From: Clostridia bacterium
GTDB taxonomy: Bacteria > Bacillota > Clostridia > Oscillospirales > CAG-382
Reading direction: 5' to 3'
Assembly (NCBI GenBank): GCA_017466805.1
Contig: JAFTTN010000071.1
Span: 1 to 51,656, forward strand
DNA: 51,656 nt
Shown in pieces: positions 1 to 51,656 of the stretch (position 1 is its first letter; each line of letters starts with the position of its first letter). Below the pieces are notes generated by a model, which ran no database searches, had not been told where the DNA came from, and worked only from the letters and a program-made list of their open reading frames with translations. The translations under genes and the position numbers were made by a program.

Positions 1-9
1 AAATACGAG

Positions 10-384
10 GTGATTGACTTGAAGGAGCTTTACGGTGTGAAAGCAATTATCACATATTTGATTAACGGCACGAAAAAGATATACGAGGATATGGTTTTAT
101 CAGTTAAAGCGGAAAGCTTTGACAACGCATATGAAAAAGCGAAAATATATATAGAAAAAAGTCTTTTTGACTATACGAACCCGTTCGGCGAATCTGTTGA
201 GGCGGTAGGCTTTGAGCTGTTAGATTGTTATCTTGCATTAGACGAGGAAAGCGGAGTGTGCGAAGTATATTCGACTTTTATTACAAACAAAACCACATTG
301 AAGGAAGAAGAGTATTACGAGGCAATCACCGATCAATTAAGTTCAGACGAAGCATACGTTTTAAGAAATATTGATTTCAATTAA
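10..384 (+). CDS. DUF4288-like small protein
   Basis: A 115-124 residue acidic cytoplasmic protein with no signal peptide or membrane segment. The pattern of an N-terminal beta strand, an alternating helix (NAYEKAKIYIEKSL) and a mid-protein VGFELLDCYLALDE segment resembles DUF4288-type small proteins, but I recognise this only weakly and the function is unknown. The longest frame opens with GTG at position 10. A better start may be GTG at 37, because GAAGGAG lies at 21-27 with a 9-base spacer, giving a protein that begins VKAIITYLING. It ends 12 bases before nadE on the same strand, so the two are probably co-transcribed. The true upstream context lies outside the window. Confidence 0.6.
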   Translation: MIDLKELYGVKAIITYLINGTKKIYEDMVLSVKAESFDNAYEKAKIYIEKSLFDYTNPFGESVEAVGFELLDCYLALDEESGVCEVYSTFITNKTTLKEEEYYEAITDQLSSDEAYVLRNIDFN

Positions 385-396
385 CGAGGTATAGAT

Positions 397-1146
397 ATGT
401 TTAACGCAGAAAAGGTAAAAAACGACTGTGTGGAATGGATAAAGAGCTTTTTTGATGAAAACGGGCGCGGATGCAACGCGGTTGTTGCCGTTTCGGGCGG
501 AAAGGACAGCAGCGTGGTTGCGGCGCTATGCGTTGAGGCATTGGGCAAGGATCGTGTGATAGGCGTACTTTTGCCAAACGGCACGCAGAGTGATATCGAC
601 GATTCCCACAAGCTTATTAACCATTTGGGAATTAAGCATTACGTTATTAACATAGAAAAAGCATACGAAGGGATTTTAGGTGCATTCCCTGCCGATTTGG
701 AATTGAGTGCACAGACGAAGATTAACCTTGCACCGCGGTTGAGAATGGCGGCGACATATGCAATTTCGCAAAGCAGTAACGGCAGAGTTGCGAACACCTG
801 CAATTTAAGCGAGGATTGGGTTGGTTATTCAACACGGTACGGCGATATGGCAGGCGATTTCAGTCCGCTGTGCTGTTTGACGGTTGGCGAAGTAAAGCAG
901 ATAGGATATGCGCTTGGGCTTCCGAGCGAGCTGATTGACAAAACGCCTGCCGACGGGCTTACCGGCAAGACCGACGAGGATAATTTGGGCTTTAGCTATG
1001 CACAGCTTGACAGATATATACGCACGGGAGAGATAGACGACGCAGACGCAAAAGCGCTTATCGACAGAAAGCACGCAATTAACAGATTTAAGCTGCAGGC
1101 AATGCCTTGCTTTATTTACGGCGACGGCACGGCAGACAGAGATTAA
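397..1146 (+). CDS. nadE: NAD+ synthase, ammonia-dependent
   Basis: Catalyses the last step of NAD+ synthesis in the cytoplasm: deamido-NAD+ + ATP + NH3 to NAD+. At 249 residues it matches the short ammonia-dependent class, with no N-terminal glutaminase domain. The ATP-pyrophosphatase P-loop SGGKDSS is at about residues 34-40. Downstream are the family motifs NTCNLSEDWVGYSTRYGD and KTPADGLTGKTDED, which bind deamido-NAD and ATP. ATG start with a modest CGAGG ribosome site. A strong intrinsic terminator follows directly, so this is the end of its transcription unit. Confidence 0.93.
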   Translation: MFNAEKVKNDCVEWIKSFFDENGRGCNAVVAVSGGKDSSVVAALCVEALGKDRVIGVLLPNGTQSDIDDSHKLINHLGIKHYVINIEKAYEGILGAFPADLELSAQTKINLAPRLRMAATYAISQSSNGRVANTCNLSEDWVGYSTRYGDMAGDFSPLCCLTVGEVKQIGYALGLPSELIDKTPADGLTGKTDEDNLGFSYAQLDRYIRTGEIDDADAKALIDRKHAINRFKLQAMPCFIYGDGTADRD

Positions 1147-1152
1147 CGAAAA

Positions 1153-1188
1153 TTCGGGGTGGAATTACCTGCCCCGAAAATTTTTTTG
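1153..1188 (+). terminator. Intrinsic terminator after nadE
   Basis: The stem TTCGGGG (1153-1159) pairs with CCCCGAA (1172-1178) across a 12-base loop. It is followed by a T7 run, then a second T8 run. Confidence 0.8.
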
Positions 1189-1208
1189 ATTTTTTTTGCA
1201 AAAACCTA

Positions 1209-1257
1209 TTGACAAAGTTGGTTGGTTGTTATAGACTAATAGCGAGGTTGGTAGTTA
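1209..1257 (+). promoter_or_regulatory. Promoter and candidate operator of the blaI-like gene
   Basis: A consensus -35 TTGACA (1209-1214) is followed after 17 bases by a weak -10 TAGACT (1232-1237). Overlapping it are two direct repeats, GGTTGGTTGTTA (1220-1231) and GGTTGGTAGTTA (1246-1257), 11 of 12 identical and 26 bp apart. Their place between -35 and -10 and just past the start point suits a repressor site, probably for the BlaI-like protein. They do not match the TACA/TGTA dyad of classical BlaI/MecI boxes, so the operator call is tentative. Confidence 0.55.
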
Positions 1258-1329
1258 CAAACCGTTTCGGCCGAACGGCGAGTTACTTAAAGCCTGTGTG
1301 CACACAAAATTTTTTACGAAGGTGAATTT

Positions 1330-1692
1330 ATGGAAAATTTGAAGCTTTGCGAAAGCGATTACCGTTTTATGAGCGTTATATGGGACAACGAGCCTTTACC
1401 CTCGGGCAAGCTTGTCGAGCTATGCTCGGAAAGGCTTGGTTGGAAGAAGCCGACAACCTACACAACGCTTAAAAAGATGATCGAAAAGGGGTTTGCGCAA
1501 AACGACAACACGATCGTTACGGCGCTTAGTCCGCGGGTAAGAGTACAGACCTCTGCGAGCGCGCATTTTGTCGAGCACACGTTCGAGGGCTCTTTACCGA
1601 AATTTTTGGTTTCGTTTTTGGGCGGTAAAAAGCTTTCCGACGACGAAGCGGAGGAGCTTAAACGCCTTATAGACGAGCATACAGAGGAATAG
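1330..1692 (+). CDS. BlaI/MecI/CopY-family transcriptional repressor
   Basis: A 120-residue winged-helix repressor. The N-terminal half has the BlaI signature: SDYRFMSVIWDNEPLPSGKL, then a recognition helix around KKPTTYTTLKKMIEKGF. The C-terminal tail (LSDDEAEELKRLIDEH) is the helical dimerisation arm cleaved in characterised relatives. It is followed 2 bases later by an M56 sensor protease, the usual pairing in which the membrane protease senses a signal and inactivates the repressor. Start ATG is preceded by GAAGGTG. Its own promoter carries repeat sequences, suggesting autorepression. No beta-lactamase gene is nearby, so the signal and targets are unknown. Confidence 0.88.
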   Translation: MENLKLCESDYRFMSVIWDNEPLPSGKLVELCSERLGWKKPTTYTTLKKMIEKGFAQNDNTIVTALSPRVRVQTSASAHFVEHTFEGSLPKFLVSFLGGKKLSDDEAEELKRLIDEHTEE

Positions 1693-1694
1693 GT

Positions 1695-3491
1695 ATGGTA
1701 GGTTTATTTAACACCGTACTTGAAATGAGCGTTAAGGGCGCGGTGGTTATTACCGCGGTTATGCTTTTACGCCTGATTTTATACAAAGCGCCGAAGAGGT
1801 ATTCGTATTTTTTGTGGGCTATACCGCTGTTTAGGCTTTGCTGTCCCTTTGGCATACGCTCGGTATTAAGCGTATTTTCGTTGATTTCTCCGTCTTCGCC
1901 GACGCTTCCGAACGTTAGCGGCGATATTATTGTCGAAAGCGGAAGCAGGTTTGGCACCACTGTTGGCAGTGACGAATTTATTTCGGACGGAAAAATTACG
2001 GTTGAATTCGTTGAAAGGCTTGAATTTGTGGAGATATTTAACACAGCCGTTATGATAATTTGGTTTATCGGTATGACGGTTGCGCTGTGCTATACCTTTA
2101 TTTCATATTTCAAGCTTAAAAAGCGTATGTCCAACGCGATACGGTATGAAGGCAATATTTATATGTCCGAGCTTGTTGGCTCGCCGTTTGCTTTGGGATT
2201 TATTAAGCCCAGAATATATATTCCCTTCGGTCTTGACGACACGACGAGAGAGCAGATTATTGCCCACGAAAAGTGTCATTTACGAAGGCTCGACCATATT
2301 ATTAAGCCGTTTGCATTTTTGGTGCTTGCGGTGCATTGGTTCAATCCGTTTTGTTGGGTTGCATTTAGGCTGATGAGTCTTGATATGGAGATGAGCTGTG
2401 ACGAAAAGGTTTTGAAGATTCGAGGAGATGAACTGATGAAAAAGAACTACACGAGAGCATTGCTTTCGTTTGCCACTAACAGACGCTTCCCCGCCCCGAG
2501 CCCGATTGCGTTCAGCGAAAGCGGAGGAAACGCAAAAAAGCGTATTAAGCACGCGTTGTATTGGAAAAAGCCGAGAATTATAGTTAATATCCTATGTATT
2601 ATTCTTTGCGTATGCGCTTTGGTTGCCTGCTCGACCGATGCCGACGGTTACGAATGGAAGGAGGTTAAAACCGAGGCTTTCGGTGAAAACCCATACAATA
2701 TCGTTTACCGCACAAACGGCGACGGCACTTGTGTTGTTGCCGAAATACGCATAGACAAGGACTATGACGGCGAAATACACCTTATTATCCCCGAAAAAGC
2801 ACCCAACGGCGACGCGGTTATTGCAATCGAGAACGCTTGGGGGCTTGCCGCGGACGAAACGAAGCAAAATCTTCCTATATACCTTACCTTTGATGATATG
2901 AGGGAGATAACCGAATCGATAAAGAACGCAAAAGACGTTAGCCCGATTGAAACGCAGCACGGCACGATAGGCAAAAACAACGAGCGCGATGCGAAGATAT
3001 TCCAAGCCTTTTACGCCGAAAAAATAAGCGATGACGGCAAGGGGTATTACGAAATCGAGCCGGAAATGCTATACGAGGAAAGAGCGCGATTGGCAGCAAT
3101 TCTTGATTGCTACGGTTATGACGAGGAAGCCTGCTACAAGGACACTGCGGCGTTCCTTGACAGCCTTCGCGTTGAAGAGGACACGAAAAACGCACTTGCA
3201 AGAGAAGCGTTTAAATACCTTTACCATTCGGGTGAAAGAGTTACCGAAATTTCGATTCCCGCAAGCGTTAAATATATCGGCTACGGTGCTTTTGACGGCT
3301 GTGACAATCTTAAAAGAGTAAACGGCATTACAGACGGCTGTGTTCTGATTAAATTCGCTTCGGAAATCGGCGATCCCAACACAAACGTTTTAGAAAACGG
3401 AGTAGTTATTAACGGTACTCCGAAGGAGCAGCTCAGAAGCGCTGATCCCGAGCACGATGCGAACGAGGATTTTATAAACGCGCTTGGTTAA
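1695..3491 (+). CDS. BlaR1-like M56 family membrane metallopeptidase with extracellular C-terminal domain
   Basis: A 598-residue sensor protease. N-terminal membrane segments lie at about residues 10-30, 37-60 and 112-137. The zinc motif HEKCH (HExxH) is at residues 191-195 and a downstream acidic segment MEMSCDEK at about 231-238, as in the M56 family. A further membrane helix at about 296-316 runs into CALVACSTD. The outside domain of about 280 residues is not a penicillin-binding domain. It is acidic and ends with a single BspA-type leucine-rich motif (ISIPASVKYIGYGAFDGC). The gene starts 2 bases after the repressor, with GAGG inside the repressor's last codons, indicating translational coupling. 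Role inferred: senses an external signal and cleaves the BlaI-like partner. Confidence 0.85.
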   Translation: MVGLFNTVLEMSVKGAVVITAVMLLRLILYKAPKRYSYFLWAIPLFRLCCPFGIRSVLSVFSLISPSSPTLPNVSGDIIVESGSRFGTTVGSDEFISDGKITVEFVERLEFVEIFNTAVMIIWFIGMTVALCYTFISYFKLKKRMSNAIRYEGNIYMSELVGSPFALGFIKPRIYIPFGLDDTTREQIIAHEKCHLRRLDHIIKPFAFLVLAVHWFNPFCWVAFRLMSLDMEMSCDEKVLKIRGDELMKKNYTRALLSFATNRRFPAPSPIAFSESGGNAKKRIKHALYWKKPRIIVNILCIILCVCALVACSTDADGYEWKEVKTEAFGENPYNIVYRTNGDGTCVVAEIRIDKDYDGEIHLIIPEKAPNGDAVIAIENAWGLAADETKQNLPIYLTFDDMREITESIKNAKDVSPIETQHGTIGKNNERDAKIFQAFYAEKISDDGKGYYEIEPEMLYEERARLAAILDCYGYDEEACYKDTAAFLDSLRVEEDTKNALAREAFKYLYHSGERVTEISIPASVKYIGYGAFDGCDNLKRVNGITDGCVLIKFASEIGDPNTNVLENGVVINGTPKEQLRSADPEHDANEDFINALG

Positions 3492-3499
3492 GAGAGGAC

Positions 3500-3670
3500 T
3501 TGAGACTCTGCCACAAAAACGTTCGCGCAAGAATTTTTCTTTCAAAAAAAGATTCTTGGGTATCTTCAAAAAATCAATTTTCAAAATTGATAAATATCTA
3601 TTTTATATTTAAAGTTTTTGAAAAGAGAGCTTGAGAGAAAAAGCTTTTTTTAAAAAGTTTTTCTCTAAAC
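3500..3670. repeat. AT-rich double-hairpin intergenic element, copy 1
   Basis: Hairpin one is CAAGAATTTTTCTTT paired with AAAAAAAGATTCTTG (about 3529-3557). An AT-rich core containing TCTTCAAAAAA, GATAAATATC and TTTTTGAAAAGAGAGC follows, then hairpin two, AGAGAAAAAGCTTTTT with AAAAAGTTTTTCTCT (about 3633-3666). The same order of parts, hairpin - CTTCAAAAA - GATAAATATC - TTTTGAA.AGAGAGC..GAGAG - hairpin, recurs at 51365-51564, so this looks like a degenerate repeat family. Its function is unknown. Confidence 0.5.
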
Positions 3671-3684
3671 GTTCTTCACACAAC

Positions 3685-3720
3685 AAAAGCCGCTGCGGTT
3701 TAATACCGCAACGGCTTTTT
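3685..3720. terminator. Bidirectional terminator between convergent genes
   Basis: The stem AAAAGCCG-c-TGCGGT (3685-3699) pairs with ACCGCA-a-CGGCTTTTT (3705-3720). A/T runs on both sides let it serve the M56 gene on plus and the lipoprotein gene on minus, which ends 4 bases away. Confidence 0.85.
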
Positions 3721-3723
3721 GCT

Positions 3724-4473
3724 TCACTGTTGTATTATATTCGAATTGAATTCGTAGTATTCATCGGGTGAAACAAGGTGAACTATCATAAACCTGCAGT
3801 TCTCAATATTCAGGCTTTTTATCATATCCGCTGTCATATATCCTGTTATATTATAACGGAGATAATCAAACAAATACTCGGATTTCAGAGTGCGATAATT
3901 CCAGGGGTGTGTATAATCGGGAATCATACCGTAATCAACAAGTTTGGAATTTATCGTGTCGATCAGCGTCATTCTGTCGGCATATGGAAATCCGGTTTCC
4001 CAAACGCCGCCGCTGTATTCGAACGCTATCGCCACATAAAACCAATTATCCGACCCTACCTCTTCCTGCTCGATGAGTTTTTTTAAATTGCAATCGGAGT
4101 TACCCGCGGCAAAATCAGAAAAAACGTAGATATCGGCATTATTGCAAAATTCGGATATCTTCAGTCTTGCTGTATCAATATACTTTTCCTTGCTTGCTAT
4201 ATCTGTTGTGTTATATATTGCGTTTTCAGGCGGAGTGCATTCGGTGACCTCAAAGGGAGAGTTTGTAAGCTCAGTCAGTTTCGGTGAATCCTTGTTCAAA
4301 TCGTTCATTTCTTTGGCATCTGTACTGTTGTTTGCATCGACCTTGTTAGTTGCACCGCTGTATTCCGAAGCTTCGCTATGCGCCAACGAGAACGAATCAT
4401 CTTCTTGAACGCAGGAAGCAAGCGTGAATACAAGCAAAATTATAGTAATACTAATAGATAAAACTCTTTTCAC
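3724..4473 (-). CDS. Putative lipoprotein of unknown function
   Basis: A 249-residue protein with a lipoprotein signal peptide: MKRVLSISITIILLVFT, then lipobox LASC with the lipidated Cys at residue 21. A Ser/Thr/Asn/Asp-rich linker of about 50 residues follows, then a mixed alpha/beta domain (residues 85-249) containing NADIYVFSDFAAGNSDC and SDNWFYVAIAFEYSGG. I do not recognise the domain. It is expected to be anchored on the outer face of the membrane. A good AGGAGG ribosome site precedes the ATG. It stands alone, convergent with the M56 gene. It is not clear whether it has any link to the ZIP transporter upstream. Confidence 0.8.
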   Translation of the reverse strand: MKRVLSISITIILLVFTLASCVQEDDSFSLAHSEASEYSGATNKVDANNSTDAKEMNDLNKDSPKLTELTNSPFEVTECTPPENAIYNTTDIASKEKYIDTARLKISEFCNNADIYVFSDFAAGNSDCNLKKLIEQEEVGSDNWFYVAIAFEYSGGVWETGFPYADRMTLIDTINSKLVDYGMIPDYTHPWNYRTLKSEYLFDYLRYNITGYMTADMIKSLNIENCRFMIVHLVSPDEYYEFNSNIIQQ

Positions 4474-4565
4474 GGCAACCTCCTATTATTCCCAAGTATT
4501 GCCATCTCCGCCATAATTCCATGTTATTATTGATATTGGGATTTGTAGATTATATATATATTCCC

Positions 4566-5330
4566 TTATCCCAAAAGGAAATCGGTAGCGAGCATTATAC
4601 AAAAGCCGACGAGGAGCGAATAGGTCGCGCCGCGCTCGTTTCCGTGGGAGTGTGTTTCGGGTATCATTTCGTCGCTGATAACGTAGAGCATTGTACCGCC
4701 CGCAAAGGCGAGTGCGAAGGGCAACACGAATGTTGCTATGCTTACCGCGAAATAGCCGATGAGCGTACCGATTACTTCGATTAATCCGGTTGCCATTGCA
4801 CAGACGAAGGTCTTTTTGGCAGACACACCCGCGGCTAACATCGGACCGATGATTACCATACCCTCGGGGATATTTTGAAGTGCTATACCGCCGGCGATTA
4901 TTAACGCTTGTGCTGTATCGCCCGAGCCGAAGCCGACACCTGCGGCAATACCTTCGGGAAGGTTATGTATTGCTATTGCGGTTACAAAAAGCAAAACCTT
5001 TGAAAGTTTCGTATTTTCGTGGCGGTTATTGCAGCAGCTTTCCTCGCCTCCGACAAGCTTATGGAGGTGGGGAACGAGCTTATCGATAATATTTAAGCAC
5101 AAGGCGCCGACAAAGATGCCGGCAACGGTGACGAGCAAGCCACCCTTGCCCCCATATTCGAGCGAGGGTAGAATTAAGCCAAGCACGCTTGCGGCAAGCA
5201 TAACGCCCGCGGCGAAGGAGAGCACTATATCTGAAAATTTATGTGATATTTTTTTGAACGCAAAGCCGATTAACGAGCCGAAAATCGTTGCGCCGCCGAC
5301 ACCGAGTGCGGTTAAAAGCACCATTTCCAT
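4566..5330 (-). CDS. ZIP family divalent metal transporter
   Basis: About 254 residues with eight predicted membrane helices. Diagnostic ZIP motifs are HNLPEG in helix IV and QNIPEG in helix V, which form the binuclear metal centre. A polar metal-binding loop (GGEESCCNNRHENTK) sits between helices III and IV, and a second histidine/acidic stretch (DEMIPETHSHG) near the end. It probably imports Zn2+, Fe2+ or Mn2+; specificity cannot be read from sequence. I chose ATG at 5330, because AAAGGTG stands 6 bases upstream, over an upstream GTG at 5339. A terminator separates it from the oxygen-defence operon upstream. Confidence 0.9.
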   Translation of the reverse strand: MEMVLLTALGVGGATIFGSLIGFAFKKISHKFSDIVLSFAAGVMLAASVLGLILPSLEYGGKGGLLVTVAGIFVGALCLNIIDKLVPHLHKLVGGEESCCNNRHENTKLSKVLLFVTAIAIHNLPEGIAAGVGFGSGDTAQALIIAGGIALQNIPEGMVIIGPMLAAGVSAKKTFVCAMATGLIEVIGTLIGYFAVSIATFVLPFALAFAGGTMLYVISDEMIPETHSHGNERGATYSLLVGFCIMLATDFLLG

Positions 5331-5360
5331 AAAAAACACCTTTTTTCGAGTTGGATATTT

Positions 5361-5392
5361 AAAAACACGGGAAGACGTTTAAATCTTCCCGT
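5361..5392 (-). terminator. Intrinsic terminator of the rubredoxin-desulfoferrodoxin operon
   Basis: Read on minus: stem ACGGGAAGA / TCTTCCCGT (5392-5367) followed by GTTTTT (5366-5361). Confidence 0.8.
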
Positions 5393-5401
5393 ATTGACAG
5401 T

Positions 5402-5617
5402 TTATGCGTTATCGCTTGCAGGGGACATCATAAGCTCGGAAATTATATCGAGCACCTTTTGGTGACAGCCGCCACAGCCTGTAGAGCATTTGGTTGCGAG
5501 CTGAACGCCTTTGAATGCCTGCAAAACGTCATCAAAGGTGGGAAGGTTATGGAGCGCATCCTCGATATCGCCGTAGCTTACCTGCATACAATTACAAACG
5601 GTATAGTTTTCTTTCAT
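5402..5617 (-). CDS. BFD-like [2Fe-2S]-binding protein
   Basis: A 71-residue protein with the four-cysteine pattern of the BFD-like [2Fe-2S] domain: CNC near residues 8-10 and CSTGCGGC near residues 44-51. Bacterioferritin-associated ferredoxins and small electron carriers share this fold. It is the third gene of an operon with flavin reductase-rubredoxin and superoxide reductase. A role as an electron carrier or iron-handling partner in the oxygen response is therefore likely, though the exact partner is not shown. A terminator follows 10 bases after the stop codon. Confidence 0.85.
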   Translation of the reverse strand: MKENYTVCNCMQVSYGDIEDALHNLPTFDDVLQAFKGVQLATKCSTGCGGCHQKVLDIISELMMSPASDNA

Positions 5618-5650
5618 TTTAATTGACTCCTACCTGTACTGAAAATCTGA

Positions 5651-6031
5651 TTAAAGGTCTGCCTTCCACAAGCCGTGAAGGTTGCAATATGCATAGACGG
5701 CAACGGGAGTTTCATCGTTGAGTGCGAAAACAACGTTGGGTGCTTCGCCTGCTGCGAGGCATTTTCTTTGGCCGCCGCGGTTGGTTTGAAGATAAACCCA
5801 TTCGATAAGGTGCTCTTCGGTCATCGGGTGGTCGACAGAGCCGATATTAACGGTTACCTTACCATCGGCAACGGTAGCGACGGGGATATGCTTTTCCTTA
5901 CTTGCTTCGACGGTGCCGGGGACGATTTGCTGCATTTTTTTGCCGCAGCACATCATCGGGACGCCCGATTCGTTTATCATACCTACTAAATTACCGCAGG
6001 TTTCACATACGTAGAATTTTGTTTCTTTCAT
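5651..6031 (-). CDS. dfx: Desulfoferrodoxin (superoxide reductase, 2Fe type)
   Basis: Reduces superoxide to hydrogen peroxide without releasing O2, a strategy of strict anaerobes. 126 residues. The N-terminal desulforedoxin centre I is intact (CETC at 9-12 and the CC pair at 28-29). The catalytic Fe(His)4Cys centre II is supported by EKHIPV, SVDHPMTEEHLIEW and YCNLHGLW. The ATG overlaps the stop of the upstream flavin reductase-rubredoxin gene (ATGA), so the likely electron donor is translated together with it. Confidence 0.95.
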   Translation of the reverse strand: MKETKFYVCETCGNLVGMINESGVPMMCCGKKMQQIVPGTVEASKEKHIPVATVADGKVTVNIGSVDHPMTEEHLIEWVYLQTNRGGQRKCLAAGEAPNVVFALNDETPVAVYAYCNLHGLWKADL

Positions 6032-6699
6032 TTTGTTTTTTCTCCTTTTTGGTTGATTGGGTTTTTATTGTTAGTTATTTTTTCAATCGGTTCGAAATCC
6101 GCCGCGCCGTGCTTACACAAGGGGCAGACAAAATCCTCGGGCAGAGAATCGCCCTCGTAGACGTAGCCGCATATCTTGCAGATATAGCCTTTTGTCGCCT
6201 TTAGCTCGGGCTTGGGCTTGGGCTTTACGTTTTTGTGGTAGTAGCTGTAGGTCATCGATTCGTCCTTATTGACAACCGCCGCTTCCTCGACCTGACAGAT
6301 GAAAACGGTATGGGTTTCTACCTCCACCTGCTGAATCACCTTTAACGAAATATAGGCGTTTATATATTCCGAAAGTACAGCCAGACCGTTTTCCGAGCGT
6401 GTGAAGGGGATATTTTGCATTTTATCGGTATCCCTGCCGCTTTTGAAGCCGAGTGCTTCGAAGAGTGAGAAGGGGGTTTTTACCGTTAAGCAGTTTATAT
6501 TGAGCTTACCCGTATTTTTAATAACATCGTGCGAATAGTTGGCTTTATTAACGGTAACCGATACGATAGCGGGCGACGTGCTCGTTATCTGCAGCGCGGT
6601 GTTCACGATAAGGCCGTTATCCTTTACCCCGTCGTTAACAGTGAGGGCGTAGAGTCCGTACGAAATATTGAACAAAGCGGTGTTGTCGATATTTGCCAT
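6028..6699 (-). CDS. Flavin reductase domain fused to rubredoxin (high-molecular-weight rubredoxin)
   Basis: A 223-residue fusion. Residues 1-155 form an FMN-binding flavin reductase-like split-barrel domain (FNISYGLYALTV, TSPAIVSVTVNK). A short Lys/Pro linker (KPKPKPELKATK) follows. Residues about 170-208 form a complete rubredoxin with CKICGY and CPLCKHG. Related proteins accept electrons from NAD(P)H and pass them to superoxide reductase or to flavodiiron proteins. Its operon with desulfoferrodoxin and a [2Fe-2S] protein fits that role. It is the first gene of the operon, with AGGAG 6 bases before ATG and a good promoter upstream. Confidence 0.92.
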   Translation of the reverse strand: MANIDNTALFNISYGLYALTVNDGVKDNGLIVNTALQITSTSPAIVSVTVNKANYSHDVIKNTGKLNINCLTVKTPFSLFEALGFKSGRDTDKMQNIPFTRSENGLAVLSEYINAYISLKVIQQVEVETHTVFICQVEEAAVVNKDESMTYSYYHKNVKPKPKPELKATKGYICKICGYVYEGDSLPEDFVCPLCKHGAADFEPIEKITNNKNPINQKGEKTK

Positions 6700-6740
6700 C
6701 TCTTGCTCCTAATAGTAATTATTCTTAATTTATTGTTTGT

Positions 6741-6769
6741 ATTATATCACAGTAAATATGATTTGTAAA
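6741..6769 (-). promoter_or_regulatory. Promoter of the flavin reductase-rubredoxin / dfx operon
   Basis: On minus: -35 TTTACA (6769-6764), 17-base spacer, -10 TATAAT (6746-6741), 42 bases before the ATG. Confidence 0.75.
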
Positions 6770-6806
6770 GGGGTTTTTAAAAATTTTATTAATAATTTTT
6801 ATCATT

Positions 6807-6834
6807 AAGGGCTTTCGACAGTTCGAAAGCCCTT
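6807..6834 (-). terminator. Terminator hairpin after the dockerin protein gene
   Basis: A 12-bp stem AAGGGCTTTCGA / TCGAAAGCCCTT with a four-base loop, 8 bases past the stop codon. The T tract on the minus side is weak. Confidence 0.65.
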
Positions 6835-6841
6835 TGTTTGA

Positions 6842-9835
6842 TTATTCAGCGTCTTGTTTAATTTCGAAGGTGCCGAAATAGTGGCGTGCGATAAGGATAT
6901 AGTCGTATTGGTTAACGGTTTCGTCCTTATTAACGTCGCCGCGAACGAATTCGTCCGAGGTAAGAATACGGGTTTCGAAGTAGTGGCGTTTTACGAGGAT
7001 ATAGTCGTACTGGTCGATTTTTCCATCGTTATTAACGTCGCCGAGGATATACGTCGGGTTATCGGGGTTGTCGGGCTCTTCGCTGACAGCCGAAAGGTTT
7101 TGATAGGTAGCGATACAGACGTATTCTTCCTCGTACCATTCAACGTCGGAGGTGGTGGTGGGAATGGTTTCGCCGACTAAATCGAGGTTACCGAAGAGGA
7201 ACCTATCCCCTATTTTCCAGCTTTCGCAGGACTTCATCATCGAGAAGCAGTTTTCGGAGGTATAGTCGGGCATATCGGGGAATTTACCGACAGTGTCGCC
7301 GGTTTCGTTAAGTTGAGGATAATTATTACCGGGGTTTATAGCGTAGATAAAGCCGCCCTCGACAAGAGTGGGCATTACGGCAGTACCTAACGATGCGCCG
7401 AGCGAGATTTCGACAAGCTCGTATTCGTTGGTGCCCGCAACCGGTGCGAAGGAATAATAGTTATTCCATACCGAATGCTTGATAGAGGTATCGGTTACTA
7501 TAATGCCCGCGCCTTCTTTTTGAACGTTATTGAAGTGGGTGAGCCAAAGCATATTTTCGTAAACGGTCTTATCGTAGCTTGTATCGGGGTTATACTTAAC
7601 GTAGTTTGCGGTGCAAACGTAACCGTCGTCGTACCAGTTTTTGTTTACGGTAGTGGTAGGAATGGTTTTATTGACGGTATCGATACCGCTGATACGGAGC
7701 ATATCGCCAACCTTCCAGGTCAGTGCATCGATAATTGCGCCGGTACAGTTAGCCGAGGTATAGTCGGTGCCGCTGCCGTCGCCGTTGATTGTGGGATAGT
7801 CGTTACCGTAGTTAAGGCAATATACGAAGCCGCCGTTGGGGATAGCGAGCGGTGTACCGTCGCCAACGTCGGTACCGTCGGAGATTTCGATTATCTTATA
7901 TACGTTTTCGATAGAGGTGGGCTCGAACGCGATATGGAGGAACCACGAGCCGCGGGTATACGCTTCGGTAAAGATTGTGCCCGCGCCCTCGGATGCGTTA
8001 TCCTCGTAGTGAGTGAGCCAGAAGAGCTTACCGCCTTCGAGCTGTTCGACGTTATTATTGTTACCGCCGACAGAATCGGAGCCATTATTTTCGGAAGCCG
8101 AGATAAACGCGCCGATATTGATAAACGAGTAATTAACGTTGATACCGCTTAAATAAATGATATCGCCTTCCTTGCAGGAGGCAAGCTTTGTATAGTTATC
8201 GCCGCTATCGCCGACGGGGTCGTCTGCGCCGGCCTCCCAAGCGTGTGCCGCGATAAGTATTTCATCGTTTGCAAGTGTGTAGGTTACCGAAGCATCGCCC
8301 GAGCCGGCGGCTACGGTTTTAACGGTATAGGAGCCGTCCACGTTCTTCTTTGCAACGAGGTTCATAGTCCACATAAGGTTTGCGGCGTCGTACGCGGAGT
8401 TGATTTCGCCGTTATTATACGAGGGAGTGAAAAGAATGGTTTTGCCTGCGGTGACCTTATTATTAACCGCAGAGATATAGATACCGTCGGTAATATGCGA
8501 GCCGGTATAGCGCGCAACCTCGATTTCGTCTATCCAGATATATTTTGCGCCGTCGGAATCGTAGTTCTTGAAGGCGAATTTAACGTATCTTGCATCGACC
8601 TGCTTATCGCTCGTTGCGGTAAGAATATAGTTTGACCAGCCCGAATCGTATACGCCTGTGCCGCTTATCTGCATTGCCGCAGAGGAGCTTGCCGCTTTGG
8701 TGAAGTTTTGGTTATCGGTAGAAACGAGAACCTCTACGTATATGCTGTGGGGGAAATCGATGCCCCATTTACCTGCCGCGAGGTATGCGGAATAGGTATC
8801 GGTCTTTTGGACAGAGCCGAGGTCAACGACGATTTCGGTGCTTGCGCCGAAGCCCGAATATGCATTCGTGCCGCCGTCGGCGTTGCTCTTCGAGCCGTCG
8901 GTAAGACGTTTGCCGTCGTCATCGAAATCGTCACCGCGGGTTACGTTGGTTGCGGTATAGGACTTACCGGTCGAAAGAACGGTTTTGGTGCTTGTGTTCA
9001 AAACTGCATTAATGAGCGTTTTTGCGGCGGAATCGACCTGCGCCTGCGTAGCATTGCCGTCATTGTTTACGACAACTGCGGCATCGTAGGCAACGCGGAG
9101 CGCCTGAAGATTTTCGGCATTATAGTTTTTGTGCGAAACGCCGGATATGTTTGCAATAAGGCTTTGCAGCTGAGATTTATCGATCTTGGGACCGGTAGAC
9201 GAAAGGAGCACGAACCAGTCGAGGTCGAGCTTACCGGTAGAAAGTCTGGATTGGGTTACCCAGCAGTCACCAAGACCGGTTGCACCGTAGGTTGCGGTAC
9301 CGCGCGTGGAGCTGGGGGCACTGTCGTAGACGTGGAATTTATTCGTAGAGGAATCGTAGCCGACGATTGCGATGAAGTGGCCGGGAACGTGACCGATTGC
9401 AACGCCGCCGTTGGCGAGGTGGTTTTTGAGCTTACTGCTTGCTGCGGTAGCCCAATAGCCCGAGCCGCCGTTTACGTCGCAGGTGAAGCCGTACTGTGTG
9501 CCGTATTTTGCTTGGATACGGGGGTAAAGCGTGCTTCTGTCGGTACCGCCGAAGGAAGCGGTATTAAACGCGCCTATTTTATTTGCCCAAACGGCAACCG
9601 AATAGACGTCGGGCGCATCGCCGGTGAGATAGCCGACTGCGTTGACTATCGAAAAGATACCGCAGGCGGTATTATACATAGTTCTGCCGCCAACGTAGAC
9701 AGACTTCCATTTGGAATCCCATTGGCGTTGAATGGTGAACGCCGCCGCGGACGCATTGATAACCGTACCTGCAATCATCGAAAACAGCATTACCGCAACG
9801 ATGAGCAGACACAGAGATTTCTTCATAATCCTCAT
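6842..9835 (-). CDS. Secreted C39-like cysteine peptidase, discoidin and repeat domains, C-terminal type I dockerin
   Basis: About 997 residues, exported. The start ATG at 9835 has GGAGG 7 bases upstream; an upstream in-frame codon at 9859 lacks one. Signal peptide residues 1-30 (MKKSLCLLIVAVMLFSMIAG, A-S-A-A-A). A C39_2-like peptidase domain (about 30-215) has a candidate catalytic Cys in NTACGIFSIV (near 57) and His in VPGHFIAIVGYD (near 150). Then come a FIVAR-like helical segment (220-290), a discoidin/F5-8C-like domain (about 292-440, ending IDEIEVARYTG), and two copies of an unrecognised domain (from about 600 and 761). The C-terminus is a type I dockerin with two Ca2+ loops, DVNNDGKIDQYDYIL and DVNKDETVNQYDYIL. 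The dockerin implies docking on a cohesin scaffold; no cohesin is in the window. Confidence 0.88.
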   Translation of the reverse strand: MRIMKKSLCLLIVAVMLFSMIAGTVINASAAAFTIQRQWDSKWKSVYVGGRTMYNTACGIFSIVNAVGYLTGDAPDVYSVAVWANKIGAFNTASFGGTDRSTLYPRIQAKYGTQYGFTCDVNGGSGYWATAASSKLKNHLANGGVAIGHVPGHFIAIVGYDSSTNKFHVYDSAPSSTRGTATYGATGLGDCWVTQSRLSTGKLDLDWFVLLSSTGPKIDKSQLQSLIANISGVSHKNYNAENLQALRVAYDAAVVVNNDGNATQAQVDSAAKTLINAVLNTSTKTVLSTGKSYTATNVTRGDDFDDDGKRLTDGSKSNADGGTNAYSGFGASTEIVVDLGSVQKTDTYSAYLAAGKWGIDFPHSIYVEVLVSTDNQNFTKAASSSAAMQISGTGVYDSGWSNYILTATSDKQVDARYVKFAFKNYDSDGAKYIWIDEIEVARYTGSHITDGIYISAVNNKVTAGKTILFTPSYNNGEINSAYDAANLMWTMNLVAKKNVDGSYTVKTVAAGSGDASVTYTLANDEILIAAHAWEAGADDPVGDSGDNYTKLASCKEGDIIYLSGINVNYSFINIGAFISASENNGSDSVGGNNNNVEQLEGGKLFWLTHYEDNASEGAGTIFTEAYTRGSWFLHIAFEPTSIENVYKIIEISDGTDVGDGTPLAIPNGGFVYCLNYGNDYPTINGDGSGTDYTSANCTGAIIDALTWKVGDMLRISGIDTVNKTIPTTTVNKNWYDDGYVCTANYVKYNPDTSYDKTVYENMLWLTHFNNVQKEGAGIIVTDTSIKHSVWNNYYSFAPVAGTNEYELVEISLGASLGTAVMPTLVEGGFIYAINPGNNYPQLNETGDTVGKFPDMPDYTSENCFSMMKSCESWKIGDRFLFGNLDLVGETIPTTTSDVEWYEEEYVCIATYQNLSAVSEEPDNPDNPTYILGDVNNDGKIDQYDYILVKRHYFETRILTSDEFVRGDVNKDETVNQYDYILIARHYFGTFEIKQDAE

Positions 9836-9877
9836 TGATAAACCTCCAAAGCTACACATATAATATACAACATTTTA

Positions 9878-9906
9878 ATTATAGTCTTTTTTGTCCGTTT
9901 TGTCAA
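9878..9906 (-). promoter_or_regulatory. Strong promoter of the dockerin protein gene
   Basis: On minus: -35 TTGACA (9906-9901), 17 bases, -10 TATAAT (9883-9878). Both boxes are perfect consensus. It lies 42 bases upstream of the chosen ATG. Confidence 0.85.
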
Positions 9907-9988
9907 CCAAAAAAGGCCAAATGAGTGTTTTTTGAACGAATATCACAAACAAGCAAGAGGTTTTTTGGTGATTATTCCCGCGAAATAA

Positions 9989-10010
9989 AAGAGCAGGCTT
10001 CCCTGCTCTT
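9989..10010. terminator. Terminator hairpin after the membrane protein gene
   Basis: AAGAGCAGG pairs with CCTGCTCTT around a four-base loop, 12 bases downstream of the stop of the minus-strand gene. The flanking T run is short. Confidence 0.6.
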
Positions 10011-10021
10011 TATTGAATCGG

Positions 10022-10558
10022 TTATTTAAGCGCTTTTAGAAATGAATCGAGAGTATGTATTTCCAACCCGAAAAGGTTATCGCCGCAATTTACGATTATA
10101 TCTGTGCCGTGAAATTTTTGATATTTGATTTCGAGCGGCTTAGGGGTTACAAGTATTATTTTCCTGATCGGCTTACGCGCGTCCGCAACGAAGGTGAAAT
10201 CGGAAAGAGGCCTTGGTTTACTGTCGGTATATTGCAAATCGATGCTTTTTGAAGAAAGAAACGCATAATATTTCCTGATAAACCAGCATCCCGATTGCGT
10301 TATAAAGAATTTCGTGTTTTTTCTGTACGAGCCAAGAAGCTTTACCGACAAAAGCTCTTTTTCGGTTTCGATTAACAGCTCGGCATTTTTCGTGCTTTTG
10401 TTACGAAGATACCAAAGCGGGCAGGCGGTTTTAAGCTTAAATTTATTTCGGCATAAGCATGTGATTTTAATTGCAGTAAATAGCCGCGACAGCGCAAAGC
10501 GGAGCGCAATTACCGCAAAGCAAAAGGCGGCGAATGCCAAAATCCAGACGAAAAGCAT
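10022..10558 (-). CDS. Hypothetical membrane-anchored protein, partner of the sigma factor gene
   Basis: 178 residues. One N-terminal membrane helix (residues 1-24, hydrophobic run WILAFAAFCFAVIALRFALS), a short Cys-containing basic stretch, then a soluble domain that should face the cytoplasm or exterior. I do not recognise the family. The gene starts 3 bases after the stop of the ECF-like sigma gene, with AAAGGGG as ribosome site. It is probably translated with the sigma factor. By position it could act as an anti-sigma or sensor subunit, but no known anti-sigma domain is visible, so that is only a guess from context. Confidence 0.65.
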   Translation of the reverse strand: MLFVWILAFAAFCFAVIALRFALSRLFTAIKITCLCRNKFKLKTACPLWYLRNKSTKNAELLIETEKELLSVKLLGSYRKNTKFFITQSGCWFIRKYYAFLSSKSIDLQYTDSKPRPLSDFTFVADARKPIRKIILVTPKPLEIKYQKFHGTDIIVNCGDNLFGLEIHTLDSFLKALK

Positions 10559-10561
10559 ATA

Positions 10562-12214
10562 TTAATCCCCTTTATACGAAAGAAAAATAATAGGTGTTTT
10601 TCCGATTTCAACGTTATACGGCATTAATCCCTGATTTACGATTTCTTCCATTACCGCCAAGGGATATGCACGCAGAAGCCATTGTGTTTCGCAATGCCCG
10701 CTCCCGTCGACGTGCTTGGGCACGCGGCGTTTATTTGCATTACTCAGTCTTTCGAGGTCGGCACGTACAAATTCGATTATTCCTTTATACATACGGGTGA
10801 TTGCGGGGTAAAAAAGGCTTTGCGTTATTTCCTCGGGAAGATAGGGTATATCGAGAAGCGCTTTGCCGTTTTTATCGGTTTTAACGATATGCAGCTTTTC
10901 AAAATCGGGAACGAGGTCGTATACACGGTTATCGTTCGGCGCTATACTGCATTCCGGCACGAGCGATGCATAGAAGCGGGCTATAGCCTGAAGACTTAAT
11001 TTATACTTAAAGCCGTTATACGCCCAATGCGCCGTGCCGAACAGCGATTGCTTATCCTGCAATCTGCATATGAACGAATTATCCGATTCCGAAAAGCAGC
11101 TTACCGAAACCGGCCCCGAGCTTTCATATTTTATATTACGTCTGCTGTTGTTTTCGCAGGCCGTGCCGTATGCATACCATCTGCCGCCGTTTTTGCGTTC
11201 GGGCGGAAGCGCAGGTGCGTATTTACTTATACTGCATTCGGATACAACCGATTGCAGAGCGCTGTCGATTGCAAAAAGGCAAAGAGTTGCTTTTTGCTTT
11301 TCCGACATATTTTTAAACCGGTCGGTTTCGAAAATCGGAATTAATTGCTTATTTGCCGACATCCAAATTTGCTTTGCGTGGCGCTTTGCAAGCTGTTCCT
11401 GTGCCGAAATATCGCCAAACGAGGATTCGTAGCCGACAATAAAGATACGCGTATAGACCAGCCCGCCCGACGTTTTACCCATTAGCTCGGCAGATATAAG
11501 ACGCTCGACTATCGGTTCGATATATGCCGTTGGAATACCTATCGATTCGGATATATTACGGATAGAAAGCGGCGATTCGTAGGCAAGAATAAGAATATTC
11601 TGCTCTATTTCGCCCCTGATTGCCGAAAACGGTTCGCCGTTTAGGCCTGAATTGCCCCAAATAGCTATCGACAAATATTTTGGCTTGTAGCTTATTTCGG
11701 AATACTTTTCCATTTTGGTTATTCCCTCCTTGATTTGCTTTCGCGCACTTGAAAGGCGTGTTTTTACCGTGCCGACCGAAATACCGAGCGAGCTTGCGAT
11801 TTCTTCGATCGATTCGCCGCCGATATAGTGTCTTACCGTTACCTCGCGGTAAATGCTTATTAATCTTCCGATTTCGCGGCGCACGGCGGAATACTCCTCT
11901 GCCTTTGCTTCGGCATCTTCGATTTTTTCCAAATCCGAGCTTTCGGTGCAATAATCTATCGATTCGAACGACACGATACGGTTTTTATATTTTCTTCTTA
12001 ACCATTCGTTATATTTATTTTTGAGCACCGTGGCAAGAAAGCCCTTTTTGTGCTCGACAGAATCGCCCGAGCGCTGCTTTACGAGCAGTGCAATAAGCGT
12101 TTCCTGTATTAACGAATCGAGCTCGGAGCAATCGCCGTATTTAACCGATGCGAGCTCATACAGATACAGCATATATTCTTTATATTCGTTTTCGAGCTTT
12201 ATTTCGTTATGCAC
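10562..12214 (-). CDS. ECF-type sigma factor with large C-terminal extension
   Basis: 550 residues, about three times the length of a plain ECF sigma factor. Region sigma2 is at about residues 28-80 (DSLIQETLIALLV ... FLATVLKNKYNEWLRRK). Sigma4 is at about 112-165 with the helix-turn-helix SIEEIASSLGISVGTVKTRL. The remaining 380 residues are an extension: a winged-helix-like segment at about 205-260 (ESPLSIRNISESIGIPTAYIE), then an unrecognised domain rich in aromatic residues. GTG start with AAGGAGG 7 bases upstream. The downstream gene, 3 bases away, is a small membrane protein. The extension probably gates sigma activity in place of a separate anti-sigma factor; this is inferred from known ECF families with C-terminal extensions, not shown here. 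Confidence 0.82.
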   Translation of the reverse strand: MHNEIKLENEYKEYMLYLYELASVKYGDCSELDSLIQETLIALLVKQRSGDSVEHKKGFLATVLKNKYNEWLRRKYKNRIVSFESIDYCTESSDLEKIEDAEAKAEEYSAVRREIGRLISIYREVTVRHYIGGESIEEIASSLGISVGTVKTRLSSARKQIKEGITKMEKYSEISYKPKYLSIAIWGNSGLNGEPFSAIRGEIEQNILILAYESPLSIRNISESIGIPTAYIEPIVERLISAELMGKTSGGLVYTRIFIVGYESSFGDISAQEQLAKRHAKQIWMSANKQLIPIFETDRFKNMSEKQKATLCLFAIDSALQSVVSECSISKYAPALPPERKNGGRWYAYGTACENNSRRNIKYESSGPVSVSCFSESDNSFICRLQDKQSLFGTAHWAYNGFKYKLSLQAIARFYASLVPECSIAPNDNRVYDLVPDFEKLHIVKTDKNGKALLDIPYLPEEITQSLFYPAITRMYKGIIEFVRADLERLSNANKRRVPKHVDGSGHCETQWLLRAYPLAVMEEIVNQGLMPYNVEIGKTPIIFLSYKGD

Positions 12215-12280
12215 GGCGGCACCTCCTTTCCCTTACGCCTTATTTAGTTGCAAATCTGCCTTTCGGGTTTGCTGTTTTTT

Positions 12281-12319
12281 AAAAAAAGCAGAACGATTAA
12301 ATTTCGTTCTGCTTTTTTT
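12281..12319. terminator. Bidirectional terminator
   Basis: AAAAAAAGCAGAACGA pairs with TCGTTCTGCTTTTTTT. The minus strand use ends the GH35/ceramidase-like operon 9 bases past its stop codon. Confidence 0.85.
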
Positions 12320-12327
12320 AGCGTGTG

Positions 12328-13779
12328 CTAATCCTTTAGAAATTCATCGAGCAGCGGGGCGAGGTCTCGCTTGAATTTGGGGATTGCCGTGCGGGAAATC
12401 CAGCTTGACCAGAAGGTATAGCCGCCGAGTGCGAGCGAGCGGGGGGTTGCGACGTAGTTATAATAGCCGCCGCATTGATCGACGGGAATCGTTTTCGTAC
12501 CGGTAAAGCGCGAGCGCAACCAAAGCGACATATCGACCAGACTTTCGCCGGGGACGCCGACGAACAGATAGCCGCAGAAGCGGAGTGCGGAAACGTAGAC
12601 GGTTACCTTATGGGTTTTAAGCTCTTCGTCGGTGAAGCCGTATTTCGCGCCGCGCACCATATGGTTAAGGTGGCCGGCACGCCAGAGGTCATCGATAATT
12701 CGCTTTACCTCGTAGGCAGGTCTGTCCTCGGCGACAGCCTGCTCGAATTCCTTTTGCAAGGCGTTGAATTTATCCCAGCATTTAGGCATATCGGCGTAAT
12801 TATCGGGGATATCCTCGTTCATCGGCATAACTATTTCGAAGGTTTCGGTTTTGAACACCTTATCGGTATCGAGCTTAACAGCGGTTGCATCGAAGATTTC
12901 GCGTATACGCGAGCCGATTGATTTTGCAAGGCGTTTGCATTCCTCGGCAGACGATTCATAGGTGCCGTGGCCGGGCGAGCAATCCTTTTTGGTGGCAAGG
13001 TCGGCGCAGGGACCGTTGATATACATACCGATACCGCCGTATATTTCCGCCATATCGTCGGCAAGGTAGCCGGTCCAATCGTAATCGTAGTGGTATTCGG
13101 TTAATCTATCGGGGTTTTCGCTATGCTCGAAGAGTACGCCGACATCGGGATGTGCCGCAAAGCGCGAAACGGTACCCAAGGTTTCGCCGTTTTTGTTTTT
13201 GAACATAAACATATACGCCATTTGGTCGACGTTATTATCGAAATATATAGGCTTTTCGAATGCGGGAAGCTTTGGCTGATAGCCGCGCAGGAGCATTATA
13301 TTCGGGTCTTGGGTATAGGGTCTTCCGTCTTTATCGAACTGCATACCGCGCCATACGGTTACTCCGCCTAAGCCTTCGATATACTGCTCGCGGTTGAAGG
13401 AATAGTCGGTACCCATATCGCATTCCGCGGCGTACACCTCGCATTCCTCGGCACGAGATATCATATCCTTTACCGTTTCGACAGATTTATCTATAAGGCG
13501 GTCCATCGCTTCGCCCGCAAGCATATCGTGATACGGAGCGGCGTGGATTTGGAGCTCGTGGTACCACACCGATTTTTCGGGGATACCCGTTCGCGCGGCA
13601 ACCTCTCTTCTCCAGCGGTCCGCTTCACGCGGGTAGGTCGCATTGAAATCGAAGCCTGCGATAAGCACGCGTTCGTTTCCCTGCTCTATATACAAAAATC
13701 TGCCGTATATATCGGTACCGTAGGGCCATTCGGGCTTAAAGGTACCCTTGGTTGACATTTTTGCAAAGCTGCATTTCAT
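12328..13779 (-). CDS. Neutral/alkaline ceramidase-like protein
   Basis: 483 residues, no signal peptide, so probably cytoplasmic. Features recalling the neutral ceramidase N-terminal domain are the opening strand RVLIAGFDFNATY, a His cluster ELQIHAAPYHDM (family pattern THTHS, zinc ligand region) and SRFAAHPDVG (second zinc His). At the place where ceramidases carry the Ser nucleophile (GDVSPN), this protein reads NGPCADLATK, with no Ser. True ceramidase activity is therefore doubtful and the protein may be a divergent metal-dependent amidase or hydrolase. It follows the GH35 gene by 15 bases and ends at a terminator, so the two form an operon and probably handle one glycoconjugate. Confidence 0.6.
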   Translation of the reverse strand: MKCSFAKMSTKGTFKPEWPYGTDIYGRFLYIEQGNERVLIAGFDFNATYPREADRWRREVAARTGIPEKSVWYHELQIHAAPYHDMLAGEAMDRLIDKSVETVKDMISRAEECEVYAAECDMGTDYSFNREQYIEGLGGVTVWRGMQFDKDGRPYTQDPNIMLLRGYQPKLPAFEKPIYFDNNVDQMAYMFMFKNKNGETLGTVSRFAAHPDVGVLFEHSENPDRLTEYHYDYDWTGYLADDMAEIYGGIGMYINGPCADLATKKDCSPGHGTYESSAEECKRLAKSIGSRIREIFDATAVKLDTDKVFKTETFEIVMPMNEDIPDNYADMPKCWDKFNALQKEFEQAVAEDRPAYEVKRIIDDLWRAGHLNHMVRGAKYGFTDEELKTHKVTVYVSALRFCGYLFVGVPGESLVDMSLWLRSRFTGTKTIPVDQCGGYYNYVATPRSLALGGYTFWSSWISRTAIPKFKRDLAPLLDEFLKD

Positions 13780-13794
13780 AGTTAATCACCTTTC

Positions 13795-15531
13795 TTAGCC
13801 AATATCGTGTTTATCAATAAGCTCTATATAGGGCTCGCCCTTTATTCCGTCGGATTCGAAAACGACAATTTCGTTTTTGCCCTCTTTTAGCAGAGATGCG
13901 GGAAGGTAGAGAGTTTTTTGCGGTCCTATTTCCCAATATCTGCCCAAATTAAAGCCGTTTACCGTTACAAAGCCTTTTGTAAAGCTATCGAGCTTAATAT
14001 AGGTATCTGCTGCATTATCGATTTCGAAATATCCGCGGTAGAAGCGCGATTGCTCCTCGATTTGCGTATTCGTGTAATCCACTTTTTCGAGATTATCCAT
14101 CGGAAGCGGATATACCTGCCAATTAAAATGAATTTTATTGTTAAGCAGGCATCTGCCGTCTATTCCCTTTTTGCGCATCATCTTCGCACCGAAGTTGGCT
14201 CTGCCCATATTTTCGACGAGGACTGTAAGAATATCGCCCTCCTTTGCCGAAATATTTATCTGCAGGCTATCGTTGATATACAAAATGCCGCAAAGTGTTT
14301 TATTTATATACACCTGAGCTCTGTCGCCAAGAGATTCGAAGGAAAGAAGCGCGTTTTCGTAATCGCGGTTAAGGCGGGTGGTATATGCAATATAGCCGTA
14401 GCCGATTCCGTAATACTCCATACATCGAGGAACGTTTGAGCTTTGCGGGGAGGAAAGATTTGCCAAGTTATCGAAGATACCGGCGGATTCGGTCAGATTT
14501 ACTCTGCCGTATGCTTTTTTTGCGCGGTTTGCGGGGATTTCGGGGAGCGGCTCTTTATTGTAGCGCGCAAACACTTCGCGCAGGGCGAGATATTTTTCGG
14601 TTATATCTCCGCTTTCGGTAAGCACCGCATCGAAATCGTAGCTGGTTACGTCGGGAAGGAATTTTTCGTGATGGTTTGCGCCGTTCATAAAGCCGAAGTT
14701 GGTTCCGCCGATGAACATATACATATTCAGGCTGCCGCGCGCAAGCATATCCGAAACGGTTTTGCTGTAATCGGTAGCAGAGGTGGTATGGTGATATTCA
14801 TCGCCCCAGGCGTCGAACCAGCCGCACCACATTTCCATACACATTTTTGGCATATCGGGATACATTTCATCGTGGTCGCGGAAACGGTTTTCGACGTCCG
14901 AGCCGAAGTTCAGCGTTACCAATCCGCCTTCGATACAGCCGTCGAGCATTTCGGCTTTATTCGTACCGTCGGAGGTAAAGAGCGGAACCGACATACCGCG
15001 GCGGATATAGCCCTCTTTTAAATAAGCGAGGTATTGCTTATCGTCGCCGTAGTATCCGTATTCGTTTTCGCACTGAAGCATTATTATATTTCCGCCGTTT
15101 ATAGAAAGCATGGGGCGGATTTCATCGAAAAGCTTATCTAAATAGCGGTCGAAATATTTAATATAGGTTTCGTTGAAGCAGCGGATTTCGATATCCGGCT
15201 CGGTTTGGATCCACCAAGGCAGACCGCCGAATTCCCATTCCGAGCAGATATAGGGACCGGGGCGGACTATTGCCATAAGCCCCTCCTCCTGCGCGACGGC
15301 GAGAAAGCGTTTTATATCGAGCATTCCCGAAAAATCGAACACTCCCTTTTGTTTTTCGTGCAGATTCCAAGCACAATAGGTTTCGACACAGTTACAGCCG
15401 AGAGCGCGAAGCTTTTTGAAGATATCGCGCCAGGTATCCGGCAGGTTGCGGAAATAGTGCACCGCACCCGACATTATTTTTATTTCCTGCCCGTCTTTTA
15501 TAAATTTATTTCCCTGTATTTCAAAGGTCAT
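13795..15531 (-). CDS. Beta-galactosidase, glycoside hydrolase family 35
   Basis: 578 residues. Removes terminal beta-galactose from glycans. The N-terminal GH35 TIM barrel is clear: SGAVHYFRNLPDTWRDIFKK, AIVRPGPYICSEWEFGGLPWW, acid/base Glu in MLQCENEYGYYG and nucleophile Glu in MCMEMWCGWFDAWG. The second half holds the beta-sandwich jelly-roll domains (FRGYFEIDNAADTYIKL, VNGFNLGRYWEIGPQKTLYLP). No signal peptide, so it acts on imported sugars or oligosaccharides. I chose ATG at 15531 (MTFEIQG) with a GAGG site about 7 bases upstream. An upstream in-frame ATG at 15573 lies inside the promoter. Confidence 0.93.
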   Translation of the reverse strand: MTFEIQGNKFIKDGQEIKIMSGAVHYFRNLPDTWRDIFKKLRALGCNCVETYCAWNLHEKQKGVFDFSGMLDIKRFLAVAQEEGLMAIVRPGPYICSEWEFGGLPWWIQTEPDIEIRCFNETYIKYFDRYLDKLFDEIRPMLSINGGNIIMLQCENEYGYYGDDKQYLAYLKEGYIRRGMSVPLFTSDGTNKAEMLDGCIEGGLVTLNFGSDVENRFRDHDEMYPDMPKMCMEMWCGWFDAWGDEYHHTTSATDYSKTVSDMLARGSLNMYMFIGGTNFGFMNGANHHEKFLPDVTSYDFDAVLTESGDITEKYLALREVFARYNKEPLPEIPANRAKKAYGRVNLTESAGIFDNLANLSSPQSSNVPRCMEYYGIGYGYIAYTTRLNRDYENALLSFESLGDRAQVYINKTLCGILYINDSLQINISAKEGDILTVLVENMGRANFGAKMMRKKGIDGRCLLNNKIHFNWQVYPLPMDNLEKVDYTNTQIEEQSRFYRGYFEIDNAADTYIKLDSFTKGFVTVNGFNLGRYWEIGPQKTLYLPASLLKEGKNEIVVFESDGIKGEPYIELIDKHDIG

Positions 15532-15564
15532 AGCGTTGCCTCGTTTTTTTAAAATCGCAAGCTG

Positions 15565-15593
15565 ATTATACACCGCGAGCAGACAAAAAGCAA
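15565..15593 (-). promoter_or_regulatory. Promoter of the GH35 operon
   Basis: On minus: -35 TTGCTT (15593-15588), 17 bases, -10 TATAAT (15570-15565), 33 bases before the ATG. Confidence 0.7.
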
Positions 15594-15656
15594 TGCATTT
15601 TGTTTAATATTATTTGATTTATTCACAAATTTTATGATATTATTAACAAATTGTTC

Positions 15657-15685
15657 TTGATATAGAGCGATTTATATTTTATAAT
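15657..15685 (+). promoter_or_regulatory. Promoter of the split lipoprotein gene
   Basis: -35 TTGATA (15657-15662), 17-base spacer, -10 TATAAT (15680-15685), 24 bases upstream of the ATG. An intact promoter in front of a broken gene. Confidence 0.75.
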
Positions 15686-15709
15686 TGAATTACAAAGGAG
15701 GGGTATATT

Positions 15710-16705
15710 ATGAAAAGAAAGCTATTTGACTTTTTCGAATTGCGCGCTGTTGCAATTATTTTGGTTTTGCTTTTAGCGTTACCCTGCCTTTCCGCGTGCG
15801 GCAAGTAAGACGCGGATATGGAGGAGTTAAAGAGCCATATGCGTATAGCAAACAACTGCTTATGTCTGCACGAGATTTCTTTTAGTATCGAAAACGGAAG
15901 GTGGGACCATTATTTATCGACCCCCGACACCTACAACGACCCCGATTTTGCCGATATTGAAAAAGAAAAGCACAGCTACCGCGGGGTTGAATATACGCTT
16001 GAGCAGCCGATAAGGCGCAGTCTTGACTATATCGGAAGCGATACGATATATTCGTTTAAAGGAAAAAACGAGCGCGGTGAAACTATATATTGCAGCTACA
16101 CCGACGAAAAGAAGGCTCCGCTGAGCTATTCGGTTACCGACGGAGTTCTTTACGGTAATGAGCGCAAGGAATTTAACGACGAGGACTGTATTTCGGTCGC
16201 GGCGGATTTTATTGAATATTTCGTTAACGAATGCTCCGACGACAGAATTGATATTTCCGACTATTCTGCCAAGAAGAACGAAAAATCGGAAAAACCGAAA
16301 TTTGAATTCACACGCTATTACCGCGGTATTCCTATTCATACGATTACGGCAACGCTGAACGAAAAATGCCAGGTAACTGCTTTTTATATGAATTTGCCGA
16401 TACTTGACGAGGACCTATACGAGCTTATACCCGAAATTACGCAGGAGCAATATACCGAGCTTGCACGCTATATTGTCGAGGATATGTATGCAAACGACCA
16501 CCGTAGCTTTACGATTACCGATTTTAAAATAGACGGAACGCTTGGCGAAAACGGTTTTACTTTTAAGTATTCGCACTATTCCGACAGCTATATAATATCA
16601 TACGAGCCGCAATTTACAATAACGCTTCCCGACGGCAAGAGCGAGGAAAGCCCGATGTTTTTGGTAAGCTACGTATTGGATCCGAAGCCTGAAAGCAATA
16701 ATTAA
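15710..16705 (+). pseudogene. Lipoprotein gene interrupted by one in-frame TAA after the lipobox
   Basis: ATG at 15710, with AAAGGAGGGG 6 bases upstream, opens a lipoprotein signal peptide (MKRKLFDFFELRAVAI then LLALPCLSACGK) that stops at TAA 15806-15808, directly after the lipobox Cys and two residues. The same frame continues as DAD-MEELKSHMRIANN to 16705, a 295-residue acidic, secreted-looking domain. Signal peptide and domain are in one frame, separated by a single nonsense codon, and the downstream part has no frameshift. Rejoined length is 331 codons. A weak GGAG-like restart at the ATG at 15818 would yield a cytoplasmic, probably useless product. It may be a recent pseudogene, a sequencing error, or a population variant. 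The domain itself is not recognised; it is Tyr- and Glu-rich and ends ...SYVLDPKPESNN. Confidence 0.75.
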
Positions 16706-16719
16706 TAACGCAACCACGA

Positions 16720-16756
16720 AAAAGGAGAAGGTGTAAAACCCTTCTCCTTTTGAATT
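16720..16756. terminator. Bidirectional terminator at the end of the aromatic operon
   Basis: AAAAGGAGAAGG pairs with CCTTCTCCTTTT around an 8-base loop. It sits between the lipoprotein pseudogene and the convergent DAHP synthase gene, with A/T tails on both sides. Confidence 0.85.
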
Positions 16757-16758
16757 TT

Positions 16759-17787
16759 TTAAAGCTTTTCTGCCAATTCGAGAACCAGTTTTTCGGTTTT
16801 TTCCCAGCCCAAGCAGGGGTCGGTGATTGATTTGCCGAAGGTATGCTCGCCGATCTTTTGCGCGCCGTCCTCGATATAGCTTTCGATCATCAAGCCCTTC
16901 ACGAGCTTTTTGACGTCTTGATTATAGCTACGGCTCGAAACGACCTCGTTTGCGATACGAATCTGTTCGAGATAGCGTTTGCCCGAGTTATTGTGGTTGG
17001 TATCGACGATAACAGTGGGGTTTGCCAAGCCCGAGGAGAGATATAGCTCGTTGAGCTTTACGAGGTCCTCGTAGTGATAGTTGGAAACGCTCTTGCCTGC
17101 GAAATCAACGTAGCCGCGAAGGATTGCGTGGGCATAGGGGTTACCCGCGCTCTTTACCTCCCAGCCGCGATAGATAAAGGTATGGCTTGAATGAGCGGCG
17201 CGGATAGAGTTCATCATAACCGTAAGGTCGCCGCCGGTGGGGTTTTTCATACCAACAGGGCAATCCAAGCCGCTTGCGGTAAGGCGGTGCTGTTGGTCCT
17301 CGGCGGAGCGCGCACCTACTGCGACGTACGCCAAAAGGTCGGAAAGATAGCGGTGGTTTTCGGGATAGAGCATTTCGTCGGCGCAGGTGAAGCCGTAATC
17401 CTTGAGCGCGCTCATATGCAGCTCGCGGATTGCTACGATGCCCTTATACATATCCGGCTTTTCGTCGGGGTTGGGCTGATGCAGCATACCCTTGTAGCCC
17501 TCGCCGGTGGTGCGGGGCTTATTGGTATAGATACGCGGAATAATAAAGATTTTATCGTTTACCTTATCCTGAAGCGTGCGCAAACGAGAAATATATTCAA
17601 GCACCGGCTCACGCGAGTCTGCCGAGCAGGGACCGATAACGAGAATGAATTTTTCGGATTCACCCTTGAAAATCGCCTGCACCTCTGCATCACGCGCGGC
17701 CTTTACAGCCTGCATTTCATCGGTTACGGGGTAATCCTGCTTTACCTGCTGGGGAATGGGGAGTTTGCGGAAAAATTGCATATTCAT
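16759..17787 (-). CDS. aroF: 3-deoxy-7-phosphoheptulonate (DAHP) synthase, class I
   Basis: First step of the shikimate pathway: phosphoenolpyruvate + erythrose 4-phosphate to DAHP. At 342 residues it is of the AroF/G/H type I-alpha. Motifs: IGPCSADSREPVLEY, PRIYTNKPRTTGEGYKGM (substrate binding), GARSAEDQQHR, PVGMKNPTGGD, and VDTNHNNSGKR near the metal site. The N-terminal extension of about 40 residues is where the characterised enzymes bind feedback inhibitors, so Phe, Tyr or Trp control is possible; the specificity cannot be read. It is the last gene of the aromatic operon, 13 bases after tyrA. Confidence 0.95.
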   Translation of the reverse strand: MNMQFFRKLPIPQQVKQDYPVTDEMQAVKAARDAEVQAIFKGESEKFILVIGPCSADSREPVLEYISRLRTLQDKVNDKIFIIPRIYTNKPRTTGEGYKGMLHQPNPDEKPDMYKGIVAIRELHMSALKDYGFTCADEMLYPENHRYLSDLLAYVAVGARSAEDQQHRLTASGLDCPVGMKNPTGGDLTVMMNSIRAAHSSHTFIYRGWEVKSAGNPYAHAILRGYVDFAGKSVSNYHYEDLVKLNELYLSSGLANPTVIVDTNHNNSGKRYLEQIRIANEVVSSRSYNQDVKKLVKGLMIESYIEDGAQKIGEHTFGKSITDPCLGWEKTEKLVLELAEKL

Positions 17788-17800
17788 AATGATTTGCCTC

Positions 17801-18664
17801 TTATTTCTTTGGTTTATTGAATTTGCGGCGGCGGGCGGTGGAGAGGCGCATCATTTCGCGCATTTCATCGCGGTCTCCGTTTTTAATGGTATTATAAAGC
17901 TTATCGAAGGAATTACGGTAATTATCCATTTCGGCAAGCAGGGTTTCGCGGTTGGCGAGGAAGAGCTCCGACCACATTTCGTCGTTTATATTCGCAATTC
18001 GCGTTAAATCTCGGAAGGAGTCGCCGGTATAGCGTTCGAGATCGGGCTCGTCGCAGGCGCACATAAGCGAAACGGCGATACAGTGGGTCAGCTGTGACAA
18101 AAACGCTATCATTTTATCGTGCTTTTCGGGAGAGAGCACCGAAATTTCGCGGAAGCCGAGCGTTTCGCCCAGATCGCCGCAGAGCTCGACGGTATCGAGC
18201 GAATTTTTTTCGGTAGGCACGACGATATAGTTTGCGTTTTTGAAAATGCTTTCATCGGCGTATTCGACGCCCGCGGTTTCTTTACCTGCCATTGGGTGCG
18301 CCGCGATAAATTCGACACCCTTCGGAAGCAGCTCTTGGATTTCGTACACTATACATTGCTTAACGCCGGTAACGTCGGTAACGACGGTTTTTGGCTGAAT
18401 AAGATGTCCGTGCTGCTTTATCCAATCGACGAAAACGTGGGGATAGAGCGCGAAAATTATCATATTCGCTTCTTTTATAAGCTCGGGGTCGACGAACGCC
18501 GAGCCTTTTGTTATTAAATTATGCTCGACCGCATAATCTATCGTCGATTGCTTGCGGGTTATCGCGGTGACGTAATAGCCCTGACGCGTTAGGCTTTGCG
18601 CATAGCTTCCGCCGAGCAAGCCCAAGCCGACGATTAATATTTTTTTATCCTTATCGAGTTTCAT
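17801..18664 (-). CDS. tyrA: Prephenate dehydrogenase
   Basis: Oxidises prephenate to 4-hydroxyphenylpyruvate for tyrosine synthesis with NAD(P)+. 287 residues. It has the nucleotide-binding motif GLGLLGGSYAQSL at the start of the Rossmann domain and the active-site HPMAGKETAGVEYA. There is no chorismate mutase or ACT domain, so it is monofunctional. The start ATG at 18664 overlaps the aroA stop by 4 bases (ATGA). A longer frame upstream lies inside aroA and is not used. Confidence 0.93.
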   Translation of the reverse strand: MKLDKDKKILIVGLGLLGGSYAQSLTRQGYYVTAITRKQSTIDYAVEHNLITKGSAFVDPELIKEANMIIFALYPHVFVDWIKQHGHLIQPKTVVTDVTGVKQCIVYEIQELLPKGVEFIAAHPMAGKETAGVEYADESIFKNANYIVVPTEKNSLDTVELCGDLGETLGFREISVLSPEKHDKMIAFLSQLTHCIAVSLMCACDEPDLERYTGDSFRDLTRIANINDEMWSELFLANRETLLAEMDNYRNSFDKLYNTIKNGDRDEMREMMRLSTARRRKFNKPKK

Positions 18665-19872
18665 TTCTTTTCCAGCTTTATTTGTAGTTTTTCGATATCG
18701 TCGAAGAAGTTGGGGTAGCTTTTGCTTACTGCCTCGGCACCTTCGATTTCGCCGCCGACGAGTGTGCAAAGCACGGCGAGCGACATTACTATTCTATGGT
18801 CGTTATGTCCGCAGAGGATTTCGCGGGGGGCTTTTAGCTCGGCTTTGCCGATTATTACCTCGTTTTCGCCGACGGTTACGGGAACGCCGAGCTTTGCAAG
18901 CTCGGATTGCATTGCGGAAGCGCGGTCGCTTTCTTTTATTTTAAGTCTTGCGGTACCGACGAATTTTGCGCCGCCCTTTGCCGCGGCAACGGCAAACAGT
19001 ATCGGTGCAAGATCGGGACAATCCGAAAGGTCGAATTCGTTGTTTCCGTTGCCGATCGCTTTGAAAATATCCTTATATACCCTATCGCCCTGAAGCGTAT
19101 TCGGGTTTATACCCATTACCCTTACGTTTCCGCCGAGGTAATTAAAGGCTTCTAAAAATGCGGCGTTCGAGCAATCGCTTTCTACAGCGAACTGCGAATT
19201 TTTATATTTTTGGTTGCCGAGTATTACGAAGCGGTTTGCGTTACGTGTGATTTTTATACCGAACGCAGAAAGCGTTTGAAGCGTTAAATCGACGTAGGAG
19301 GCGCTTTCGAATTTGCCGGTTATTTCGAGTATGCTTATACCGTCGAGCAACGGAAGCGCGAACAGCAGACCTGTTATAAATTGGCTTGAAATATCGCCGC
19401 GCACACGGTAGCTGCCGCTTTTTAACTTACCGCAAAGGGTTAGGCTGTTTTCGTTTTTTTCGAACATAATACCTTGCTCGCGGCAGATATCCTCGTAGAC
19501 GGTAAGTGGGCGCTCGAAAAGTCGCGGTGCGCCGGTAAGCGTGATTTTTTTGTTACACAGCAGGCAGAGCGGGATTAAAAAGCGCAAGGTACTGCCGCTT
19601 TCGTTACAATCGAGAGTTATATCGGTATTCGGGTTAAAGGGGTTAAAATTACCGATAGTAACCCTTTCGCCGTGCACGCATATATCCGCGCCGAGATGCA
19701 TTAGGCAATTAAGCGTCGTGCCGACGTCGACAGAGCGGTGCGAGCCGTAGACGTTAGTCAGCTTACTTTCGCTTGAAAGCGCACCGCAGATAAGTGCGCG
19801 GTGGGAAAGGCTTTTTGACGGCGGTGCGTATATTTCGCCGTTTGCTTTTGATGGAAAAATCTTTAGGTTCAT
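18661..19872 (-). CDS. aroA: 3-phosphoshikimate 1-carboxyvinyltransferase (EPSP synthase)
   Basis: Sixth shikimate step: shikimate-3-phosphate + PEP to EPSP. About 403 residues. Signature motifs PPSKSLSHRALI, NESGSTLRFLIPL (PEP/substrate site), LKIKESDRASAMQSEL and HNDHRIVMSLAVL are all present in order. I place the start at ATG 19872, two bases before the end of aroQ. A GTG at 19881 within aroQ is an alternative, and neither has a strong ribosome site. Translation is probably coupled to aroQ upstream and to tyrA downstream. Confidence 0.94.
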   Translation of the reverse strand: MNLKIFPSKANGEIYAPPSKSLSHRALICGALSSESKLTNVYGSHRSVDVGTTLNCLMHLGADICVHGERVTIGNFNPFNPNTDITLDCNESGSTLRFLIPLCLLCNKKITLTGAPRLFERPLTVYEDICREQGIMFEKNENSLTLCGKLKSGSYRVRGDISSQFITGLLFALPLLDGISILEITGKFESASYVDLTLQTLSAFGIKITRNANRFVILGNQKYKNSQFAVESDCSNAAFLEAFNYLGGNVRVMGINPNTLQGDRVYKDIFKAIGNGNNEFDLSDCPDLAPILFAVAAAKGGAKFVGTARLKIKESDRASAMQSELAKLGVPVTVGENEVIIGKAELKAPREILCGHNDHRIVMSLAVLCTLVGGEIEGAEAVSKSYPNFFDDIEKLQIKLEKK

Positions 19873-19873
19873 T

Positions 19874-20299
19874 TTATTCACCGATAAGGTAATCTATTGC
19901 TTCCAGGTAGCCCCCGAAGCCCTTTCCGCATATGGTTTTTTCGCAATATTCGCGAACGTAGCTGATTTGGCGGAAGGATTCGCGCTTGGAAACGTCGGAT
20001 ATATGCACCTCGACCGCCTTTATCGCAACCGCCTTCAACGCATCGAGCAGAGCGACGCTTGTGTGGGTATAGGCGGCGGGGTTGATAACTATGCCGTCGA
20101 AAACCGAATAGGCCTGCTGTATTTTATCTACCAAATCGCCCTCGTGGTTAGACTGATAGATTTCCACCTCGACCTGCTTTTTTTCTGCGTGTGCAAGGAT
20201 AAGAGCACACAAATCTTTATAGGTGGATTTGCCGTAAACCTCGGGCTCGCGGATACCGAGCATATTCAGATTTGGGCCGTTAAGCACGAGAATTTTCAT
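19874..20299 (-). CDS. aroQ: 3-dehydroquinate dehydratase, type II
   Basis: Third shikimate step: 3-dehydroquinate to 3-dehydroshikimate. 141 residues, typical of the dodecameric type II enzyme. Motifs: LVLNGPNLNMLGIREPEVYG with the catalytic Tyr loop, QSNHEGDLVDKIQ, INPAAYTHTSVALLDAL and VEVHISDVSKRESFR. The ATG lies 20 bases inside the 3' end of the aroE-aroK gene, with AGAGG as ribosome site. Confidence 0.96.
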   Translation of the reverse strand: MKILVLNGPNLNMLGIREPEVYGKSTYKDLCALILAHAEKKQVEVEIYQSNHEGDLVDKIQQAYSVFDGIVINPAAYTHTSVALLDALKAVAIKAVEVHISDVSKRESFRQISYVREYCEKTICGKGFGGYLEAIDYLIGE

Positions 20300-21533
20300 T
20301 TTTTACCTCTTTTAATATTGCGTCTGCGTTTAATTGCTTTCCGTCGACCGCAACTATACGGCAATCGGCGCATTCAAGATAGAGCGGATAGCGTTCGTTA
20401 TAGCGTTTTTCGAGGTCGGCGCGGTTGGAAGACAGAGGACGGTTGACTGTAGTGCCGATATCCTTAAGCGCGCGGTCGAGAAAATATATTCTTCCGTTTT
20501 CGCGCAGGTATTCTGTATTTTCCTTGCGGAGTATTGCGCCGCCGCCGGTTGAGATAACGCAGCCCTGACGCTTGGAAATTTCTTTTATTACCGCGGATTC
20601 GATATCGCGGAAGCGGCCTTCACCATCGGTTACGATTATTTCGTGAGGATATTTTCCGGTAGCTTTATATATTTCATTATCGGTATCGACGAATTCGAAA
20701 TTCATCGACTGTGCTATAAGCTTACCCGTAGAGGTTTTGCCGCTTGCGGGCATACCGACGAGAACTATATTTTGCTTTTTTAAAAGCATTTCGCGGTAGA
20801 TTTCATCGATACGCGAGCTTTGAACCGACTTACCGACGAATTTTTCGGCAGCGAACGCCGCCTGTGCAACGAGCATATACAGACCGCCGACAGCCTTTAT
20901 TCCCCTTTTCAACGCATCGCAAACCAGCTTACTGCGCAGGGGGTTATAGACCGCGTCGACAACGCCCGAAAGGTTGGGGAAGGAATTTATATCGATAGCG
21001 GATTTTGCTATATTGGGGAACATTCCGACTGGGGTGGTATTTATTATCACGTCGGCATCGGAATGGTTATTTATTGCTTCTTCATAGGTTATACAGCCGT
21101 CGTTGCCGTTTCTCGAAACGCGGTAAACCGCCAAGCAGCCAAGCTTTTTGCAGGTATGGAACGCGGTTTTCGAGGTACCGCCGCTACCGAGCACGAGCAC
21201 CTTTTTATTCTTTATTTCTATTCCCTCGCGCTGAATCATCGCGGTTAAGCCGAGTATATCGGTATTATATCCGAACAGCTTATTTTCGCGGTTTACGATT
21301 GTATTAACAGCCCCGATTTCAAGCGCGGTTTGGTCGACATAATCAAGGTAAGGAATAACCGCCTGCTTATAGGGAATGGTTACGTTTACAGCGCAGAAAT
21401 CCCGCGCAAGCATAAACGCTTCGAGCTCGTCGTTTGCTATTGCCTTTAGCTCGTAGGGGTAGCCGAAAAGCTTATCGTGTATTTCGGCAGAAAAGCTGTG
21501 ACCTACCTTTTCTGCAATCAATCCGTACTTCAT
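20280..21533 (-). CDS. aroE: Fused shikimate dehydrogenase - shikimate kinase
   Basis: A 417-residue bifunctional protein. Residues 1-245 are shikimate dehydrogenase (AroE, step four): GHSFSAEIHDKLF, catalytic Lys in NVTIPYKQAV, YNTDILG and NADP-binding LGSGGTSKTAF. Residues 250-417 are shikimate kinase (AroK, step five): P-loop GMPASGKTSTGK at about 259-270, FVDTDNEIY, ISTGGGAILR and RPLSSN lid region. Joining two consecutive enzymes in one chain is unusual; most bacteria carry them as separate genes. No stop or frameshift separates the halves and both active sites look complete. Start ATG 21533 overlaps the aroC stop (ATGA). The 3' end overlaps aroQ by 20 bases. Confidence 0.93.
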   Translation of the reverse strand: MKYGLIAEKVGHSFSAEIHDKLFGYPYELKAIANDELEAFMLARDFCAVNVTIPYKQAVIPYLDYVDQTALEIGAVNTIVNRENKLFGYNTDILGLTAMIQREGIEIKNKKVLVLGSGGTSKTAFHTCKKLGCLAVYRVSRNGNDGCITYEEAINNHSDADVIINTTPVGMFPNIAKSAIDINSFPNLSGVVDAVYNPLRSKLVCDALKRGIKAVGGLYMLVAQAAFAAEKFVGKSVQSSRIDEIYREMLLKKQNIVLVGMPASGKTSTGKLIAQSMNFEFVDTDNEIYKATGKYPHEIIVTDGEGRFRDIESAVIKEISKRQGCVISTGGGAILRKENTEYLRENGRIYFLDRALKDIGTTVNRPLSSNRADLEKRYNERYPLYLECADCRIVAVDGKQLNADAILKEVKNENSRA

Positions 21534-22621
21534 AGCGCCAACCAATCTGTGCCGTGCTTTACAGCCAACGCATCGGCAGTAACGAGTGCGGCAACGCAAT
21601 CGACAACTATTCTTGCGCGGTGAACGATGCAGGGATCGTGTCTGCCCGCGGCGGCGAGCGTGCTGTTTTCGAGGTTTACATAATTTATGGTTTGCTGTTC
21701 CCTTGAAATAGTGGGAGTAGGCTTTATCGCCGTGCGGAACAGTATAGGCATTCCGTTGGTTATTCCGCCGTTTATGCCGCCCGAATTATTGGTTTCGGTA
21801 TATACTCTTCCCTGCTCGGTACGAATCGCGTCGTTGGATTGCGAGCCGAGCATTTCGCTTACCGCAAAGCCCGCACCGAATTCGATACCCTTTACGGCGG
21901 GAATCGAGAAGACGGCGTGCGAAAGAAGTCCTTCGAAGCTATCGAACCAGGGCTCGCCGACGCCCGCTTCGATACCGATTATTGCGGTTTCGAGTATTCC
22001 GCCGACCGAATCGCCGTTTTGCTTTGCCTGCAGTATTTTATCCTGCATTGCGGTTGCCCTTTCTATATCGAGCACGGGGAACTGCTTATTCGACAGTTCT
22101 TTTATATCATCGGAAATATTTACAAATTCGCGGTCCTTTACTCCTGCACAGGAACGTATATGAGTACCGATATATATTCCCTTTTTATTTAGTGCGGGAA
22201 GCAAAATTCCGCCTGCCGCAACGAGTGCCGCGGTTATTCTGCCGCTGAAGTGGCCGCCGCCGCGGAAATCCTCGAACCCGCGATATTTTATATGTGCGGT
22301 ATAATCGGCGTGCGACGGTCTGGCAAGACGTTCCATATCGCCGTAGTCCTTCGAGCGAGTATCGGCGTTCGGAATGGTTACGCATATCGGAGTACCGCAG
22401 GTATATCCGTTATAAACGCCGCTGTGGATTACGAATTCGTCCTTTTCGCTTCTTTGGGTGGATATTGCGCCCTGCGGTCTGCGAAGCGCAAGCAAAGCGC
22501 GGATATTTTGCTCGTCAACCATAATTCCCGCAGGCAAGCCGTCGAGCACGAAGCCGACCGAATTCCCGTGGCTTTCGCCGAAAATAGTTATGTTTATACT
22601 GTTGCCGAAGCTGTTTTTCAT
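21530..22621 (-). CDS. aroC: Chorismate synthase
   Basis: Last common step: EPSP to chorismate, needing reduced FMN. 363 residues. Motifs: GESHGNSVGFVLDGLPAG at the N-terminus, RPSHADYTAHIKY, RGGGHFSGRITAALVAAGG, ETNNSGGINGGITNGMPI and GRHDPCIVHRA near the C-terminus. The ATG overlaps the aroB stop by one base (TAATG). Confidence 0.96.
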   Translation of the reverse strand: MKNSFGNSINITIFGESHGNSVGFVLDGLPAGIMVDEQNIRALLALRRPQGAISTQRSEKDEFVIHSGVYNGYTCGTPICVTIPNADTRSKDYGDMERLARPSHADYTAHIKYRGFEDFRGGGHFSGRITAALVAAGGILLPALNKKGIYIGTHIRSCAGVKDREFVNISDDIKELSNKQFPVLDIERATAMQDKILQAKQNGDSVGGILETAIIGIEAGVGEPWFDSFEGLLSHAVFSIPAVKGIEFGAGFAVSEMLGSQSNDAIRTEQGRVYTETNNSGGINGGITNGMPILFRTAIKPTPTISREQQTINYVNLENSTLAAAGRHDPCIVHRARIVVDCVAALVTADALAVKHGTDWLAL

Positions 22622-23631
22622 TACAAAGCCTCACTTATAATCTTTTCGAATTCCGCAAAGGGCATTTTTTTAAGCTCGTATTCGCCGACTTTATTTACAA
22701 GCACCACGGTTATATCGTTGCCCTGCAGCTTTTTATCGTGACGGCAGGCGTTTATAAGCGTTGCCTTATCGCTTTGCTCCAAGGCGGTCGGCAGGTTTAG
22801 CTTTTTCAGAACGCGCACGAGCCTTGCTCTTACATCGCTGCTGCACATCGGAAGCATACCCATTGCAACGCATTCGCCGTGGTAATAGGTCTGCATTGAA
22901 TTGGCGGTTTCTATCGCATGGGCAAGCGTATGGCCGAAATTTAGTATACGGCGCAAGCCCTGCTCCTTTTCGTCGGCTTCGACTACCGCTTTTTTTATAA
23001 GCAGAGAGCTTTCGATAATTTTATCGTAATTATCCTCGATATTTTCATTTTCGAAAAGCTCGAACAAGCTTTTATCGCTTGTGAGCGACATTTTTACCGA
23101 TTCCGCCAAGCCGTTTGAAATTTGTCTTTGCGGAAGTGTTTTTAGGGTTTCGGGATCGATAATTACCGCTTTCGGAGGATAGAATGCACCGACGATATTT
23201 TTTAACCCCATAAAATCGATTGCGGTTTTGCCGCCTATCGACGAATCGACCTGCGAAAGAAAGGTGGTGGGGATATTATAAAAATCGATGCCGCGCATAT
23301 AGCAGGACGCAGTAAAGCCGGCAAGGTCGCCGACGACACCTCCGCCGACCGCAGCGACGCAATCTGACCGTGTGAAGCCGTATTCGACGAGCTTTGAAAG
23401 CAAAAGCTCGAGGCTGTTGATATTCTTCGTCGCTTCGCCCTGCGGAAGCGTAACGGTATACGGTGCTTTGCAGACGCTTGCAAGGGTTTGCGAATATATT
23501 TCGGGAACGCCGTTATCGGTAACGATAAGCACCTTGCGGTCGAGCTTTAAATATTCGTTTGCCTTTGACAGCGCGCCGCGTTCGAGAACTATATTATAGC
23601 TTCCGACCGAGGTTTTAACGGGAATTATCAT
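22621..23631 (-). CDS. aroB: 3-dehydroquinate synthase
   Basis: Second shikimate step: DAHP to 3-dehydroquinate with NAD+ and a divalent metal. 336 residues. It has the NAD-binding Gly motif VGGGVVGDLAGFTA, NIPTTFLSQVDSSIGGK, and metal ligands in GHTLAHAIE and YYHGECVAMGM. Start chosen at ATG 23631 (MIIPVKTS), where GGAG is 9 bases upstream. The ATG at 23640 sits directly against that ribosome site and is less likely. It follows pheA by 18 bases. Confidence 0.94.
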   Translation of the reverse strand: MIIPVKTSVGSYNIVLERGALSKANEYLKLDRKVLIVTDNGVPEIYSQTLASVCKAPYTVTLPQGEATKNINSLELLLSKLVEYGFTRSDCVAAVGGGVVGDLAGFTASCYMRGIDFYNIPTTFLSQVDSSIGGKTAIDFMGLKNIVGAFYPPKAVIIDPETLKTLPQRQISNGLAESVKMSLTSDKSLFELFENENIEDNYDKIIESSLLIKKAVVEADEKEQGLRRILNFGHTLAHAIETANSMQTYYHGECVAMGMLPMCSSDVRARLVRVLKKLNLPTALEQSDKATLINACRHDKKLQGNDITVVLVNKVGEYELKKMPFAEFEKIISEAL

Positions 23632-23649
23632 AGAATTCATCTCCGAATA

Positions 23650-24738
23650 TTATATCTTTATCTCTTTTTCGTAGCTTGCGATAATTTTCACGCTGCTGCA
23701 GCAGGCGGAAAGGTCGGCAAGCATTGCCTTGCCCTCGAAGGTGCCGAGATTGCCCTCGCCCTCTGCATAGAAGTAGTAGTCCCAGCTTAAATCCTTGGTG
23801 GGACGGCTTTTTAAGGCACGCAGGTTGAAGCCGTGCTCGCCTATAACCGAAACCGCTCTGCCGAGCGAGCCTGCGGTATTATTAACCGTGAACAGCATTA
23901 TAAAATGCTTATCGTTTGCGGCGTAATCGCGGCGATTGCGCGAGAACACTGCGAAGCGGGTGGTATTATTCGAGCTTTCGTTTATATGGCCCTCTAATTT
24001 AACCAAGCCGAACTTTTCCGCCGCCTCTTCGCTGCCGATTGCGGCAAGGTCGCGCCTTTCCGATTCGGCGACCATCTTTACCGCAACCGCGGTATTGACC
24101 GCCTCGACCGGCTCGAAGCCGTGCTTTTCGATATATTGAGCGCACTGACCGAGCGCTTGGGGGTGCGAAACAACCTGCTTTATATCCTCGATCGAGGTGC
24201 CCTTCGGCGCAAGAAGGTTTTGGACAATTTCGGCCTCGTAAACGCCGTTTATATACAGATCTCCGAAGAACGCAAGATCGAGAACCTTTCCGACGTCGCC
24301 GTTGAAGCTGTTTTCGACGGGGAGCAGAGCACAATCGCATTCGCCCGAAAGAGCGGCATTATAGGCAGCGGCAAAATCGGGATATCCGACGCATATCGCG
24401 TCGGGGAAAATCTTTTCGGCGGCAATATTGGCAAAAGCACCCACGACACCGCTATAGGCAACACGCATACCGTCGAGCAGGCGGTGCTGGAATTTTTTGG
24501 AAATATCTATCGTACTGCGGAGAAAATCGACGTAATAGGAGCGGTAATCGTCGTTTTCGACGGCAGACGAGTTTTTTGCGATGATAGCGGCCTCTCTGCC
24601 CAAATCGTCAATCGGAAGTCCGTGCTCCTTTTTATAGTTTGCAACCATACGCACGGCGTCCATTCTTTGCTCGAACAGCTTTGCCATTTCTTTATCGGTT
24701 GCATTGATTATATTGCGTGCTACGTCAAGTTCGGTCAT
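23650..24738 (-). CDS. pheA: Bifunctional chorismate mutase - prephenate dehydratase
   Basis: Converts chorismate to prephenate and prephenate to phenylpyruvate for phenylalanine. 362 residues in three parts: AroQ-type chorismate mutase (1-90, LFEQRMDAVRMVANYKKEHG), prephenate dehydratase (about 92-270, VGAFANIAAEKIF, LLPVENSFNGDVG, NTTRFAVF near 255-262), and a C-terminal ACT domain (about 278-355). The ACT allosteric motif, usually ESRP, reads KSRP near 309, so Phe feedback may be altered. It is the first structural gene of the aromatic operon, with AAAGGAG before the ATG, directly behind the Phe/Tyr leader attenuator. Confidence 0.95.
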   Translation of the reverse strand: MTELDVARNIINATDKEMAKLFEQRMDAVRMVANYKKEHGLPIDDLGREAAIIAKNSSAVENDDYRSYYVDFLRSTIDISKKFQHRLLDGMRVAYSGVVGAFANIAAEKIFPDAICVGYPDFAAAYNAALSGECDCALLPVENSFNGDVGKVLDLAFFGDLYINGVYEAEIVQNLLAPKGTSIEDIKQVVSHPQALGQCAQYIEKHGFEPVEAVNTAVAVKMVAESERRDLAAIGSEEAAEKFGLVKLEGHINESSNNTTRFAVFSRNRRDYAANDKHFIMLFTVNNTAGSLGRAVSVIGEHGFNLRALKSRPTKDLSWDYYFYAEGEGNLGTFEGKAMLADLSACCSSVKIIASYEKEIKI

Positions 24739-24761
24739 TTTTACGGTTCTCCTTTGAAAAC

Positions 24762-24801
24762 AAAAAATCCGCCATTCGTATGCTTAAAAGAGCATAGCGG
24801 A
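24762..24801 (-). terminator. Attenuator terminator in the aromatic operon leader
   Basis: Read on minus: TCCGC (24801-24797) pairs with GCGGA (24772-24768) and AGCATA/TATGCT form the inner helix. A six-base loop closes it and a T6 run (24767-24762) follows. It lies between the leader peptide and pheA. Upstream sequence 24835-24821 (AAGCTTTAAAGCATC on minus) could pair with its inner arm and loop to prevent it forming. Confidence 0.8.
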
Positions 24802-24804
24802 CGC

Positions 24805-24855
24805 GGACTGCCGTTTGTTTGATGCTTTAAAGCTTACAGAGCAGACGGGCAGTCC
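24805..24855 (-). promoter_or_regulatory. Leader hairpin overlapping the end of the leader peptide
   Basis: On minus: GGACTGCCCGT (24855-24845), inside the leader-peptide codons after the Phe/Tyr run, pairs with ACGGCAGTCC (24814-24805), just before the terminator. It is positioned to be disrupted by a ribosome on the leader peptide, as expected for the pause or protector hairpin of an attenuator. Confidence 0.7.
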
Positions 24856-24893
24856 TTTATAAAATAATAAAAGTACGAATTGCAAAAGAACAT
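24834..24893 (-). CDS. Phe/Tyr-rich leader peptide of the aromatic operon
   Basis: A 19-codon reading frame, MFFCNSYFYYFIKDCPSAL, ending TAA. It has four Phe and three Tyr in the first eleven codons, including F-Y-Y-F in a row, the two products made by the pheA and tyrA branches downstream. AAGGAG lies 8 bases before the ATG. Together with the hairpins that follow and the T6 terminator before pheA, it has the form of ribosome-mediated attenuation: scarce charged tRNA-Phe or tRNA-Tyr would stall the ribosome and alter downstream folding. No T-box sequence is present. Confidence 0.85.
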   Translation of the reverse strand: MFFCNSYFYYFIKDCPSAL

Positions 24894-24909
24894 TCCGTTT
24901 ACTCCTTTC

Positions 24910-24935
24910 CAAAATCTTGTATGCTAACATATTAA
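24910..24935 (-). repeat. 26-bp shared promoter motif, copy at the aromatic operon
   Basis: On minus it begins TTAATATGTTAGCA and ends GATTTTG. It matches 25048-25073 on plus at 23 of 26 positions, the first 14 bases exactly. Together they are inverted repeats 112 bp apart flanking the divergent intergenic region. Confidence 0.75.
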
Positions 24936-24957
24936 TACCCTTTTTGCAATTTGTCAA
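24929..24957 (-). promoter_or_regulatory. Promoter of the aromatic amino acid operon
   Basis: On minus: -35 TTGACA (24957-24952), 17 bases, -10 TAATAT (24934-24929), about 36 bases before the leader-peptide ATG. The -10 box lies inside a 26-bp motif repeated in the divergent citrate synthase promoter. Confidence 0.85.
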
Positions 24958-25047
24958 GATGCTTTTGCGATTTTATATGCACATTTTTATATATTTTATC
25001 TTTATTTTGCAATTTTTTAAAAATTCGGCTTCATAATATTTTACAAT

Positions 25048-25073
25048 TTAATATGTTAGCACACTTGATTTTG
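25048..25073 (+). repeat. 26-bp shared promoter motif, copy at citrate synthase
   Basis: TTAATATGTTAGCA followed by CACTTGATTTTG. It covers the citrate synthase -35 box (25065-25070). The partner copy covers the -10 box of the aromatic operon on the other strand. It could be an operator for one shared regulator or a duplicated promoter segment. Confidence 0.75.
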
Positions 25074-25093
25074 TATGGTGTTTATTGTATAAT
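25065..25093 (+). promoter_or_regulatory. Promoter of citrate synthase
   Basis: -35 TTGATT (25065-25070), 17 bases, -10 TATAAT (25088-25093), 40 bases before the ATG. Confidence 0.8.
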
Positions 25094-25133
25094 GTATTTG
25101 GAAGAATATTTATTATTGAAAGCGAGGACCTAT

Positions 25134-26489
25134 ATGAAATATTCCGAAATTACGCCTTACATTGCGGAAATGGCAGAAAAATCCAACTGCAATAACCATA
25201 TACAGCCGGAAATGTATATTCATCACAAAGTAAACAAGGGCTTGCGCGATATGAACGGCAACGGTGTCGTTACCGGTCTTACCGAGGTATCGAAGATTAA
25301 GGCAAAGGCTTTGAACGAGCAGGGCGAGGCTATTCCCTGCGACGGTCAGCTTTGCTACCGCGGTATCGACGTACGCGAGCTTGTTAAGGGATTTCAAGCC
25401 GACAACCGATTTGGGTTCGAGGAAACGGTATATTTGCTTTTATTCTCCGAGCTTCCGAACAGAGAGCAGCTTGCGAGATTCACGAAGGAGCTTTCGAAAT
25501 ATCGCAGTCTGCCGAAATCGTTTGTACGCGATATGATTCTTAAAGCACCCGGCAAGGATATGATGAACATACTTTCGAGATGTGTGCTTGCGCTGTACGC
25601 ATACGACGACAATCCCGACGACATTTCGATACCGAACGTTTTAAGGCAGAGCATGCAGTTGATTGCAATGTTCCCTCTCCTTGCGGTATACGGTTATCAG
25701 TCGTACAGACATTACCACCGCGGAAAGAGCCTGCATATACGTTTGCCGAAGCCGCAATATTCTACGGCGGAAAACCTATTGCATATTTTGCGCAAGGACG
25801 GAAGCTTTTCCGACCTCGAGGCAAAAATTCTCGATTTGGCGATGGTTTTACACGCAGAGCACGGCGGCGGCAACAACTCGACCTTTACCACACACGTTGT
25901 AACCTCCTCCGGCACCGACACCTATTCGTCGGTTGCGGCGGCTTTGGGCTCCTTAAAGGGTCCCCGCCACGGCGGTGCGAACATTAAGGTGGTTAAGATG
26001 TTCGAGGATATGAAGAAGAGCATTAACGTTAAAAAGGTCGGCGAGATAGAGGACTATTTAAAGAGATTGCTCGACAAGCAGGCATTTGACAACGCGGGAC
26101 TTATATACGGTATGGGACACGCGGTATATTCGCTTTCCGACCCGAGATCCGATATTTTGAAGGAATGCGCGAAGGCGCTTTCGAAGGAAAAGGGGCGCGA
26201 GGAGGAATACGCGCTTTACGAAACGGTTGCAAAGCTTGCACCCGAGCTGATTGCCGAAAAGCGCAAGATGTACAAGGGCGTAAGCGCGAACGTCGACTTC
26301 TATTCGGGGCTTATTTACAAAATGCTTAATCTTCCCAACGAGCTTTACACCCCGATTTTCGCGGTATCACGCATTGCGGGCTGGAGCGCGCACCGTATTG
26401 AAGAAATACAGAACGCGGGCAAGATTATTCGCCCCGCATATATAAGCGTTATCGACGACAAAGAATACAAACCGCTTGAAGAACGTTAA
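25134..26489 (+). CDS. gltA: Citrate synthase
   Basis: Condenses oxaloacetate and acetyl-CoA to citrate, here probably to feed 2-oxoglutarate and glutamate synthesis. 451 residues. Active-site His regions HAEHGGGNNSTF (about 239) and GMGHAVY (about 325) and the catalytic Asp in NVDFYSG (about 386) are present, as is GPRHGGAN. The N-terminal 90 residues are longer than in the minimal enzyme, as in many Clostridia. The start ATG at 25134 has GAGG 6 bases upstream. A longer in-frame stretch back to 24951 runs across the promoter and is not coding. The next gene begins 10 bases downstream. Confidence 0.93.
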   Translation: MKYSEITPYIAEMAEKSNCNNHIQPEMYIHHKVNKGLRDMNGNGVVTGLTEVSKIKAKALNEQGEAIPCDGQLCYRGIDVRELVKGFQADNRFGFEETVYLLLFSELPNREQLARFTKELSKYRSLPKSFVRDMILKAPGKDMMNILSRCVLALYAYDDNPDDISIPNVLRQSMQLIAMFPLLAVYGYQSYRHYHRGKSLHIRLPKPQYSTAENLLHILRKDGSFSDLEAKILDLAMVLHAEHGGGNNSTFTTHVVTSSGTDTYSSVAAALGSLKGPRHGGANIKVVKMFEDMKKSINVKKVGEIEDYLKRLLDKQAFDNAGLIYGMGHAVYSLSDPRSDILKECAKALSKEKGREEEYALYETVAKLAPELIAEKRKMYKGVSANVDFYSGLIYKMLNLPNELYTPIFAVSRIAGWSAHRIEEIQNAGKIIRPAYISVIDDKEYKPLEER

Positions 26490-26499
26490 GAGGTAGAAT

Positions 26500-28896
26500 A
26501 TGCGCGGCAAAATATGCTTGATTCTTTGCATTGCTTTTATATTTGCGCTACTTCCCTTTTCGGCTTCCGCCGAAGAAATATCACCCGACGGCGATTGCGA
26601 GTTTACGGTTTTATGGACTACCGACCCGCAATGGTATTCTTTTAAATATTTCGATATTCTTACCAAGCAGAACGATTGGGTGGTTGACAACTACGACCGT
26701 ATGAATATTCAATATATAATTCACACGGGTGATTTTGTCGACCTGCCGCACGAAAGAGCGCAGTGGGATTTTGTAAGCAAGGAATACGAAAAATGGGACG
26801 AAGCGGGGCTTGAATACGGTGTGCTTGCCGGTAACCACGACGTAGACGGAAGCAATTACAACGAATTTAAGGAATATTTCGGCACCCACCGTTTCGAAAA
26901 CAAGGAATGCTACGGCGACGATTACGACGGCAACAGAGGGCATTACGACCTGCTTACGCTCGGCGGTATTGATTTTATATTCGTTTATCTCGGCTATGGC
27001 ACACACGGCGATGCCGATTATGAATGGATGAACCGAGTTTTAGCCGAAAACGCAGGCAGGCACGCATTTTTGATGTTCCACGAATATTTAAACGCCGACG
27101 GCACGAGAACCGCTATCGGCAACGAAATATTCAAGCGTGTGGTTTTGAAGAACCCAAACGTTAAAGCGGTGCTGTGCGGTCACAACTATAATTCGACAAG
27201 GCTTGTTGATTATGTCGACGACGACGGCGACGGAATCGAGGACCGAACCGTTTATCAGCTAATGGCGAACTACCAGAACATTATAAACGGCGGCAACGGC
27301 TTTATGCGTTTTATGGAGTTCGATATCGACGGCGGATTAATTAAGCAACGCACCTATTCGCCGTATACGAACAGCTTTAACGCATTTGAAAACCGCGGCG
27401 ACGAAGCAGACGAATACGGATACCGCGATGAATTTATTATACCCTTTGATTTTTCGGCACCTATGCAAAACAACGGCGGAGTCGGCAAGGTTATTGCCAA
27501 GCCCGCGGTTAGCATCGGCGGAAAAACGCTTGCGGTAAGCTATATTAACGAGCGAGTTGAAAACGGTGATTACGAGAACGCGGGTATTTACGATTCATCC
27601 TTTTCGCTCGACGCGCGCGACGTTTTAGCCAACCCCGAAAACGCTTATTTTATAACGCTTGATTACAAGGACAAGCTTGGATTTAGCGTTAAAGCGGTTT
27701 ACGACGGTGGCGAAAGAGTCGTATCGATTCCCCAAAACAGCAGAGTAATAGTTATTTCCAAAAGCGCGCTTTATGAGAACGGCGGCGAATTTGATATTGA
27801 CGAAGTGAAAATCGGCGATGCCGTATGCTTTAGGCAGGTTAACGGCTTGACAGAGGCGAAGGCGGCTAACCATATTAAGCTATATCTAAAGGGGCTTGAC
27901 GGTGCTTTCGGCATCGACGGCTTTAACCGCGAGGCAAAGAGCGGCGAATGGGTTATTTACGACAGCGCTTGGGGCGGAAGCGTTGCGAAGGACGGAATTG
28001 ATTTAAAAGGCTGTGCTTTGTTTGCGTTTGCGCCGACGGAAAGCATTGAAGGAAGATATACTGTTACCGAAATCGCCAACGAAAAGGATATTGCAATCGA
28101 CGAAAACGGATTTGTGCTTGCCGTTAATTTACGCGGTAGGAGCAAAAACTATAAAGGCAGTATCGAACGGCTTATTACTTGCGGAAAGCAAGCTATATTA
28201 AGCGGATACGAGCTTGGAAAGGGATTGGTTTATTCTGGCGAAAGCATTATTTCGAAGGAAAAGAGCGATTGGGTAACGAGCTCGGACAGCTTTGTTTTTG
28301 AAAACGACGGCAGCGCGATATGCTTTTCGAACACCGACGGGCTCTGGCCCGATATGCGCTACACCCCGAGCGAGCCGATAAAGCTTAATATTAACACTCA
28401 AGGTATTTTTTACGATTTCGATATGGAAAAGAGCTCGCAGGCGAGCTTTGTGATCAATCTCGCATCGGGCGGATATATTAAGCTCAATTCCTATTTCGAG
28501 GGTGTTACAATTTCCTCGGGAAGCGGCGACGTTAAGGGCGAGGGCAACACGGTTAACGGAATTATAGACCTTTCGAAAATCGAATTCCCGAGCGGTGCTG
28601 TCGACAGCGACGGATTTATTCAAATAAAAAGCATACAGATATACGCCTCGGGCGATGCGGGAAAGAAGATTCATCTTCGCGAGCTGAGAGCCGTTGAAAT
28701 GAACGAAACGGTGATTGAGTTGCCTGCCGACTTTTTGGAGGACGAAAGCGTTGTTGATTACGAATCCGCCGAAGAAAGCGATTCGGGCAAGCTTGCGGAC
28801 GGCAAAACAAACGGCAAATCGCTTACGGTGATTATTATATCGGCAATAGTTGTTATTATTTCGATAGCCTTGATTATTATTATGAAACGGAAATAG
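26500..28896 (+). CDS. Surface-anchored calcineurin-like metallophosphoesterase
   Basis: 798 residues. Signal peptide 1-25 (LILCIAFIFALLPFSASAEE). The metallophosphoesterase domain (about 35-310) carries the metal-ligand motifs TTDPQWY, HTGDFVD (about 75-81), GNHDVD (about 110), MFHEYLN (about 193) and CGHNYNSTR (about 226, with Asn where many relatives have a second His). A long beta-rich region (310-750) without recognised domains follows, then an acidic stretch, a C-terminal membrane helix (TVIIISAIVVIISIALIIIM) and a basic KRK end, so it is anchored outside the cell. Substrate unknown; phosphodiester or phosphomonoester bonds are typical. It lies 10 bases after citrate synthase and 4 bases before a DUF6020-like protein. 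Confidence 0.85.
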   Translation: MRGKICLILCIAFIFALLPFSASAEEISPDGDCEFTVLWTTDPQWYSFKYFDILTKQNDWVVDNYDRMNIQYIIHTGDFVDLPHERAQWDFVSKEYEKWDEAGLEYGVLAGNHDVDGSNYNEFKEYFGTHRFENKECYGDDYDGNRGHYDLLTLGGIDFIFVYLGYGTHGDADYEWMNRVLAENAGRHAFLMFHEYLNADGTRTAIGNEIFKRVVLKNPNVKAVLCGHNYNSTRLVDYVDDDGDGIEDRTVYQLMANYQNIINGGNGFMRFMEFDIDGGLIKQRTYSPYTNSFNAFENRGDEADEYGYRDEFIIPFDFSAPMQNNGGVGKVIAKPAVSIGGKTLAVSYINERVENGDYENAGIYDSSFSLDARDVLANPENAYFITLDYKDKLGFSVKAVYDGGERVVSIPQNSRVIVISKSALYENGGEFDIDEVKIGDAVCFRQVNGLTEAKAANHIKLYLKGLDGAFGIDGFNREAKSGEWVIYDSAWGGSVAKDGIDLKGCALFAFAPTESIEGRYTVTEIANEKDIAIDENGFVLAVNLRGRSKNYKGSIERLITCGKQAILSGYELGKGLVYSGESIISKEKSDWVTSSDSFVFENDGSAICFSNTDGLWPDMRYTPSEPIKLNINTQGIFYDFDMEKSSQASFVINLASGGYIKLNSYFEGVTISSGSGDVKGEGNTVNGIIDLSKIEFPSGAVDSDGFIQIKSIQIYASGDAGKKIHLRELRAVEMNETVIELPADFLEDESVVDYESAEESDSGKLADGKTNGKSLTVIIISAIVVIISIALIIIMKRK

Positions 28897-28900
28897 AAAT

Positions 28901-30490
28901 ATGGAAAAAGCAAAAAAATCCATCTTACGCTTTACCGAGAAAATGAAAATTAGCTCGAAAGCCGAAATGCGTTGGTTTGTTTTTGCGGTTGCGCTTTTGC
29001 TTATATACACTATCACGGTACAGTTTTTTCAGCTTTTTGAGTATGAACTTGGAACGGTATTGATTTATACCGTTATTTCGGTTATTTTTTGTCCGATTCT
29101 TTTAATGCTTTTAAGAAAAACCGAGATAAAATTTATAAACCGCGAATACAGCAAAAAGCACAAGAGCTTGATCGCTTTTGCTATCGTATTCGTTGTTACC
29201 TTTTTGGTTTATTTCTATTGGCAAATAGGGTTTTGGCCGGGATCGTTTTCGCCCGATTCGTTAGAGCAATACGGTCAGGCTTTGAGCGGTGAATATAACG
29301 ATTGGCACCCGGTTTTGCACACCTGGCTTTTCTTTGGGTTACCGATGCTGTTTTCGAGCTCGCCCGCTTTTATAGTCACGCTGCAGATTATTTGGTTTAG
29401 TCTGGCGGTGGCTTATTTGTATTTCGTGTTGTACCGAAGCGGTTGCGGCAAAGCATTTATGCTTTTATCGTATATATTCGTTATTACCAACCCGAACACC
29501 GCGCTGATAATGCTGTTCCCTTGGAAAGACAGCGCTTTGACGATATTTGCGACCGTGATTTTCGCACAGGTAATACGAATATACGAAACCAAGGGTGAAT
29601 GGCTTTGTAAGCCGCAAAACCTATGTAGCTTTACATTGTTTTGCTTTTTTGCAAACGGGGTGCGACACAACGCGGTTTTAATTATCGCGCCGCTTATATT
29701 GATACTTTACGTATTCTTTAAAAGCGCACGCAGAAGGCTTATTTTTTCTGCAGTGATATTGATTGCGGCAACGCTGATTTTAAAGCTCCCGATATATTCG
29801 CTTGCGGGGGTGGAATCGCCCGACAGAAGACAGGCAGAAACACTCGGACTGCCGATGACAGTGCTTCAAAATATTTATATGGAGGACCACGATGCATTGA
29901 GCGAGGAAGCGATTGAATTTATGGATTCGCTTGCAACGCAGGAAAATTGGGAAAAATACCATCAGTTTTCGAACTTCAACTCGATTAAATGGTCGGACGG
30001 TGAAATTTCGTATAAAATCGAAGAAGAGGGCGCGGGCAAGATATTGAAATACACGATACAGGGTGCAGCAAATTCACCGAAGGTTGCCTTGCGCTCGGTT
30101 ATCGCGTTGACCTCGATGGTTTGGAGCGTTGACGGCGGAAGCGGTTGGGGTATTTGGCCGAGTATAACGAAAAACGAGCTTGGCATTGAACCCGATTACG
30201 ACGAAGAAAAAAGAGATGTGCTTTTATCCTACAGGCAAAGTGCAAGCAGCTATGCCACGAAGTATTTATTCAACTTCGTCGGAGTGATAATTTTGCTTCT
30301 TCTCTTCTCTGCCGTTGCAAAAATCGGCAGCGGCGGTTTGAAAAAGGCGTTTGCCGTTATACCGTTGATTTGCTATAATTTCGGCACGATGCTTTTGCTT
30401 ACCGGTCACGATTTTCGGTTTTTCCATTTGAACTTTGTTATAGTTATTCCGCTTTTGTATATTCTGTTTTCGGCAGAAAAGGAAAATTAA
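28901..30490 (+). CDS. DUF6020-like polytopic membrane protein
   Basis: 529 residues with about 12 membrane helices. The segment GSFSPDSLEQYGQALSG followed by NDWHPVLHTWLF is typical of DUF6020 membrane proteins, which resemble lipid-linked-sugar glycosyltransferases (GT-C-like: acidic residues after helix one, a large outside loop). The outside loop at about 290-420 contains DRRQAETLGLP and TSMVWSVDGGSGWGIWP. Role inferred: transfer of a sugar or other group to cell-surface material. It ends at a strong terminator and is co-transcribed with the metallophosphoesterase. Confidence 0.75.
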   Translation: MEKAKKSILRFTEKMKISSKAEMRWFVFAVALLLIYTITVQFFQLFEYELGTVLIYTVISVIFCPILLMLLRKTEIKFINREYSKKHKSLIAFAIVFVVTFLVYFYWQIGFWPGSFSPDSLEQYGQALSGEYNDWHPVLHTWLFFGLPMLFSSSPAFIVTLQIIWFSLAVAYLYFVLYRSGCGKAFMLLSYIFVITNPNTALIMLFPWKDSALTIFATVIFAQVIRIYETKGEWLCKPQNLCSFTLFCFFANGVRHNAVLIIAPLILILYVFFKSARRRLIFSAVILIAATLILKLPIYSLAGVESPDRRQAETLGLPMTVLQNIYMEDHDALSEEAIEFMDSLATQENWEKYHQFSNFNSIKWSDGEISYKIEEEGAGKILKYTIQGAANSPKVALRSVIALTSMVWSVDGGSGWGIWPSITKNELGIEPDYDEEKRDVLLSYRQSASSYATKYLFNFVGVIILLLLFSAVAKIGSGGLKKAFAVIPLICYNFGTMLLLTGHDFRFFHLNFVIVIPLLYILFSAEKEN

Positions 30491-30496
30491 ACGGCA

Positions 30497-30546
30497 ACAC
30501 CTCGCTTCAGGTCACACTGCGGCGAGGTGTTTTTTTGCTATAAAAA
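30497..30546 (+). terminator. Intrinsic terminator
   Basis: ACACCTCGC (30497-30505) pairs with GCGAGGTGT (30532-30540), followed by T6. Confidence 0.88.
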
Positions 30547-30574
30547 TTGTTAAAAAAATCAATTTTCGAAAAAT

Positions 30575-30590
30575 CGTTGACACATCAACG
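30575..30590 (+). promoter_or_regulatory. MarR operator, site 1
   Basis: Perfect inverted repeat CGTTGA-CACA-TCAACG. It covers the -35 box of the marR promoter. Confidence 0.8.
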
Positions 30591-30605
30591 TTCGTGTAGT
30601 ATAAT
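30577..30605 (+). promoter_or_regulatory. Promoter of the marR - aldehyde dehydrogenase operon
   Basis: Perfect consensus: TTGACA (30577-30582), 17 bases, TATAAT (30600-30605). It is bracketed by the two MarR-type operators. Confidence 0.9.
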
Positions 30606-30617
30606 ACCCTTCTGAAT

Positions 30618-30633
30618 CGTTGATTTGTCAACG
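30618..30633 (+). promoter_or_regulatory. MarR operator, site 2
   Basis: Perfect inverted repeat CGTTGA-TTTG-TCAACG, 43 bp (about four helical turns) after site 1, just past the expected transcription start. Both sites are followed by TTCG. Confidence 0.8.
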
Positions 30634-30689
30634 TTCGGCGCTTCTGACGATGCCGCTCGAAGCGATATATGAAAATCGGAGATGTTAAA

Positions 30690-31139
30690 ATGGTCGATAG
30701 ATTTGAAAAGTTTATTTTTATGATTTCGGAGATAGACAGATTTTGGCACAAGATTGCAGCCGACGAAATGGAAAAATACGGGCTCAAGGGGCCTTACGTC
30801 GTGTATCTCGTTGCGCTCAACCACCACCCCGAAGGCATTACGCCTATGGCACTTGCGGAGCTGTGCGGCAGAAACAAGGCAGACGTTTCGCGTGCGATGA
30901 GCGATATGCGGGAAAAGGGATTTGTTACCAAGCTTGCAAGCGAAGGCGGTGTTTACCGCGCAAGGCTTATGCTTACCGAAGAGGGCAAGGCGGCGGCAGA
31001 AAAAATTTGCTCGATTGCCGCAAGGGCGGTAGAGTTCGGCGGAAAAGGAATCGACGACGAAAAGCGCGCCGTATTTTACGATATACTCGGACTGATTTCC
31101 GAAAATTTGAAACGACTTGCCGAAGAAGGATTGAACTGA
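30690..31139 (+). CDS. MarR family transcriptional regulator
   Basis: 149 residues. Winged helix-turn-helix at about 45-100: ITPMALAELCGRNKADVSRAMSDMREKGF is the DNA-binding core and GGVYRARLMLTEEGK the wing. Start ATG at 30690, because CGGAG is 8 bases upstream; an earlier in-frame ATG at 30669 has none. Two perfect palindromes bracket its promoter, so it very likely represses its own operon. The next gene, aldehyde dehydrogenase, starts one base after the stop codon. An aldehyde or a membrane-lipid product is a plausible inducer, by inference from its neighbours. Confidence 0.9.
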   Translation: MVDRFEKFIFMISEIDRFWHKIAADEMEKYGLKGPYVVYLVALNHHPEGITPMALAELCGRNKADVSRAMSDMREKGFVTKLASEGGVYRARLMLTEEGKAAAEKICSIAARAVEFGGKGIDDEKRAVFYDILGLISENLKRLAEEGLN

Positions 31140-31140
31140 A

Positions 31141-32526
31141 ATGGATTTGCACAGCAGCACTAACGAAATTCTTACAAAGCAAAGAGAATATTTTTTGAAG
31201 GGCGAAACGCTTGATATTAAATTCAGAAAAAATATGCTTGCAAAGCTATATTCGGCGGTAAAGAGGCACGAAGCCGAGATAAACGCGGCTTTGAAAGCCG
31301 ATTTGGGCAAAAGCGCATACGAGGGGTTTATGTGCGAGGTCGGACTTGCGCTGACCGAAATAAGCTATATGATAAAGCATTTGAAAAAATTCGCAGGAAA
31401 AAAGAGGGTGCGTACCCCTCTCGCGCAGTTCGCCTCGTATAGCTATAAGCAGCCGACGCCTTACGGCAACGTGCTTATAATGAGCCCTTGGAATTACCCG
31501 TTTTTATTAACTATCGACCCGTTGGCAGACGCTATTGCGGCAGGAAACACAGTGGTGGTAAAGCCGAGCGCATATTCCCCCGCGACGAGCGAGGTGATAA
31601 AGGAGATTATCGAGGACTGCTTCCCGCCCGAATATATTGCGGTTGTAACCGGCGGCAGAAAGGAAAATGCCGACCTTTTGAATATGCCGTTCGATATGAT
31701 TTTCTTTACCGGCAGCAAGGCTGTGGGAAAAGAGGTATTGAAAAAGGCTTCGGAACGGCTTACCCCTTGCGTGCTCGAGCTGGGCGGAAAGAGCCCTTGT
31801 ATAGTGGACGACAGCGCAAAGATTAAGCTTGCGGCGAAAAGAATTGTTTTCGGTAAATTTCTTAACTGCGGTCAGACCTGTGTTGCGCCCGATTATATTC
31901 TTTGCGCCGGCAAAATAAGGGACGAGCTTGTGCGCGAGCTATGCCTGCAGATTAAAAAGCAATACGGCGAAAATCCTATTGAAAACGAGGATTACGGAAA
32001 TATTGTTAACGAACGGCATTACGACAGAATAATTTCGCTTATCGATAAAGACAAAACGGTTATCGGCGGCAGAGGCGACAGAAGCAGAAAAAAGATAGAG
32101 CCGACGGTGATGGTAAACGTCGATTGGAGCGACGGCGTGATGCAGGAGGAAATTTTCGGTCCGGTTTTGCCGATTATTACCTATGAAAGCTTTGACGAAA
32201 TAGTTCCGTTGCTTTACGAAAAGGAAAAGCCTTTGGCGTTATACTTATTTTCGGAAAACAAGAAGCATATTAAGGAAATTACCGAGAAATGCTTATATGG
32301 CGGCGGCTGTATAAACGACGTTGTGATACACCTTGCGACAAGCGAAATGAGCTTTGGCGGTGTGCACGAAAGCGGAATGGGCGGTTACCACGGCAAAGAC
32401 GGCTTCGACGCGTTTTCGCACACGAAAAGCATTGTGGACAAGAAAACCTTTGCGGATCTGCCGATGCGCTATCAGCCTTATAAAAGCAAGACCTATGAAA
32501 GACTTTTGAGGATGTTTTTGAAATGA
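31141..32526 (+). CDS. Aldehyde dehydrogenase (class 3-like, NAD(P)+)
   Basis: 461 residues, short form without extensions, close in layout to fatty-aldehyde-type (ALDH3) enzymes. Oxidises aldehydes to acids. Motifs: MSPWNYPFLLTIDPL, NTVVVKPSAYSPAT, FTGSKAVGKEV, general base Glu in ELGGKSPCIV (about 213) and catalytic Cys in NCGQTCVAPDY (about 247). The C-terminal ends AFSHTKSIVDKKTF with a hydrophobic-basic tail (RYQPYKSKTYERLLRMFLK). It overlaps the following membrane protein by 4 bases (ATGA), so the two products are made together. Confidence 0.92.
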   Translation: MDLHSSTNEILTKQREYFLKGETLDIKFRKNMLAKLYSAVKRHEAEINAALKADLGKSAYEGFMCEVGLALTEISYMIKHLKKFAGKKRVRTPLAQFASYSYKQPTPYGNVLIMSPWNYPFLLTIDPLADAIAAGNTVVVKPSAYSPATSEVIKEIIEDCFPPEYIAVVTGGRKENADLLNMPFDMIFFTGSKAVGKEVLKKASERLTPCVLELGGKSPCIVDDSAKIKLAAKRIVFGKFLNCGQTCVAPDYILCAGKIRDELVRELCLQIKKQYGENPIENEDYGNIVNERHYDRIISLIDKDKTVIGGRGDRSRKKIEPTVMVNVDWSDGVMQEEIFGPVLPIITYESFDEIVPLLYEKEKPLALYLFSENKKHIKEITEKCLYGGGCINDVVIHLATSEMSFGGVHESGMGGYHGKDGFDAFSHTKSIVDKKTFADLPMRYQPYKSKTYERLLRMFLK

Positions 32527-33191
32527 AAAAATTTATTAAGTTATTAACGCTTATACTTATTGCATTTACGCTTATATCGGGATGTTTTTATTATTTGCAG
32601 GGCGGGCTTTGGCTAAAATCGCTTACAAGCTTTGGGTTTGTTGCAACCGGACTTGCCAACCTTATTTACGCGCTAAAGGAAAAGGCTTGCGACAGATTTG
32701 TTATTTTTACGTTTTGCGGTTTATTTTTCTCGTTTTTGGGCGATATTGTTATTAACCTTTCGTTTATACCCGGAGCTTTGATATTTGCGCTCGGACACGT
32801 TTTCTATTTTGCGGCGTTTTGCAGCAGAGAAGGATTTAGCAAGCGCGATTTTGTTTACGTTGCCGCAATGCTTGTTATCTCTTTGGCAATACTTTTGCTG
32901 TATCCCGGATTTAATTTCGATACGCTTATTCTTTGCGTTTGCGTTTTCTATTCGATTATAATTTCTTTTATGGCGGGAAAGGCGATAAGCGGTTATTTTG
33001 CAAGCAGAAGCGCGGTTAATTTGATTCTTGCGATCGGAGCAATATTGTTTTTCAGCTCCGACGCGGCGTTGGTGCTGTATATGTTCGGCAACGCAGGCAA
33101 GGCGGCGGACACGGTTTGCTTGTTTACCTACTTCCCCGCGCAGTGTATACTTGCATACGGTATGCACAAATACCTTGCCAAAAAGCTTTAA
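32523..33191 (+). CDS. YhhN family membrane protein (lysoplasmalogenase-like)
   Basis: 222 residues, about eight membrane helices. YhhN/TMEM86 signatures: FFSFLGDIVINLSF, FALGHVFYFAAFC and LFFSSDAALVLYMF, with conserved Asp residues in the membrane. Animal and some bacterial members are lysoplasmalogenases that cleave the vinyl-ether bond of lysoplasmalogen, releasing a fatty aldehyde. The gene directly upstream encodes an aldehyde dehydrogenase, with overlapping stop and start codons, so substrate channelling from plasmalogen turnover is a reasonable inference. A terminator follows. Confidence 0.82.
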   Translation: MKKFIKLLTLILIAFTLISGCFYYLQGGLWLKSLTSFGFVATGLANLIYALKEKACDRFVIFTFCGLFFSFLGDIVINLSFIPGALIFALGHVFYFAAFCSREGFSKRDFVYVAAMLVISLAILLLYPGFNFDTLILCVCVFYSIIISFMAGKAISGYFASRSAVNLILAIGAILFFSSDAALVLYMFGNAGKAADTVCLFTYFPAQCILAYGMHKYLAKKL

Positions 33192-33242
33192 GCTTATTTA
33201 TGCGATTGCATTTTCTTCATACGTTTCTTCTCTTTGGAAAAG

Positions 33243-33267
33243 ACAGTATCTGCGGATACTGTTTTTT
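33243..33267 (+). terminator. Intrinsic terminator
   Basis: ACAGTATC (33243-33250), loop TGCG, GATACTGT (33255-33262), then T5. Confidence 0.82.
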
Positions 33268-33360
33268 CTTTAGGTTTATCGAACGAAATTTTTTAAAAGT
33301 AGTGACTTTTTCGTTTTAATATGTTATAATGCTTGCATCACGAAAAGCGAGGGCGCTTAT

Positions 33361-34287
33361 ATGAATATTTTTCATATGAAATATGCCGTTGAGGTTGCAA
33401 GGCTCGGCTCGATAAACAAGGCGAGCGAAACGCTCGGTATGGCACAGCCGAATATAAGCAGGGCGATAAAGGAGCTTGAATCCGATTTGGGCATTACCAT
33501 TTTCGACCGTTCGGCAAAGGGTATGATGCTCACCCCCGAGGGCAAGGAATTTATTACTCGGGCAAAGAATATTTTAGGTCAGCTGGATAATTTGGAAAGC
33601 ATGTTCCGCGAAGGGATTCCCAGCAAGCAAAGGTTTTCGGTTTCGGCGCCGAGAGCGGCTTACATAGTGGAAGCGTTTGCAAGCTTTACCCACGGAATAG
33701 ACGGCGATTCGGCGGAAATCGTTTTTGACGAAACAGCCACCTACAACACGATTAAAAAGGTTATCGCATCCGATTGCAAGCTCGGCATTATTCGCTACGA
33801 GGAGGCTGCGGAGGAATATTTTAAAAAGATGCTCGATTCGAACGAGCTCGTATACAGCGATATTGTCGATTTCGATTACGTTATTATCACCAACCGCATA
33901 AGCGAGCTTGCGAAAAAGGGCGAAATTTACGACGACGACCTGCGCGCCTTTACCCAAATAACCCACAACAACCCATATCAAGCGACGCTTTCGGCATCCG
34001 ACACGAACAAGGTCGAGCAGAGAGTTAGCTCGGACCGGCGTATTTACGTTCTTGACACGGCGGCACAGCTTGAAATTCTTACCAACAACCCCGACACTTT
34101 TATGTGGATATCCCCCGCGCCCGATTCGTTGCTTGACAGATACGGTCTTACACAGCTTGAATGTATCGACAAAAAGCGCAGATACAAGGACGTGCTTATT
34201 CACCGAAAAGCGCACAAGCTGACCGAGCTTGACAAGGCTTTTATCGACGAGCTTTTGAAGGCTGCCGAATTTTATAAAAATTATTAA
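33361..34287 (+). CDS. LysR family transcriptional regulator
   Basis: 308 residues. Classic N-terminal helix-turn-helix: ARLGSINKASETLGMAQPN, ISRAIKELESDLGITIFDRS, followed by LTPEGKEFI. The effector-binding half (90-300) is divergent and gives no ligand. GAGGG lies about 7 bases before the ATG and a TATAAT box is at 33325-33330 with a weak -35. It is a single-gene unit between two terminators and does not form a divergent pair, so no target is indicated by position. Confidence 0.9.
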   Translation: MNIFHMKYAVEVARLGSINKASETLGMAQPNISRAIKELESDLGITIFDRSAKGMMLTPEGKEFITRAKNILGQLDNLESMFREGIPSKQRFSVSAPRAAYIVEAFASFTHGIDGDSAEIVFDETATYNTIKKVIASDCKLGIIRYEEAAEEYFKKMLDSNELVYSDIVDFDYVIITNRISELAKKGEIYDDDLRAFTQITHNNPYQATLSASDTNKVEQRVSSDRRIYVLDTAAQLEILTNNPDTFMWISPAPDSLLDRYGLTQLECIDKKRRYKDVLIHRKAHKLTELDKAFIDELLKAAEFYKNY

Positions 34288-34294
34288 TAAGGAC

Positions 34295-34353
34295 ACACTG
34301 CGGTTGGGCGATTTATCACTATGGTGCATCGCCCTTCTCCGCGGTGTTTTTTT
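34295..34353 (+). terminator. Long intrinsic terminator after the lysR gene
   Basis: Outer stem ACACTGCGG (34295-34303) with CCGCGGTGT (34339-34347) and inner stem GGGCGAT (34306-34312) with ATCGCCC (34328-34334), then a T run. Confidence 0.82.
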
Positions 34354-34391
34354 ATCGCGCTTGCAGCAGGAAATATTAGTGTTTTTTATAT

Positions 34392-34410
34392 TTGATATAG
34401 TGTATATCAA
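34392..34410 (+). promoter_or_regulatory. Perfect palindrome upstream of rex
   Basis: TTGATATA-GTG-TATATCAA, 8-bp arms, about 32 bp upstream of the rex -35 box. Its length and TTG/CAA ends resemble Rex-type sites, but the arm sequence is not the usual Rex consensus. Confidence 0.55.
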
Positions 34411-34441
34411 TATATATAATATCGATATATAAAATTTATTA

Positions 34442-34470
34442 TTTACAAACCGAAAAATGTGTGATAGAAT
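34442..34470 (+). promoter_or_regulatory. Promoter of the rex - hydrogenase operon
   Basis: -35 TTTACA (34442-34447), 17 bases, -10 TAGAAT (34465-34470). The only promoter I can see ahead of the four-gene hydrogenase operon, as the later gaps are short. Confidence 0.7.
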
Positions 34471-34490
34471 TATGTCGATAAAATGCGTCT

Positions 34491-34510
34491 TAATATGTAT
34501 ATACATATTA
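34491..34510 (+). promoter_or_regulatory. Perfect 20-bp palindrome between the rex promoter and start codon
   Basis: TAATATGTATATACATATTA, complete dyad symmetry, about 14-33 bases past the expected transcription start. Well placed for repression, perhaps by Rex itself or by another dimeric regulator. Confidence 0.65.
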
Positions 34511-34545
34511 TTATATACAAAATCTGCCGAAGGGAGAGCCGAAAA

Positions 34546-35172
34546 ATGAAGCAAATATCGGTTATGCGGTCGACGCTCGGAAGACTGCCGATTTATCTTG
34601 AATTTTTGCAAGGTCTTGATATTTCCGAAAACGAAAACATATCCGCCACCGTTATTGCGAAATCGCTCGGGCTCGGCGAGGTACAGGTCCGCAAGGATTT
34701 GAATGCCGTTAGCGGCGCGGGCAGACCGAAATTGGGCTACCGCACCGACGAGCTGATAAAGCGTATTTACGAGGTGCTCGGCAGAAACGATATTAAAAAA
34801 GCCGTAATTATCGGCGCGGGTAAGCTTGGAAATGCTTTGCTCGAATACAACGGCTTTAGGGATTACGGACTTTTGATAACCGCGGCGTTCGATATAGACG
34901 AAAGCAAGGCGGGTATTACCGAGGCGGGCAAGGAAATATTGCCGCTTACGCAGCTTGAAGAATACGTTCTGCGCGAAGGTGTGCGAATTGCGGTGATAAC
35001 CGTTCCCGCAAGCTCGGCGCAAAGCATTTGTGACAGATTGGTAGGCTGCGGTATAGAGGCGATATGGAATTTTGCCCCGTGTGCTTTATGCGTTCCCGAG
35101 GGAGTTTTGCTCCAGCAGGAAAATTTAGCGCTTTCGCTTGCGCATTTAAAGCTTACGATGAACAACGGATAA
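34546..35172 (+). CDS. rex: Redox-sensing transcriptional repressor Rex
   Basis: Senses the NADH/NAD+ ratio and controls fermentation and hydrogen genes. 208 residues. N-terminal winged helix (SVMRSTLGRLPIYLEFLQ, LGLGEVQVRKDLNAVSGAGRPKLGY); Rossmann NADH-binding domain (VIIGAGKLGNALLEY); conserved end IWNFAPCALCVPEG. Start ATG 34546 follows GGGAGA at 8 bases; a longer upstream frame crosses the palindrome and promoter and is not used. It is followed after 43 bases by the hydrogenase-related genes and probably co-transcribed with them. Confidence 0.93.
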   Translation: MKQISVMRSTLGRLPIYLEFLQGLDISENENISATVIAKSLGLGEVQVRKDLNAVSGAGRPKLGYRTDELIKRIYEVLGRNDIKKAVIIGAGKLGNALLEYNGFRDYGLLITAAFDIDESKAGITEAGKEILPLTQLEEYVLREGVRIAVITVPASSAQSICDRLVGCGIEAIWNFAPCALCVPEGVLLQQENLALSLAHLKLTMNNG

Positions 35173-35215
35173 AAAATAATTAAATACATTTTTCAAAACA
35201 AAAGGAGTATTTATC

Positions 35216-35455
35216 GTGAAAGTAACTATTTGCATCGGCAGCTCGTGTCATCTTAAGGGTTCGCGCCAGGTCGTTGAAACGCTTCAGCGTCTTGTTGCGG
35301 AAAACAATCTCGAGGACAAGGTAGAGCTCGGCGGCACCTTCTGCATCGGCAACTGCCAGCAGGGCGTTTGTGTCACCGTTGACGGCGAGTTCTTCTCGGT
35401 CAGCCCCGATACCGCAATCGAATTCTTTAACACCCGGATACTCGCAAAGGCGTAA
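35216..35455 (+). CDS. Thioredoxin-like [2Fe-2S] ferredoxin (NuoE C-terminal type)
   Basis: 79 residues, a thioredoxin-fold [2Fe-2S] protein with cysteines spaced as in NuoE and HydA-associated subunits: CIGSSC (C-x4-C) near the start and CIGNCQQGVC (C-x3-C) near 43-47. It probably shuttles electrons to or from the hydrogenase-type proteins that follow; small NuoE-like genes often accompany HydS. GTG start with AAGGAG 8-9 bases upstream. It lies 43 bases after rex and 37 bases before the hydS-like gene. Confidence 0.88.
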   Translation: MKVTICIGSSCHLKGSRQVVETLQRLVAENNLEDKVELGGTFCIGNCQQGVCVTVDGEFFSVSPDTAIEFFNTRILAKA

Positions 35456-35492
35456 AGCCTTGTTCCCTAATTGACTCAAAGGAGTTGATACT

Positions 35493-37175
35493 GTGCCTAA
35501 CTGTTTAACACTTAAAAAATCCAATTGCAAAAACTGCTATAAGTGCATACGCTATTGCCCCATTAAAGCAATACGCTTTTCGGGCAACCAGGCGCACATT
35601 ATCGGCAACGAATGCATATTGTGCGGCAGATGCTTTGTCGTGTGTCCGCAGAACGCGAAGGAAATAGTAAACGAAACCGAAAAGGTTAAGGTATTACTTC
35701 AAAGCGGCGACCCTGTGGTAGTCAGCCTTGCTCCCTCGTTTATCGCAAACTACGAAAACGTTGGCATCGCTTCGATGCGCAAGGCGTTGAAGAAGCTCGG
35801 CTTCCACGAGGTTGAGGAAACCGCTATCGGCGCAACGATGGTAAAGAACGAATACGAGCGTATTCTGCGTGAGGAAAAGCGCGACGTCGTTATTACCTCC
35901 TGCTGCCACTCGATAAACCTGCTTATTCAGAAGCACTACCCGAAAATGCTGCCCTACCTTGCCGACGTAGTATCGCCTATGCAGGCACACTGCAACGATA
36001 TTAAGGCAAGAATCCCCAACGCAAAAACCGTATTTATCGGCCCTTGCGTTGCAAAGAAGGACGAAGCAGAGCACTACGAGGGTATTGTGGACGCGGTGCT
36101 TACTTTCGAGGAGCTTACCAAATGGCTTGAAAGCGAAAACATAGTACCCGAGCAGGAAATATACCCCAACGAAAACAGCCGTGCGAGATTTTTCCCGACC
36201 ACCGGCGGCATTTTGAAAACCATGGCGGAGCAGCTTCCCGAATATACCTATATTGCGCTTGACGGTGTAGACAACTGTATAGAAGCGTTCAAGGATATAG
36301 AAAACGGAAAGATTCACAACTGCTTTATAGAAATGTCTGCCTGCGTAGGAAGCTGTATTAACGGACCTGTTATGGAAAAGTTCCACAAGAGCCCGATTAA
36401 AGACTACGCCGCTATTGCAAAATTTGCAGGCAAGAAGGATTTCGACGTGCTTCAGCCCGAGCCGCTTGCATTGAAAAAGTCGTTTGAATTTATCGAGCAG
36501 CGCTCGCCGATTCCCACCGAGGACGAAATACGCGAAATTTTACACCAAATGGGCAAATTCAAGCCCGCGCAGGAATTGAACTGCGGCTCCTGCGGATACA
36601 ACACCTGCCGCGAAAAAGCTATTGCGATATATCAGGGTAAGGCGGAGATTTCGATGTGTCTTCCCTTCCTTAAGGACAAAGCCGAAAGCTTTTCGGATAC
36701 TATCGTTAAAAACACGCCGAACGGCTTGATAGTTTTGAACGACAAGCTCGAGGTACAGCAGATTAACAACGCGGCGCTTCGTATTATGAACCTCCGCTCG
36801 CCAAAGGATATACTCGGCGACCAGGTAATACGCATTCTCGACCCGACTGTGTTTATGAACGTATTACGCACCGGCAAGGAGGTATACAACGAAAGAACCT
36901 ATCTTGCCGAATACGGCAGATACGTCGAGCAGACTGTTGTGCCCGACAAGGAAAGCCGAATGCTTATATGCATTATGCGTGACGTTACCGACGAGGAAAG
37001 CGAACGCGAAAAGAAAGAAAACATTAGCCGACAGACTGTTGAGGTTGCGGATAAGGTAGTTGAAAAGCAGATGAGAATAGTTCAGGAAATCGCATCGCTT
37101 TTGGGCGAAACCGCAGCGGAAACCAAGATCGCTCTTGCAAAGCTCAAGGAATCGATCTCTGACGACAAAAATTAA
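35493..37175 (+). CDS. hydS: Sensory [FeFe] hydrogenase-like protein with PAS domain (HydS type)
   Basis: 560 residues. Two [4Fe-4S] ferredoxin clusters (CKNCYKCIRYCP, CILCGRCFVVCP; residues 11-52), then an H-cluster domain with P1 TSCCHS (about 135), P2 GPCVAKK (about 183) and P3 MSACVGSC (about 279). A four-Cys motif CGSCGYNTC follows (about 363), then a PAS domain (about 403-505) and a helical tail (505-560). The layout matches group C sensory hydrogenases. P1 lacks the usual Pro after CC, and P3 differs from MACPGGC-type catalytic sequences, which fits a sensor of H2 or redox state rather than a fast enzyme. The partner serine phosphatase or histidine kinase often found next to hydS is missing here. 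Confidence 0.9.
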   Translation: MPNCLTLKKSNCKNCYKCIRYCPIKAIRFSGNQAHIIGNECILCGRCFVVCPQNAKEIVNETEKVKVLLQSGDPVVVSLAPSFIANYENVGIASMRKALKKLGFHEVEETAIGATMVKNEYERILREEKRDVVITSCCHSINLLIQKHYPKMLPYLADVVSPMQAHCNDIKARIPNAKTVFIGPCVAKKDEAEHYEGIVDAVLTFEELTKWLESENIVPEQEIYPNENSRARFFPTTGGILKTMAEQLPEYTYIALDGVDNCIEAFKDIENGKIHNCFIEMSACVGSCINGPVMEKFHKSPIKDYAAIAKFAGKKDFDVLQPEPLALKKSFEFIEQRSPIPTEDEIREILHQMGKFKPAQELNCGSCGYNTCREKAIAIYQGKAEISMCLPFLKDKAESFSDTIVKNTPNGLIVLNDKLEVQQINNAALRIMNLRSPKDILGDQVIRILDPTVFMNVLRTGKEVYNERTYLAEYGRYVEQTVVPDKESRMLICIMRDVTDEESEREKKENISRQTVEVADKVVEKQMRIVQEIASLLGETAAETKIALAKLKESISDDKN

Positions 37176-37188
37176 ACGGAGTGGTCCG

Positions 37189-38631
37189 ATGGAAAAAATG
37201 AAGATGAGAAAATTTGATACCAAGGTGCAGCACCTTAAATACAAGGTACTGCGCGAGGTAGCGAGAAACGCTTGGGAGGATACGCTGTACGACAAGATAC
37301 TTGATATCCCCGCGGCTATCTCGCCCGGCAAAACGCCGACTATGCGCTGCTGCGTATACAAGGAACGCGCAATACTTACCGAAAGAGTTAAGCTTGCGAT
37401 GGGCGGCGACAAGGAAAACCCCAACGTTATAGAGGTAATCGACATCGCCTGCGACGAATGTCCCGCGGCGGGCTACGAGGTTACCGACTCCTGCAGAGGC
37501 TGTCTTGCACACCGCTGCGAAGACGTTTGCAAGCGCGGTGCGATAACCTTTGACCAGAACCACGTTGCGCACATCGACAAATCGAAGTGCGTTGAATGCG
37601 GTCAGTGTGCGAAGGTTTGCCCCTTCAGTGCGATTGCGAACAGAAAGCGTCCCTGCCAGAACGCTTGTAAGGTAAAGGCGATTTCGATTAACGCGAACAA
37701 CGCGGCAAGCATCGACAACAACAAATGTATTTCCTGCGGTGCCTGCGTTTACCAGTGTCCTTGGGGTGCGATTTCCGAAAAATCGTTTATACTCGACGTT
37801 ATAAGCATTCTTAAAAACAGCAATTACAGCAAGAACTACAAGGTTTACGCGGTGGTTGCCCCCACGATTTCGAGCCAATTCACCTATGCGAAGCTCGGTC
37901 AGGTTATTACCGGACTTAAGGAGCTCGGCTTCCACACGGTTGTCGAAGCGGCGCTCGGCGCGGATATGGTTGCGCTCGACGAATCGAAGGAATTGGTTGA
38001 AAAGGGATTCCTTACCAGCTCCTGCTGTCCCGCGTTCGTTATGTACGTTCAAAAGAACTTCCCCGATTTAGTTCCCTTTATATCGCACAACCCCTCGCCT
38101 ATGACGGCGATTTCGAAGTATATAAAGAAGAACGAGCCGAATTCGAAGATAGTATTCATCGGTCCGTGCACCGCGAAGAAGATGGAATTCCAGCTTGACG
38201 AAGTTAAGCCTTACGTCGATTCGGTTATTACCTTCGAGGAGCTTCAGGCATTGTTCGACAGCAAGGGTGTCGATATTACCGAGCTTGACGAGGGCGTGCT
38301 CGACAACGCTTCCTACTTCGGAAGAATATTCGCAAGATGCGGCGGTCTTTCGGATGCCGTTTCGCAGGCTATTAAGGAGCAGGGTATTGAAAACTTCCTG
38401 CTGAAAGCAATTTCCTGCGACGGTATAGAGGAATGCAGAACCGCATTGCTTAAGAAGAGCAAGAACGTGCTTGACGTCAACTTTATCGAGGGTATGGCTT
38501 GCGTTGGCGGCTGTATCGGCGGTGCAGGCTGTCTGACACACGGCGAAAAGAACAAGGCCGAGGTCGATAAATACGGCAGAGAGGCATTGGAAAAGACTAT
38601 TACCGACGCTGTAAGCGTACTTAATCTATAA
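37189..38631 (+). CDS. Group B [FeFe] hydrogenase
   Basis: 480 residues, soluble. The N-terminal region of unclear role has CDECP and CRGCLAHRCEDVC, followed by two [4Fe-4S] clusters (CVECGQCAKVCP, CISCGACVYQCP). The H-cluster domain has P1 SSCCPAF (about 277), P2 GPCTAKKME (about 324) and P3 GMACVGGCIGGAG (about 434), sequences typical of group B monomeric hydrogenases. Likely makes or takes up H2 with ferredoxin. The start ATG 37189 has CGGAG 8 bases upstream, 13 bases after hydS. The maturation genes hydEFG are not in this window. Ends before a block of four hairpins. Confidence 0.9.
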   Translation: MEKMKMRKFDTKVQHLKYKVLREVARNAWEDTLYDKILDIPAAISPGKTPTMRCCVYKERAILTERVKLAMGGDKENPNVIEVIDIACDECPAAGYEVTDSCRGCLAHRCEDVCKRGAITFDQNHVAHIDKSKCVECGQCAKVCPFSAIANRKRPCQNACKVKAISINANNAASIDNNKCISCGACVYQCPWGAISEKSFILDVISILKNSNYSKNYKVYAVVAPTISSQFTYAKLGQVITGLKELGFHTVVEAALGADMVALDESKELVEKGFLTSSCCPAFVMYVQKNFPDLVPFISHNPSPMTAISKYIKKNEPNSKIVFIGPCTAKKMEFQLDEVKPYVDSVITFEELQALFDSKGVDITELDEGVLDNASYFGRIFARCGGLSDAVSQAIKEQGIENFLLKAISCDGIEECRTALLKKSKNVLDVNFIEGMACVGGCIGGAGCLTHGEKNKAEVDKYGREALEKTITDAVSVLNL

Positions 38632-38635
38632 CTTC

Positions 38636-38788
38636 TCCCCAAAAATCCACGATTTTTCGGGGAACCCGATAACGATTAAAACGCTTATCCGTTTTAATCG
38701 GATACAGATGACCGTGCGATCGCGTTTCACTCACCGTTCGCGGTCATCGTAGGTATAAAAATCCACGCGAGTGACGCGGATTTTTATA
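38636..38788. other. Cluster of four tandem hairpins
   Basis: Four stem-loops in 153 bases: TCCCCAAAAATC / GATTTTTcGGGGA (38636-38663), CGATTAAAACG / CGTTTTAATCG (38673-38700, perfect 11 bp), GATGACCG / CGGTCATC (38707-38748), and TATAAAAATC..CGCG / CGCGGATTTTTATA (38754-38788). None has a clean U run; the first may terminate the hydrogenase operon. The rest could be an RNA leader of mdh or a small repeat element. No known riboswitch was recognised. Confidence 0.6.
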
Positions 38789-38882
38789 GAAATTTTATTC
38801 AAAAAACGCCTATGCGCAAAGATATTTGCTTTATCTGTTACAGCGCGTACTTTTATTACGAATTAATTAAGGAGTTATTAAA

Positions 38883-39827
38883 ATGACTAAAATTACCATT
38901 ATCGGCACAGGCAGCGTTGGTTCCACCATCGCATACACTCTTACGGTTCAGGGTATTGCATCCGAAATCGTTATGATCGACATTAACGGCGAAAAGGCTA
39001 TGGGCGAAGCGCTCGATATCCGTCAGGGTACCCCCTTCTGCCACCCCTGCACCATTTATGCAGGCAGCTATTCGGACGCGGCAGGCTCCGATATCGTTAT
39101 TCTTACCTCGGGCGTTGCAAGAAAGCCCGGTCAGTCCAGACTTGATCTTGCGCAGGTAAACGTTAACATTACCAAGCAGATTATTCCCGAAATCACCAAA
39201 TACGCTCCCGACGCAACCTACGTTATCGTAAGCAACCCCGTTGATATACTCACCTACACCTTCTGCAAGTATTCGGGTCTTCCCACCGAAAAGATTATCG
39301 GCTCGGGTACTATTCTCGATACCTCGAGATTGCGTTCGAGAATTTCGGAATACTACCACGTTAACCAGCAGAACGTTCACGCATACGTGCTCGGCGAGCA
39401 CGGCGACAGCTGCTTCGTGCCCTGGTCGCTTGCAAACATAAGCAACGTTCCGGTTAAGGACTACCGCGAATCGCTTCTCGGCACCGAAGGCGTATACCCC
39501 GAGCTTAACGAGGCAGAGGTTGAGGAATACGTTCGCAAATCCGGCGCAAGAGTTATTCAGCGCAAGGGCGCAACCTTCTATGCAGTATCTATCTCGGTTT
39601 GCAGAGTAGTAAAAGCGCTTCTTTCGGGTATCGACACCACTCTTACCGTTTCTACCCTTTGTGAAGGCGAATACGGCATTAGCGACGTATGTCTTTCGCT
39701 TCTTAACATCGTTGGCAGCAAGGGCGCACACGGCAAGGTTCTGCTCCCGTTGAACGACAAGGAAATGGCTGCGCTCCACAACAGCGCAAACACCTTGAAG
39801 GATATTATTAAGGCTATTGAATTTTAA
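38883..39827 (+). CDS. mdh: Malate/lactate dehydrogenase family, probably malate dehydrogenase
   Basis: 314 residues, NAD-dependent. Rossmann motif GTGSVGSTIAYTL, catalytic His in GEHGDSCFVPWS. The backbone looks like L-lactate dehydrogenase, but the substrate loop reads SGVARKPGQSRLDL, with Arg at the position that is Gln in lactate dehydrogenases and Arg in malate dehydrogenases (standard LDH residue 102). Malate is therefore more likely. It is followed 29 bases later by fumarase and then a fumarate reductase operon, which fits oxaloacetate to malate on the way to succinate. A good AAGGAG precedes the ATG. Lactate activity cannot be excluded. Confidence 0.85.
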   Translation: MTKITIIGTGSVGSTIAYTLTVQGIASEIVMIDINGEKAMGEALDIRQGTPFCHPCTIYAGSYSDAAGSDIVILTSGVARKPGQSRLDLAQVNVNITKQIIPEITKYAPDATYVIVSNPVDILTYTFCKYSGLPTEKIIGSGTILDTSRLRSRISEYYHVNQQNVHAYVLGEHGDSCFVPWSLANISNVPVKDYRESLLGTEGVYPELNEAEVEEYVRKSGARVIQRKGATFYAVSISVCRVVKALLSGIDTTLTVSTLCEGEYGISDVCLSLLNIVGSKGAHGKVLLPLNDKEMAALHNSANTLKDIIKAIEF

Positions 39828-39856
39828 TCTAATATATTAGGAAGGATATTTGCGAA

Positions 39857-41233
39857 ATGGAATACCGTATAGAACACGATTCTATGGGCGAAATGAAGGT
39901 GCCTGCCGACAGTCTTTGGGCGGCACAAACCCAGAGAAGCCGTGAAAACTTCGAAATCGGCATTGGTATCGAAACGATGCCCGCAGAGATTATACACGCA
40001 TTCGGCGTTCTTAAAAAGGCTGCAGCGATTACCAACAACGCATTGAAGCCCGAAAAGATGACCGACGAAAAGCTGGGCGCGCTTAAGCAGGCGTGCGACG
40101 AGGTTATGGCAGGTGCGCTCAACGCTCACTTCCCTCTCGTAGTATGGCAGACCGGCTCGGGCACGCAGTCGAATATGAACTCGAACGAGGTTATTGCTAA
40201 CCGCTCGAACCAGATTCTCGGCAAAAAGCTGTTGCACCCGAACGACGACGTTAATATGAGCCAATCGTCGAACGACACCTTCCCCACCGCTATGCACATC
40301 GCGGCGGTTATCGCGCTGGAGGATAAGCTTATCCCCGCGGCAGAGGAGCTTATTGCAACTCTTATACGTCTTGAAGCCGAAAACGAGGGCATTGTTAAGA
40401 GCGGCAGAACGCATCTTCAGGATGCAACCCCGATTAAGTTCAGCCAGGAAATTTCCGGCTGGAGATCGAGCTTGCAGAAGGACGTTGAGCTTATTAAGCG
40501 TTCTATCGACCCGCTTCGCGAGCTTGCTTTGGGCGGCACCGCGGTAGGTACCGGTCTTAACGCACCCAAGGGCTTTGCCGAAAGAGTTGCAGAGGAAGTC
40601 AGCAACATCACCGGCAAGAAGTTTATTACTGCCGAAAACAAATTCCATTCGCTTACCTCCAAGGACGAGCTTGTATTCGCACACGGTGCTATTAAAGCGC
40701 TCGCTTGCGATATGATGAAGATTGCGAACGACGTTCGTTGGCTCGCATCCGGCCCGAGAGACGGATTGGGAGAAATCTTTATTCCCGAAAACGAACCCGG
40801 CTCTTCGATTATGCCCGGTAAGGTCAACCCTACCCAGTGTGAAGCGGTTACTATGGTTGCGGTTCAGGTTATGGGTAACGACGTTGCCGTTTCGATGGCG
40901 GCATCGCAGGGCAATTTTGAGCTTAACGTATTTATGCCGGTTTGCATTTACAACTTCCTTCAGTCCGCAAGACTTCTTGCAGAAGCAATTATTTCCTTTA
41001 ACAGAAAGTGTGCTGTCGGCATTACCGCAAACCGCGAAAAGATGCACCACAATCTTCACAACTCGCTTATGCTCGTTACCGCGCTCAACCCCTATATCGG
41101 TTACGAAAATGCGGCAAAAACCGCAAAGAAGGCATACAAGGACAACATTTCGCTTAAGGAAGCCTGCGTAGAGCTTGGATTCCTTACCGCAGAACGTTTC
41201 GACGAGGTATTCCACCCCGAACAAATGGTTTAA
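39857..41233 (+). CDS. fumC: Fumarate hydratase, class II
   Basis: Interconverts malate and fumarate, here probably toward fumarate. 458 residues, the size of FumC. Motifs: TGSGTQSNMNSNEVIANR, SSNDTFPTAMH (substrate), KSGRTHLQDATPIKF and the family signature GSSIMPGKVNPTQCE. No iron-sulfur cysteines, so oxygen stable. It follows mdh by 29 bases with AGGAAGG as ribosome site. A 101-base gap with a hairpin separates it from hdrB. Confidence 0.96.
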   Translation: MEYRIEHDSMGEMKVPADSLWAAQTQRSRENFEIGIGIETMPAEIIHAFGVLKKAAAITNNALKPEKMTDEKLGALKQACDEVMAGALNAHFPLVVWQTGSGTQSNMNSNEVIANRSNQILGKKLLHPNDDVNMSQSSNDTFPTAMHIAAVIALEDKLIPAAEELIATLIRLEAENEGIVKSGRTHLQDATPIKFSQEISGWRSSLQKDVELIKRSIDPLRELALGGTAVGTGLNAPKGFAERVAEEVSNITGKKFITAENKFHSLTSKDELVFAHGAIKALACDMMKIANDVRWLASGPRDGLGEIFIPENEPGSSIMPGKVNPTQCEAVTMVAVQVMGNDVAVSMAASQGNFELNVFMPVCIYNFLQSARLLAEAIISFNRKCAVGITANREKMHHNLHNSLMLVTALNPYIGYENAAKTAKKAYKDNISLKEACVELGFLTAERFDEVFHPEQMV

Positions 41234-41274
41234 ATTTTGGTATAAACCGAAAAAATCTTTTATAGTTCCCGCGG

Positions 41275-41301
41275 CAAAGGCTTTGTACCGCAAAGCCTTT
41301 G
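41275..41301 (+). other. Hairpin between fumC and hdrB without a U run
   Basis: CAAAGGCTTTG (41275-41285) pairs with CAAAGCCTTTG (41291-41301) over a 5-base loop. No T tract follows, so it is more likely an mRNA processing or stability element than a terminator; it may set different levels for fumC and the hdr genes. Confidence 0.6.
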
Positions 41302-41334
41302 TATGCGAGGTTAACAATCGGAGGTATTTTTTAA

Positions 41335-42120
41335 ATGAAGTTCAGCTACTTCCCCGGCTGTACGCTTAAAAACAAGGCAAAGTCGCTTGATATATACGCA
41401 AGACGCTCTGCCGAAAAGCTTGGCGTTACGCTGGAAGAAATAGAAAACTGGCAATGCTGCGGCGGCGTTTTTACCACCGCGAAGGACGAAGTTGCCACAA
41501 AGCTTTCTTCGGTTCGTATTCTTAAGGACGCACAGAAGAAGCAGCAGGCGTTGGTTACTGTATGCTCTGCCTGCCACAACGTTGTTAAGCAGACCAACTA
41601 TGCGATGCAGAACGACAAGGAATTTGCGGGCAAGGTTAACCGTTATATGTCCGAGGACGAATACAACGGCGAAACGCAGATTTACCACTATCTCGAGCTT
41701 TTACGCGACGTTATCGGCTACGACAAAATAAAAGAAAGCGTAGTTAACCCTATCGGCAAAAAGGTTGCGGCTTATTACGGCTGTCTGCTTTTGCGCCCCA
41801 ACGCAGTTATGCGTATGGACGACCCCGAGAATCCCACTATTATCGAGGATTTGATTAAGGCATTGGGCGGCGAAGCGGTTATTTACGGCTACCGCAACGA
41901 ATGCTGCGGCGGTTACGTTCGTATGGAAAGCCCCGAGCTTGCAGGCAAGAAGAGCCAAACTGTAATCGAAAGCGCAAAGAAGGCGGGTGCCGAGGTTATC
42001 GTTACCGCTTGTCCGCTTTGCAAATACAATCTTGAAAAATCGGGCTGCGATATTCCCGTAGTATATCTTACCGAGCTTCTTGCAGAGGCTTTGGGTGTTA
42101 AGGAGGATACGAATGAGTAA
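41335..42120 (+). CDS. hdrB: Heterodisulfide reductase subunit B-like protein
   Basis: 261 residues with two CCG domains that bind noncubane [4Fe-4S] clusters: GCTLKNK, WQCCGG, CSACHN, then GCLLLRPN, ECCGGY, CPLCKYN. In methanogens HdrB is the site that reduces heterodisulfide; in bacteria homologues reduce other disulfides or pass electrons to a partner. Here hdrBCA, mvhD, flx genes and frdBA are in one run, so its electron acceptor may be fumarate reductase. AATCGGAGG stands upstream of the ATG. The gene overlaps hdrC by 8 bases. Confidence 0.92.
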   Translation: MKFSYFPGCTLKNKAKSLDIYARRSAEKLGVTLEEIENWQCCGGVFTTAKDEVATKLSSVRILKDAQKKQQALVTVCSACHNVVKQTNYAMQNDKEFAGKVNRYMSEDEYNGETQIYHYLELLRDVIGYDKIKESVVNPIGKKVAAYYGCLLLRPNAVMRMDDPENPTIIEDLIKALGGEAVIYGYRNECCGGYVRMESPELAGKKSQTVIESAKKAGAEVIVTACPLCKYNLEKSGCDIPVVYLTELLAEALGVKEDTNE

Positions 42121-42505
42121 CAGCAAAAAGTATCTTCAGGAGGAGATAATCCGCACGAGCGGAGTAAACCCCAAAAAATGTATGCGTTGCGGCAAGTGCT
42201 CGGCAACCTGCCCTGCATACGACGAGATGGAATACCATCCTCATCAGTTCGTTTATATGGTTGAAAGCGGTAATATCGAGCCGTTGCTCGAATCCGATTC
42301 GCTTTACAGATGTCTTACCTGCTTTGCTTGCGTGGACAGATGTCCGAGAAGCGTTGAGCCCGCAAAGCTTGTTGAGGCGGTACGCCTTGCGGCAATAAGA
42401 AAGCAGGGCAACAACCGTATGACCGCGAACGACGTTCCCGAGCTTATCGACGACGAAACACCGCAGCAGTTGATAGTTTCGGCATTCAGAAAGTACACTA
42501 AGTAA
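42113..42505 (+). CDS. hdrC: Heterodisulfide reductase subunit C-like protein
   Basis: 130 residues. Two [4Fe-4S] clusters: CMRCGKCSATCP and CLTCFACVDRCP, the HdrC pattern, followed by a helical region. It links HdrA to HdrB. The ATG at 42113 overlaps the hdrB stop region; AAGGAGG is 6-7 bases upstream. A longer frame from 42080 lies within hdrB and is not used. Confidence 0.92.
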   Translation: MSNSKKYLQEEIIRTSGVNPKKCMRCGKCSATCPAYDEMEYHPHQFVYMVESGNIEPLLESDSLYRCLTCFACVDRCPRSVEPAKLVEAVRLAAIRKQGNNRMTANDVPELIDDETPQQLIVSAFRKYTK

Positions 42506-42520
42506 GGAGGAAAAGGCAAA

Positions 42521-44515
42521 ATGCAAAGAATTGGTGTATTTGTATGTTGGTGCGGCAGCAACATTGCCGGTACGGTTGACGTTGTGGCTGTTGCCGAGGC
42601 TTTGAAGAAAGAGCCCGGAGTAGTCTTTTCCGCCAACTATCAGTATATGTGCTCGCAGGCAGGTCAGGACCTTATTAAAAACGCGATAAAGGAACACAAT
42701 CTTACCGGTATCGTGGTTTGCTCCTGCTCGCCCCGTATGCACGAAGCCACCTTCCGCAAAACCGCGGCGGCGGCAGGTCTTAATCCCTATATGGTTGAGA
42801 TCGCAAACATCCGCGAGCAATGCTCGTGGGTACACAAGGAAATGCCTATCGGTACCGAAAAGGCTATTATTTTGGGTAAAGCGGCGGTTGCAAAGGTTAA
42901 CCTCAACACCCCGCTTGTTCCCGGCGAATCGCCGGTTACCAAGCGTGCGCTTGTTATCGGCGGCGGTATTGCGGGTATCCAGACCGCGCTCGATATTGCC
43001 GACGCAGGATTCGAGGTAGACATAGTTGAAAAGAAGCCGACTATCGGCGGTAAGATGGCACAGCTCGACAAGACCTTCCCCACGCTTGACTGTGCGGCTT
43101 GTATCCTTACTCCGAAAATGGTTGACGTTGCACAGAACGAAAAGATACGCATCTTCTCGTACAGCGAGGTGACCGACGTTAAGGGCTTCGTTGGTAACTT
43201 TGACGTTACTATTAAAAAGAAGGCTCGCTACGTTAAAGAAGAGCTTTGTACCGGTTGCGGTGCTTGTACCGAAAAATGTCCGATGAAGAAGGTCCCCAAC
43301 GACTTCAACTTGAATATGGACACCAAGCGCGCAATTTACATTCCCTTTGCTCAGGCAGTACCGAAGGTTGCAACCATCGACCCCGATTACTGCAATATGC
43401 TTAAAAACGGCAAATGCGGCGTTTGCTCGAAGGTTTGTGCCGCAGGTGCTATCGATTACACCCAGAAGGATGAATTTATCGAAGAAAAGTACGGTGCTAT
43501 AGTCGTTGCAACCGGCTTTAACCCCATTAGTATGGATAAGTTCGATGAATTTGCATACAATCAGTCGAAGGACGTTATTACCTCTCTCGAATTCGAGCGT
43601 TTGACCAACGCGGCAGGACCTACCGCGGGCAAGCTTTTGCGTCCCTCCGACCACAAGCATCCCGAAAAGATTGTATTCGTTCAGTGCGTAGGCTCGCGCT
43701 GTGACGCTTGCAACGAAAAGGGCAAGGAATACTGCTCGAAGATTTGCTGTATGTATACCGCAAAGCACGCGATGCTTACGAGAGATAAATACCCCGACAC
43801 CGAGGTTTACGTATTCTATATCGACGTAAGAACTCCCGGCAAGAACTTTGATGAATTCTACCGCAGAGCAGTTGAGGAATACGGCGTTCACTATATTAAG
43901 GGTATGGTCGGCAAGGTAGTACCCGAGGGCGACAAGCTTATCGTTCAGGCTTCCGACCTGCTCGACAACAAGCAATTAAAGATAGAAGCAGACCTTGTCG
44001 TTCTTGCCGCGGCTATCGAGCCCGACAAATCGGCACGTCCGCTTGCAACGCTTCTTACCGCAAGCATGGATACCAACGACTTCTTTACCGAGGCTCACCC
44101 CAAGCTTCGCCCGGTAGAAAGCCCCACCGCCGGCGTATTCCTTTCGGGTGCCTGCCAGGGTCCGAAGGATATTCCCGAAACGGTAGCACAGGCAGGCGCG
44201 GCAGCTTCGAAGGTTATCGGTCTGCTTGCCAAGGATAAGCTTACCGGCAACCCCTGCGTTGCACATTCGAACGAAATGATGTGTAACGGCTGTTCGAGCT
44301 GTGAAAGAGTTTGCCCCTACGGTGCGATTACGTACGAGGACAAGGAATTCCGTATGCCCGACAGAACAACGCTTATGCGCCGCATTGCAGTCGTTAACCC
44401 TGCGGTATGCCAGGGCTGCGGTTGCTGTACGGTTGCCTGCCCCTCGGGCGCAATGGACCTTAAGGGCTTTGCAAGCGAGCAGATTATAGCGGAGGTAGAC
44501 GCAATATGCAAGTAA
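42521..44515 (+). CDS. hdrA: Heterodisulfide reductase subunit A-like protein (FAD, bifurcation core)
   Basis: 664 residues, the length of typical HdrA. N-terminal CWCGSN/SCSPRMHEATF segment, FAD-binding IGGGIAGIQTALD (about 146-158), [4Fe-4S] motif CTGCGACTEKCP (about 243), a Cys-rich CGVCSKVC (about 308), a second flavin-binding stretch, and two C-terminal clusters CNGCSSCERVCP (about 588) and CQGCGCCTVACP (about 630). HdrA carries the flavin at which electrons are bifurcated in methanogens. No selenocysteine (no in-frame TGA) and no fused MvhD. It overlaps mvhD by 10 bases. Confidence 0.94.
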   Translation: MQRIGVFVCWCGSNIAGTVDVVAVAEALKKEPGVVFSANYQYMCSQAGQDLIKNAIKEHNLTGIVVCSCSPRMHEATFRKTAAAAGLNPYMVEIANIREQCSWVHKEMPIGTEKAIILGKAAVAKVNLNTPLVPGESPVTKRALVIGGGIAGIQTALDIADAGFEVDIVEKKPTIGGKMAQLDKTFPTLDCAACILTPKMVDVAQNEKIRIFSYSEVTDVKGFVGNFDVTIKKKARYVKEELCTGCGACTEKCPMKKVPNDFNLNMDTKRAIYIPFAQAVPKVATIDPDYCNMLKNGKCGVCSKVCAAGAIDYTQKDEFIEEKYGAIVVATGFNPISMDKFDEFAYNQSKDVITSLEFERLTNAAGPTAGKLLRPSDHKHPEKIVFVQCVGSRCDACNEKGKEYCSKICCMYTAKHAMLTRDKYPDTEVYVFYIDVRTPGKNFDEFYRRAVEEYGVHYIKGMVGKVVPEGDKLIVQASDLLDNKQLKIEADLVVLAAAIEPDKSARPLATLLTASMDTNDFFTEAHPKLRPVESPTAGVFLSGACQGPKDIPETVAQAGAAASKVIGLLAKDKLTGNPCVAHSNEMMCNGCSSCERVCPYGAITYEDKEFRMPDRTTLMRRIAVVNPAVCQGCGCCTVACPSGAMDLKGFASEQIIAEVDAICK

Positions 44516-44940
44516 AAGAATACAAGCCGCTTATCGTGGCGTTTTGCTGTAACTGGTGCTCCTATGCGGGCGCAGACCTTGCGGGCAACAACAGACTTAA
44601 CTATCCCGCAGACGTAAAGATTATTCGTGTTCCCTGCTCCTGCAGAGTTAATCCGATGTTCGTGCTTCGCGCATTCCAGCGCGGTGCAGACGGCGTAATA
44701 CTTTGCGGCTGTCACCCCGGTGACTGCCACTACACCTCGGGTAACTATTATACCCGTCGCAGAATGGCGCTTTTGTTCTCGATGCTTGATTATTTGTGCA
44801 TTGAAAGAGAAAGAACGAGAGTTGAATGGGTTTCTGCGGCTGAAGGTGCGAAGTTTGCCGCAACGATGAACGATTTCGCCGAAAAGGTTGCTGCATTAGG
44901 CGAAAACAAGAGATTGGAGGACCTCCGATGCAAAAAATAA
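44506..44940 (+). CDS. flxD: MvhD/FlxD-like [2Fe-2S] electron-transfer protein
   Basis: 144 residues. MvhD pattern: CCNWCSYAGADLAG, PCSCRVNP and CGCHPGDCHY, a [2Fe-2S]-binding protein that delivers electrons to HdrA. It lacks any hydrogenase large or small subunit nearby. In sulfate reducers and acetogens the same protein as FlxD connects NAD(P)H-reactive Flx subunits to HdrA, which fits the next three genes. Overlaps both neighbours. Confidence 0.9.
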   Translation: MQVKEYKPLIVAFCCNWCSYAGADLAGNNRLNYPADVKIIRVPCSCRVNPMFVLRAFQRGADGVILCGCHPGDCHYTSGNYYTRRRMALLFSMLDYLCIERERTRVEWVSAAEGAKFAATMNDFAEKVAALGENKRLEDLRCKK

Positions 44941-45914
44941 CCCGTGATATTTTGGTCGAAAAGGCGGTTTCCCTGCTTGAAAACGGCACTGTTTGCTGTG
45001 TATTGGGCTGGAAGAAGGGCGAATTCGATTACGACGTTACTCCCGCTTTGTTCGAAAGCAAAGAGGAAATCGAAAAGGATTTCGTTTACGACGACTTTTG
45101 CGGCGCAAACTTTTCCAAATATCTTGTTAAAAAGACTATTAAGGCAGAGGGAAAGATTTTGGTCTTCCTTAAGCCCTGCGATACCTACAGCTTCAACCAG
45201 CTCCTTACCGAGCACAGATTTGACAGAGAAAAGGTATACGCTATCGGCATCCCCTGCGAGGGTATGGCCGACATAAACAAAATCCGCGCTATTGCAGGCG
45301 ACGGTATTTCCGAAATCAAATGCGGCGAAAAAATCGTTGTTGACACCATTTACGGCGACAAGCACGAAATCGACGCGAAGGACGTTCTTCTTGAACGCTG
45401 CATTAACTGCAAGAGCAAGAAGCACGTGAATTACGACGAGCTTTTGGGCGACGAGGGCGAAGTGATTGAATCCAACCGCTTTGACGAGGTTGCAAGGCTT
45501 GAAGCGATGACACCCGACGAACGCTTTGCATTCTGGCAAAACGAGCTTTCGAGGTGCATTCGTTGCAACGCCTGCCGCGACGTTTGCCCCGCCTGCACTT
45601 GTGAAAAGTGCGTATTCGACAACCCCAAGAGCGGCGTTGAAAACAAAGCACCCGCAAACGAGTTCGAAGAAAAGATGTTCCATATTATACGTGCATTCCA
45701 CGTTGCAGGACGCTGCACCGACTGCGGCGAATGCTCACGCGTGTGCCCCCAGCACATTCCCTTGCATTTGCTCAACCGCAAATTTATTAAAGACATCGAC
45801 AGCTTTTACGGTGAATACCAGGCAGGCGCAGAGGTTGGCTCGCGCGCGCCGCTGGTTAACTACACCACAAACGATTTGGAGCCTTCCGAGGTATTTGAAG
45901 GGAGGGGCGAATAA
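44928..45914 (+). CDS. flxC: Flx-type iron-sulfur subunit (FlxC-like)
   Basis: 328 residues, cytoplasmic. The N-terminal half has LKPCDTYSFNQ and IPCEGMADINK, features of the F420-hydrogenase-beta and sulfhydrogenase-related family. Two C-terminal [4Fe-4S] motifs are CIRCNACRDVCPACTC (about 209-224) and CTDCGECSRVCP (about 262). It probably relays electrons between the NAD(P)H-reactive FlxA and FlxD/HdrA. The naming as FlxC rather than FlxB is from gene order and is not firm. Stop and the next start overlap as TAATG. Confidence 0.8.
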   Translation: MQKITRDILVEKAVSLLENGTVCCVLGWKKGEFDYDVTPALFESKEEIEKDFVYDDFCGANFSKYLVKKTIKAEGKILVFLKPCDTYSFNQLLTEHRFDREKVYAIGIPCEGMADINKIRAIAGDGISEIKCGEKIVVDTIYGDKHEIDAKDVLLERCINCKSKKHVNYDELLGDEGEVIESNRFDEVARLEAMTPDERFAFWQNELSRCIRCNACRDVCPACTCEKCVFDNPKSGVENKAPANEFEEKMFHIIRAFHVAGRCTDCGECSRVCPQHIPLHLLNRKFIKDIDSFYGEYQAGAEVGSRAPLVNYTTNDLEPSEVFEGRGE

Positions 45915-46930
45915 TGCTTAAATGCTCATACGATGCTTTGAACGGTATATTTGCCAAAATTGCCGAAAACGCAAAGCTTTATCTCCCCGCCGACAAGGAC
46001 GGCAAGACAGATTACACCAAATGGGCTGAGGGTGTTGAATGGAGCAATGCTCTTAACACCGCAAGATCGCCCAAGGATTTCTTCTTCCCCCAGGTTGAAG
46101 ACCTTATGAAATTCAAGGTCGAGGGCAAGAGCATTGCTATCGACGACATACGCGAGGAATCCGAGGATTTCGTTGTATTCGGCGTACGCGCCTGCGACGT
46201 AAGAAGCTTTGACATTCTCGACAGAGTATTCCTTATCGAGCCCTACGACAGCTATTACGCTTCGCGCAGGGAGCACGGAGTTATTATTTCCTGCGCCTGC
46301 ACCAGACCGACCGAAACCTGCTTCTGCAAGACCTTCGGCATCGATTGCACCAACCCCGGCGGCGATATTACCGTTTGGAGATGCGAGGACGCACTTTATT
46401 GGCAGGCAAACACCGAAAAGGGCGAAAAGCTTTTGGGCACGCTCGGTCTTGAAAGTGCGGACGAAAGCGCGGTTAACGCCCAGAAGGAGCAGACCGCAAG
46501 GATTATGGAAAAGCTCCCGCTTGCAAAGCTTACCACCGAAGGATTCGGCGGCGGCAAAACAATGGAACTGTTCAACAAGCCCGAATGGAAATCGCTTTCC
46601 GAAGCCTGCCTTGGCTGCGGCACCTGCACTTTCGTATGCCCGACCTGCCAATGCTACGACGTTAAGGATTTTAACACCGGCAACGAAATAATACGTTATC
46701 GCTGCTGGGACTCCTGTATGTATTCCGACTTTACCAAGATGGCGCACGGCAACAACCGTTTGAGCCAGGTAGAAAGATTCAGACAGAGATTTATGCACAA
46801 GCTGGTTTATTACCCCGAAAACAACGAAGGAATATTCGGCTGTGTAGGCTGCGGCAGATGCCTTGCAAAATGCCCGATATCTATGAATATCGTTAAAGTT
46901 ATGAAAACTATCGGAGGTAGCGCAGAATGA
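45914..46930 (+). CDS. flxB: Flx-type iron-sulfur subunit (FlxB-like, sulfhydrogenase beta family)
   Basis: 338 residues. Resembles anaerobic sulfite reductase subunit A and sulfhydrogenase beta subunits: VFGVRACDVRSFDILD, a Cys-rich segment (CACTRPTETCFCK), then two C-terminal [4Fe-4S] clusters CLGCGTCTFVCPTCQC (about 232) and CVGCGRCLAKCP (about 310). It pairs with the FAD/NAD-binding protein that follows with ATGA overlap, as the homologous beta and gamma subunits do in other operons. Confidence 0.85.
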   Translation: MLKCSYDALNGIFAKIAENAKLYLPADKDGKTDYTKWAEGVEWSNALNTARSPKDFFFPQVEDLMKFKVEGKSIAIDDIREESEDFVVFGVRACDVRSFDILDRVFLIEPYDSYYASRREHGVIISCACTRPTETCFCKTFGIDCTNPGGDITVWRCEDALYWQANTEKGEKLLGTLGLESADESAVNAQKEQTARIMEKLPLAKLTTEGFGGGKTMELFNKPEWKSLSEACLGCGTCTFVCPTCQCYDVKDFNTGNEIIRYRCWDSCMYSDFTKMAHGNNRLSQVERFRQRFMHKLVYYPENNEGIFGCVGCGRCLAKCPISMNIVKVMKTIGGSAE

Positions 46931-47760
46931 ACACACGCAGAGAACCCTTGATACCCGTAGTCGGCGTTATAACCGACGTTCGTTTGGACACCCCCGATAT
47001 TAAGACCTTCCGTGTCGTCACCCCCGACGGCAAGAAGGCGTTTGACCACAGACCCGGTCAGTGCGCTATGCTTTCGATTCCCGGTGTGGGCGAGGCGATG
47101 TTTTCTATCACCTCCTCCCCCACCAACACCGAATATATGGAATTTTCGATAAAGAAGTGCGGCTGTGTTACCGAATGGTTACATCAGGCAGAGGTTGGTC
47201 AGAACATCACCATCCGCGGTCCTTACGGCAACCCCTTCCCCGTTGACACCGAGTTTGCGGGCAAGAATTTGCTGTTTATCGCAGGCGGTGTTGCGCTTGC
47301 CCCCTTGCGCTCGGTTATCAACTACGTTCGTCATTACAAGGACAGATACGGAAAGATTGATATAGTTTACGGCGCAAGAAGCAAGGAAGACCTGCTTCAG
47401 TACCGCGAAATTATCGACGAATGGTGCAAGGACGAGGGAGTTACCGTTTATCTCACAATCGACCGCGAGCAAGCCGATTGGGACGGACACGTCGGCTTCG
47501 TACCCAACTACGTTAAGGAGCTCGGCTTTGATACCGACAAAACCGTTATTCTTTGCGGACCTCCTATTATGATTAAGTTCACGCTTGCAGGCCTTACCGA
47601 GCTCGGATTTAAAAAGGAGCAGGTTTACACCACTCTTGAATTAAAAATGAAGTGTGCGATAGGCAAATGCGGCAGATGTAACGTAGGCTCGAAGTACGTT
47701 TGCAAGGACGGCCCCGTTTTCCGTCTTGACGAGCTCGACGAGCTTCCCAACGAATATTAA
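46927..47760 (+). CDS. flxA: FlxA-like FAD/NAD(P)-binding oxidoreductase subunit
   Basis: 277 residues, ferredoxin-reductase fold as in sulfhydrogenase gamma and sulfite reductase subunit B. FAD-binding FSITSSPTN (about 57-65), pyridine-nucleotide motif IAGGVALAPLRSV (about 117), CGPPIM near the C-terminus, and a C-terminal [2Fe-2S] site CAIGKCGRCNVG (about 243). It is the likely entry point for NADH electrons into the Flx-Hdr complex. Cofactor choice (NADH or NADPH) cannot be read with certainty. Followed 17 bases later by frdB. Confidence 0.9.
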   Translation: MNTRREPLIPVVGVITDVRLDTPDIKTFRVVTPDGKKAFDHRPGQCAMLSIPGVGEAMFSITSSPTNTEYMEFSIKKCGCVTEWLHQAEVGQNITIRGPYGNPFPVDTEFAGKNLLFIAGGVALAPLRSVINYVRHYKDRYGKIDIVYGARSKEDLLQYREIIDEWCKDEGVTVYLTIDREQADWDGHVGFVPNYVKELGFDTDKTVILCGPPIMIKFTLAGLTELGFKKEQVYTTLELKMKCAIGKCGRCNVGSKYVCKDGPVFRLDELDELPNEY

Positions 47761-47777
47761 TAAAGGAGATTCCGAAA

Positions 47778-48452
47778 ATGGCAAATATGGTCAACATTTT
47801 TCTGTTCGGCAAAAAGTACGAGGTTCCGGACAATTTAACTATAATGAACGCTATGGAATACGCGGGCTACCAGCTTGTTCGCGGCTGCGGCTGCAGAAAC
47901 GGCTTTTGCGGTGCTTGCGCTACCATTTACCGCATTAAAGGCGACAAGGAATTGAAGGCGTGCCTTGCCTGCCAGACCAAAGTAGAGGACAATATGTATA
48001 TTGCCACTCTTCCCTTCTTCCCGCTTGTTAAGCAGGTTTACGATATTAACAAGGTTCCGGTTACCGAAACGGTTATGATGCAGCTTTACCCCGAAATTTA
48101 CGCCTGCATCGGCTGCAACGCCTGCACCAAGGCCTGCACCCAGGAGCTTAACGTTATGCAGTACATCGCTTATGCACAGCGCGGCGATTTCGAAAAGTGC
48201 GCAGAGGAATCCTTCGACTGCGTTATGTGCGGCGTTTGCTCGTCGCGCTGCCCCGCAGGTATTTCGCATCCTCAGGTTGCAATGCTTGCACGCCGTATAA
48301 ACGGCAAATATCTCGCGCCCGGCTGTGAACACCTTAACGACCGCGTTCGCGAAATTAAGGACGGCACTTTCAACGAGCTTATCGAGGCTTTGATGCAGAA
48401 GCCTATCGACGAGATGAAAGAGCTTTACAACAACCGCGAGATTGAGAAATAA
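47778..48452 (+). CDS. frdB: Fumarate reductase iron-sulfur subunit-like protein
   Basis: 224 residues. N-terminal [2Fe-2S] ferredoxin domain (GCGCRNGFCGACATIY then CLACQ, residues about 36-65) and C-terminal [4Fe-4S] motifs CIGCNACTKAC (about 110) and CVMCGVCSSRC (about 148), as in SdhB/FrdB/TfrB. It lacks the HdrB-like CCG domain that methanogen TfrB carries at its C-terminus; a separate hdrB is present upstream instead. It would take electrons from the Hdr/Flx proteins or a ferredoxin and pass them to FrdA. AAAGGAG before the ATG. 14 bases to frdA. Confidence 0.88.
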   Translation: MANMVNIFLFGKKYEVPDNLTIMNAMEYAGYQLVRGCGCRNGFCGACATIYRIKGDKELKACLACQTKVEDNMYIATLPFFPLVKQVYDINKVPVTETVMMQLYPEIYACIGCNACTKACTQELNVMQYIAYAQRGDFEKCAEESFDCVMCGVCSSRCPAGISHPQVAMLARRINGKYLAPGCEHLNDRVREIKDGTFNELIEALMQKPIDEMKELYNNREIEK

Positions 48453-48466
48453 GGAGGAGAAAAGAA

Positions 48467-50071
48467 ATGTATTCCGAAAAGTTTCAAAAATCCTTGGCGG
48501 CAGTTGAAGCGGCAAGAGAAAAGAACATTGCGCTCGAGCCCGCAAGAATGACCGCACAGCAGAAAACAGATCTTCTTGCAGAATATCATCCCGACTACAA
48601 GCAGGATGAATTCGAGCTTTTAAAAATCGGTCCCAACAAGGGCGACAAGGTTCCGAAGGAGCTTGCGGCTACGCTTCAGGCACACAGCCGTATAAACGGT
48701 GCCAATATCGACCTTGAAAACCCCGATTACGACGTTGACGTTTTGGTTATCGGCGGCGGCGGTGCAGGCTCTTCGGCCGCTATCGAAGTACACGAGGCCG
48801 GCGCAAACGTTATGATAGTTACAAAGCTTCGTATCGGCGATGCCAACACTATGATGGCAGAGGGCGGTATTCAGGCGGCAGACAAGCCCAACGACTCCCC
48901 CGCTATTCACTTTGTAGACGCATTCGGCGGCGGTCACTTTGCAGCAAAGCGCGAGCTTTTGCAAAAGCTTGTTTGCGATGCTCCCGAGGCGATCCAATGG
49001 CTTTCCGAGCTCGGCGTTGAGTTCGACAAGACCGAGGACGGCACTATGGTTACCACCCACGGCGGCGGTACCTCGAGAAAGCGTATGCACGCGGCAAAGG
49101 ACTACTCCGGCGCAGAAATTATGAGAACCCTGCGCGATGAGGTTCTTAACAGAAACATTCCCGTTGTTGATTTCACCAGCGCAATCGAGCTTATTCTTGA
49201 TGAAAACGGCAACGCGGCAGGCGCAGTGCTTTTGAATATGGAAACCAAGGAGCTTTTGGTTGCGAAGGCAAAGACTGTTATTATCGCGACCGGCGGTGCG
49301 GGCAGAATGCACTACCAGGGCTTCCCCACCTCCAACCACTACGGCGCTACCGCAGACGGATTGGTGCTTGGCTACCGCGCAGGTGCAAAGCTTCTTTATG
49401 CCGAAACGCTTCAGTACCACCCGACCGGCGCGGCTTACCCCGAGCAGATTTTCGGTGCGCTCGTTACCGAAAAGGTTCGCTCGCTCGGCGCAAAGCTTGT
49501 TAACGTAAACGGCGAGGTATTTATGCACCCGCTCGAAACGCGTGACGTTTCCGCGGCATCGATTATACGCGAATGCTCGACAAGAAACAACGGTGTTGAA
49601 ACCGACCAAGGTCTTGCAGTATGGCTCGACACTCCGATGATCGAGGCTATCGGCGGCGAAGGCACTATCGAAAAGAGAATCCCCGCGATGATGAGAATGT
49701 TCGGCAAGTACGGCATCGACATCCGCAAGGAGCCGATTCTCGTTTACCCCACACTTCACTACCAGAACGGCGGTCTTGATATTACCCCCGACGGTATGAC
49801 CACCAACGTAAAGAATCTTTTCGTTGCGGGCGAAGCTGTCGGCGGAATACATGGCAAGAACAGACTTATGGGTAACTCTTTGCTTGATATTATCGTATTC
49901 GGCAGAATCGCAGGTAAATCGGCAGGCGCGGCTTGCAAGGATATTACCGTTGGCAAGCTTAGCCTTGACCACGTAGCGAAATTCGAAAAGGAAATTGCAG
50001 ATGCAGGCATCGTAACCGATACCGTTTCGCCGAAGCTGCTTCCCGATTACACCAGAAAGGTTAACGGTTAA
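48467..50071 (+). CDS. frdA: Fumarate reductase flavoprotein subunit-like protein
   Basis: 534 residues, FAD-dependent, SdhA/FrdA family. An N-terminal extension of about 85 residues (KNIALEPARMTAQQKTDLL) precedes the FAD motif IGGGGAGSSAAIE (about 95). Active-site regions: HGGGTSRKRMHA, LQYHPTG (about 314), HYQNGGL (about 430) and HGKNRLMGNSLLD (about 460-472). No membrane anchor gene (frdC/D) is present and neither subunit has a signal or membrane segment, so the enzyme is soluble. The substrate is inferred as fumarate from mdh and fumC upstream; a related dicarboxylate or enoate is possible. Confidence 0.85.
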   Translation: MYSEKFQKSLAAVEAAREKNIALEPARMTAQQKTDLLAEYHPDYKQDEFELLKIGPNKGDKVPKELAATLQAHSRINGANIDLENPDYDVDVLVIGGGGAGSSAAIEVHEAGANVMIVTKLRIGDANTMMAEGGIQAADKPNDSPAIHFVDAFGGGHFAAKRELLQKLVCDAPEAIQWLSELGVEFDKTEDGTMVTTHGGGTSRKRMHAAKDYSGAEIMRTLRDEVLNRNIPVVDFTSAIELILDENGNAAGAVLLNMETKELLVAKAKTVIIATGGAGRMHYQGFPTSNHYGATADGLVLGYRAGAKLLYAETLQYHPTGAAYPEQIFGALVTEKVRSLGAKLVNVNGEVFMHPLETRDVSAASIIRECSTRNNGVETDQGLAVWLDTPMIEAIGGEGTIEKRIPAMMRMFGKYGIDIRKEPILVYPTLHYQNGGLDITPDGMTTNVKNLFVAGEAVGGIHGKNRLMGNSLLDIIVFGRIAGKSAGAACKDITVGKLSLDHVAKFEKEIADAGIVTDTVSPKLLPDYTRKVNG

Positions 50072-50089
50072 TTCGGAGGTATATTCACA

Positions 50090-51352
50090 ATGAGTTTATT
50101 TGGAGGAGTTATCTCCATAAGCAACACTTCTACTCTGCTTTTCGTGGTTTTTGCCGTTTTAATGGCAGGCTACGCGTTGGGCAGAATCACCGTTAAGGGA
50201 ATATCCTTGGGTGATGCGGGCGTATTTATAATCGCTTTGCTTATCGGTGCGCTTTGCTTCAGCGTTAACTCGGAAGGCGCGTTACTTTTTGCAGGCTCTG
50301 CAAAGGAATACGACTTCAACAGCGGTCTTTCGCTTATCGAAAGCCTTGGACTCGTTCTTTTCGTTACCTCGGTCGGCTTTATTGCGGGCCCGAAATTCTT
50401 TGGTAACTTCAAAAGAAACTTTAAGTCCTACGTGCTTTTAGGTCTTATTATCATCATCGCGGGCGGTCTTTCCGCCGCAGGCTGTATCGCTTTGGGCGAG
50501 GTTGTCGGCTACGGCGGCTCGATTACCGAGCAGGACGGCTTCGTTGCAATGATCGTAGGTCTGCTTTCCGGCTCGCTTACCTCTACCCCCGCGTTTTCTG
50601 CGGCGAAGGCAACGGTTGCCGATGAATACCAAGCGCTCGTATCGGTCGGTCACGGCATAGCATACATCTTCGGCGTTATCGGCGTAGTTCTCTTCGTACA
50701 GCTTATTCCCAAGCTTAACAAGGCGAATATGGAAGAAGAGCGCGCAAAGCTTGTTATTAAAGAGGAAGGCAACAAAAAAACCTTCGCCGGCAAGCTTTTT
50801 GATATCGACCATATGGGTATCGCGGCGTTCTCGCTTGCGGCTATACTCGGTACAGTTATCGGTCAGATTAAAATTCCGCTTTCGAGCGACGGCTTGAGCG
50901 GCACCTGCTTCTCGCTTACCACAACCGGCGGTTGCTTGCTTGTTAGCTTGGTTATGGGTCACTTCTCGCGCATTGGCAGAATTAACATTATGCCCTCGCA
51001 GCATACCTTGAAGCTCTTCCGCGAGCTTGGTCTTGTGCTCTTCTTGGTTGGTGCGGGTATCCCCGGCGGTGCGGAATTCGTTGAAAACTTCGATGCGATG
51101 TATTTCGTATACGGAATTATTATGACTATCGTTCCTATGATAATCGGATATTTATTTGCGAAATACGTGCTTAAGCTTAGTTTGCTTAACAACCTCGGCT
51201 CGATTACCGGCGGTATGACGAGCACCCCCGCGCTCGGTACTCTTATCGGCACGGCAGGCACCGAGGACGTTGCGGCGGCTTACGCGGCTACCTACCCTAT
51301 CGCTCTTATTGCAGTAGTTCTCGTTTCGCAGTTCTTGATTATACTGCTTTAA
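50090..51352 (+). CDS. AspT/YidE/SucE-like membrane exchanger (AAE family)
   Basis: 420 residues, about ten membrane helices in two homologous halves: FVTSVGFIAGPKFFGNF and FLVGAGIPGGAEFVENF are the repeated AspT/YidE/YbjL motifs, with GSLTSTPAFSAAK and GGMTSTPALGTL as matching second motifs. The family includes aspartate:alanine antiporters and a succinate exporter (SucE). Its position, 18 bases after frdA at the end of the succinate-forming operon, favours export of succinate or exchange for another C4-dicarboxylate; this is inference. Its 3' end runs into hairpin-rich DNA. Confidence 0.82.
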   Translation: MSLFGGVISISNTSTLLFVVFAVLMAGYALGRITVKGISLGDAGVFIIALLIGALCFSVNSEGALLFAGSAKEYDFNSGLSLIESLGLVLFVTSVGFIAGPKFFGNFKRNFKSYVLLGLIIIIAGGLSAAGCIALGEVVGYGGSITEQDGFVAMIVGLLSGSLTSTPAFSAAKATVADEYQALVSVGHGIAYIFGVIGVVLFVQLIPKLNKANMEEERAKLVIKEEGNKKTFAGKLFDIDHMGIAAFSLAAILGTVIGQIKIPLSSDGLSGTCFSLTTTGGCLLVSLVMGHFSRIGRINIMPSQHTLKLFRELGLVLFLVGAGIPGGAEFVENFDAMYFVYGIIMTIVPMIIGYLFAKYVLKLSLLNNLGSITGGMTSTPALGTLIGTAGTEDVAAAYAATYPIALIAVVLVSQFLIILL

Positions 51353-51364
51353 TTAAAAAATATT

Positions 51365-51564
51365 ACGAGAGAGAAACTTTTTATAAAAAGTTTCTCTCTC
51401 GTGCTCTTTCTTCAAAAATTTTAAATTAAAAAACGATAAATATCGATTTCAAAACAATTATCAAAAACAAGTTTGTATAACAAAAAAATGACACACTTAA
51501 AACTTTTTATAATAAAAAGTTTTGAAGAGAGCACGAGAGGGACTTTTTCAAAAGTCCCTCTCGT
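51365..51564. repeat. Nested inverted-repeat intergenic element, copy 2
   Basis: Three hairpins: ACGAGAGAGAAACTTTTT with its exact complement (51365-51402), AAAACTTTTTAT / ATAAAAAGTTTT (51499-51523) and ACGAGAGGGACTTTT / AAAAGTCCCTCTCGT (51533-51564). An outer inverted pair, CTCTCGTGCTCTTTC...CAAAA against TTTTGAAGAGAGCACGAGAG, brackets an AT-rich core with GATAAATATC. The architecture matches 3500-3670. It lies between convergent genes and probably also ends transcription of the frd operon. Confidence 0.55.
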
Positions 51565-51575
51565 ATTCGTGAAAA

Positions 51576-51656
51576 TTAGTCTTTTTTAGAATCAAGGAAT
51601 TTATAAACAAGTGCTGCGAGTACGCCGCCGACGAGGGGTGCAACGATGAACACCCA
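51576..51656 (-). CDS. C-terminal fragment of an aquaporin-like (MIP family) channel
   Basis: The last 26 codons of a minus-strand gene that runs off the right edge: WVFIVAPLVGGVLAALVYKF then LDSKKD and stop. The hydrophobic VAPLVGGVLAALVY helix followed by a short charged tail resembles the sixth helix and C-terminus of aquaporin/glycerol-facilitator proteins. The NPA motifs lie outside the window, so this is provisional. Confidence 0.6.
   Translation of the reverse strand, partial: WVFIVAPLVGGVLAALVYKFLDSKKD

Follow-up and report, generated by a model that had tools for sequence, protein, structure and literature searches.

For the FlxABCD-HdrABC complex of Desulfovibrio vulgaris, a disulfide is reportedly the proposed high-potential acceptor. 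For the 'succinate operon' of Pseudoclostridium thermosuccinogenes, excerpts of Koendjbiharie et al. (2020, PMC7282089) put forward an Flx-Hdr link between the reduction of fumarate and that of ferredoxin, and cite a 2019 preprint (Koendjbiharie and van Kranenburg) for the same operon and coupling proposal; they also describe transcripts of this operon as approximately fourfold higher under CO2 limitation, not significantly so for every subunit. In tubeworm symbionts and Thioflavicoccus, tfrAB is interspersed with flxABCD-hdrABC and direct electron transfer has been proposed, according to excerpts of the respective reports (PMC6315080; Endoriftia, PMC11636981). The coupling idea is thus not new and is in print for one species. 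Here we describe a related operon in the window, by which we mean the whole analysed stretch of 51,656 nucleotides from a Clostridia bacterium.

Gene layout and subunit features

Reading frames are intact across all twelve genes from mdh to the AspT-family transporter (Table 1), which were named on the basis of Pfam cut-offs, profile similarity and context; none of the nine Hdr, Flx and Frd proteins reached an NCBIfam cut-off. The fumarase, Flx-Hdr, the two frd genes and the transporter all belong to one operon, and the seven FlxABCD-HdrABC subunits sit in one cluster, in which flxB and flxC were assigned through domain content and position. The open reading frames, translations, gaps and Pfam/NCBIfam matches agree with the single-strand gene set named in the original prediction, and the Pfam matches likewise agree with its flanks (mdh-fumC before, the AspT-family transporter after). 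From hdrB to the transporter the genes overlap or lie less than 20 bases apart (−13 to +18 bases), and fumC and hdrB are 101 bases apart. The gene described as mvhD-like is present (PF02662) but belongs to the Flx set as its FlxD. For hdrC, the mechanical open reading frame opens at a TTG at 42080, and an ATG with GGAGG ahead of it lies at 42113. Terminator-like hairpins were no more numerous in the scanned stretch than in shuffles, no RNA family matched at the gathering threshold, and no Rex operator was found before mdh (six window matches with three or fewer mismatches, 4.3 expected).

Table 1. Features of the operon at positions 38883-51352 of the window.
Feature	Position	Strand	Assignment and support
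mdh	38883-39827	+	malate/lactate dehydrogenase family, oxaloacetate to malate; PF00056/PF02866
fumC	39857-41233	+	class II fumarase; PF00206/PF10415
hdrB	41335-42120	+	two CCG domains; PF02754 twice
hdrC	42113-42505	+	2x[4Fe-4S]; Fer4_8; TIGR03290 below cut-off
hdrA	42521-44515	+	FAD/Fe-S electron-bifurcating type; NF040770 787 bits, cut-off 1100
flxD (mvhD-like)	44506-44940	+	PF02662 FlpD, 183 bits
flxC-like Fe-S subunit	44928-45914	+	Fer4 dicluster; place in Flx set
flxB-like Fe-S subunit (AsrA/sulfhydrogenase-beta-like)	45914-46930	+	PF17179; NF040829 181 bits, TIGR02910 135 bits, both below cut-off
flxA	46927-47760	+	NAD(P)H/FAD oxidoreductase with 2Fe-2S (AsrB/sulfhydrogenase-gamma-like); PF00175, PF10418, PF00970
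frdB	47778-48452	+	[2Fe-2S] and two [4Fe-4S], no CCG; Fer2/Fer4
frdA	48467-50071	+	fumarate reductase flavoprotein with 88-residue N-terminal extension; PF00890 228 bits
AspT/YidE-family transporter	50090-51352	+	probable dicarboxylate (presumably succinate) exporter; PF06826 177 bits
terminator-like hairpin 3' of transporter	51364-51403	+	18-pair stem, longest in scanned stretch

Residue conservation was followed across 102 loci, keeping proteins with at least 85% of the length of the window protein and no internal stops (97 FrdA, 96 FrdB, 75 HdrB, 77 HdrC and 80 HdrA), to which the window's own protein was then added. Four FrdA rows were lost (L049, L069, L084 and L150); L137 has no FrdA and, without being an Flx-Hdr locus, enters the HdrC, HdrA and mvhD sets. 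Judged by its sequence, HdrA is of the FAD/Fe-S bifurcating type: its best PDB relative is a bifurcating methanogen HdrA (5odc; 686 bits, residues 3-661), and each of 31 among its 34 cysteines recurs in 77 or more of 81 sequences. The ten CCG cysteines of HdrB, ligands of both CCG (non-cubane) clusters, are found in 76 of 76 sequences, eight HdrC cysteines in 78 of 78 (one being a 408-residue protein of L137) and four C-terminal FlxA cysteines in 94 of 94. Below cut-offs, HdrB also resembles SdhE, which anchors menaquinol:fumarate reductase, as well as the C-terminal half of TfrB.

FrdA belongs to the complex II flavoprotein superfamily, having both the fold (best Foldseek match 1kf6 FrdA, E 3.2e-28) and the catalytic His/Glu/Arg/His/Arg set, with H318, E335, R338, H431 and R466 conserved in 98 of 98 sequences. 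The C-terminal domain usual in such proteins went unmatched in the profile searches, and the TfrA-like score was 341 bits (cut-off 718). The predicted model was usable (mean pLDDT 80.2; block means of 79-97 for residues 1-90, several active-site segments below 50), and the best complex II structural matches span approximately 450 columns and are silent on the N-terminal extension. A partial 'N-extension' in outgroup rows is probably upstream-DNA read-through and was excluded from use. The protein named FrdB in the original prediction is not a canonical FrdB: C39, C44, C47, C65 and both CxxCxxCxxxC motifs are present in 97 of 97 sequences, the last cluster motif is hence not of the [3Fe-4S] kind, and an RnfC-like assignment gives the dicluster part its highest score. 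The protein has no CCG domain, and its predicted model (mean pLDDT 66.8) was too poor for use. The proposal that frdAB comes without a membrane anchor was borne out within the operon, which contains no anchor gene; similarly, the two halves of TfrB do appear as separate genes, FrdB resembling its N terminus and HdrB its C terminus, below cut-offs.

Linkage of frdBA and Flx-Hdr across genomes

Among the matches listed, FrdA of this type occurs in 54 of the 391 other class genomes (about one in seven), and 55 have an HdrA with 50% identity or more, all 54 FrdA carriers having both and the co-occurrence spanning 23 families of the class sample; only the best three to four candidates per genome were scored, and weaker copies may be missed. 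This comparison leaves out giant or split HdrA-like proteins of four genomes (G070, G097, G102 and G178; pieces 31-52% identical), and two others (G365 and G195) entered it from pieces. Of the 49 class genomes with both on one contig, 48 have HdrA ahead of FrdA at a distance of approximately 4 kb, the 49th having another order; the possibility raised at the outset, that the hdr-flx genes of relatives are never near frdAB, thus does not hold. Among related loci with enough room, the nine-gene core is complete and in order in 58 of 59, flxA is in place in 73 of 74 (room upstream), fumC is matched in 51 of 55, mdh in 46 of 55, and 53 of 69 have an AspT-like gene no more than 2.5 kb from frdA. Such an arrangement is far beyond chance. 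The same gene set occurs in three gene orders, the alternatives being frdBA-hdrBCA-flxDCBA (L136, L174, L178 and L191) and hdrCBA-flxDCBA-frdBA (L182), which fall at separate places in the FrdA tree. No fusions of Frd with Hdr or Flx subunits were found among the 102 loci, where longer frames add at most 61-151 codons and were read as overlaps.

Of the 33 genomes listed with this FrdA outside the class, 3 gave no HdrA match (E <= 1e-60). Beside frdBA, no Hdr or other redox partner was recognised in 9 of 31 examined loci, three of these nine belonging to genomes that lack such a match. Neighbours of N-extended FrdBA there include HdrCB on its own, a double-length HdrA accompanied by MvhD, and membrane dicluster or dicluster-cytochrome b proteins. 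Because FrdBA occurs in other classes without adjacent Flx-Hdr or any HdrA match, its link to Flx-Hdr is not obligatory family-wide, and the varied or missing partners make it look like a portable fumarate-reducing head.

These loci also bear on the view that FrdAB is a free-standing soluble enzyme fed by reduced ferredoxin or a small carrier, with Flx-Hdr acting separately (NADH to ferredoxin and a disulfide) and the genes merely co-regulated. In addition to the nine loci without a recognised Hdr, frdBA stands intact without adjacent Flx-Hdr in L076 (a 1.2 Mb MAG, maybe incomplete, with a weak partial HdrA match only), all 12 of the fetched hdrA loci that lie at a distance or on a separate contig are clusters of their own that also hold flxA and flxB-like genes, and FrdA branch lengths are ordinary (0.10-0.34) in most unlinked rows. 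However, independence of FrdAB sits poorly with the class pattern, in which all 54 FrdA carriers among the matches listed have HdrA and the linkage is fixed, and with the retention of the gene set under other gene orders. Four loci carry frdBA beside hdrCB and no hdrA, which suggests that FrdBA partners with HdrCB, and the long branches of three members of the Clostridia group without Flx-Hdr (L165, L166 and L185) fit partner loss, their placement being unsure. DsrC, as a disulfide acceptor, is wanting as well: it exceeded the cut-off in none of 57 genomes (the class sample gave 55, the window's among them, and the others are those of E. coprostanoligenes and L076), with one weaker match, and was rejected in that role. 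We regard a free-standing FrdAB as unlikely.

In the same 57 genomes, MenD was never found over the cut-off (44 had weaker matches), and PF02621 (MqnA/D) exceeded it in seven, all at 27-34 bits, and not in the host genome (G000, 73% complete); these searches gave no convincing menaquinone pathway. As MenD and DsrC both stayed short of their cut-offs, quinol and DsrC do not suggest themselves as alternative partners. A membrane-bound quinol:fumarate reductase was rejected for this operon because it contains no anchor gene, its FrdB has no [3Fe-4S] motif and MenD was not found over the cut-off.

Proposed coupling and its energetics

Coupling of FrdBA to Flx-Hdr in the window is likely on the gene and residue evidence, and hdrBCA-flxDCBA-frdBA probably encodes one soluble electron-bifurcating NADH:ferredoxin/fumarate oxidoreductase. 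In such a complex, FlxA would take in electrons from NADH and the FlxB, FlxC and FlxD Fe-S subunits would pass them to the HdrA flavin, from which the first electron would run downhill through HdrC, the CCG clusters of HdrB and FrdB to the FrdA flavin, where fumarate is reduced, while the second would go to ferredoxin. The net reaction would be 2 NADH + Fd(ox) + fumarate -> 2 NAD+ + Fd(red) + succinate, with a dG0' of -48.8 kJ/mol for ferredoxin at -420 mV and -33.4 kJ/mol at -500 mV. Fumarate could be made from oxaloacetate via mdh and fumC, and succinate could leave through the AspT-type transporter. The bifurcating reading of the original prediction is partly supported, by the HdrA type, the intact HdrB, a soluble FrdAB, the linkage, the co-occurrence and favourable thermodynamics, but not in its novelty, the coupling having already been proposed in the available part of PMC7282089. 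No published report was found of the reaction with purified enzyme. The host genome (73% complete) contained no RnfC over the cut-off through which the extra ferredoxin might be used.

A single Flx-Hdr-Frd complex might instead work without bifurcation, as a plain soluble NADH:fumarate oxidoreductase wasting the potential drop. Electron transfer from NADH to fumarate alone yields -68.1 kJ/mol, so bifurcation is not needed, nor is it demonstrable from sequence; yet a full bifurcating-type HdrA, which aligns end to end with an experimentally studied HdrA and keeps most of its cysteines in nearly all relatives, would then be superfluous, which makes this option very improbable. We give still less credence to a complex running in reverse in vivo, with succinate and reduced ferredoxin co-oxidised and NADH formed. 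Hdr-type enzymes are reversible in principle, and frdBA adjoins malic enzyme and fumarase in some relatives, as it does in propionate oxidisers. However, the position of the covalent-FAD histidine in FrdA is occupied by Asn in 97 of 98 sequences, and in Escherichia coli FrdA lacking this histidine succinate oxidation reportedly suffers more than fumarate reduction; moreover, the operon ends in a probable exporter and the net reaction is strongly exergonic toward succinate.

If bifurcation with fumarate is real, succinate would be made without a membrane respiratory chain, with energy kept as reduced ferredoxin and approximately 33-49 kJ/mol still released under standard conditions. Fumarate would then join the acceptors of Hdr-based bifurcation, and the coupling would help to account for succinate from fermenters without menaquinone. 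There is, in our estimation, about an even chance that N-extended FrdBA is a portable anchor-free head on at least four electron-input modules (Flx-Hdr and the three kinds of neighbour named above) and that the class uses this HdrA essentially for Flx-Hdr-Frd, so that this quinone-free, ferredoxin-generating succinate route would be a main energy-conserving route of many uncultured gut Clostridia. The operon is present in the cultured Eubacterium coprostanoligenes ATCC 51222 (L082), which makes the coupling directly testable.

Comparison with described systems

Quinol:fumarate reductase and SdhABE (MFR) share the FrdA fold and catalytic residues with the window, whose CCG subunit resembles SdhE below cut-off; in contrast, the window's operon has no anchor gene, its FrdB has no [3Fe-4S] motif, and the MenD and PF02621 searches gave no convincing menaquinone pathway. 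The methanogen thiol:fumarate reductase TfrAB has a comparable soluble FrdA and Fe-S/CCG architecture, whereas in the window the halves of TfrB are separate genes, with TfrB scores of 51 for HdrB and 40 for FrdB (cut-off 385 bits). The D. vulgaris FlxABCD-HdrABC (Ramos et al. 2015, as cited in PMC7282089, PMC6315080 and PMC5861303) consists of the same subunit types, but the window adds frdBA to the operon and DsrC is absent at cut-off. The symbiont and Thioflavicoccus cluster, as far as the excerpts describe it, likewise joins Flx-Hdr with a fumarate reductase, there named Tfr and grouped with korABCD in a cluster for the reductive TCA cycle (PMC6315080, PMC11636981). The P. thermosuccinogenes operon, likened here by its published description in the available part of PMC7282089, combines a fumarase with Flx-Hdr genes (a locus-tag range fitting seven), a pair of genes for fumarate reductase and a putative transporter, as does the window, which differs in having mdh at the front and an uncultured gut Clostridia as host.

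Organization of the operon and properties of its subunits

The gene names and coordinates originally assigned to the operon were borne out by its reading frames, their translations and Pfam/NCBIfam searches, and the observed operon is confirmed (Table). Malate dehydrogenase (mdh) and class II fumarase (fumC) come first, followed by HdrB, HdrC, HdrA, FlxD (of the FlpD/MvhD type), two iron-sulfur proteins, FlxA (an NAD(P)H/FAD reductase that includes a 2Fe-2S domain), a small iron-sulfur protein (FrdB), the fumarate-reductase flavoprotein (FrdA) and an AspT-family transporter. The NCBIfam cut-off was reached by none of the nine Hdr, Flx and Frd proteins of the window. From hdrB onward the intergenic spacing is -13 to +18 bases, the transporter gene lies directly 5' of the longest terminator-like hairpin in the scanned stretch, and no membrane anchor gene is present within the operon.

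The FrdA fold is of the complex II flavoprotein type (Foldseek; top match 1kf6, E 3.2e-28). The catalytic residues H318, E335, R338, H431 and R466, placed by motif and alignment to SdhA, are invariant in 98 of 98 sequences, while the position of covalent FAD attachment in SdhA/FrdA is held by Asn127 (Asn in 97/98). Loss of the covalent-FAD His from E. coli FrdA hurts succinate oxidation most, and the residue pattern would therefore suit an enzyme working only in the direction of fumarate reduction. At 17 positions the 88-residue N-terminal extension is nearly invariant, and it is predicted to fold with good model confidence. FrdB carries motifs for one [2Fe-2S] and two [4Fe-4S] clusters, the twelve ligand cysteines being conserved in 97/97 aligned sequences, among which a [3Fe-4S] motif is absent. 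HdrA matched the bifurcating methanogen HdrA 5odc over almost its full length (686 bits); the ligands of both CCG motifs of HdrB (76/76) and eight cysteines of HdrC (78/78) are conserved. With standard potentials, oxidation of two NADH with ferredoxin and fumarate as acceptors yields -48.8 kJ/mol (ferredoxin at -420 mV) or -33.4 kJ/mol (-500 mV), so that thermodynamics poses little obstacle to bifurcation.

Table. Coordinates of features in the window and in fetched FrdA or HdrA loci (L numbers)
Sequence	Position	Feature
Window	6842-9859	1005-residue protein; its dockerin domain suggests a cellulosome-type component in the host
Window	24951-26489	Citrate synthase, upstream of the 529-residue frame
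Window	26500-28896	Calcineurin-like phosphoesterase, upstream of the 529-residue frame
Window	28901-30490	529-residue frame, no Pfam match at E <= 0.001
Window	34483-38631	Rex-type redox regulator gene, then both hydrogenase-domain genes; operon directly downstream, same strand
Window	35493-38631	Pair of genes with [FeFe]-hydrogenase domains; a weak PAS match in one
Window	38883-51352	Operon; twelve intact reading frames, + strand
L076	9309-11602	Intact frdBA
L137	3860-12520	In a row: GlcD-like FAD-linked oxidase, two HdrC-HdrB-like fusion proteins, GcvH-like protein, HdrA, MvhD, [FeFe]-hydrogenase-like protein (names from reading the sequences)
L167	12531-15743	1070-residue protein with two HdrA-like halves; adjoins hdrBA, mvhD, frdBA
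L196	6720-8702	HdrA; residue 195, within the motif that contains C194 in the window protein, is an in-frame TGA

Linkage of FrdA and HdrA within the class

A scan for FrdA relatives using one genome per species returned at least 579 contig stretches, the best 80 of which were taken as loci; by their titles these are chiefly Clostridia MAGs from ruminant and other gut samples, and they include cultured Eubacterium coprostanoligenes. Among these best 80, counting loci with sufficient room, flxA was in place in 73/74, the nine-gene core from hdrB to frdA was whole and ordered in 58/59, and mdh, fumC and an AspT-like transporter were present in 46/55, 51/55 and 53/69, respectively. The exception, L076, has unrelated genes upstream of frdBA and no adjoining Flx-Hdr, and its 1.2 Mb genome gave only a weak and partial HdrA match. 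This locus is a natural test case for FrdBA function without Hdr.

In an even class sample of 391 genomes other than that of the window, this FrdA occurred in 54 (59-89% identical; other matches listed reached at most 39%) and HdrA at 50% identity or more in 55, both proteins being found in all 54 FrdA genomes, which span 23 families. The two genes share contig and strand in 49 of the 54 and lie on separate draft contigs in the other five; hdrA is 3.9-4.2 kb upstream of frdA in 48 of these 49, and the remaining genome, G281 (locus L136), has the order class I fumarase, frdBA, hdrBCA, flxDCBA. G059 is the sole genome in which HdrA is not accompanied by this FrdA, and its locus (L137) differs in make-up. 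Shared ancestry inflates any co-occurrence p-value, and the family spread and differing gene orders are better arguments for the link.

Candidate partners of FrdBA outside the class

The phylum sample of 347 other genomes contained this FrdA in 33 (51-63% identical), all from other classes, HdrA in 109 (E <= 1e-150) and both in 30; an HdrA match at E <= 1e-60 was missing in three of the 33. Loci were read for 31 of these 33 genomes, 26 of them from fetched DNA (27 loci) and five from coordinates, G664 and G683 being left out. FrdBA adjoins Flx-Hdr in five (one by coordinates only), a double-length HdrA with further Hdr genes in nine (four by coordinates, MvhD being sought in the other five), hdrC-hdrB without hdrA in four, and a dicluster protein having a hydrophobic stretch towards its C-terminus in four, two of which include a formate-dehydrogenase-gamma-like cytochrome b part scoring under cut-off. 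No recognised redox partner was found near frdBA in the other nine, where pyruvate carboxylase lies near L165 (L166 is 99% identical), malic enzyme near L170 (L173, L187 and L188 are 68-85% identical to L170), and a fumarase subunit or Mdh-like gene near the rest save L185. In each of the 12 HdrA loci fetched elsewhere in such genomes, hdrA forms a separate cluster with flxA and flxB-like genes.

In a maximum-likelihood tree, 51 N-extended FrdA form one group (100/100), and the three gene orders sit in separate regions. The Flx-Hdr label must change six times on this tree, and well supported branches force no fewer than five of these changes; losses and gains are indistinguishable. Three FrdA that lack Flx-Hdr, those of L165, L166 and L185, fall within the Clostridia group on long branches, with uncertain placement; most other unlinked FrdA have ordinary branch lengths. 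As judged from gene neighbourhoods, the tie of FrdBA to Flx-Hdr is shown not to be universal, and we read FrdBA as a portable head whose customary partner would be of the Hdr kind; survey and tree together support HdrC/HdrB as the putative electron donor to FrdB.

Loci L175, L179, L181 and L186 read hdrC-hdrB-frdB-frdA with no adjoining hdrA, so that HdrCB is the sole neighbouring partner of FrdBA there; class I fumarase genes lie ahead in three. L177, holding a second N-extended FrdA of G515, has a long branch, and no frdB was identified in the DNA fetched for it. A single in-frame TGA was reported for many HdrA matches of the phylum sample; that of L196 likely encodes selenocysteine.

Alternative partners, possible ferredoxin sinks and known systems

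Other partners were sought in 57 genomes (the 54, those of the window and L076, and E. coprostanoligenes). MenD exceeded the cut-off in none, and we take the weaker matches in 44 for other thiamine-diphosphate enzymes; PF02621 (MqnA/D) was barely above cut-off in seven, and DsrC above it in none. RnfC exceeded the cut-off in 31, but not in the window's genome (73% complete). The two [FeFe]-hydrogenase-domain genes of the window could make hydrogen formation an outlet for reduced ferredoxin. Upstream of mdh, a search for Rex boxes gave no match.

On this evidence the operon probably encodes a bifurcating fumarate reductase, as originally predicted; the hypothesis is already in print. What is added here is the strong co-occurrence, gene sets intact though rearranged, the lack of clear quinone or DsrC partners, and the modularity of FrdBA. 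For the 'succinate operon' of Pseudoclostridium thermosuccinogenes, expression is reported about 4-fold up under CO2 limitation, significance lacking for some subunits (PMC7282089). In the parts available, a review (PMC5861303) and a survey of bifurcating enzymes (PMC6085437) do not list Flx-Hdr/fumarate coupling, the latter without the word 'fumarate'. Neither biochemical proof of the coupling nor an account of FrdBA joined to its various partner modules was found in the accessible literature searched, most subscription papers lying outside it.

For vent symbionts, Flx-Hdr has been proposed to pass electrons on to thiol:fumarate reductase (PMC6315080, PMC11636981). The claim that the parts of TfrB are present here as two separate genes held up in profile comparisons: HdrB resembles the C-terminal half of TfrB, and also SdhE of menaquinol:fumarate reductases, both under cut-off, and FrdB resembles the TfrB N-terminus, yet neither FrdB nor HdrB is a Tfr by family score.
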